Made by a program: the position numbers and the translations under genes
From: a virus
Direction: 5' to 3' (one strand)
DNA length: 32,961 nt
Virus record (IMG/VR): IMGVR_UViG_3300044620_001819
Span: 1 to 32,961 of that record
Notes under the pieces: generated by a model
What the model was told of the DNA's origin: nothing
Databases searched by the model: none
Seen by the model: the letters and a program-made list of their open reading frames with translations, nothing else
Shown: positions 1-32,961 of the stretch, one piece after another
Numbering within the stretch: the first letter of the stretch is position 1
Layout: every line of letters begins with the position of its first letter

Positions 1-1422
1 CGCAGTTTGAGTTTGAGCTGGTCCAATACCTATAGATATGAAATCTTCTACTGCCTTTGTGGCTTTAACTTGTGCGTCTATCAGCTTGGCCTGTCCTTCA
101 AGTATGCCATCAGCGGCTTTTTTGCCAGTGACACCTTGCAGTTCTTGCTCTTTCCTAATCTGCTCCAAAGTCATTGTTTGTAACTTTTCAGCTACAATTC
201 TTGCTTTGGTGGTTTCTCCCATGCTCACAAAAGTATCATCGTTGGCACTGAGTTTGGCTAGGCTGGCACGGAAACGATCTCCTGATTCTCCAACTGAACC
301 AAATATGCGTTTTATTGCTTCAAGTTCAGAAATTTGACCTTTTTGCGCCAGTGCTAGATCTCGCATGGCGTTGGGTGCTGATTGTAATAGTTTTGCACCT
401 TCGTCAGTGATAACACCTGATTGCAATGAACGGATCATCTTAGCAATAGCCGGACTAAAGTCGTTAGCAATATCGCTGATCTTTTGTACTCTGTCTGCTT
501 CTAGCTTGCCACGCTCACCTTGCATTTGCAATTCACGAATCACACCAGCGTGTTGCTCTTCCATCATGGCTTCTTCGCGAGCTTTTTCACGTTCAGCTCG
601 CTGAACACCTGTGAGTTTGGTCAGCGCATCTTGTTCTATCAGGTATTTTTTTGCACCTTCGGCCAACTGATCCACAGTCATCTTTTGAGCATAGCCCAGG
701 CGAGTCTGTGTACGCAAATACCCTGCCATGCCCTCTGTAATATCTTTGGGCATGAGGCCCATCTTGAGCATGCTTTCTCTTGCAGGCTCCATGGCCTTGC
801 CCATGTTTTCCAGTGCTTGACGGCCTTTGTAAACTGAACCACCAAAGTTGGCAAGATCTTTGCTGTTGTCTGCAACTATCTGAACATAGTCGCCCAGTTC
901 GTTCATACTAAGGCCAAGTTTTTGTGCGCCGTTTTTGACCCCAGTCATGCCATCGGACGCTGCGGCTCCAGATTTGGCCAGGCCTGAGAATCCTTTGTAC
1001 ATTTTGTCGGCCATTTCGTTGGCAGCCTGCGTGTATTTGATGTACGCTGTGGCTGCCATGGTGATACCAGCAATTAGACCTTTGATAAGAAGGCCGCCAG
1101 GCATCAACAACGCCAGGGCTGCGCCAGCGGCCTGGGCGGCTGTGGCCAGGCCGTCCAAACTTTCATTAAATGCAGCCGCACCTTTTTTGCCTTCCAGCAT
1201 GGCCCGGCCGGCAGACATGCCTGCAGATGCCAAACTGGCCACTGCTTCAGCACCTTTTGCAGTGCCCGCAGTGAAATTTTCAATTCCGTGTTTGGCTTTC
1301 ATTTCCGCGTCACGGCGGGCGTCCGAAGTTGCCTGTGAAACTCTACCATTGTCTGCTAGCTCTTGGTTGACTCTTCTCAACGTTTCGGCTAGTTCTGCTG
1401 CGGCTCTTTCTGCGTCTGTCAT
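1..1422 (-). CDS. Putative tail tape-measure / structural protein, 3' end outside window
   Basis: The minus-strand frame is open from an ATG at 1420-1422 to the window edge (474 codons, no stop), so only the N-terminal part is seen. The protein is Ala/Gly/Lys-rich and largely helical. It begins MTDAERAAAELAETLRRVNQ, has one hydrophobic segment around residues 103-130 (ALALLMPGGLLIKG...), and then long charged helices rich in Glu, Lys and Gln. That pattern (coiled coil, short membrane-like segment, helices) is typical of tape-measure proteins, which set tail length and are ejected through the tube. The divergent neighbour is a gp26-like gene with a chaperone-type frameshift signal, and such genes normally sit beside the tape measure. 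A TATAAATA motif lies 25 bases upstream and an AGG about 10 bases before the ATG. No enzymatic motif was recognised, and another internal virion protein is possible. Confidence 0.55.
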   Translation of the reverse strand, partial: MTDAERAAAELAETLRRVNQELADNGRVSQATSDARRDAEMKAKHGIENFTAGTAKGAEAVASLASAGMSAGRAMLEGKKGAAAFNESLDGLATAAQAAGAALALLMPGGLLIKGLIAGITMAATAYIKYTQAANEMADKMYKGFSGLAKSGAAASDGMTGVKNGAQKLGLSMNELGDYVQIVADNSKDLANFGGSVYKGRQALENMGKAMEPARESMLKMGLMPKDITEGMAGYLRTQTRLGYAQKMTVDQLAEGAKKYLIEQDALTKLTGVQRAEREKAREEAMMEEQHAGVIRELQMQGERGKLEADRVQKISDIANDFSPAIAKMIRSLQSGVITDEGAKLLQSAPNAMRDLALAQKGQISELEAIKRIFGSVGESGDRFRASLAKLSANDDTFVSMGETTKARIVAEKLQTMTLEQIRKEQELQGVTGKKAADGILEGQAKLIDAQVKATKAVEDFISIGIGPAQTQTA

Positions 1423-1446
1423 TTTGTGTGCCTATAAGTAATTGTA

Positions 1447-1454
1447 TATTTATA
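1447..1454 (-). promoter_or_regulatory. T4-type late promoter (TATAAATA)
   Basis: A perfect match to the T4 late promoter -10 element TATAAATA, read on the minus strand, 24 bases upstream of the ATG at 1422. This places a short leader with a weak AGG ribosome site before the tape-measure-like gene. The promoter lies in the 40-bp divergent gap shared with the gp26-like gene. In T4-like phages this element is read by host core polymerase carrying gp55, which is encoded in this window. Confidence 0.6.
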
Positions 1455-1462
1455 GGTGATTT

Positions 1463-2308
1463 ATGCCCCAAACTGTGAACCCGCTGAAACAATTTTTTAG
1501 ACAACCTGCAATCTATTTGCGATTGCCCTCACTAGGACAATACTGGGATCAAACTGCTATTGGCATGCCCCCCAACAAGGAATTGCCAGTTTATCCCATG
1601 ACTGCCATTGATGAAATCACATACCGTACACCAGATGCACTGTTCAACGGACAGGCCGTGGTAAATGTGATTCAAAGTTGTATTCCTGCCATACGTGATG
1701 CTTGGAGCATGCCAGGCTGTGATTTGAACGCAATTTTGGTAGCCATCAGAATTGCCAGCTATGGACATGAACTTGAAATGACCATCAAGTGTCCTAACTG
1801 TGAAACTGAAAGTGATTTTGTACTGGATCTTAGAGGGGTGCTGGACAAGTTATCATGCCCAGACTACAACACTGCAATCCAGCAAGGTGATTTGGAAATT
1901 GTATTCACTCCAATCACCTACCAGCATCAGAACGAAACCAACATCAAACAGTTTGATCAGCAGCGAGTGATTCAACAGATACAGATGTCTGACCAGCTGA
2001 CCGATGACCAAAAAATTGAGCAACTCAACGAAACTCTGCAAAAAATTACCAACCTCACAATTGAAACTCTGAAGTACAGCATTGCCAGTATTCGTACTCC
2101 GCAGAGTCTGGTCACAGAGCCTGAGTTTATTCAAGAGTTCTTGGTCAATTGTGATCGTAAATTTTTTACAGAAATACGAGATCACATCATTGATCTACGA
2201 CAGAAGAGTGAAATTGAATCAGTTGGGGTGACCTGTTCTCACTGTGATCACAAGTGGAACCAAAATCTTACCTTGGACCAAGCTGCTTTTTTCGGGGTCG
2301 CCTCCTGA
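1463..2308 (+). CDS. 26: gp26-like baseplate hub / tail-assembly chaperone protein
   Basis: 281 aa. The N-terminal half has the layout I associate with the T4 gp26 family: a short beta start (YLRLPSLGQYW), then YPMTAIDEITYRTPDALFNG, a helix with IQSCIPAIRDAW, and ILVAIRIASYGHELEMTIKC. Two CxxC pairs (C110/C113 in CPNC and C258/C261 in CSHC) could bind one zinc. gp26 acts in hub and tail-tube assembly. Together with its small downstream partner it resembles the G/GT chaperone pair that coats tape-measure proteins in other long-tailed phages. AGGTGA lies 3 bases before the ATG. The frame ends GCT TTT TTC GGG GTC GCC TCC TGA, which contains a slippery heptamer described separately. The family call is from recalled sequence pattern only. 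T4 gp26 is shorter (208 aa). Confidence 0.6.
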   Translation: MPQTVNPLKQFFRQPAIYLRLPSLGQYWDQTAIGMPPNKELPVYPMTAIDEITYRTPDALFNGQAVVNVIQSCIPAIRDAWSMPGCDLNAILVAIRIASYGHELEMTIKCPNCETESDFVLDLRGVLDKLSCPDYNTAIQQGDLEIVFTPITYQHQNETNIKQFDQQRVIQQIQMSDQLTDDQKIEQLNETLQKITNLTIETLKYSIASIRTPQSLVTEPEFIQEFLVNCDRKFFTEIRDHIIDLRQKSEIESVGVTCSHCDHKWNQNLTLDQAAFFGVAS

Positions 2309-2323
2309 CAGCTTCCACGGAGG
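2287..2323 (+). promoter_or_regulatory. Candidate -1 ribosomal frameshift site with stimulatory hairpin
   Basis: T TTT TTC (2287-2293) is in phase with gp26 codons GCT-TTT-TTC, which is the canonical X XXY YYZ arrangement. A 7-base spacer follows, then a GC-rich hairpin with CCTCC at 2301-2305 pairing with GGAGG at 2319-2323. The gp26 stop (2306-2308) is the start of the loop. The downstream small ORF is in the -1 frame with no stop between, so slippage gives residues 1-277 of gp26 plus 76 residues (353 aa). The 3' arm is also the ribosome-binding site of the small ORF, so the hairpin may instead couple its initiation to gp26 translation. Both readings fit the sequence. Confidence 0.6.
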
Positions 2324-2334
2324 AGATATCTACC

Positions 2335-2523
2335 ATGGTAGATCGCATGGATCAGGAGGCCAAAGATATTAGGCAGCAAAGTTTAAAAATGTCCTGGTAC
2401 ATGCGTGGCGGTGCCAGCTACGAAGATGTGTTGCAGATGAGCTCTCAAGAACGCGATTTGCTAACCAAACTGATCAAAGAAAATCTTGAAACCACCAAGA
2501 CCAGTAAACTACCGTTCTTCTAA
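2335..2523 (+). CDS. Small tail-assembly protein (T-like partner of gp26; gp51 position)
   Basis: 62 aa from the ATG at 2335, chosen because GGAGGAGAT (2319-2327) lies 7 bases upstream. An earlier in-frame ATG at 2254 is inside gp26 and has no ribosome site. The core is SWYMRGGASYEDVLQMS, a helical middle, and a C-terminus ending SKLPFF. This motif pattern recurs, from memory, in small proteins next to gp26 in marine T4-like phages. By position it could be the counterpart of T4 gp51 (hub assembly), although T4 gp51 is much longer. It is in the -1 frame relative to gp26 and may be made both alone and as a C-terminal extension of gp26, as in lambda G/GT. Its stop overlaps the next start by one base (TAATG). 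Confidence 0.6.
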   Translation: MVDRMDQEAKDIRQQSLKMSWYMRGGASYEDVLQMSSQERDLLTKLIKENLETTKTSKLPFF

Positions 2524-3023
2524 TGGAAATTGAACAAGTACGAGCCGATATAGAATCATGGATTGCGAACTTCTTGGAAGTTCCGCATCCAGCCCTGGGC
2601 GGCTTTCCGCCTTGTCCGTTTGCACGTCAAGCTAGAATGAAACGCACATTTGAAGTATATCTAGGAACTGACCCTTATTATGATCTCAAAAATCGAGCAC
2701 GTTGGGGCATGGGCGACCGAGAAGTTATCATCTATGCTTACGACCCTCAAGAATGGCCTCATGAACTTTTTGCAGCAAGCATTCAGTCTGCCAATACCGA
2801 ACACTTACTACGAGCTGACATCCTAGCCTTGGAAGATCATCCTGATGATGCAGAAATAGTCAACGGTGTGTGCATGAATCAAGGAACTTACGCTCTAGCA
2901 CTGGTACAAAGTTTGTCCGACCTTAATGCCAAAGCAAAGCAAATGGCCAGCAAAGGATTTTATCACAACTGGCCTGAAGAGTACTTGCAAGGCCTGTTTC
3001 AACACAGACAGGATCCCAGATGA
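2523..3023 (+). CDS. Conserved CPFA-motif protein of unknown function
   Basis: 166 aa. I do not recognise a characterised function. The N-terminal part carries PHPALGGFPPCPFARQARMK (about residues 21-40), a Pro-Cys-Pro-Phe-Ala motif that recalls the LCPFA signature of the DUF1415 group, but the resemblance is short and unproven. The middle is a beta-rich stretch (REVIIYAYDPQEWPHELFAA) followed by acidic helices. It overlaps the previous gene by one base and the next by four (ATGA), so it should be translated by coupling. It sits between tail-assembly genes and two metabolic-type genes, which suggests cargo rather than a virion component. No signal peptide or membrane segment is visible. Confidence 0.6.
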   Translation: MEIEQVRADIESWIANFLEVPHPALGGFPPCPFARQARMKRTFEVYLGTDPYYDLKNRARWGMGDREVIIYAYDPQEWPHELFAASIQSANTEHLLRADILALEDHPDDAEIVNGVCMNQGTYALALVQSLSDLNAKAKQMASKGFYHNWPEEYLQGLFQHRQDPR

Positions 3024-3454
3024 CATATCAGTTTGCTAGAATTGATCTTAGCCAGACTGAGTATCAACCCAGCGTGAAATGGGAATACTTGCGCAACCCA
3101 GACATTGCCCGGCTAAATCAGATCTACAGAGACTACTGCAAGTACAAACACTTTGCCAGTGTGATGCCAATATTTGACAGTCGTTATACTGACCCCATGA
3201 CAGATGTTATAGGATACTACGATCAGGATCGACTAGTAGCGTTCAGTTTGATCCGACGCTACGACGACGCCAATGCTCTGTGCGATCAATTCGCATGGAA
3301 CTATCACAACCCCAAGTTGCGTTTGGGAATCGAAACACTACAAACAGAGTGTGCTATCTATCGAGAACGTGGATTTCAATATCTATATCTTGAGCAAGCA
3401 CACCTGTACAAACAAAGCATAGCAGGCTTTGAACTATTAGGACCACTGGAGTAA
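3020..3454 (+). CDS. GNAT-like acyltransferase / aminoacyl-transferase-like protein
   Basis: 144 aa. The order of elements fits a GNAT fold: an N-terminal helical part (PDIARLNQIYRDYCKYKHF), then the strand pair VIGYYDQDRLVAFSLIRRYD, a helix (LRLGIETLQTECAIYRERGF) and the C-terminal strand-helix YLYLEQAHLYKQSIAGFELL. The ending resembles the C-terminal half of arginyl/leucyl-protein transferases (GYW...MxYKxxF), where the enzyme moves an amino acid from tRNA to a protein N-terminus. No clear acetyl-CoA pyrophosphate loop (Q/RxxGxG/A) is seen, so acetyltransferase activity is not certain. AGGA lies 6 bases upstream of the ATG, and the start overlaps the previous stop as ATGA. The gene shares the operon with the CPFA and DUF6614-like genes. 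Confidence 0.5.
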   Translation: MTYQFARIDLSQTEYQPSVKWEYLRNPDIARLNQIYRDYCKYKHFASVMPIFDSRYTDPMTDVIGYYDQDRLVAFSLIRRYDDANALCDQFAWNYHNPKLRLGIETLQTECAIYRERGFQYLYLEQAHLYKQSIAGFELLGPLE

Positions 3455-3456
3455 CC

Positions 3457-3792
3457 ATGGATTTATACACAATTTGGGCAGACAAAGAAGGCGACATCTC
3501 AGACCTTGACTGGGTCAACGGAATGAAAAGTTTTTTTGATCATTTGATTGACGAAGGCAAGATGGAGTCGTACAGAATCACTAGATGCAAGATGGGGTTT
3601 CGTTCAATCGCAGACATGCCAGAATGGATGATCATCATGGAGTTCCGCGACATGGGCCAAATGGACTCAGCATTCCGTCGAGTTGCACCACTCGAAGGGG
3701 AACTCGAAGTCAAACACAAGAGCTTCAATCAATTCGTCTCAGGCAATATTCAACATGCCCTGTTTAGAGATTGGCCAGATACTAATCTCTAA
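3457..3792 (+). CDS. DUF6614-like protein (dimeric alpha/beta barrel-like)
   Basis: 111 aa, the length of the bacterial DUF6614 family. The family pattern as I remember it is matched in order: an N-terminal MDLYTIWADKEG, the helix DLDWVNGMKSFFDHLIDEGK, the strand ESYRITRCKMGFRS, WMIIMEFRDMGQMDSAFRRV, and a terminal ALFRDWPD. Such small ferredoxin-like/Dabb-like proteins usually dimerise, and no reaction is established. GGAG at 3448-3451 precedes the ATG by 5 bases, and the gap to the upstream gene is two bases. It is the last gene of the plus-strand operon. A host-type protein of this kind in a phage suggests a transferred accessory function. Confidence 0.65.
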   Translation: MDLYTIWADKEGDISDLDWVNGMKSFFDHLIDEGKMESYRITRCKMGFRSIADMPEWMIIMEFRDMGQMDSAFRRVAPLEGELEVKHKSFNQFVSGNIQHALFRDWPDTNL

Positions 3793-3799
3793 CACTCAA

Positions 3800-3816
3800 G
3801 ATGTGCGTTGCACATC
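3800..3816 (+). repeat. Short inverted repeat GATGTGC-GTT-GCACATC
   Basis: A perfect 7-bp stem with a 3-base loop, 8 bases after the stop of the DUF6614-like gene. It is followed by ATTAAC...GTTAAT and a T-rich run (GTTTTTATTT). The group could act as a weak terminator or as a transcript-end stabiliser for the plus-strand operon. Confidence 0.5.
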
Positions 3817-3893
3817 TATTAACTTCGCTGTCGCTCGTTAATGTTTTTATTTAAAGAGCGAAGCGATTAAGTATTCATGTAGATTAATCTGGT

Positions 3894-3923
3894 CAGACGG
3901 AACCGTTTGCATGGTTCCGTCTG
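3894..3923 (+). terminator. Strong hairpin, candidate terminator or processing site
   Basis: CAGACGGAACC pairs perfectly with GGTTCCGTCTG (11 bp, 8-base loop). The following bases TGTCTTC are only moderately T-rich, so intrinsic termination is not assured. As a near-perfect palindrome in a convergent region it could serve both strands, or act as an RNase-resistant 3' end. Confidence 0.5.
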
Positions 3924-4202
3924 TGTCTTCATGTGAGTATCACCAGCCAAGACTTTGGAAGTAGGTTATTTTTATACACCGTATGCTATTGGGCTCTGAC
4001 CTTTCCCTACCTACGTCGACATTGCAATTGCTTGCTACCTTAAACCTCGTTCCTAGTGTTTAAGTTTTCATAGCCGGTGTTCTCGTATGCTAACATTCAT
4101 ACTATATCAATGCGTCGGCCTTATGTTTCTAGCCTCAGACTCACTTCCGATTTTTCAGGATACTGGGATTTACCCAGGGGAGTGCATCAATATGTCACGT
4201 GT

Positions 4203-4226
4203 CCAGGTTTTATTTGCCTGGTTTTT
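4203..4226 (+). terminator. Hairpin plus T5, plus-strand intrinsic terminator candidate
   Basis: CCAGG (4203-4207) pairs with CCTGG (4217-4221) and is followed directly by TTTTT (4222-4226). The stem is short (5 bp), so efficiency would be modest. It lies over 400 bases beyond the last plus-strand gene, which would make sense if the interval between is transcribed as a noncoding RNA or a long 3' tail. Confidence 0.4.
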
Positions 4227-4258
4227 CCACAGCGGTATTACAAACTGGCCCGCCAACC

Positions 4259-4525
4259 TTAAGTGTTAGAGTTAATATAACCTTTGGGAATCCAGTTCAC
4301 AAACTTACCGCCACATGTGTTGCAAATCACTTTGCCTGCATGCGGTCCTGTTGGTTTGTTGACAATTTCCCAGTTATGGTCTTTATGGATGCCTAGATGC
4401 TGCCTTAGTTTTGTTCTTTGATTGTGCCATGCTTGATCAAATCCAGTTTTTGGGTTGGTCCAATAAGGGTCGTTCAAAAACGCAGTGTCGCTTTTGTTGG
4501 TTTTATTGTAGTCAAGTTTTGTCAT
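4259..4525 (-). CDS. Small CxxC (zinc-ribbon-like) protein
   Basis: 88 aa, last gene of the minus-strand operon. The C-terminal part reads VICNTCGGKFVNWIPKG, half of a zinc-ribbon-like unit. Before it lie HNWEIVNKPTGPHAGK and a basic helix (HNQRTKLRQHLG). Small phage proteins of this type, which I recall only by pattern, are usually hypothetical. A nucleic-acid-binding role is plausible from the basic helix and knuckle but not shown. Its ATG overlaps the stop of the GIY-YIG gene (ATGA), so the two are translated together and may work together. Confidence 0.65.
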   Translation of the reverse strand: MTKLDYNKTNKSDTAFLNDPYWTNPKTGFDQAWHNQRTKLRQHLGIHKDHNWEIVNKPTGPHAGKVICNTCGGKFVNWIPKGYINSNT

Positions 4526-4950
4526 AGTTTACCAATGATGTGACTTCCGTGTACCCTAACCTGGATATGCCCGTTGTAATAATCTCGTGATTCTAATACT
4601 CGTCTTGAAAATTGTTCTCTTGCTTCAATGTAACTACATTCTGATTTGGAGTTGCAATAATAAAGTATTTCTCTGGTGAAGTTTTCGGTGCCTAGTTTGA
4701 TTACGTCTGCGGTTAATTCTGGGCTTGACCCATAGTACTCTCTCCAATCTGAGTCGATCTTTGATCGTATCTTCTTCCGCTTCTTTGTGCCGTTTTTTTG
4801 CTTTACAGTCTTGTATGTTGTTTTAGAAAATTTTGCTAATTTTTTGCCTATGTACTTGCGTCCAGTGAGATTATTTGTGATCAAGTAAACAAATCCCACA
4901 CACTCTTCGGGCAACATCTCAATTGGGGTATCTTGATATAGCCATGTCAT
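4522..4950 (-). CDS. GIY-YIG family nuclease (homing endonuclease-like)
   Basis: 142 aa. The N-terminal module shows GFVYLITNNLTGRKYIGKK, the GIY...YIG strand pair in variant form (V-Y ... Y-I-G). A Lys/Arg-rich insertion follows (about residues 42-62), then SDWREYYGSS and a helix with SYIEAREQF, whose Glu may be the metal ligand. T4-like phages carry many such free-standing Seg-like nucleases, which cut DNA at a target and spread by gene conversion. The ATG at 4950 was chosen because it begins a compact protein. The ribosome site is poor, with AAGGA some 16 bases upstream. A 53-base gap separates it from the SPASM-like gene, and it borders the structured noncoding interval, consistent with a mobile cassette inserted at the operon's end. 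Confidence 0.7.
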   Translation of the reverse strand: MTWLYQDTPIEMLPEECVGFVYLITNNLTGRKYIGKKLAKFSKTTYKTVKQKNGTKKRKKIRSKIDSDWREYYGSSPELTADVIKLGTENFTREILYYCNSKSECSYIEAREQFSRRVLESRDYYNGHIQVRVHGSHIIGKL

Positions 4951-5003
4951 GTGTTGTATGCGATTTATCCTTGCTGTATAGTTATCTCTTTCGTTGCCTG
5001 TTT

Positions 5004-5306
5004 TTAAATTTTTCGTTTTTCTATTAACAAATCGTCAGTACACCCGGTGCAACGAGACTTTTTGCAAGTGGTTGGGCTGGTAAAAATATCCCAGTTTGTG
5101 AATATATTTCCCAGCAAATCGTTGTTGCACAGAGCTGAGTACACATTGAAATTTTTATCAACGCTTATCCGCTTGGATCCAGCAGCACAAGCCCATCCCT
5201 GCCACTGGTCCAGATTGTTGTTGTGCATCCAGTTTGCACTGATACGAAACTCTTGCCCATTGTCTAGTGTGACCTTGCAATTGTAATATTGATGATCTTC
5301 AAACAT
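5004..5306 (-). CDS. SPASM-like auxiliary cluster domain as a separate ORF
   Basis: 100 aa with Cys positions matching the C-terminal part of radical SAM/SPASM proteins: WACAAGSKRISVDKNFNVYS, then ALCNNDLLGNI, then CKKSRCTGCTDD at the end. The C-AG-x-x-I, strand, C, LGN and CxxxxCxxC order is what binds an auxiliary [4Fe-4S] cluster in full-length enzymes. The ATG overlaps the stop of the upstream radical SAM ORF (ATGTTTGA) in the +1 frame, and an in-frame TAA sits 9 bases upstream, so it cannot simply be read through. It is either a second subunit made by termination-reinitiation or the broken half of one enzyme. There is no catalytic CxxxCxxC here. Confidence 0.65.
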   Translation of the reverse strand: MFEDHQYYNCKVTLDNGQEFRISANWMHNNNLDQWQGWACAAGSKRISVDKNFNVYSALCNNDLLGNIFTNWDIFTSPTTCKKSRCTGCTDDLLIEKRKI

Positions 5307-5925
5307 TGAGATTTAGTTTTCCTAAAAAAATTGGATGTGTCCTAGTCTGAACACTGTAGTCAATTTGGTTGACTGTGTAGCTAATTTCATGCTGATCCAG
5401 CAACGCTGTGTAGATCGGAATGCGATCCCGGTTCCAGTACTCATCCATGACAACCACGTGTATGAATTTTGAGCTGTCAATGGTCTGTTTTAACTTTATG
5501 ATCATATCAAAAAACTTTTTCTCGTCAATGTGCTCGGTGTGTACACTAAATGCAATATTGTCAGTCACTTTGAACATCTTGAAGTAGTAGTTGTAGTTGG
5601 CGCTACCGTTGGTGGTAATCATAACTTTGAACAGATGCTGGTCATAATTTTGTCTAAGCCAAGAAAGAAACGGTAAAAAATATTTGTTGGTTGTGAGTTC
5701 ACCGCCAGTGAATGCTATTTTATACTGTAAATTGAGATGTCGAGTCTTGGAAAAAATACTTTCCCAGGCCTGCTGCATGGTTTCAAGGCTGTGAGGCTTG
5801 CTGGTGTTGTCGTGCCACTCTGGACTGCAATACATGCAGTCGTAGTTACAGCGAATACTCAATTGCCAGTTGATTGAAAAGTATTCTTCAGTTGGTACAA
5901 CTTGTACAATTTGTGGATCGGTCAT
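5299..5925 (-). CDS. Radical SAM enzyme C (catalytic half)
   Basis: 208 aa. CNYDCMYC (C26, C30, C33) is the radical SAM CxxxCxxC motif that holds the catalytic [4Fe-4S] cluster, and FTGGELT (GGE at 74-76) is the SAM-binding GGE motif. Later strands (KVMITTNGSA, NIAFSVHTEH, KFIHVVVMDEYW) fit a partial TIM barrel. The ORF stops just where a SPASM domain would begin, and that domain follows in an overlapping ORF. The start overlaps the gp46 stop as ATGA, so it is translated with gp46. Its substrate is unknown. Prokaryotic viperins were considered but the Cys motif context does not fit. Confidence 0.8.
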   Translation of the reverse strand: MTDPQIVQVVPTEEYFSINWQLSIRCNYDCMYCSPEWHDNTSKPHSLETMQQAWESIFSKTRHLNLQYKIAFTGGELTTNKYFLPFLSWLRQNYDQHLFKVMITTNGSANYNYYFKMFKVTDNIAFSVHTEHIDEKKFFDMIIKLKQTIDSSKFIHVVVMDEYWNRDRIPIYTALLDQHEISYTVNQIDYSVQTRTHPIFLGKLNLNV

Positions 5926-7685
5926 GCTAGATCAACATCCGTGTTGTAACTGGTAAAGCCGTTCTCTTTGATCACTTTGAGAATGTTCTCCACACGCCCG
6001 GCCAGTTCATCTCTGTGCGATACTAACCAAATACTCTTGTGACGCTCACGACTCATCTTCTTCAGCAGGGCCAAGGCATTCTCTACGCCTTGTGTGTCCA
6101 AGCCGTTGTCGATCAGTTCGTCAATGAACAACAAGTTGATGGGTGAATACAAACTTTCCCAAACATCACGGAATGCCCAACTCATGCTCAAGATCAGTCT
6201 ATTGCGTTCACCACGTGATAGATTATCAAAGTCCAGTTCGCGACCCAATTCTTCAATGCTCACAGTCAAGTCGTTTTGGAACTTCACAGTGTGTGGCAAG
6301 CCAATGCGATCCAGGTAGTGTGTGAGTCTTGCATTCAAGTAACTCAAGTTCTGATCAATGATCTTCTTGCGAACAAAACTATCTTTACTTGTTAGCAGTT
6401 TGAGCAAGAAGTCTTGATGTTCTTGCAATCGAGTGAGTTCATTCAAGGCATCATATGACACAATCTGCAGGGCTTGCCCTTGCATGTCTGAAATTTGTTC
6501 TTCATAAGGATCTATGTCTGTGGATCTTGTGATCAATTCTTTGCGCAGTGTTTCCACAGTGTTGCGATGATTCAGTGCCTGTTCTAACGAATCGTAAAAC
6601 ACAGTGGGTGCTGTGCCTAATGCGCCAATGTTAGCAATAGTATCTTCATGCCCTTGGCGCTGTGTATCGTTGGACAACAGTTGTAGTGCTGTTTCTTGCA
6701 CCAGAGACTGTTTAGCTTGCTTTAGTTCATCTTGTTTGTCATCATGTAAGTCTTGACCGCACGAGTGACACTTGTGAGCATCCAGTGCTTCAATTTCTGT
6801 TTTGAGTTTGTCTAGCAGTTTGTTTAGTTTGACATCATCTGAATCAATTTGACGAATGTACCGGTTGGCATCATCTATGGCTTTTTTCTTCACATGAAAT
6901 GCTTCTAGATCTCTGTGTGCTTGAACTTCAGCGTCAATATCAATGTGTTCAAGATCAGCAATGGCCTGGCCTAGTTTGCCCACATCTTCATCACGCTTGG
7001 CTATCCAAAGACGTTGACGTTTGCGCAGGCTTTCGATCTGTTCTTCAATGCGCTTGTTGGCTTCCTGCACAGCACGAATACGGAACTCTTCTGCCTGAAT
7101 GGCATCTTTGGTTTGTTTGTTGAGTTCTTTGATTGCGTCAGCACGTTCACTCAGCAAGGTAATGCCCAACAACTGCTCAATGATAGTGCGCTGATCATTG
7201 GCCTTTAAACTCAAAAACGGTTCAGTGTAGGTGTTCAAGGCCAGCACATGTTTGAACATGTCGTGGCTCATGTTCATCACACGCTCGATAGCATCTTGTG
7301 TTTCTCGACTGTCGCCCTGTGCTTCGTCTTCGGCGGCCTTGTGCTCGTTGTTGATGTAAAAACGCAGCACATTGGGCTTGCGTCCACGTTCAATACGATA
7401 ATCTTGCCCGTTGACAGAGAAGTCCAGGCTGACCAACATGTTCTTGCTATTGGTCTTGTTTACTAGATTGTCTTTGCGAATGTTTGAAAGTGCTTGACCA
7501 TACAAGGCATAACTTAGAGCGTTGATGATTGTGGTCTTGCCTGTGCCATTGCGCGAGCCGTCACCGCCTAGGTCCAAGTTTTCACCTAGTACTAATGTAA
7601 GATCATTTCGGTCAAAGTCAATGCCTTGAGTGGCCGCACCCACGCTCATGAAATTTTTAACAGTTAAGTTTTTAATTTGTATCAT
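5922..7685 (-). CDS. 46: Recombination endonuclease subunit gp46 (Rad50/SbcC-like ATPase)
   Basis: 587 aa, close to T4 gp46 (560 aa). Walker A GSRNGTGKT lies at residues 43-51. Long coiled-coil arms flank a zinc hook CHSC (C306, C309). The ABC signature LSRGER is near 489, Walker B LLFIDE near 517-523, and a switch His (WLVSHRDEL) follows. With gp47 it forms the Mre11/Rad50-type complex that resects DNA ends for recombination-dependent replication and helps degrade host DNA. It overlaps radical SAM B upstream and radical SAM C downstream as ATGA. In T4 the gp47-46 pair is separated only by small ORFs, whereas here two radical SAM genes lie between them. Confidence 0.95.
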   Translation of the reverse strand: MIQIKNLTVKNFMSVGAATQGIDFDRNDLTLVLGENLDLGGDGSRNGTGKTTIINALSYALYGQALSNIRKDNLVNKTNSKNMLVSLDFSVNGQDYRIERGRKPNVLRFYINNEHKAAEDEAQGDSRETQDAIERVMNMSHDMFKHVLALNTYTEPFLSLKANDQRTIIEQLLGITLLSERADAIKELNKQTKDAIQAEEFRIRAVQEANKRIEEQIESLRKRQRLWIAKRDEDVGKLGQAIADLEHIDIDAEVQAHRDLEAFHVKKKAIDDANRYIRQIDSDDVKLNKLLDKLKTEIEALDAHKCHSCGQDLHDDKQDELKQAKQSLVQETALQLLSNDTQRQGHEDTIANIGALGTAPTVFYDSLEQALNHRNTVETLRKELITRSTDIDPYEEQISDMQGQALQIVSYDALNELTRLQEHQDFLLKLLTSKDSFVRKKIIDQNLSYLNARLTHYLDRIGLPHTVKFQNDLTVSIEELGRELDFDNLSRGERNRLILSMSWAFRDVWESLYSPINLLFIDELIDNGLDTQGVENALALLKKMSRERHKSIWLVSHRDELAGRVENILKVIKENGFTSYNTDVDLA

Positions 7686-8662
7686 TGTTTAGTGCCTGAG
7701 CATTGTTGTAAGCAAACTGGATTTGGACGATTAACAAAACTAGCAGGATACCGTTTTTGCCACAAATCGCTGTTGATAATATCTTGTAAGTTATTATTAT
7801 AGAGGTTTATTTGATCAAAGTCTATGTCCAATATCTTCTTAAAGTGGTGATTGATCAGCAAAGACTGTGTTTGGTGTTGTGCCTGATGCCATCCCATGAG
7901 CCAACAACAGGGCCATACAGTTCCGTCGGCATAGATTGATATCCATCCAATTTGTTGACTGCGACATTTGATATTGTAATCTGACTCAGCAACACGCTTG
8001 GTAAGACTATTGGACGAGCTTTTGAAGCTAACTTCAGCATTGATGGTTGTCAAGTCTTGATTGTATCGTTGAACTGGCAAATTTGATTCTTGCTCAAATC
8101 GATCTTGGTACAGCACAAAAAATCTAGAAAATCCTAGATCGTTGGCTAGTTGTTGTGCCTGTTCAATTTGATGTGCATTGTGTTCAAACAAAATAAACTG
8201 CCACTCTGCTCGACCGCCACCTTTGATGAATGCCTTGGCGTTTTCTATTATTTTGTGATAATCAGTCCCAACACGATAGATTGAATGTGTGTCGGCCAAG
8301 CCATCAATGCCAAACACAACTTTGTTTTGTGGCTGACTCAGCAACAAGCCAAATTTTTCCCACCAAGCAGTGCTTCTCAAAGAACCATTGGTATTGATAG
8401 TAATACTAGCAGAACTGTGTGCTACACACCAATCTATTATTTCAAAAATATCAGGATGCATTAGATTGTCGCCTGTGTTGCCATTGAAATTTATTGATTT
8501 TACCGTGCGCCACAAGTCCAAAGATGTATTAGACACTACCCGGTTCCAGTCAAGTATATCGTTGGTACGCATATTTTGCCCCCGCAGACACAACGGGCAT
8601 TTGGCATTGCAGTTGTTGATACTTTCAATCTCAATGGTTGTTATGTCAGTTAGTTCAAACAT
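7682..8662 (-). CDS. Radical SAM/SPASM-like protein B
   Basis: 326 aa from the ATG at 8662. A GTG at 8716 would add 18 residues, overlap the upstream gene by 46 bases and lacks a ribosome site. The ATG start also aligns with the N-terminus of its paralogue A. CNAKCPLC (C18, C22, C25) is the catalytic cluster motif. The usual GGE is replaced by FNGNTGD. A shared middle block reads IDGLADTHSIYRVGTDY. The C-terminal Cys residues (NIKCRS, WPCCWL, PNPVCLQQC) fit a SPASM/twitch-type auxiliary cluster. It shares most of its layout with protein A next door. Such enzymes often modify peptides, but no precursor peptide is visible here. It overlaps the gp46 start as ATGA. Confidence 0.8.
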   Translation of the reverse strand: MFELTDITTIEIESINNCNAKCPLCLRGQNMRTNDILDWNRVVSNTSLDLWRTVKSINFNGNTGDNLMHPDIFEIIDWCVAHSSASITINTNGSLRSTAWWEKFGLLLSQPQNKVVFGIDGLADTHSIYRVGTDYHKIIENAKAFIKGGGRAEWQFILFEHNAHQIEQAQQLANDLGFSRFFVLYQDRFEQESNLPVQRYNQDLTTINAEVSFKSSSNSLTKRVAESDYNIKCRSQQIGWISIYADGTVWPCCWLMGWHQAQHQTQSLLINHHFKKILDIDFDQINLYNNNLQDIINSDLWQKRYPASFVNRPNPVCLQQCSGTKQ

Positions 8663-8670
8663 ACTGTTTT

Positions 8671-9552
8671 TCAATGATGCACTAATTTTACGCCATTGCC
8701 ACAATTGGTCAGGCACAAGGGATGAGGGCGAGAAATAATTTCGTTTTCAATGTCAGGTAATACATCTGCGTCAGCGGTTCGATGCACATTTAGATAACAG
8801 CAAGAACTTATTTTTCCGCTGGCATTTAGATACACAGATTTTTTTGCTAGATGTCTGCAATCAGACAATTTAAGACTATTGCGTTCGGGATTTAAATGAT
8901 AGGTATTTGTACGATCGCTTCTGCTCCATGGTCGAAATTCTATTGGTTGTCCAGTTTGCCAGTGGCGGGCACTTATAGTTTCTCGTACACTGGTTACAAA
9001 TTTAAATTTTTTAAAACCCATCTTTTGACTCAATCGTATACAGTCTTTGATTTGGTGTTCATTGTGTGCCCAAGGAATAAACTGCCATGTAGCATAACCG
9101 CCAGCAGATATAAACGCCTGGGCATTGGCAACAGTTTTGTCAAAGTCTGTGCCTTGACGATATATTTCATGCACACCCTTAAGACCATCTAAACAAAACC
9201 ATACATCGTGATTCAAATCTTTTAATAGAGTTCCTAGGTCACTCCACCATTGAGGGGAACGTATGCCGCCGTGTGTGTGGATTTGAATTTTACTTGCGTA
9301 CTTTATTGCTAGATCAATGTGCTCTAACACATTATTAGCAGCCATGGTATCTCCGTAGGTACCACTAAATTGTATGGTTTCTAAGTTGGGAAGTTTTTTT
9401 AAAACTTCTTCAAATCTTTCTGTGGACAGATCTTCAACCACTAGGTTAGGATTAAGTTGGTACCCACCTTGATTACGACCGCAACCAGGACACCAAGCAT
9501 TGCACTTGGTTGAGTTTTCTACTTGTAACCATGTGGCATCTGACAGAATCAT
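8671..9552 (-). CDS. Radical SAM/SPASM-like protein A
   Basis: 293 aa. CNAWCPGC (C17, C21, C24) is the CxxxCxxC cluster motif. FSGTYGD takes the place of the GGE motif. LDGLKGVHEIYRQGTDFDK and AGGYATWQFIPWAHNEHQI match the corresponding blocks of protein B, so A and B are paralogues, probably from a tandem duplication. The C-terminal Cys set (SDCRH, SSCCYL, PHPLCLTNC) suggests an auxiliary cluster. The ATG overlaps the gp47 stop (ATGA), and the stop is 8 bases before the chosen start of B. The function is unknown. Peptide or protein modification, or small-molecule chemistry that supports DNA metabolism, are the open options. Confidence 0.8.
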   Translation of the reverse strand: MILSDATWLQVENSTKCNAWCPGCGRNQGGYQLNPNLVVEDLSTERFEEVLKKLPNLETIQFSGTYGDTMAANNVLEHIDLAIKYASKIQIHTHGGIRSPQWWSDLGTLLKDLNHDVWFCLDGLKGVHEIYRQGTDFDKTVANAQAFISAGGYATWQFIPWAHNEHQIKDCIRLSQKMGFKKFKFVTSVRETISARHWQTGQPIEFRPWSRSDRTNTYHLNPERNSLKLSDCRHLAKKSVYLNASGKISSCCYLNVHRTADADVLPDIENEIISRPHPLCLTNCGNGVKLVHH

Positions 9553-10565
9553 AAGGTCTGGTAAATTTTTAACAGTAGTTTATTGTCGTAGAATTCTGAT
9601 TCAATGTTGGTGATCTGATCCGTGACAATTTGATCCACTGATTCAAATTTGACTTCACCGGGAGCCATGTCTGTGTCCACTGCGGAGTTCTTGTTGGGTA
9701 TCAGGGCCATCTCTCGCAGGCCATATTCTCGGATATAGGTTTCTTTGATGAAGTTGGCTTCCTCGTACGAAATTTCAATGTCTAACTGCACACGCACATG
9801 CATGCCAGCGGCAAGTAAAGTAGGTGCGTTGTCAATGATACTGGCCAGACCCAACACACGATAGCGGGGTTGATCGGGCCATGCATGGAACTCTGGCTCC
9901 TTGCCCCATTCCAGTATCATCATGCCACGTTCATCATCACCAGCATCGGCATAGTTGTGCGGAAAGCAGTTGCCAATGTAGGTGATGTTCTTCTTGGTCT
10001 GACGTTTGTGAAAGTGCCCAGTAAACACATGCTCAAAGTTGTTGAAGTCTTCTCGTCGTACCTCACCGTGGTCCGGCATTTCTACCATGGCATTCATCAT
10101 GTATCCTGGCAGTTCAAAGTGTCCAAACATGTACTTGCCGGTCAGTTTGGGTATGCGTTTATGATCATCGCCCACAAGCCAAGGTGCAATAACCACATCA
10201 CCACTACTAAACCAATCGTTGCAAATTTCCACATTAGGGAGGTGCCGAGCCCACTCAACACTTTGTATATCTCGCTTGTCGCGATAGTACAAATCGTGAT
10301 TGCCAGGAATGAAATAAACACGTTCAAAGTTTGCATTCATGTGCTCCAGAGCTCGCAAGCTGTAGTTCAGCGTGACAATATTTAAGCTGGCACGGTTGTT
10401 GTGCCAGTCGCCCAAGAACAAACAGGTTTCACAGCCTTCGGCTCGGGCTTTGGCAGTTGCCCATTTTATAAAATTCATACAGTCCTCATTGTGTTGAGTG
10501 CTGTTAGATTTTAATCCAAAGTGAATGTCGGTGAAGACTGCGGCTTTTTTAAATAGATTACTCAT
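9549..10565 (-). CDS. 47: Recombination endonuclease subunit gp47 (Mre11/SbcD-like nuclease)
   Basis: 338 aa, almost exactly the length of T4 gp47 (339 aa). The metallophosphoesterase motifs appear in order: DIH (D13, H15), GDWHNN (D53), GNHD (88-91), FGHFE (H149) and GHFHK (H184, H186), which coordinate two metal ions. It is the nuclease partner of gp46. It lies 12 bases after the gp55 stop with no clear Shine-Dalgarno. The sequence before the ATG is TATAATAGATAG, probably by chance. Its stop overlaps the start of radical SAM A. Confidence 0.95.
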   Translation of the reverse strand: MSNLFKKAAVFTDIHFGLKSNSTQHNEDCMNFIKWATAKARAEGCETCLFLGDWHNNRASLNIVTLNYSLRALEHMNANFERVYFIPGNHDLYYRDKRDIQSVEWARHLPNVEICNDWFSSGDVVIAPWLVGDDHKRIPKLTGKYMFGHFELPGYMMNAMVEMPDHGEVRREDFNNFEHVFTGHFHKRQTKKNITYIGNCFPHNYADAGDDERGMMILEWGKEPEFHAWPDQPRYRVLGLASIIDNAPTLLAAGMHVRVQLDIEISYEEANFIKETYIREYGLREMALIPNKNSAVDTDMAPGEVKFESVDQIVTDQITNIESEFYDNKLLLKIYQTL

Positions 10566-10577
10566 CTATCTATTATA

Positions 10578-11474
10578 CTACTCATCAAGACTGCTTACAA
10601 CCGGTCCGGACATGGCAGCCATTGAATGTTTGCCAGAGTTCTGACGTGTCCATGAAGGGTTGAGTCCGTTCATTTCCAAAATGTCATCTCTGATGTTTTG
10701 ATTTTTCTTTTCAATGTTGAGAATTCGTGTAAAGCTGTTTGTGATCGCCGCAGTGTAGTAAGCAAATGGATTTTGACTCTTAGACTCATCGAATTGAAGA
10801 CCAATCTGCGATAGTTGAAGCAGGGCTTGTCCGCGCATTTCTTCGTTGTAGGTGTATCCACGCCAGTTGCTCCTTGTGGCATATCTTTCGCATAATTTCA
10901 TAAACATCAAGGCCAGTTTCTTGGTCATGTCCCCGTGATCCTTGGAGAACTCTCCTGTGGCCAAATCGCCCTTCCAATGCGAGCGCCCTACTATATACGG
11001 CTTCTTTTCGTCATCAATGCGATAGTGCTCAAACGGTGGAAAGTTCACACGCACATGGTTCATGTCCAGCACAGGTACATCCACAATGTCTGCAAGTGGG
11101 TCATCTTCTACCACATCATCAAGATCTAAAATTTCCTCTAACTTTCGCTTTTTGGCTTCGGCCTTGGTAATTTTCTTGGGTGCTTTGGGAATGTGATCCC
11201 AGCAAGTGATACGGAACACAATTTCGGTGTTGGGTATCTTTTTAGGATCAACAATAGTGCCCTCACGCTTGAGTCGATCCGCTCGGTTACGTCTTGCTTC
11301 GGCAATGGTACGCTGATTGATCTTGTCTATTGACGGCAAAATGATATCAAATTGATGATCGTTTACTCTGTCTTGGAACCAGCAGTAGTTGTTTTTACTG
11401 AGGTGAATTTCTTTTAAAATATCTCTGTTGTTGAGATAATTGACACGAGGTGCCGCCTTGGGTAATAAAGTCAT
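10578..11474 (-). CDS. 55: Late transcription sigma factor gp55 with N-terminal extension
   Basis: 298 aa. The C-terminal third (about residues 195-275) carries the conserved gp55 region: YNEEMRGQALLQLSQIGLQF, then SQNPFAYYTAAITNSF and LNIEKKNQNIRDD. This small sigma-like protein lets host core RNA polymerase recognise TATAAATA late promoters. T4 gp55 has 185 residues. Here about 110 extra residues precede the core, including a charged segment (KAEAKKRKLEEILDLDD). The far C-terminus VVSSLDE is a weak hydrophobic/acidic tail that could serve as the sliding-clamp contact, which is inference. AGGAGA lies about 11 bases before the ATG. Gene order 55-47-46 is that of T4-like genomes. It is the first gene of the operon under a sigma70-type promoter. 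Confidence 0.85.
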   Translation of the reverse strand: MTLLPKAAPRVNYLNNRDILKEIHLSKNNYCWFQDRVNDHQFDIILPSIDKINQRTIAEARRNRADRLKREGTIVDPKKIPNTEIVFRITCWDHIPKAPKKITKAEAKKRKLEEILDLDDVVEDDPLADIVDVPVLDMNHVRVNFPPFEHYRIDDEKKPYIVGRSHWKGDLATGEFSKDHGDMTKKLALMFMKLCERYATRSNWRGYTYNEEMRGQALLQLSQIGLQFDESKSQNPFAYYTAAITNSFTRILNIEKKNQNIRDDILEMNGLNPSWTRQNSGKHSMAAMSGPVVSSLDE

Positions 11475-11501
11475 GTGTGACCGGTCTCCTAATATGTACT
11501 T

Positions 11502-11529
11502 ATTGTAGCAGATTTACAACAGTTGTCAA
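11502..11529 (-). promoter_or_regulatory. Sigma70-type promoter of the gp55-gp47-gp46 operon
   Basis: On the minus strand: TTGACA (11524-11529, perfect -35), a 16-base spacer, and TACAAT (11502-11507, 5 of 6 for -10). Transcription should start near 11495, giving a leader of about 20 bases with AGGAGA before the gp55 ATG. A perfect inverted repeat ACAAC-A-GTTGT (11516-11526) overlaps the end of the -35 and the spacer and could be an operator. A host-type promoter here implies early or middle expression. Confidence 0.75.
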
Positions 11530-11561
11530 CCTCATTGTAAAAATACGCCGTTTTAGAAATG

Positions 11562-11569
11562 GGTAAATA
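11562..11569 (+). promoter_or_regulatory. Late-promoter-like element (GGTAAATA)
   Basis: Matches the T4 late element TATAAATA at 6 of 8 positions and lies 18 bases upstream of the 1242-aa structural gene. This is the same spacing class as the elements at 1447-1454 and 22908-22915. A TAGGA ribosome site lies between it and the ATG. It diverges from the early gp55 promoter. Confidence 0.4.
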
Positions 11570-11587
11570 ACACATAGGAACACTAAC

Positions 11588-14500
11588 ATGGCAGGATATG
11601 ATCCCAACAAAGCCGCTGAATACAACCGACTGATACAACAAGGTGTCGCCCCCGAAGCCGCTATTTTGCAGGTTGGGATTACCTTTGAAGAACGCGGCAA
11701 TTACGAAATTAACTCGGTTGGAAACACAGAAACCAACAAGTCCTATGGCAAAATGAGCGACATTGCCATACCCCAGAACAACACGTCTGGGGTCAATCCT
11801 GCCAGCGACCCCAGTCAATTCCCTGCATATGACAATGAAGGCAATCTAGAACCAGGCTTTGCTATCAACGAAGAAACCGGCGGAACGTATTATCGTGGGT
11901 TCCCATCACAAGATGTTGGTACTGCACTGCCAATTAGTGATCCTTACTATGGGTTAACTCCTACACAACTGAAAGACCTAGGCGGAGCAGATCCCACAGA
12001 CCCTTACATTCGTGCTAGGCTTGGAATTCCGCAACTGCCAGGATCAACTCTTGCTGCAACACCAGGCTTTGGTACAATCAAAACAGGTGTGCCTGCAATT
12101 GATTCTGCATTAGGTATCATTGGTGGCGGGATTACTTCACTGTTTTCTAACTTTTCTAGCACCATTGGTGGACTATTTGGGCCCAAGCCTACAGCAACCG
12201 CGGTAGCCTCAACCACAGGCATGAGTGTTGCTGGTCTAACAACTCCAGCACCAACGCCTCCTACAAAAGATACAGCGGTCAACCCTGCCAGTGACCCCAG
12301 TCAGTTCCCTGCCTATGACGACGATGGCAATCTACAACCAGGATTTGCTGTCAATGACGAAACTGGGGGGGCTTACTATCGTGGCTTCCCGTCACAGGAC
12401 GTGACCAATCAGCCAGTCAATCCAGCCAGCGATCCTAGTCAGTTCCCTGCATATGACGACGATGGCAACCTACAACCTGGCTTTGCTATCAATGACGAAA
12501 CAGGTGATACCTATTATCAAGGCTTTGAGAGAAACACAGATCGACCATTGAGTGTTACTGCGGATCCCAGCCAGTTCCCTGCCTATGACGACGATGGCAA
12601 TCTACAACCTGGCTTTGCCGTCAATGACGAAACTGGTGACACGTATTATCAAGGCTTTGAACGCACTTTTAATGAGCCACTTAACCCAGACGAAGATCCG
12701 TTTGAACAATCGCGTTACGAAGCTGAACTAGCTTACGAAGCACAGGAGCCTTATGATTTTGCTGCGCTACCTGTTGATGACCCTTATTACGGATTAACTC
12801 CAACTCAGTTGCAGGATTTAGGTGGCGCTGATCCAACAGATCCCTACATACGTGCCAGACTTGGAATACCACAACTGCCTGGATCAACTCTTGTTGCAAC
12901 ACCGGGCTTTGGTACAATCAAGACTGGCGTTCCAATAATTGATAATGCGTTGAGCTTCCTTGGCGGATTGTTTGGCGGTCGCACAGCTACCCCGCCCACA
13001 CCTGCGGCACCTCCAGTTGCGCCAACGTCTGACCCCAGCCAGTTCCCTGCATATGATGACGATGGCAACCTACAACCTGGCTTTGCTATCAACCCCGAGA
13101 CTGGCCAGCCATATTATCAAGGCTTTGAGCGAAACACCGACCAGCCAGTTAACCCTGCCAGTGATCCCAGCCAATTTCCTGCCTATGACGATGATGGTAA
13201 CCTACAACCAGGTTTTGCCATCAATGATGAAACAGGTCAACCTTATTACCAAGGCTTTCCGCAACCCACCACCAATGCCGATGTAGATCTTGATGCAGAT
13301 TCAGGCTATGGATCTGACCTTGCATACACACCGACTGACACAGCGGCCTTATCTGTAGATGCAACCAAAGTAAGAGCCTCTAATCCTGACTTGTCTCCAG
13401 CAGCACAGCAAAATCTTGATAATATTAATGGAGCCAATGCTGAGATTGTGCAAGCTCAAGGCAATATTCAGACCAATAACTTGTCTATTCTTCAGAACGA
13501 AGAATCCATTGCAGGGGCAAGAGAAAGTCAACGACAGGCCGAAGCATTCATTGAACAAAACAATGCCGAGCTGGCTGATCCAAATATCACTGATGAACGC
13601 CGCGCCGAACTATTGGCCAACAACGCCGAAAACGAAGCAGTCATTGCAGAAAATGCAAGAGTAATTGACACAGCAACTCAGAACATCGAAGACGCTCAAG
13701 CCAACAATGCAGAGCAACAAGGAAGCATTTTAGAAAATCAGCTCATAGCTGAAGAGAATGCTGCTGCATTCCGTGAAAACGATGGCGGCGAATTATTAAC
13801 AGTTGAACCTAATTTAGATCCCGAACTACCGCAAGAAGATGAAGAAGTCATTGTTGATACTACTGATCCTGCTGACGTTAATGCAGAAGAAGATCTTGAA
13901 CTTGCGCTGTTAGAAGACGAAGAAGTCATTGTTGATACTACTGATCCTGCTGACGTTAATGCAGAAGATGATCCTGAACTTGGATTATTGGGGGATGACC
14001 TTGAAACTGTTGAAGCTGAACTAGCAGAACCAGTTGATGAAGACGCTGACCCTGCACTTTTAAACGAGGAAGAAGTTGATCCTTTTGCGCCCTTAGAAGA
14101 GCCCGAAGATGTTGATGCTGAACAAGATCCAGAACTGCTAGGCGGCCCCGAAGATGAAGAATTTACAGAATTAGCGGAGCCAGTAGATCCCGATGCTGAT
14201 CCTGAACTGCTGGGTGGTCCTGATGAAGAAGTTGATCCTTTTGCGCCCTTAGAAGAACCACCAGATGTTGATGCTGAACAAGATCCAGAACTGTTGGGCG
14301 GTCCAGAGGACGAGGAACCTGATGAACCAGAACTGTTGGGTGGACCTGAAGATGTTGACACCAACACAGACGACGGACTTAAGACCCCAGACGGTCAAGA
14401 AGAAGGCGGAACTGCGGCAGAGACTGGCTTGGCTGAACCCACAGACGCAGACGTTGAGCAAGCCAATCAAGAAGCTGCTGTTAGAGACCGAGCTCGGCAA

Positions 14501-15316
14501 CAGGCCACATTCCAGGCACGGTACAAACAAGCAGGTAACGCCAACGCTGACTGGCGAGTACGCCTGAGCCTTGCACCCAATTCACAGTATCTGTACAATC
14601 AAATAGATTCACCTGGTATTCTTGCGCCCTTGGCTGCAACGGACGGAGTAATATTCCCTTATACACCCAACATCACTACCACTTACTCGGCCCAGTACGA
14701 ACAGTACGATCTTGTTCACTCTAACTATCGTGGTTTATTTTACAAAAATTCTCGAGTGGGAGATATTCAGGTTCGTGGCACATTCACTGCTCAAGATACC
14801 AAAGAGGCTGATTACTTGTTGGCAGTGATACACTTTTTCCGTTCAGCAACCAAAATGTTCTATGGGCAAGATGTTGAACGAGGGGTACCACCGCCTGTGT
14901 GTTTGTTGAATGGTTTTGGACAGTATCAATTCTCAGATCATCCAGTGGTGATATCATCGTTTAATTACAGCTTGCCCAATGATGTTGACTACATAAGAGC
15001 AGGCAGTCCCAACAACTACGGACAGAACTTGTTGAATCGGCGTGCTGCGGTGGCCAGCAATCCTGGAGGAACTAGTCTAGCAGGATTGAACAGATTGACC
15101 AATGCCTTGCTCAAGAAAGGTGCACCTGGTCAAGGGGTTCCAGACCCCAGCGCAATCCAACAAAATGTCAGCAACACTGCCGGAGCAACATATGTGCCAA
15201 CCAAGATGGAAATAGATATTACTTTGATACCTTTACAAACACGCACCCAAGTTAGCAAACAGTTCAGCCTCAAAGGCTTTGCTAACGGACAACTACTCAA
15301 AGGAGGGTTCTGGTAA
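11588..15316 (+). CDS. Large repeat-containing tail/baseplate structural protein
   Basis: 1242 aa in clear zones. Residues 74-560 hold six copies of a 36-residue unit (DPSQFPAYD..GNL.PGFA.N..TG..YY.GF) and two copies of a 58-residue unit (DPYYGLTPTQL...). Residues about 600-735 form a Gln/Asn/Glu-rich coiled coil. Residues about 740-930 are very acidic with two further repeat families. Residues about 985-1242 are a folded domain: YTPNITTTYSAQYEQYDLVH, then AVIHFFRSATKMFYG, ending LLKGGFW. That C-terminal domain is common in phage tails near gp53. By position it might be a gp48/gp54-type tube initiator, but this is a guess. No enzymatic motif is seen. TAGGA precedes the ATG, and the stop overlaps the gp53 start by one base. 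Confidence 0.7.
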   Translation: MAGYDPNKAAEYNRLIQQGVAPEAAILQVGITFEERGNYEINSVGNTETNKSYGKMSDIAIPQNNTSGVNPASDPSQFPAYDNEGNLEPGFAINEETGGTYYRGFPSQDVGTALPISDPYYGLTPTQLKDLGGADPTDPYIRARLGIPQLPGSTLAATPGFGTIKTGVPAIDSALGIIGGGITSLFSNFSSTIGGLFGPKPTATAVASTTGMSVAGLTTPAPTPPTKDTAVNPASDPSQFPAYDDDGNLQPGFAVNDETGGAYYRGFPSQDVTNQPVNPASDPSQFPAYDDDGNLQPGFAINDETGDTYYQGFERNTDRPLSVTADPSQFPAYDDDGNLQPGFAVNDETGDTYYQGFERTFNEPLNPDEDPFEQSRYEAELAYEAQEPYDFAALPVDDPYYGLTPTQLQDLGGADPTDPYIRARLGIPQLPGSTLVATPGFGTIKTGVPIIDNALSFLGGLFGGRTATPPTPAAPPVAPTSDPSQFPAYDDDGNLQPGFAINPETGQPYYQGFERNTDQPVNPASDPSQFPAYDDDGNLQPGFAINDETGQPYYQGFPQPTTNADVDLDADSGYGSDLAYTPTDTAALSVDATKVRASNPDLSPAAQQNLDNINGANAEIVQAQGNIQTNNLSILQNEESIAGARESQRQAEAFIEQNNAELADPNITDERRAELLANNAENEAVIAENARVIDTATQNIEDAQANNAEQQGSILENQLIAEENAAAFRENDGGELLTVEPNLDPELPQEDEEVIVDTTDPADVNAEEDLELALLEDEEVIVDTTDPADVNAEDDPELGLLGDDLETVEAELAEPVDEDADPALLNEEEVDPFAPLEEPEDVDAEQDPELLGGPEDEEFTELAEPVDPDADPELLGGPDEEVDPFAPLEEPPDVDAEQDPELLGGPEDEEPDEPELLGGPEDVDTNTDDGLKTPDGQEEGGTAAETGLAEPTDADVEQANQEAAVRDRARQQATFQARYKQAGNANADWRVRLSLAPNSQYLYNQIDSPGILAPLAATDGVIFPYTPNITTTYSAQYEQYDLVHSNYRGLFYKNSRVGDIQVRGTFTAQDTKEADYLLAVIHFFRSATKMFYGQDVERGVPPPVCLLNGFGQYQFSDHPVVISSFNYSLPNDVDYIRAGSPNNYGQNLLNRRAAVASNPGGTSLAGLNRLTNALLKKGAPGQGVPDPSAIQQNVSNTAGATYVPTKMEIDITLIPLQTRTQVSKQFSLKGFANGQLLKGGFW
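11807..13270 (+). repeat. Six coding repeats of about 36 residues
   Basis: Copies begin at 11807, 12293, 12431, 12563, 13031 and 13163 (residues 74, 236, 282, 326, 482, 526), all in frame. The DNA of copies 2 to 6 is nearly identical over the GACGACGATGGCAA core, with most differences at third positions. This indicates repeated duplication under protein-level selection. Spacing is irregular (132 bases for neighbouring copies). Confidence 0.9.
11939..12951 (+). repeat. Two copies of a 58-residue coding module (11939-12111 and 12779-12951)
   Basis: Both copies read DPYYGLTPTQL, then DLGGADPTDPYIRARLGIPQ, then LPGSTL.ATPGFGTIKTGVP, and end ID.AL. They are 840 bases apart and differ at few amino acids. 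The second copy follows repeat unit 4. The module is followed each time by a Gly-rich hydrophobic stretch (IIGGGITSLF, FLGGLFGG). Confidence 0.9.
13841..13968 (+). repeat. Exact 50-bp direct repeat in the acidic region
   Basis: The 50 bases at 13841-13890 recur at 13919-13968 (period 78, in frame), encoding EEVIVDTTDPADVNAE twice. Identity at every base suggests recent duplication or gene conversion. Confidence 0.9.
14069..14317 (+). repeat. Two acidic 31-residue repeats (14069-14161 and 14225-14317)
   Basis: Each unit reads EEVDPFAPLEEP.DVDAEQ, followed by DPELLGGPEDEE. They are offset by 156 bases and nearly identical in DNA. Further partial DPELLGG and PELLGGPED copies lie between and after them. 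Confidence 0.85.
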
Positions 15317-15615
15317 TGGCCAATTACGATTCAACCAGTCCATATTTTGAAACAGGATACAACCAGTTTTATCTTGATGTTATGGTCAACAGACCTATTC
15401 CCAAAGAGGATGACGATCAAACTTTTGTAATCAATACCACTTATCAGTATCGACCAGATATGTTGGCCTTTGACCTGTATGACAATGCCACACTGTGGTG
15501 GGTGTTTTATCAGCGCAACCCCAACACCTTGCAAGCACCGCCCTTGGACTTTAAAGAAGGTACATTGATCTACTTGCCAAAAATTACCACGCTGAAATCA
15601 GTCTTGGGATTCTAA
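15316..15615 (+). CDS. 53: Baseplate wedge protein gp53
   Basis: 99 aa, about half of T4 gp53 (196 aa). The diagnostic block is TTYQYRPDMLAFDLYDNATL, then WWVFYQRN, then DFKEGTLIYLPK, the LysM-like core shared by gp53 homologues. In T4, gp53 holds neighbouring wedges together at the inner baseplate, contacting gp6 and gp25. The ATG overlaps the preceding stop by one base (TAATG), and the next gene starts 3 bases after its stop. The missing length relative to T4 is at the C-terminus. Confidence 0.85.
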   Translation: MANYDSTSPYFETGYNQFYLDVMVNRPIPKEDDDQTFVINTTYQYRPDMLAFDLYDNATLWWVFYQRNPNTLQAPPLDFKEGTLIYLPKITTLKSVLGF

Positions 15616-15618
15616 TCT

Positions 15619-18600
15619 ATGGCCACTTTTGCTGAAAATGAAGTTGCACGTTTAATACTTGAAGTTGAGCGGTGGAAAAGAATAGTTGCACAACGAGAAG
15701 CAATCTTAGCCAATCCACCACCAGGCACAACCCCAGAACAACTTGCCACACAAAGAACCAATTTAGCTTTATCCCAGGCAACGCTGGCTCAATATGAAGC
15801 TGATTTACAAGCGGCACGCCAGGTTGCTGCCACTCAAAGAACACCAGAACCAGAACCTCAACCGCCTGCTACTGCCAGTCAAACAGCAGCAGATGATGCG
15901 CCCAAAGGTCCCAACGCTCCAGAACCAGCACAGGTAAGCTCCAACGGTCGTATAGTTGCCCCACCAGACACTACCGCTCCAAGCAACGCAGTAACTCCTG
16001 TAACATCTGACACAGGTGGGGACACAGGAACTGATGCTCCTGTGCGCACTACAGAACAAACTCAAGCAACCAACGGTTACGGCGGTACCAATACGGGCAA
16101 TCAAGGCATCAATATTAGAGCAGAAGACGGCACGCTGTCGAGTCTAAGAAAAAGTCCTGAATCAGGCGAGCTGTATGATGCAGCAGGTATACCTGGCGGC
16201 GTTGAACTAAAAACAGAAGCAGGCACCACAACACGCGACGATGCTGCAAACAATTCTACATCTACCAGACAAACACAAGTAAACGCTAGCGAAGCTAGCT
16301 TGGTAAAGATCTTGCCTCAACCAAACGTGCTGGATGATTACTACAGTTACTCATATCAGATATCTGTGTATCTGTGCAATGACTCACAGTACAAAAGACT
16401 GTTATTTGGCAACAATACCAAACTTGATGGCTATCAGTTGTTGTTTCAAACTGGCGGAGCACCGTTGAATCAAGACGGAGAGAGACCACAGCCGCCTGCT
16501 GGTACAACTTTGTACGAAAGCGATGGAACATCAAGCACAGTACCACCAGAAGAACGCAACTACCCCGACGGTGGCCGCAATCCGTTTTTTCAGAACGATT
16601 TCTATATAGATTCAGTAACACTAGAAAACAAATTGCCAGCGGGCGGCGCAGGCGCTGCACACTATAGCACTGATCTTAAGTTTACTTTGATAGAACCACA
16701 GGGCATGACCTTGTTGGAACGCCTGCGAGATGCTGTGCAAAATCATTCACCACAAAACGAAAACGGCAAGGTCAACTATCTTGCTGCCACCTATGTCATG
16801 GTTATTCGATTTTATGGATACGATCAAGATGGCAACATTGTGATGCCCATCAAAGGAGGGCTAACAGTAGGAAATCAGACCAGTGATACCAGAGCTGTGG
16901 TAGAAAAACTTGTGCCATTCCAGATTACAAACATAGACTGGACCATAGGTAGTAAAACTACCAGTTATGAATGGAAATGCAAACCGGTGGGACTGAACAT
17001 TGCTGGATCCACGGCTCGCGGTACTATTCCTTATGATCTTCAATTGAATGCAACCAGCGTAGAAAAACTGCTGGCAGGTCAGGCACAATATGCACCTGAA
17101 AAATCAGCACCTGCGGACAAGCCAGGTGCATCAACCACTGCCACAGCACCAACAGGAGCGTTCCGCGGACAACGATCTGACATGCCAAAAACTTCTGCGC
17201 CTGCACCACAAACTGCGGTGGCTGCTCCTAATCCTTCGCGAACGGTTGTGCAAGGACTCATGGAAGCCATGAATGATTTCCAACGAAAACTTGTGTTGGA
17301 CGGGGTCTATGAACAAGCTGACAATTATTCAATTGAATTTGTGGGACCAGGGTCTGAAAAAATATCTGGAGCCACGCTGGTACAGCCCAACGTCAAGATA
17401 GACCAATCCAAAACTCCCATGGCAAAAGGCAAAGAAGTTCCTGAAAAAGATCGTGTGGACAACTCCAGCAGAAGTTTCAGCATCACTGCTGGCCAACAGA
17501 TTTTACAAGTCATTGAATTGGTGCTACGCAACAGCAGTTACATTAGTTCACAGGCCTTGTTTACCATTGACGAAAACGGCAAACAAATTCCCACAAAAAA
17601 TCTCAACTACAATGAGCCAGTGAAATGGTACATCATCAACATGAGTGCCCAGCCGCGCAGCAACAAACTTGACGGCAAACGAAATGACTATGCCTACGAT
17701 ATCAAGTATACTATCAGTCCTTTTTTGATCAAGAATCTAGCCAGTGTATATTTCCCGGTAAACCAGTTCAGCGGAGTTCACAAAAGTTATCCCTACTGGT
17801 TCACTGGTAAAAATACAGCAGTGCTGGAGTACCAAGAAAATCTCAATGCAATTTTTAGAATGACATTGAGTGGCAGTGTAGAAGATGATGCTGCCGCAAC
17901 AAAATTGCGTGATGCACAAACTGCAAGTTTGAATGAAATCATGATGTATACCTATCAAGCTCGTAGTGTAGAATCTAGTTCAGGTGCTCGAGGCAAAAGT
18001 TTTGAACTGGGGGCCAATGCTGCAGAGTTACTGTATGATGCTTATGGATTAAAAAATGCCAAAATTAAAATTATTGGCGACCCTGCCTGGATTGCACAAG
18101 GCAGTTTTTTTCGTCCTGTGACTCAGGAAACATTTGGTGGCAAAGCCTTGACGTCTGGTTTCATGCCTGACGGATCAGTGGCGTTTGACAATCAAGAAAT
18201 CCTGTTTGAAATAGTGTGGCAGAGACCAGAAGATTATGATCTCAGTACTGGTATGGCTGATCCGTACAGTAAAACACAAAAAAAATACAACGCTCGAGTT
18301 GCTCTGCAGAGCCGAGTTTACATTGCTACCAAATGTACAAGTGAATTCAGATCAGGTAGATTTGAACAAACGCTTGAAGGCAAAGCGTATACCTTTATAA
18401 AACCAGATGGTAGCAATTCGTCTACTCCTTCTGTAGCTGCCTTGGCCACTAACGCAGCTGGCAGCGATGCTGGTAGAGATAACAACACAGCAACAGCAAA
18501 TAAAACCAATGAAACATTTGCGAGAATAGGACGGGCTGTACCCACTGATGCTGAGGCACAACAAGCAAGAGCTAATTTTGCCAAAACTGATCCCAGACGT

Positions 18601-18972
18601 CTTGACACAGGTGATGGCGGCAAGCGTGCAATGCTCGGAGCACAAGGAGCTTACAAAGAAGCAAAGTTTGCAACAAACGCTGGGGGTGCCGCTTTTGGAA
18701 ATCCAAACTTGACCAGACAAGGTATCACAGCTGGAGCAACACTACAGCCAGCTGGCCAGCCAGCACCACCCACAGACGGTGCTGGCAGTTCTGTAAGCCC
18801 AACCTCTACAGTAGCAGCACGAGTTGGCAACGGACCTCCTACATTGACTGGCAGACCAGTTACACCAGGCAGTCTTAGAGCACGGCAAATCGAAGAAACA
18901 CGTCAACGGTTAATAGATCAGGCACGTCGTACAGGCCCAGCACAACAAACGATTGCCACAGATGGAGGTTAA
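15619..18972 (+). CDS. Large baseplate hub-like structural protein
   Basis: 1117 aa. Residues 1-75 are helical/coiled coil and 76-225 a Pro/Thr/Ala/Gln-rich linker. Residues about 228-490 form a folded domain (LPQPNVLDDYYSYSYQISVY; NDFYIDSVTLENKLP; FTLIEPQGMTLLERLRDAVQ). A second Pro/Ala linker lies at about 490-545, and a second folded domain at about 545-925 (YAYDIKYTISPFLIKN; IIGDPAWIAQGSFF; DNQEILFEIVWQRPEDYDLS; FRSGRFEQTLEGKAYTF). The last 190 residues are low complexity. The GDPAW motif followed by EILFEIVWQ-type strands is what I recall from hub proteins next to gp5 in environmental T4-like phages. A gp27-like role is plausible from the position directly before gp5 but is not shown. 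Long disordered linkers are unusual for a hub. Confidence 0.6.
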   Translation: MATFAENEVARLILEVERWKRIVAQREAILANPPPGTTPEQLATQRTNLALSQATLAQYEADLQAARQVAATQRTPEPEPQPPATASQTAADDAPKGPNAPEPAQVSSNGRIVAPPDTTAPSNAVTPVTSDTGGDTGTDAPVRTTEQTQATNGYGGTNTGNQGINIRAEDGTLSSLRKSPESGELYDAAGIPGGVELKTEAGTTTRDDAANNSTSTRQTQVNASEASLVKILPQPNVLDDYYSYSYQISVYLCNDSQYKRLLFGNNTKLDGYQLLFQTGGAPLNQDGERPQPPAGTTLYESDGTSSTVPPEERNYPDGGRNPFFQNDFYIDSVTLENKLPAGGAGAAHYSTDLKFTLIEPQGMTLLERLRDAVQNHSPQNENGKVNYLAATYVMVIRFYGYDQDGNIVMPIKGGLTVGNQTSDTRAVVEKLVPFQITNIDWTIGSKTTSYEWKCKPVGLNIAGSTARGTIPYDLQLNATSVEKLLAGQAQYAPEKSAPADKPGASTTATAPTGAFRGQRSDMPKTSAPAPQTAVAAPNPSRTVVQGLMEAMNDFQRKLVLDGVYEQADNYSIEFVGPGSEKISGATLVQPNVKIDQSKTPMAKGKEVPEKDRVDNSSRSFSITAGQQILQVIELVLRNSSYISSQALFTIDENGKQIPTKNLNYNEPVKWYIINMSAQPRSNKLDGKRNDYAYDIKYTISPFLIKNLASVYFPVNQFSGVHKSYPYWFTGKNTAVLEYQENLNAIFRMTLSGSVEDDAAATKLRDAQTASLNEIMMYTYQARSVESSSGARGKSFELGANAAELLYDAYGLKNAKIKIIGDPAWIAQGSFFRPVTQETFGGKALTSGFMPDGSVAFDNQEILFEIVWQRPEDYDLSTGMADPYSKTQKKYNARVALQSRVYIATKCTSEFRSGRFEQTLEGKAYTFIKPDGSNSSTPSVAALATNAAGSDAGRDNNTATANKTNETFARIGRAVPTDAEAQQARANFAKTDPRRLDTGDGGKRAMLGAQGAYKEAKFATNAGGAAFGNPNLTRQGITAGATLQPAGQPAPPTDGAGSSVSPTSTVAARVGNGPPTLTGRPVTPGSLRARQIEETRQRLIDQARRTGPAQQTIATDGG

Positions 18973-18975
18973 TAA

Positions 18976-20502
18976 ATGGCAGAGAACGTAGATCGCAGTC
19001 GAGGTCGCCCCAGTAATTACAAACTGGATCGCGGAGGAGTACCTGCAGAATTTGGTCCATTTACTGGAGTGGTCATGAGCACAGTAGATCCCACACGGTC
19101 AGGCCGCCTGCGTGTGTATATTGATGCGTTCAGTTCAGGAGCTGACATTGGTTCTATGGAAAACGAAACTACCTGGACCACAGTGAGCTACATGCCGTCA
19201 TTCTATGGCAACACCCCACTGAGTCAAACTCAAGGAGCCACCGAAGGCCTTGGCGCCTATCCTGGCAATCCTACCAGTTACGGCATGTGGTTTACACCCC
19301 CTGATGTGGGAGTAAAAGTAATTTGCATATTTGTCAATGGTGACCGTAGTCAAGGCTTTTATATTGGTGTGGTGCCAGAACAAGGACTGGGACACATGGT
19401 GCCTGCCATTGGTTCAGTGGCAGCGTCGCAAGCAGATATACAAAATCAAAATCAAGAAACTTATTTTGCTGACGCTCCTAGATTACCAGTTACAGAAATC
19501 AATCTAAACAATGAAGGTCTTTTTAACGACCCAAGATTTTATGATCAAGCCAAGCCAGTACAAGGATACCTTGCCCAGGCCTTGCTACAACAAGGATTGA
19601 TCACAGACCTAGAACGCGGTACTATTCAAAGTTCAAGTCAACGAGAGACACCCAGCGCAGTATTTGGAATCAGCACACCGGGCATAGCAATATACCAAGG
19701 TGGTATGAATCCCAACGACATCAGAACAAAACTAAATTCAGGGGAAATCAAGCCCAGTGATGCCAAAGTAATTGGCCGCGTAGGCGGACACAGTTTGGTC
19801 ATGGACGACGGCGACTTGGATGGAAACAATGCCATGATGCGCTTGAGAACCAGCTTGGGTCACCAAATCACCATGAGTGACACAGGAAACTTTTTCTACA
19901 TTGTGCATGCCAATGGGCAAACCTGGTTGGAGTTTGGGGTAGAAGGCACAGTGGATGTGTATGCCACAAACTCAGTAAACGTGCGCACCAAAGGTGACAT
20001 CAATTTGCATGCTGACCGTGATATCAACATGTTTGCTGGTCGTTACCTAAAGATGAAAAGCAAAGAAGACATGCAGATAGAGGCAGATACGTTTTTGTCT
20101 ATGCAAGCACAGGAAGATATCACATTGTACAGTCGCAGTACTGTGGGTGTCAAAGCTGACGGAACATTGACATTGAACAGCGCATCTGGTTCTTGGGGCG
20201 CAGGGTCTGCGCTGGTGTTGCAGGCAGGAGGTATTGACCTTAACGGACCCGCAGCAGGTCGAGTCAACACCCCGCAACCTTTGACCAAAACACTACTAGA
20301 CGACACTGAATGGGACACCAGCAAAGGTTGGATTGTCAAGTCACAAGGGCTTGAAAGCACAGTGAATCGAGCACCCACACACGAGCCATATCCTTATCAC
20401 AACAAGGGCGTGGATGTTGAGATTGCATTTGAAGAAGGCAAGCCAAGCCCACCACCAGGCGCAGTACCAGTTCCAGCTGGTGTAGAAATACAGGCAAAAT
20501 AA
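18976..20502 (+). CDS. 5: gp5-like baseplate spike protein (OB-fold plus beta-helix)
   Basis: 508 aa. Residues about 20-145 are the OB-fold of gp5/VgrG-type spikes: FGPFTGVVMSTVDPTRSGRL, MWFTPPDVGVKVICIFVNGD, GFYIGVVPE. Residues about 265-325 lead into ten octapeptide repeats (326-405) of the trimeric beta-helix needle. T4 gp5 carries a lysozyme domain between these parts. Here the 120-residue linker has no recognisable lysozyme motif, so the protein should puncture rather than digest. A C-terminal Pro-rich tail (KPSPPPGAVPVPAG) follows the helix and may bind a tip protein. GGAGG (18964-18968), inside the end of the previous gene, lies 7 bases before the ATG. The neighbouring hub-like gene supports the assignment. 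Confidence 0.85.
   Translation: MAENVDRSRGRPSNYKLDRGGVPAEFGPFTGVVMSTVDPTRSGRLRVYIDAFSSGADIGSMENETTWTTVSYMPSFYGNTPLSQTQGATEGLGAYPGNPTSYGMWFTPPDVGVKVICIFVNGDRSQGFYIGVVPEQGLGHMVPAIGSVAASQADIQNQNQETYFADAPRLPVTEINLNNEGLFNDPRFYDQAKPVQGYLAQALLQQGLITDLERGTIQSSSQRETPSAVFGISTPGIAIYQGGMNPNDIRTKLNSGEIKPSDAKVIGRVGGHSLVMDDGDLDGNNAMMRLRTSLGHQITMSDTGNFFYIVHANGQTWLEFGVEGTVDVYATNSVNVRTKGDINLHADRDINMFAGRYLKMKSKEDMQIEADTFLSMQAQEDITLYSRSTVGVKADGTLTLNSASGSWGAGSALVLQAGGIDLNGPAAGRVNTPQPLTKTLLDDTEWDTSKGWIVKSQGLESTVNRAPTHEPYPYHNKGVDVEIAFEEGKPSPPPGAVPVPAGVEIQAK
19951..20190 (+). repeat. Ten in-frame octapeptide repeats of the spike beta-helix
   Basis: Residues 326-405 divide without gaps into ten octads: VDVYATNS, VNVRTKGD, INLHADRD, INMFAGRY, LKMKSKED and five more ending LTLNSASG. 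Each starts with an aliphatic residue, with another hydrophobic residue two places later. This is the pattern of the gp5 C-terminal intertwined beta-helix. Confidence 0.8.
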
Positions 20503-20503
20503 C

Positions 20504-22492
20504 ATGGCTGAATTTACATTTAATCTTGATCAACTCAAAGCCACTGCTGCCAAAACACAGACCCGCGTTGAAGCTGGCCTGTTTGCCAAAACCAAAGATG
20601 AAGATTTAATCTACACAGGTGATGATTACATAGTATGGGATAGAACCAACGGTGAACGTCTGCGCAGAGGATTGCCCAGTTTAACTCAAATTGGTTATCC
20701 ACGACCGCCTGAAGATACCACAGGAGCAGCAACGGACACACCAGCTACCGGTACAGTGCCCACAAACCCTGACGGCTCTGCAAAAACATTTGCCATCAAA
20801 GGACCGCCAGGACTCACACGTGAGCAGGCATTTGCAATATTCAAAAAACAAGCTGACACTGGTAGTCTAGTTGGATTCAAACCAGGAGAAACATTAAGCG
20901 CCGCAACACAAGCTGCGGATGGCCTTGCTGGGGCCCAGGCCCTGGTAGCACAAGCTCAGTCAGGAGTGACTGGCAGTCTCAACGTGGGAAGTTTTGCATC
21001 CAGTCTGTCAGCATCTGGAGTAGACTTGGCCACTGGACGCATACCGTCAGTTGAAGCAGCATTTGCAAAGGGCGGCATCAACGGCGGAGCCGGTGCGTTA
21101 ACCAGTGTGCTAGGCAGCACAGCCGGCGGCCTAGGGGCCGCAGGCGGAGCACTCAATGGATCACTTGCTGGTATTGCCCCTGGGTTGACAGCGGCAGTTG
21201 GTCCGGCAGTGACTTCAGTAACAGGTTCCTTGGGTGGCATTGCAGGATCAAGCCAGTTAGGGGCAGCATTGGTGGGCGCCGCAGCGGTACAAGGTTCAGT
21301 TGCAGTAACGTCTATACAAACAATCAACAAAACAATCAGCGGATTAGCAGTTACCAGCCCCATCAACACCGCAGACTTTACCAAAATTGCAGGCGGCATC
21401 ACGCCTTCAGGCGCCTTGGCAGCTCTAGGACCTATGAGTGTGCCTGAAGTCAACGGAGTATTAGCACAGGCTAAAAATCTAGTGAATCAAGGCAGTTCAG
21501 TCTTGAGTAATACCAAGGGCCTTGGATCATTTGGACTTGACGCTGGCCAATTGGAAACAGCCGGTTATGTAAAACCTGGCACAAGAGCATTGTTGGCAGC
21601 AGGTACAAGCGTGTTTGCTGATGTAATTAAAAGTCCTGCAGTATGGACTGGCAAAGACGGAATCAAAAGCGCCGCAGATCTTTTAAAGAACGTGCCCAAG
21701 CAAAGTCAAATTCAACAGGATCTCATGACCAAGGGTGTGGCAGGTCTGGCCGCAGTTGGCGTACCTGTTAAAAATTTATCCAGCCAAGGTCTTGCTGGTA
21801 TGGCATTGAATGCAGCCAAAGATCTGCCCAGCGCCGAAGCATTTGCAAAAGGTTTACCAATCCCCGGTGATGCAACTGGTTCTGTACAAGCTGCATTCTC
21901 AAGTGCAGTTCGTGACGGAGCATTTGCTGTGAACTTGGTACAGACTAAAATTCCTACTGAATTCAAGCAACAAGACATACCAGAACCTGCTGCCAACACA
22001 GTAAATCGCGCCACACTAGATGCCGCAAGTACACGAGTTATTGGGGATGACAAAGTTCCACCGCCCAATTACGGACCAACAGAAACCAAATTAGAAAATC
22101 AGGCCGATGTCGAAGATTATGCCGACAAAGCAGTGATTTATATAAATCAGTATTTGAATCCTGCTGGACGTGCTTTGTTCCAACTTGATGCCAAATTGTC
22201 CGCGTTGGAAAATCAACAAACAATTACCCCAGCAGAATTCTCTGCAGTAGATAACGAATATCAACAGATTCGAGACACGTTTAACAGCAGTGTTCGTGTG
22301 GAAGCTAGTGTACAGTACCTTGAAGCATTTAATAAATTAACGAGGGTTCAAAGAGGAAACGTAAATCAATTGCCCACAGGTCCAAAAAATGTTCAAGCAA
22401 AACAAGCTCTGCTTATAGAAAATTCAAATAAAACTCGACAAAGAATAACCCAGTTGAAGTTGAAGATTGAAGGTCCAAGTAACAGCGCCTAA
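20504..22492 (+). CDS. Gly/Ala-rich structural protein between gp5 and gp25
   Basis: 662 aa of unknown function. The N-terminal part has a compact block GDDYIVWDRTNGERLRRGLP, then a Pro/Thr linker, then a small helical block GPPGLTREQAFAIFKKQADT. Residues about 145-450 are a long Gly/Ala/Ser/Val-rich stretch with many hydrophobic segments (GGLGAAGGALNGSLAGIAPG and similar). The C-terminus is helical (ALFQLDAKLSALENQQTITP; EYQQIRDTFNSS). The composition could be a fibrous or membrane-interacting structural protein. Its place in the baseplate operon makes a virion role likely. The ATG is one base after the gp5 stop, with no strong ribosome site, so coupling is likely. A TATAAATA element lies just after its stop. 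Confidence 0.55.
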   Translation: MAEFTFNLDQLKATAAKTQTRVEAGLFAKTKDEDLIYTGDDYIVWDRTNGERLRRGLPSLTQIGYPRPPEDTTGAATDTPATGTVPTNPDGSAKTFAIKGPPGLTREQAFAIFKKQADTGSLVGFKPGETLSAATQAADGLAGAQALVAQAQSGVTGSLNVGSFASSLSASGVDLATGRIPSVEAAFAKGGINGGAGALTSVLGSTAGGLGAAGGALNGSLAGIAPGLTAAVGPAVTSVTGSLGGIAGSSQLGAALVGAAAVQGSVAVTSIQTINKTISGLAVTSPINTADFTKIAGGITPSGALAALGPMSVPEVNGVLAQAKNLVNQGSSVLSNTKGLGSFGLDAGQLETAGYVKPGTRALLAAGTSVFADVIKSPAVWTGKDGIKSAADLLKNVPKQSQIQQDLMTKGVAGLAAVGVPVKNLSSQGLAGMALNAAKDLPSAEAFAKGLPIPGDATGSVQAAFSSAVRDGAFAVNLVQTKIPTEFKQQDIPEPAANTVNRATLDAASTRVIGDDKVPPPNYGPTETKLENQADVEDYADKAVIYINQYLNPAGRALFQLDAKLSALENQQTITPAEFSAVDNEYQQIRDTFNSSVRVEASVQYLEAFNKLTRVQRGNVNQLPTGPKNVQAKQALLIENSNKTRQRITQLKLKIEGPSNSA

Positions 22493-22498
22493 AAACGC

Positions 22499-22506
22499 TA
22501 TAAATA
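22499..22506 (+). promoter_or_regulatory. Perfect TATAAATA late element, 4 bases before the gp25 ATG
   Basis: An exact match to the T4 late promoter element, but only CAAC separates it from the ATG at 22511. A start site 6-7 bases downstream would fall on or just after the ATG, giving a leaderless or headless message. No Shine-Dalgarno is present before gp25. Either gp25 is translated from readthrough transcripts, or the promoter serves gp6 and beyond. Confidence 0.5.
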
Positions 22507-22510
22507 CAAC

Positions 22511-22888
22511 ATGGTACAAAGATTCATTGGATTCAATACACAGAACCAGTTTAAAAAATTCACATTAACGGATTTTGAACTGGTCAAACGCGATTTGCTG
22601 AATGCGTTTAATATTCGGCAAGGACAACTGCCTGGCCGACCAGGGTATGGCACTGTGTTATGGGATTACCTGTTTGAACCACAACTGGAAGAATTACAAA
22701 CGGCCATTGAACGAGAAGTTCAGCGAGTGGCCGGCGGCGACCCTAGACTCTACATCAGCGACATCCAGACTTTTCCCCAGAACAACGGTATTTTGATCGA
22801 GATAGAACTAACTGTGGTTCCCAGCACTGATGCAGAACGCTTGAGTATTTTCTTTGATTTGCAACAACGCAACGCCACCTATGTATAA
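22511..22888 (+). CDS. 25: Baseplate wedge protein gp25
   Basis: 125 aa, close to T4 gp25 (132 aa). It has the GPW/gp25 family layout: RDLLNAFNIRQGQLPGRPGY, then GTVLWDYLFEPQLEEL, a helix, GGDPRLYISDI, and a C-terminal strand pair ILIEIELTVVPSTDAERL. The DPR at 77-79 may stand for the EPR motif of gp25/TssE proteins. gp25 with gp6 and gp53 forms the inner wedge core and starts sheath assembly. It lacks an obvious ribosome site and directly follows a TATAAATA element. A 48-base gap with its own promoter-like element leads to gp6. Confidence 0.9.
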   Translation: MVQRFIGFNTQNQFKKFTLTDFELVKRDLLNAFNIRQGQLPGRPGYGTVLWDYLFEPQLEELQTAIEREVQRVAGGDPRLYISDIQTFPQNNGILIEIELTVVPSTDAERLSIFFDLQQRNATYV

Positions 22889-22907
22889 CTGAGCCGTTTT
22901 TATTGCC

Positions 22908-22915
22908 CATAAATA
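22908..22915 (+). promoter_or_regulatory. Late-promoter-like element (CATAAATA) before gp6
   Basis: Seven of eight bases match TATAAATA. It is 21 bases upstream of the gp6 ATG, with GAGG at 22923-22926 between, a normal promoter, leader and ribosome-site layout. It probably drives gp6 and the giant downstream gene. Confidence 0.5.
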
Positions 22916-22936
22916 AAGTACTGAGGCACTAATAAC

Positions 22937-25900
22937 ATGGCAACAACCACAAGACAAACCGCAATATTTGGAGTTGAAGACTGGAAACAGATCTATCAAA
23001 CCTATCGCGAAGCTGACTTCCAGAGTTATGATTTTGAAACTCTGCGCAAGAGCTTTATTGATTATCTGCGTTTGTACTACCCCGAAACATTCAACGACTT
23101 TATTGAATCGTCAGAATACATTGCCTTGTTGGATGTCATGGCATTTATGGGCCAAGCATTGGCCTTTCGTTCTGATCTAAACACACGTGAAAACTACATG
23201 GACACGGCAGAGCGTCGTGACAGTGTGGTACGCTTGGCCAACTTGGTCAGTTACACCGCCAAACGCAACACAGCCGCACAAGGCTTGCTCAAAGTTTTTT
23301 CAATAACCACAACAGAAAACGTAATTGACTATCAAGGCGTTAACTTGAGCAACGTTACTGTGAACTGGGCTGATCCTACCAATCCTGATTGGCAAGAACA
23401 GTTTACTACCATTATCAATGCCAGTCTGGTCAACACTCAACGAGTTGGACGCCCAGGTAACCGCCAGACTATTCTGGGTGTGCGAACAGACGAATACGGT
23501 ATCAATTTGGTACCTGGATTTTTGCCTATTGTACCTTACACAGCCACAGTAGACGGGATAACCATGCCGTTTGAAGCCATGACATCTACATCAGTGGGTG
23601 CAGACTTTTTGTATGAGCCATCACCACGAGCTGACCGACCATTCAATGTGTTGTTCCGTAATGACCAACTGGGCTTTCAGTCAGCCAACACTGGCTACTT
23701 TTTCATGTTCAAGCAAGGCGTGCTACAGAATCAAGATTTTAACTTGGCCGAAAAAGTCAGCAATCGCACAGTAAACATCAACATTGAAGGGGTCAACAAC
23801 GAAGATCGTTGGTTGTATCAACTGGATGATGTGGGTAACATCAATCGCGAATGGGAATACACAGAAAACATTTATGCAGCAGCAGCTGAACAAATTGGTA
23901 CCACTCTGCGACCCATCTACACAGTGACGTCACGCACCAATGATCAGATCACCATGGTGTTTGGTGACGGCGTGTTTTCAGAAATTCCTGTAGGCACGTT
24001 CCGTGCTTATGTTCGTGCATCAAACGGTTTGCAATACATTATCAATCCTGAAGAAATGCAAAGTGTGACTATTCCTATCAGTTACATCAGTCGCAACGGC
24101 AATCTTGAAACCATCACATTCACTTGCGGTATCACAAGACCTGTGAGCAATAGCCAGGCACGTGAAACCATTGATCAAATCAAACAACGTGCTCCTGCAC
24201 AATACTACACTCAGAACCGCATGGTCAACGGCGAAGACTACAATCTCTTCCCGTATACACAATACAATTCAATTGTAAAAAGCAAGGCCTTGAATCGTGC
24301 ATCAATTGGTACCAGCCGTTATCTTGACCTGGTAGACAACACCGGCAAGTATTCTAGTACCAACAGTTTTGGCGCCGATGGTGGATTATGGGAAGAAAAC
24401 ATATTGCCCACTATTTTGTTTTCCTATACCAATCGAAATGAAATAGCAGATGTGATTGCCAATCAAGTACAACCCGGCTTGGCCGAAACTACTATGAAGC
24501 AGTTTTACTATGCTAATTTTCCCAGAGTTACTGAAACTAATTTGCCTACATATGGTAGCACTACCTGGGTTCCGGGTGCTACCTGGAACCAGAGTACCAC
24601 GCTGGCCAATGAAACCACAGGATACTTTAGAAATGCAGTGACATCTGCCACTTGGCCTAACGGTACTCCAATCCCAGTAGGATTTACTACCACAACCAAT
24701 TTCAAGTATGTGGCGGTGGGCAGTTTGATAAAATTTGTTCCGCCTGCTGGCTACTATTTTGACGCCAACAATAGACTCAAACCCGGCACACCAAGTCGCG
24801 CAGACGAAACACTGGAAATTTGGGCCAGCCCATTGAGCATACAAGGCACTGGATACAACAATGGCCTGGGAAATCTCAGTTCAGGCGCAGGCCCTATCAC
24901 ACTGAATAATTTTATACCAACCGGTGCCTTAGTTGATACTATTATTCCACTGTTTGTTTCAGATTTGCCATTGGCATTGGAACAGGCCATGGCTGAACAA
25001 ATTTTGCTCAATCGTAATTTTGGCATTGGCTACGACAGCAACGGCGACATCACTGGCGTGCCATATTCTTGGTACTTGATTACTAGCACTAACCTAGCTA
25101 CTGACAGCGCCTGGAGTCAGGCCAACGCAGGATCTACTACTGGAACAAATCAAGATGCATCATGGTTGATTCAGTTCGTGCTTCAAAATCAGAATTACAC
25201 AATTACCTTTCGCGGCTTGGCCTATTACTTTGGTTCGGTGCTGAGCACACGCTTTTTCTTCTATGATGGCTCGCAAATTTACGATTCACGAACTGGCACC
25301 ATTATCAAAGACTATATCAATGTGCTGGCCGTGAACACTAGACCCGACTCTACGGATCATTTGCCCGGAGATGTTATCATGACCATCACTGGACAACCTG
25401 TTGAATCAGACGGCTATGTAGACGATTTTCAAGTGCTGATTAGTTATCGTGACAGTGACAATGATGGCGTGCCTGACAATCCTGATTTTTTCAACGAAAT
25501 TGTTGCTCCGTCTGTAGACCCCACACAAAAGTACATATACCTACAAAAAACTCTGGACTTTGACAACCTACAACGTTATCTGTTGGTAGCCCAAGGTCAA
25601 GTTGTCAGTGACTATGCCACTCTAGATGACATTGAGTTGGCCAAGACTGAGTGGACTCCAGGACAAATTTTTTATGCTTATACTGAAGAAGCATTTTATC
25701 AATTGAGTGTGGGCGCCACAGGACTAAGAACTTTGATTGACGTCAGCAATGAATGGATTGCCAGAACCGGTCGTCAATCTTTGTACTTCCAGTACCGACA
25801 CAATGCACCGTTGACTACCCGTATCGATCCAGGCACTACTAATATTATTGATCTATATGTGGTTACTTTGGCCTATTATACTGCATATCAAAACTGGATT

Positions 25901-26413
25901 CAAGATACCACAGGCACTGTGATTGAACCTCAAGTGCCTAGTCTTGATGAATTGAGTACCACTTACCAAGGCCTACAGAACTACAAGATGTTGAGCGATA
26001 ATATTATTTTGAACAGTGTTGTATTCAAGCCTTTGTTTGGACAAAAGGCCGCACAAGAACTACGTGCCACTATCAAGGTAATCAGAGCCAGCGGCTCAAC
26101 TGCTAGCACAAGTGAAATTAAAAGTGCTGTGGTTGCCGCGATGAATACATACTTCAGCATTGATAAATGGAACTTTGGCGACACTTTTTACTTCTCAGAA
26201 CTTGCAGCCTACTTACATAGTGAACTAGGTTCAATCATCAGTTCGGTGGTGTTGGTGCCGTTGAACTCACAAAAATATTTTGGCGACTTGTATGAAATAC
26301 GGTCTGAACCAAATGAGATATTTGCTAATGGTGCTACTATTAATAACATTGAAGTAATTGAAGCATTGACCAGTACCAACTTGCGTACTGCCCCCGGTAG
26401 TGGAGTAATTTAA
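22937..26413 (+). CDS. 6: Baseplate wedge protein gp6 (enlarged)
   Basis: 1158 aa against 660 in T4. The N-terminus is typical of gp6: LRKSFIDYLRLYYPETFNDF, ALLDVMAFMGQALAFRSDLN, TRENYMDTAERRDSVVRLAN. The middle has the baseplate J-like core (FGDGVFSEIPVGTFRAYVRA; MVNGEDYNLFPY). The C-terminal wedge domain is also recognisable (VFKPLFGQKAAQELRATIKV; FYFSELAAYLHSE). The extra length lies between about residues 500 and 1000 and includes a calcium-loop-like DSDNDGVPDNPD at 839-850. gp6 forms the ring that holds the wedges and dimerises between them. It is separated from gp25 by 48 bases with a late-type promoter, and its stop overlaps the next ATG by one base. Confidence 0.9.
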   Translation: MATTTRQTAIFGVEDWKQIYQTYREADFQSYDFETLRKSFIDYLRLYYPETFNDFIESSEYIALLDVMAFMGQALAFRSDLNTRENYMDTAERRDSVVRLANLVSYTAKRNTAAQGLLKVFSITTTENVIDYQGVNLSNVTVNWADPTNPDWQEQFTTIINASLVNTQRVGRPGNRQTILGVRTDEYGINLVPGFLPIVPYTATVDGITMPFEAMTSTSVGADFLYEPSPRADRPFNVLFRNDQLGFQSANTGYFFMFKQGVLQNQDFNLAEKVSNRTVNINIEGVNNEDRWLYQLDDVGNINREWEYTENIYAAAAEQIGTTLRPIYTVTSRTNDQITMVFGDGVFSEIPVGTFRAYVRASNGLQYIINPEEMQSVTIPISYISRNGNLETITFTCGITRPVSNSQARETIDQIKQRAPAQYYTQNRMVNGEDYNLFPYTQYNSIVKSKALNRASIGTSRYLDLVDNTGKYSSTNSFGADGGLWEENILPTILFSYTNRNEIADVIANQVQPGLAETTMKQFYYANFPRVTETNLPTYGSTTWVPGATWNQSTTLANETTGYFRNAVTSATWPNGTPIPVGFTTTTNFKYVAVGSLIKFVPPAGYYFDANNRLKPGTPSRADETLEIWASPLSIQGTGYNNGLGNLSSGAGPITLNNFIPTGALVDTIIPLFVSDLPLALEQAMAEQILLNRNFGIGYDSNGDITGVPYSWYLITSTNLATDSAWSQANAGSTTGTNQDASWLIQFVLQNQNYTITFRGLAYYFGSVLSTRFFFYDGSQIYDSRTGTIIKDYINVLAVNTRPDSTDHLPGDVIMTITGQPVESDGYVDDFQVLISYRDSDNDGVPDNPDFFNEIVAPSVDPTQKYIYLQKTLDFDNLQRYLLVAQGQVVSDYATLDDIELAKTEWTPGQIFYAYTEEAFYQLSVGATGLRTLIDVSNEWIARTGRQSLYFQYRHNAPLTTRIDPGTTNIIDLYVVTLAYYTAYQNWIQDTTGTVIEPQVPSLDELSTTYQGLQNYKMLSDNIILNSVVFKPLFGQKAAQELRATIKVIRASGSTASTSEIKSAVVAAMNTYFSIDKWNFGDTFYFSELAAYLHSELGSIISSVVLVPLNSQKYFGDLYEIRSEPNEIFANGATINNIEVIEALTSTNLRTAPGSGVI

Positions 26414-29400
26414 TGGCAACAGTTCGTAGTGTAGATTTTCTTCCTGAAATTTTTCAGACTGATGCTAACAAACAATTTCTAAGAGCCACCTTGGATCAAC
26501 TGATCCAAGAGCCTAACTTTAGAAAAACACAAGGTTTCATTGGCCGCTCAGTGGGCCCAGGTGTTGACCCCAACGACAAGTATGTGATTGAACCCACAGC
26601 AACCAGGGCCAACTATCAATTAGAGCCAGGTGTGGTAAGCCTCATACCCGAAACCAGTCAGATTCGAGATGCAATCACTTATCCAGGACTGAACGACGCC
26701 ATTGGATTTCAAGGCGGCAATGCCGGCCGCCCAGATCGGCTGTACTCAAGCGAATATTACACATGGGATCCATTTGTAGATTTTGATGCGTTTGTAAATT
26801 TCTCACAGTATTTTTGGGTACCCGGCGGGCCTGACACTGTGGATGTGGCTGCAACTGGTGTAGCCACAACAGACAATTTTACAGTGACTCGAGCCAATGG
26901 AGTTTATACTTTTTCTGGTGTCAACGGTGAAAACCCTATTATTGAACTGGTACGTGGCGGCAACTACACTTTCCAAGTGGCCCAGAACAGCACAGAAACT
27001 GTTAACTACCGAGTAAGAAATTCAGGAACATCAGCCTATGTAATTGATTTCCAAAACAACCCCAGCCTAACATTGGCTCGCGGCAACACCTATGTGTTTA
27101 ATTTGACACTGGATGGACTGTTCCCGTTTTGGATCAAGACGCAACCAACCACTGGTACTGGAGAAATATACACTCAAGGTGTCAGCCGTAATGGTGCTGC
27201 GACTGGCTTGGTAACATTCACAGTACCTCAAGATGCGCCCAACACCTTGTACTATGCCGCACAAAATCAAGCTGGCATGCAAGGCACATTGAATATTGTA
27301 GACGGCACACCGGGCACAGGACCAGGTTTTTGGATTCAGACAACTCCAGGAGTGTCAGGTAATGTGACTGCCACGCCTAACATATCCAGTAGAGATGTAC
27401 TGGGTGTGACCAACAACGGCGAAGATTTAGGTACTGTGGTTTTTAATGTACCAGCCAAAGACGCACAGAGTTTTTACTATAACTTGACCAGCATTGGCAC
27501 AGTTGATTTGGTAACAGACATGCAGTTTGCACAAATTAACAATCAGCCAGTGAGCCAATTTATCAGTCAATACAATGGCATTGACGGTATCACAAATCTT
27601 GATGGACGTACTTTGGTTTTTACCAACCCCATTGAAGATGTTCAAGATGGCGGTTGGTATCGTACCAGTTTCTTTGACCCACTCATAGACGATGCATCCA
27701 ACGTGGGTGTGGCTGGCAGTTATGATAGTGTGCCTTATGATTATACTATTGATATCTTGCCTAATCAACGCTATCAAAAGTATCAAATCAGCTACGTGAA
27801 TATTGCAGGTATTGTGTACCTACAAGTAAACAAGATCGCTGATATTGCATCGCTAGAAAAATTTACTATTGGGTATGGACAAACTTATAGCAACACTCAG
27901 TGGTACAAAGATGCCACTGGCGAGTTCAAACAGATTCCTTTGTTGTCAGCAGCACAAGATACTCTGTATTACCAAGATGGAACAGATCCAGAAATCTTTG
28001 GACGTATCAAGTTAATAGAGCAGACACAAACCAATGTTATCTATGTGGATGAAATCTTAGGACGCAAAACTTATACCAGTCCCAACGGTGTAACGTTTAG
28101 TAATGGATTGAGAGTTCGTTTTACCGGTGATGTGTCGCCAGCTAGTTATGGATCTGGTTCAGCTGCGTTTGGATACACAGCAACTGAAGCTGGCACAAAC
28201 TATATTACCTACAACGATTCTACTGACTTATATGTGGGGCAACAGGTGGTATTCTCCGCACCATCCTTGGGAGGACTCAATGCAGGCCAGACCTATTATG
28301 TGAGGTCAATTGCAGCCAACGGCCTCAAATTCACAGTAAGTGCCTCTGACGGTGGTCCTGTTGTGTCGTTGACAAACGGCACAGGAATTGGCACGGCCAC
28401 AGCAATCAGCAGTAGAGAATACTACGTGAGTGGAGTAGGCACTGCAATTGAACTGTTACCTGCCGTGAATTATGTTGTACCTGAACTGTATGTAGAAGAT
28501 GCAGATGACAGTACAATATCTACAGAACCAAACCAACCAGATTATTTGACTATTGATCGTGCCAGCAAAGATTTAAATGCATGGACTAGAAGTAATCGTT
28601 GGTTCCACATTGATGTTATCAATGCCACGGCTGCATACAATAACACCACTGCGGTGCTGGACAACAACTACCGAGCCAAGCGGCCTATCGTACAGTTTAG
28701 ACCTGGCATGCGTCTGTGGAACATGGGCACTGAAGGCAAAGCACCGGTTGACATCATTGACTTTGAAGCAACAGATGCGTTTTCCAACATTGAAGGAACT
28801 ACCAGTTACAGCACCAATGGCTATACCTTTGTAGAAGGCACACGAGTTATTTTTGCAGCAGACGAAGATACTTCTGTACGCAACAGAATCTATATTGTGA
28901 GCTTTGTCACACCAGACACCATTCCTCCTCTGATAGCACAACCTATTATTACTCTCACCCAGGCTCCTGACGGGCTGGTACTACTAGACCAATCCACAGT
29001 TTGCATCAGCGGTAACACCACCGCTGGAAAAACGTTTTGGTACGACGGAATCGAATGGGCAGAAGCCCAACAAAAAACTTCAGTACAACAAGCCCCGTTG
29101 TTTAATATCTACAATCCTGACGGTGTGAGTTTTGGAGATGGCACAGTATATCAGTCTACTACATTTGCAGGATCAAAGTTGTTTAGTTACGCAGCGAGCG
29201 ACACAACTATTCTGGATCCAGTTTTGCAGTTTCCTCTCAAGTACTTGAACATCAACAACGTTGGTGACATTGTGTTTGACAACAACTTGTATGTTGACAC
29301 ATTCTTGTATGTGGTTGACAACGTAAGTATTACATCGGACATTAGTTCTGGATCTGTTAGAGAATATTCTACTAGAACTGATTATCAGAAGTTGATAGGG

Positions 29401-32400
29401 TGGCAAAAGGCCGCAGTGGATCAACAGCTTTATCAGCAGTTTAAGTTTTCATACACAGGTGCTACACTCAAACTAGATGTGTCGGCATTGACTCAAACAT
29501 CTATTGCGGTGCCAGTAATCAAGATATATGTGGGCAGCATTTTTATAGATCCCAGCAAATATACCTATACCACCACTGCTGACAGCACTGTTATAACTTT
29601 ACTCGATACCTATGCTTTAACAGATATTATAGAAGTGCTGGTGCTGAGCGATCAGACTAGTAAGGTTGCATTTTATCAAGTGCCAGACAACTTGCAAAGC
29701 AACCCATTGAACTCAAACTCACAAGAGTTTACATTGGGAACAATCCGTACTCATTATCAAAGCATCTGTGAAAATCTGCAGACTCTCCGAGGTCCTGTAA
29801 ACGGTGCCAACAACACTCGAGATCTTGGCAACATAATTCCTTACGGTTTGGTTATCTTACAACAAAGTAGTCCACTGACTCTAGCTGGCTACTTCATGCG
29901 CAGTACTGATTATAATGTTTTTGCGTCCATGCAATACAACAGTCGCGAATATATCAAATTCAAAGCACAAATGTTGGATTCAGTACTGACACAAAATATT
30001 GGATTTGAAACCACCGCACAAGTACTTGACACCGCTATACAAAATGTAACATTAGGCAAATTAGATACCCAACCATTTTATTGGAGTGACATGATACCTG
30101 CTGGTATCACCTATGCCAGCACTACCTACACTGTGAGTTTTATCACAACCAATGTGTTTGACACTGTGCAGGTGTATAATTTTACCTCTCAAAATTATCT
30201 TGGTCTTTTGGTATATCTCAATGGCGAACAGTTGATTCGAGATGTTGACTACACCGTGGCCACAGACGGCCCACGAATCACTATATTAACTCCTCTGACA
30301 ATAGGCGATGTGCTGTTGGTCAATGAATACAACGCCACTTATGGCAATTTTGTACCCAACACACCTACTAAACTGGGATTGTACCCTTCTTGGAAGCCAG
30401 GGCTGGTTACACAGGTCACCAGTAACGGCAACGCACAATTTATATTAGGGCATGACGGCAGTACCACTCCTGTGTTTGGTGACATCCGTGATGATGTGTT
30501 GATAGAGTTTGAAACACGCATCTACAATAACCTCAAGCTGGATGGCAATCCTGTGCCACTTACTATTGACGATGTGCTACCAGGCCAGTTCCGTGACACT
30601 GGATACACATTTGAAGAAATCAACACCATTTTCAGCAGTGACTTCTTGGCCTACTGCGGATGGAACAAACTGGACTATAATACTCAAAATTATTTGACCA
30701 ACAACGAATTTACCTACAACTACAGTAGCAGTAATAACCGTCTTGATAACCAACCGCTGTTGGGTGCCTGGCGCGGAATTTATCGCTATTTCTACGACAC
30801 AGAACAACCCAGCTTCACACCATGGCAAATGTTGGGATTGACCAAAGAACCTGACTGGTGGCAAGATCGTTATGGCCCAGCTCCGTATACTTCTGACAAC
30901 TTGGTGCTATGGGACGACCTAGAAGCTGGCCTAGTAGCGGATCCTATTGCACCTTACACTGTGCCAAAATATGCACGACCGGGGTTGACCTCAGTAATTC
31001 CTACCGACAGCGAAGGCAAATTGTTAAGCCCTCTCAATTCGGTGGTGGGTGTTACTCCGTTGAACAACAGTCTCAACAGTAAATTTGCCAAGAGCTGGGC
31101 GCTAGGCGATGGCGGACCAGTAGAAGCATCTTGGTATAACAGTTCATCATACCCATTCTCTGTCATGCATGTGCTGGCAGTCACCCGTCCTGCTAAGTTT
31201 TTTGCTTTGTTTGCTGACCGTGACAGATATCGATACAATCTGGACTATGATCAATATCTACTGGATGATCGTTATCGGTTGGATGCCAACGGAGTTGAAG
31301 TCTACGGCAATGGCACAAGCAAGGCCAGTTATATCAACTGGATTGTGGATTACAATCGTCAGACTGGTATCAATTCAACTGGCCTGTTGACCGCAGATCT
31401 ACAGAACCTGGACGTGCGATTGTGCTATCGTATGGCATCATTCTCTGACAAACAATACATCAAATTGTTTACAGAAAAATCCAGCCCCAATTCAACTAAC
31501 ACTGCTTTGATGATCCCAGATCAGAGCTACGACATTTTGTTGTACAAGAATCAGCCGTTTGATCAAGTAAGATACAGTAGTGTGGCTGTGCAAAAAGTTG
31601 CCAACGGCTATGCTGTTTTTGGATTTGGTAATCAACAGCCTTATTTTAACATATTGCAAAGTCAGGCAGTGGGACGACTTGCGACCTATAGTTCGGGTGG
31701 CATCACTGTGCGTATTCCCACTTTCTATACCAACACTGTGGTACAAGTTCCATACGGATTTGTATTCAATAACGAAACTGCTGTGTGTGATTTCTTGGCC
31801 AGTTACGGTGAACTGCTGAGTACACAGGGTCTGTCATTTACCAACATTGCCAATGGTTATGTGTTGGATTGGCCACGCATGATTAATGAATTCTTGTACT
31901 GGAGCCAACAGGGTTGGAGTACAGATGCAATTATAAATCTAAACCCATTGGCTGCTAAACTAGAAATTTCTAGACCTCTAGCCGTGGTTGACAGTATCAA
32001 TACTGAAACTACAGAAAACTTGTTGTTGAATCAAAATTCACAAGAGATCCCACCACGAGCACTCAACATAGTAAGACTGGGCAATAATTTCAGTATTGAA
32101 CCGTTGAACCTAGACGCTATCAGTTATATTGACATGAGATTCACCAACTACGAACACATGATTGTGTTGAACAATCAAAGTGTGTTTGGAGACCTAATCT
32201 ATGATCCCACAACAGGCGCACGACAAAGTAGATTGAGCATGGTAGCCATGACCACAGCTGATTGGAACGGATCAGTTGACGCCCCAGGATTTATACTGAA
32301 TCAAAACAACGTTGAAGAGTGGACTGGCTTGCGAACCTACAGCAAAGGCGAGATTGTCAAATACAAAAATGTATATTGGTCAGCACTGACCATTGTGCAG

Positions 32401-32961
32401 CCCACCGACAAGTTTGATTTCAACGTGTGGACTCAAAGTGATTACACTCAGATTGAATTGGGGCTGTTGCCAAACCTAGCCAACAAAGCTGATCAACTGG
32501 CCAACAGTTACAACATCAACGCAGCAAACATTGAATCAGACAATGATTTATTGGCGTATGGCTTGATAGGATTCAAGCCGAGACAATACATGGCAGCATT
32601 GAATCTTGATGATGTCAGTCAAGTAAACGTGTACAGACAATTCTTGGATACCAAAGGTACATTACTGGCCACAGAGTTATTTAGACAAGCCAACCTTGGT
32701 AAAGAATCTGCCGACTATAATATATATGAAAATTGGGCAGTACAACGAGCAGTGTATGGTGCCAACGCCAATCGCAGTTACTTTGAACTGCGACTTGACC
32801 GCGCCTTGCTCAGTAGCAATCCCAGCCTGATTCAAGTCATACAGCCACAACAGGTCAGCGAAGCTGACCAAACCATCTTCCTCAGTGACGTGTGGCGACA
32901 AAGTTTTGCATTGACATCAACTGACATTTTGCCAGTGACCACAGAATTACCAACAGACCTA
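26413..32961 (+). CDS. Giant baseplate/tail structural protein in gp7 position, 3' end outside window
   Basis: Open for 2183 codons without a stop from an ATG overlapping the gp6 stop (TAATG). It starts MATVRSVDFLPEIFQTDANK, then TLDQLIQEPNFRKTQGFIGR and YSSEYYTWDPFVDFDAF. This N-terminus is familiar from large structural proteins after gp6 in marine T4-like phages. T4 has gp7 (1032 aa) here, so this may be a much enlarged wedge initiator, but homology is not shown. Residues about 210-300 look like a cupredoxin-type beta-sandwich with metal ligands lost. A second weaker copy follows at about 302-372. Residues about 595-665 resemble a beta-repeat of tail-fibre proteins (YVGQQVVFSAPSLGGLNAGQ). 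The rest is beta-rich with many Tyr, Asn and Thr and no enzyme motif. Confidence 0.7.
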   Translation, partial: MATVRSVDFLPEIFQTDANKQFLRATLDQLIQEPNFRKTQGFIGRSVGPGVDPNDKYVIEPTATRANYQLEPGVVSLIPETSQIRDAITYPGLNDAIGFQGGNAGRPDRLYSSEYYTWDPFVDFDAFVNFSQYFWVPGGPDTVDVAATGVATTDNFTVTRANGVYTFSGVNGENPIIELVRGGNYTFQVAQNSTETVNYRVRNSGTSAYVIDFQNNPSLTLARGNTYVFNLTLDGLFPFWIKTQPTTGTGEIYTQGVSRNGAATGLVTFTVPQDAPNTLYYAAQNQAGMQGTLNIVDGTPGTGPGFWIQTTPGVSGNVTATPNISSRDVLGVTNNGEDLGTVVFNVPAKDAQSFYYNLTSIGTVDLVTDMQFAQINNQPVSQFISQYNGIDGITNLDGRTLVFTNPIEDVQDGGWYRTSFFDPLIDDASNVGVAGSYDSVPYDYTIDILPNQRYQKYQISYVNIAGIVYLQVNKIADIASLEKFTIGYGQTYSNTQWYKDATGEFKQIPLLSAAQDTLYYQDGTDPEIFGRIKLIEQTQTNVIYVDEILGRKTYTSPNGVTFSNGLRVRFTGDVSPASYGSGSAAFGYTATEAGTNYITYNDSTDLYVGQQVVFSAPSLGGLNAGQTYYVRSIAANGLKFTVSASDGGPVVSLTNGTGIGTATAISSREYYVSGVGTAIELLPAVNYVVPELYVEDADDSTISTEPNQPDYLTIDRASKDLNAWTRSNRWFHIDVINATAAYNNTTAVLDNNYRAKRPIVQFRPGMRLWNMGTEGKAPVDIIDFEATDAFSNIEGTTSYSTNGYTFVEGTRVIFAADEDTSVRNRIYIVSFVTPDTIPPLIAQPIITLTQAPDGLVLLDQSTVCISGNTTAGKTFWYDGIEWAEAQQKTSVQQAPLFNIYNPDGVSFGDGTVYQSTTFAGSKLFSYAASDTTILDPVLQFPLKYLNINNVGDIVFDNNLYVDTFLYVVDNVSITSDISSGSVREYSTRTDYQKLIGWQKAAVDQQLYQQFKFSYTGATLKLDVSALTQTSIAVPVIKIYVGSIFIDPSKYTYTTTADSTVITLLDTYALTDIIEVLVLSDQTSKVAFYQVPDNLQSNPLNSNSQEFTLGTIRTHYQSICENLQTLRGPVNGANNTRDLGNIIPYGLVILQQSSPLTLAGYFMRSTDYNVFASMQYNSREYIKFKAQMLDSVLTQNIGFETTAQVLDTAIQNVTLGKLDTQPFYWSDMIPAGITYASTTYTVSFITTNVFDTVQVYNFTSQNYLGLLVYLNGEQLIRDVDYTVATDGPRITILTPLTIGDVLLVNEYNATYGNFVPNTPTKLGLYPSWKPGLVTQVTSNGNAQFILGHDGSTTPVFGDIRDDVLIEFETRIYNNLKLDGNPVPLTIDDVLPGQFRDTGYTFEEINTIFSSDFLAYCGWNKLDYNTQNYLTNNEFTYNYSSSNNRLDNQPLLGAWRGIYRYFYDTEQPSFTPWQMLGLTKEPDWWQDRYGPAPYTSDNLVLWDDLEAGLVADPIAPYTVPKYARPGLTSVIPTDSEGKLLSPLNSVVGVTPLNNSLNSKFAKSWALGDGGPVEASWYNSSSYPFSVMHVLAVTRPAKFFALFADRDRYRYNLDYDQYLLDDRYRLDANGVEVYGNGTSKASYINWIVDYNRQTGINSTGLLTADLQNLDVRLCYRMASFSDKQYIKLFTEKSSPNSTNTALMIPDQSYDILLYKNQPFDQVRYSSVAVQKVANGYAVFGFGNQQPYFNILQSQAVGRLATYSSGGITVRIPTFYTNTVVQVPYGFVFNNETAVCDFLASYGELLSTQGLSFTNIANGYVLDWPRMINEFLYWSQQGWSTDAIINLNPLAAKLEISRPLAVVDSINTETTENLLLNQNSQEIPPRALNIVRLGNNFSIEPLNLDAISYIDMRFTNYEHMIVLNNQSVFGDLIYDPTTGARQSRLSMVAMTTADWNGSVDAPGFILNQNNVEEWTGLRTYSKGEIVKYKNVYWSALTIVQPTDKFDFNVWTQSDYTQIELGLLPNLANKADQLANSYNINAANIESDNDLLAYGLIGFKPRQYMAALNLDDVSQVNVYRQFLDTKGTLLATELFRQANLGKESADYNIYENWAVQRAVYGANANRSYFELRLDRALLSSNPSLIQVIQPQQVSEADQTIFLSDVWRQSFALTSTDILPVTTELPTDL

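Follow-up and report, generated by a model that had tools for sequence, protein, structure and literature searches.

A predicted cupredoxin-fold domain without copper ligands, nested in a homologous domain of a putative giant phage baseplate protein

The closest described relatives of the domain discussed here occur in cyanophages, at the C-terminus of the baseplate wedge tail-fibre connector and in tail-fibre-like kin (S-SSM4, P-TIM68, and PSSM2_028 of P-SSM2; phrog_677). They belong to the same family at 33 to 51% identity; they are uninterrupted and the nine that were read keep a CxxHxxM motif, whereas in the window (the whole stretch of DNA analysed, a virus record of 32,961 bases) the His, Cys and His are lost and the domain is nested in a giant wedge-type protein. 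In its predicted fold the window domain resembles rusticyanin and the N-terminal cupredoxin domain of the three-domain copper nitrite reductase (VIA Z 11 over 90 to 96 residues), but it is only ca. 20% identical to them and has neither copper ligands nor enzyme partner domains. The protein that carries it compares with the giant virion proteins of PA5oct, Atu_ph07, Phosso and SCTP-2, whose N-terminal 139 aa are alike (29 to 37% identity) and whose genes, in the first three phages, also follow a gp6-like gene. The first 460 aa of all four gave no match to the hidden Markov model (HMM) of the ligand-bearing family, nor did the whole PA5oct record.

The giant protein and its gene neighbourhood

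The giant open reading frame (26413..32961, + strand) stays open for 2183 aa and its 3' end lies beyond the window. It matches phrog_10938 (E 1.2e-211) and, judged by gene order after a gp6 homologue, would encode a T4 gp7-like baseplate wedge protein, of which aa 1-139 (26413..26829, +) form the conserved N-terminal domain common to the four phages named above. Directly upstream lies the baseplate wedge gp6-like gene (22937..26413, +; phrog_10646, E 1.5e-277; 34% identity over 99% to Atu_ph07), and farther upstream are genes for a small baseplate wedge subunit (22511..22888; phrog_43) and for a hub/tail-lysozyme-like protein (18976..20502), so that wedge- and hub-type genes next door give the protein a baseplate setting. 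The giant frames of related virus contigs run to 4176-5195 aa in 14 of the 15 with a match, and to 1698 aa in one (G013). For the PA5oct homologue the annotation records detection by ESI-MS/MS. Since the relatives sit on contigs of up to 349 kb, the source phage, an uncultured one, is probably a jumbo myophage.

Elsewhere in the window, two large virion-like ORFs on the + strand (11588-15316, 1242 aa, and 15619-18972, 1117 aa) have partial PHROG matches only. The region 4522-11474 on the opposite strand, which adjoins a late sigma factor gene, contains three radical-SAM ORFs (5299-5925, 7682-8716 and 8671-9552) interleaved with SbcC-like and SbcD-like genes; the latter two ORFs, each with a match to phrog_21308, are possible tandem paralogues.

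The inner domain and the loss of its copper ligands

The inner domain (aa 196-298; 26998..27306, +) is inserted in the outer domain beside the first ligand position. All motifs quoted in the preliminary description of this DNA are present in the giant frame: LTLARGNTYVFNL (aa 219-231), PFWIKT (238-243), FTVPQDAPNTLYY (269-281) and AAQNQAGM (282-289), and, in the part that it took for a second copy, FWIQTTPG (306-313) and FNVPAKDAQSFYY (344-356). Searches of Pfam and PDB sequences with the window protein alone returned nothing useful (best PDB match IsdA, E 0.03), and PF13473 (Cupredoxin_1) did not match the window. With the inner-domain profile (A3) alone, PDB sequences yielded no cupredoxin and Pfam no match to Copper-bind; the commonest Pfam match of the inner-domain members was the At5g54830-like domain (28 of 38, best E 5e-4).

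An AlphaFold2 model (A1) of aa 140-384, from a 68-row alignment, reached a mean pLDDT of 80.2 and a pTM of 0.53. Its pLDDT blocks are 88-96 over model residues 61-160 and 72 just before them, and confidence is low in the outer C-terminal half. When the model was compared with the PDB by Foldseek, rusticyanin came first (E 8.3e-5), and among the 50 matches listed were rusticyanin, copper nitrite reductase, laccases and other multicopper oxidases, auracyanin, ceruloplasmin and factor VIII; all 50 we take to be cupredoxin folds. VIA aligned 96 residues with rusticyanin (2cal; Z 11.3, rmsd 2.1) and 90 with 2dv6 (Z 11.2, rmsd 1.7), and among its 50 matches listed the part covered was model residues ca. 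54-159, that is, aa 193-298. The stretch aa 194-298 is thus predicted to be a Greek-key cupredoxin sandwich, as had been proposed from the sequence, and no other fold was seen. In a library of predicted viral structures the matches to the model include a P-SSM2 tail fibre, the S-H34 and S-RIM14 connectors, and an uncharacterised P-SSM5 protein. The same library holds 'Beta-sandwich proteins' from Pithovirus and Marseillevirus contigs that match the model (E 2.5e-7 to 3.3e-5), and giant viruses may therefore carry stand-alone versions of the fold.

A tblastn search of named phages with window aa 1-486 found domains at 33-51% identity over about aa 198-297 (best E 4e-17), mostly from cyanophages and located in tail-fibre and baseplate-connector proteins, which is more than a chance resemblance. 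The nine such domains that were fetched are free of selection for ligands, since the query was the ligand-less window; all nine have CxxHxxM and eight have HPF, the His being displaced in the remaining one (L010). A larger tblastn set gave a complete His/Cys/His/Met set (HCHM) in 100 of 101, a count that overstates the purity of the family, because most of the set was collected with P-SSM2 as the query and two of the six peptides used in that search include ligand residues. Among 41 nonredundant members the Cys, the second His and the Met are invariant and the first His is present in at least 90%; a typical homologue reads YYxCQxHxxM and GHPF(W/Y)IKT. The profile of this ligand-bearing family matches a copper nitrite reductase in the PDB (9cck, E 1.9e-4), followed by auracyanin, azurin and plastocyanin (E 0.07-1). 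In Pfam its members most often match the At5g54830-like domain (22 of 41, best E 1.7e-6) and in 13 of 41 cases Copper-bind (best E 0.001), with several unrelated families at similar E values. The inner-domain profile aligns with it at 100% in hhalign (E 4.2e-47, 46% identity), the family HMM matches the window at E 5.5e-37, and positions 260-410 of the 412 of phrog_677 match window aa 141-297 at E 3e-19. These sequence profiles place the inner domain in the phrog_677 C-terminal domain family; its location differs, in that it lies not at the end of a connector or fibre but in the giant protein after the gp6-like gene.

The residues at the ligand positions are exactly those that the preliminary description had singled out as replacements: F237 for the first His (27121..27123, +), A283 for the Cys (27259..27261, +) and Q286 for the second His (27268..27270, +), whereas the axial Met is kept as M289 (27277..27279, +). 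The window thus reads F/A/Q/M in place of a type-1 (blue) copper ligand set. We counted these positions in an HMM alignment of 72 inserted giant proteins from which duplicates had been removed. None has a complete HCHM set. The first His is absent from all (Phe in 43, Tyr in 26, Ser in 2, Leu in 1), as is the second, which is Gln in 66 of 72; the Cys is kept in 10 and the Met in 63. Evidently, by comparison with its ligand-bearing kin, the inner domain has lost both His and in most lineages the Cys too, and has kept the fold and mostly the Met. The order of ligand loss is something we infer.

Nesting of the inner domain and history of the insert

The HMM built from the 41 ligand-family domains gives exactly three matches in the window at E <= 0.01: a full one (model 1-100; 27004-27303), the N-terminal half of an outer cupredoxin-like domain (aa 156-193, model 2-39; 26878..26991, +; E 4e-5), and its C-terminal half (aa 303-357, model 39-85; 27319..27483, +; E 6e-7). 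What the preliminary description called a weaker second copy is indeed a homologous match, but it is the C-terminal half of a split domain rather than a tandem repeat. The domain that it delimited is likewise real, with aa 196-298 as its well-defined part, but the outer N-terminal half (aa ~156-193) begins upstream of 26944, where it had been drawn to start.

The same arrangement is general among the relatives. Classed by linker, 124 deduplicated proteins comprise 72 inserted and 52 uninserted ones. With the same HMM all 72 inserted proteins give the order N-half, full domain, C-half; the N-half ends at model position 39 in 58, 38 in 10 and 40 in 4, whilst in 69 proteins the C-half begins at 37-42 and in the remaining 3 at 54-57. 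The first ligand His is model position 40, so the split adjoins the first ligand position. The 52 uninserted proteins give a single match each (50 full, 2 slightly shorter). At contig level the three-part order was found in six of seven inserted contigs, G001 having no N-half match at the cut-off, and a single match in all seven uninserted ones. Every match in the seven inserted contigs falls in the giant frame, though the contigs may be fragments and a ligand-bearing copy may lie elsewhere. A short-linker relative (L113), of the kind found through the N-terminal domain, reads straight from the outer N-half to the C-half, SYTFQVTDEFWIQ, where the window has NYTFQVAQN, the inner domain, and then GTGPGFWIQ. 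Scanning with the outer domain brought in many more uninserted relatives, often with a linker like VNQPGxxFWIQ.

The outer domain aligns in hhalign with the ligand-bearing family at 98.7% (E 2.5e-16) and with the inner domain at 97.8% (E 8.7e-13, 35% identity); the inner domain is therefore closer to the external ligand-bearing family than to its own host domain. That the outer domain is cupredoxin-like is suggested by this profile comparison, with only 16 similar rows, rather than by structure: modelled alone from L113 (pLDDT 74.5, pTM 0.56), it had no Foldseek match under E 1e-3, the top one being the SO1698 aspartic peptidase (E 0.28-1) with cupredoxins weaker, and copper proteins scored Z 5.4 or less in VIA, below that tool's clear level. 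In another phage contig (G015) the giant frame is 4442 aa long and has just one outer-type domain, uninterrupted, with E/S/S/T at the ligand positions. Another uninserted giant protein (L317) has a His at ligand position 1 of its outer domain; it gives one further HMM match, too weak for the i-E 0.01 cut-off, that has N/D/N/I at these positions. Taken together, the sequence comparisons place the inner domain within a second, homologous and apparently also copper-less domain.

The history of the insert was traced on trees of 419-421 columns from which the domain had been removed. The 252 loci found with the N-terminal domain were reduced to 129 proteins by discarding those under 600 aa and duplicates, and redundancy removal left 96 for the first tree (51 inserted, 29 long-linker, 11 short-linker and 5 outgroup); because the outgroup branches were very long, the tree was repeated without them (91 rows). 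The relative scans used different queries and kept 80 loci each of 150, 472 and 523 relatives, so that the counts do not tell how common inserted or uninserted proteins are. Short-linker proteins, and L150 and L154, fall among inserted ones. The inserted state requires 7 changes on the tree with outgroups and 6 on the one without them (bootstraps, 5-7; shuffled labels, about 30), and well-supported branches force at least 4. A single clade of all inserted rows is rejected (lnL difference 409, p-AU 1.07e-55), and the insert must therefore have come or gone more than once. Also rejected is a single clade made up of L150 and the 11 short-linker rows (p-AU 1.6e-6), a grouping picked after the first tree. 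L150 reads AQNSTTGTSPQFWIQ, in which both edges of the insert can be recognised, as an in-frame deletion would leave them; apparently the insert is absent in some lineages by clean deletion and is dispensable enough for that. One inserted protein, L126, falls among the short-linker rows, which could mean either that the insert was regained by recombination or that it was lost several times; recombination might also look like repeated loss. Because the other family members read are uninterrupted, the uninterrupted state would be ancestral and the insertion derived, with gain and loss both possible at the deepest branches.

A probable structural role and the copper motif of the cyanophage relatives

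The explanation that we favour, and hold to be probable as a whole, is that of a nested, copper-less cupredoxin serving as a structural or docking module. A giant gp7-like wedge protein would have carried an outer cupredoxin-like domain directly after its conserved N-terminal domain; an inner domain, kin of the copper-ligand-bearing domains of tail-fibre and connector proteins, would have been inserted beside the first ligand position, and would then have lost its His ligands and mostly its Cys while retaining the fold and mostly the Met. It most likely acts now as a rigid docking or adhesion module of the baseplate that contacts either the cell surface or an adjacent protein of the wedge or of a fibre. 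A structural or docking role is the most likely one, and a copper, redox or electron-transfer role of the window protein is very unlikely. The earlier suggestion, that a redox fold has been put to structural or binding use, is still the best reading, supported by the predicted fold and the ligand loss and presumptive in function.

The most serious competitor, which we nevertheless think unlikely, is a carbohydrate- or receptor-binding module that has a part in host range and passes between phages as a cassette. The kin domains in tail-fibre and connector proteins and the repeated coming or going of the insert agree with it, but the inner domain sits in a wedge-type protein and not at a fibre tip, and it does not change fast: against the window its dN/dS is 0.015-0.091 in six pairs (computed for six of nine close relatives; dS >1 in one pair), within the range of the flanks (0.012-0.140). 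Among these close relatives the substitution ratios show the inner domain to be under purifying selection. Less credible still, and in our view improbable, is that the inner domain binds a metal or small ligand at the old site through Met289, Gln286 and new residues; the near-constancy of that Met and Gln, and the Cys left in a few proteins, would fit, but neither position has a His in any of the 72, the first is Phe or Tyr in 69, and the conservation of Met can reflect packing. A tandem duplication with the 'halves' as weak repeat fragments and no true nesting, conceivable only in that outer and inner domains are homologous, we reject as highly improbable because uninterrupted homologues exist, the halves being contiguous in 52 of the 124 proteins, the N-half ending at model 38-40 in all inserted ones, and the inner domain lying nearer to the external family than to the outer domain.

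With the nested, structural reading retained, the window protein would illustrate how a redox fold became a component of the virion, some relatives being only partly decayed (those 10 of 72 that keep the Cys), and how a domain came to lie inside its own homologue; the natural absences of the insert mean that it is not always needed. The most interesting lead, though, is the conserved four-ligand copper motif of the cyanophage tail proteins, of which no description was found in the open PMC literature, the scope of that search; passages of PMC8115048 concern a viral nirK gene and not the domain discussed here. A copper or redox function in these relatives is plausible. Apart from its giant frame, the G015 contig encodes a fibre-like protein of 1063 aa in which all four HCHM residues are present, and fibre-like proteins with the complete His/Cys/His/Met motif at 816-4007 (-) of L345 and 2578-4257 of L001 are possible type-1 copper centres on phage virions. 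Tentatively, and aware that the balance is against it, we propose that virions of cyanophages and other marine myophages bear a genuine, conserved type-1 copper centre on their tail-fibre and connector proteins, and that in the jumbo lineage of the window nested insertion brought in such a domain, which was then made into a copper-less structural cassette. If this is true, the type-1 copper centre would be a part of the infection machinery that responds to redox state or to copper.
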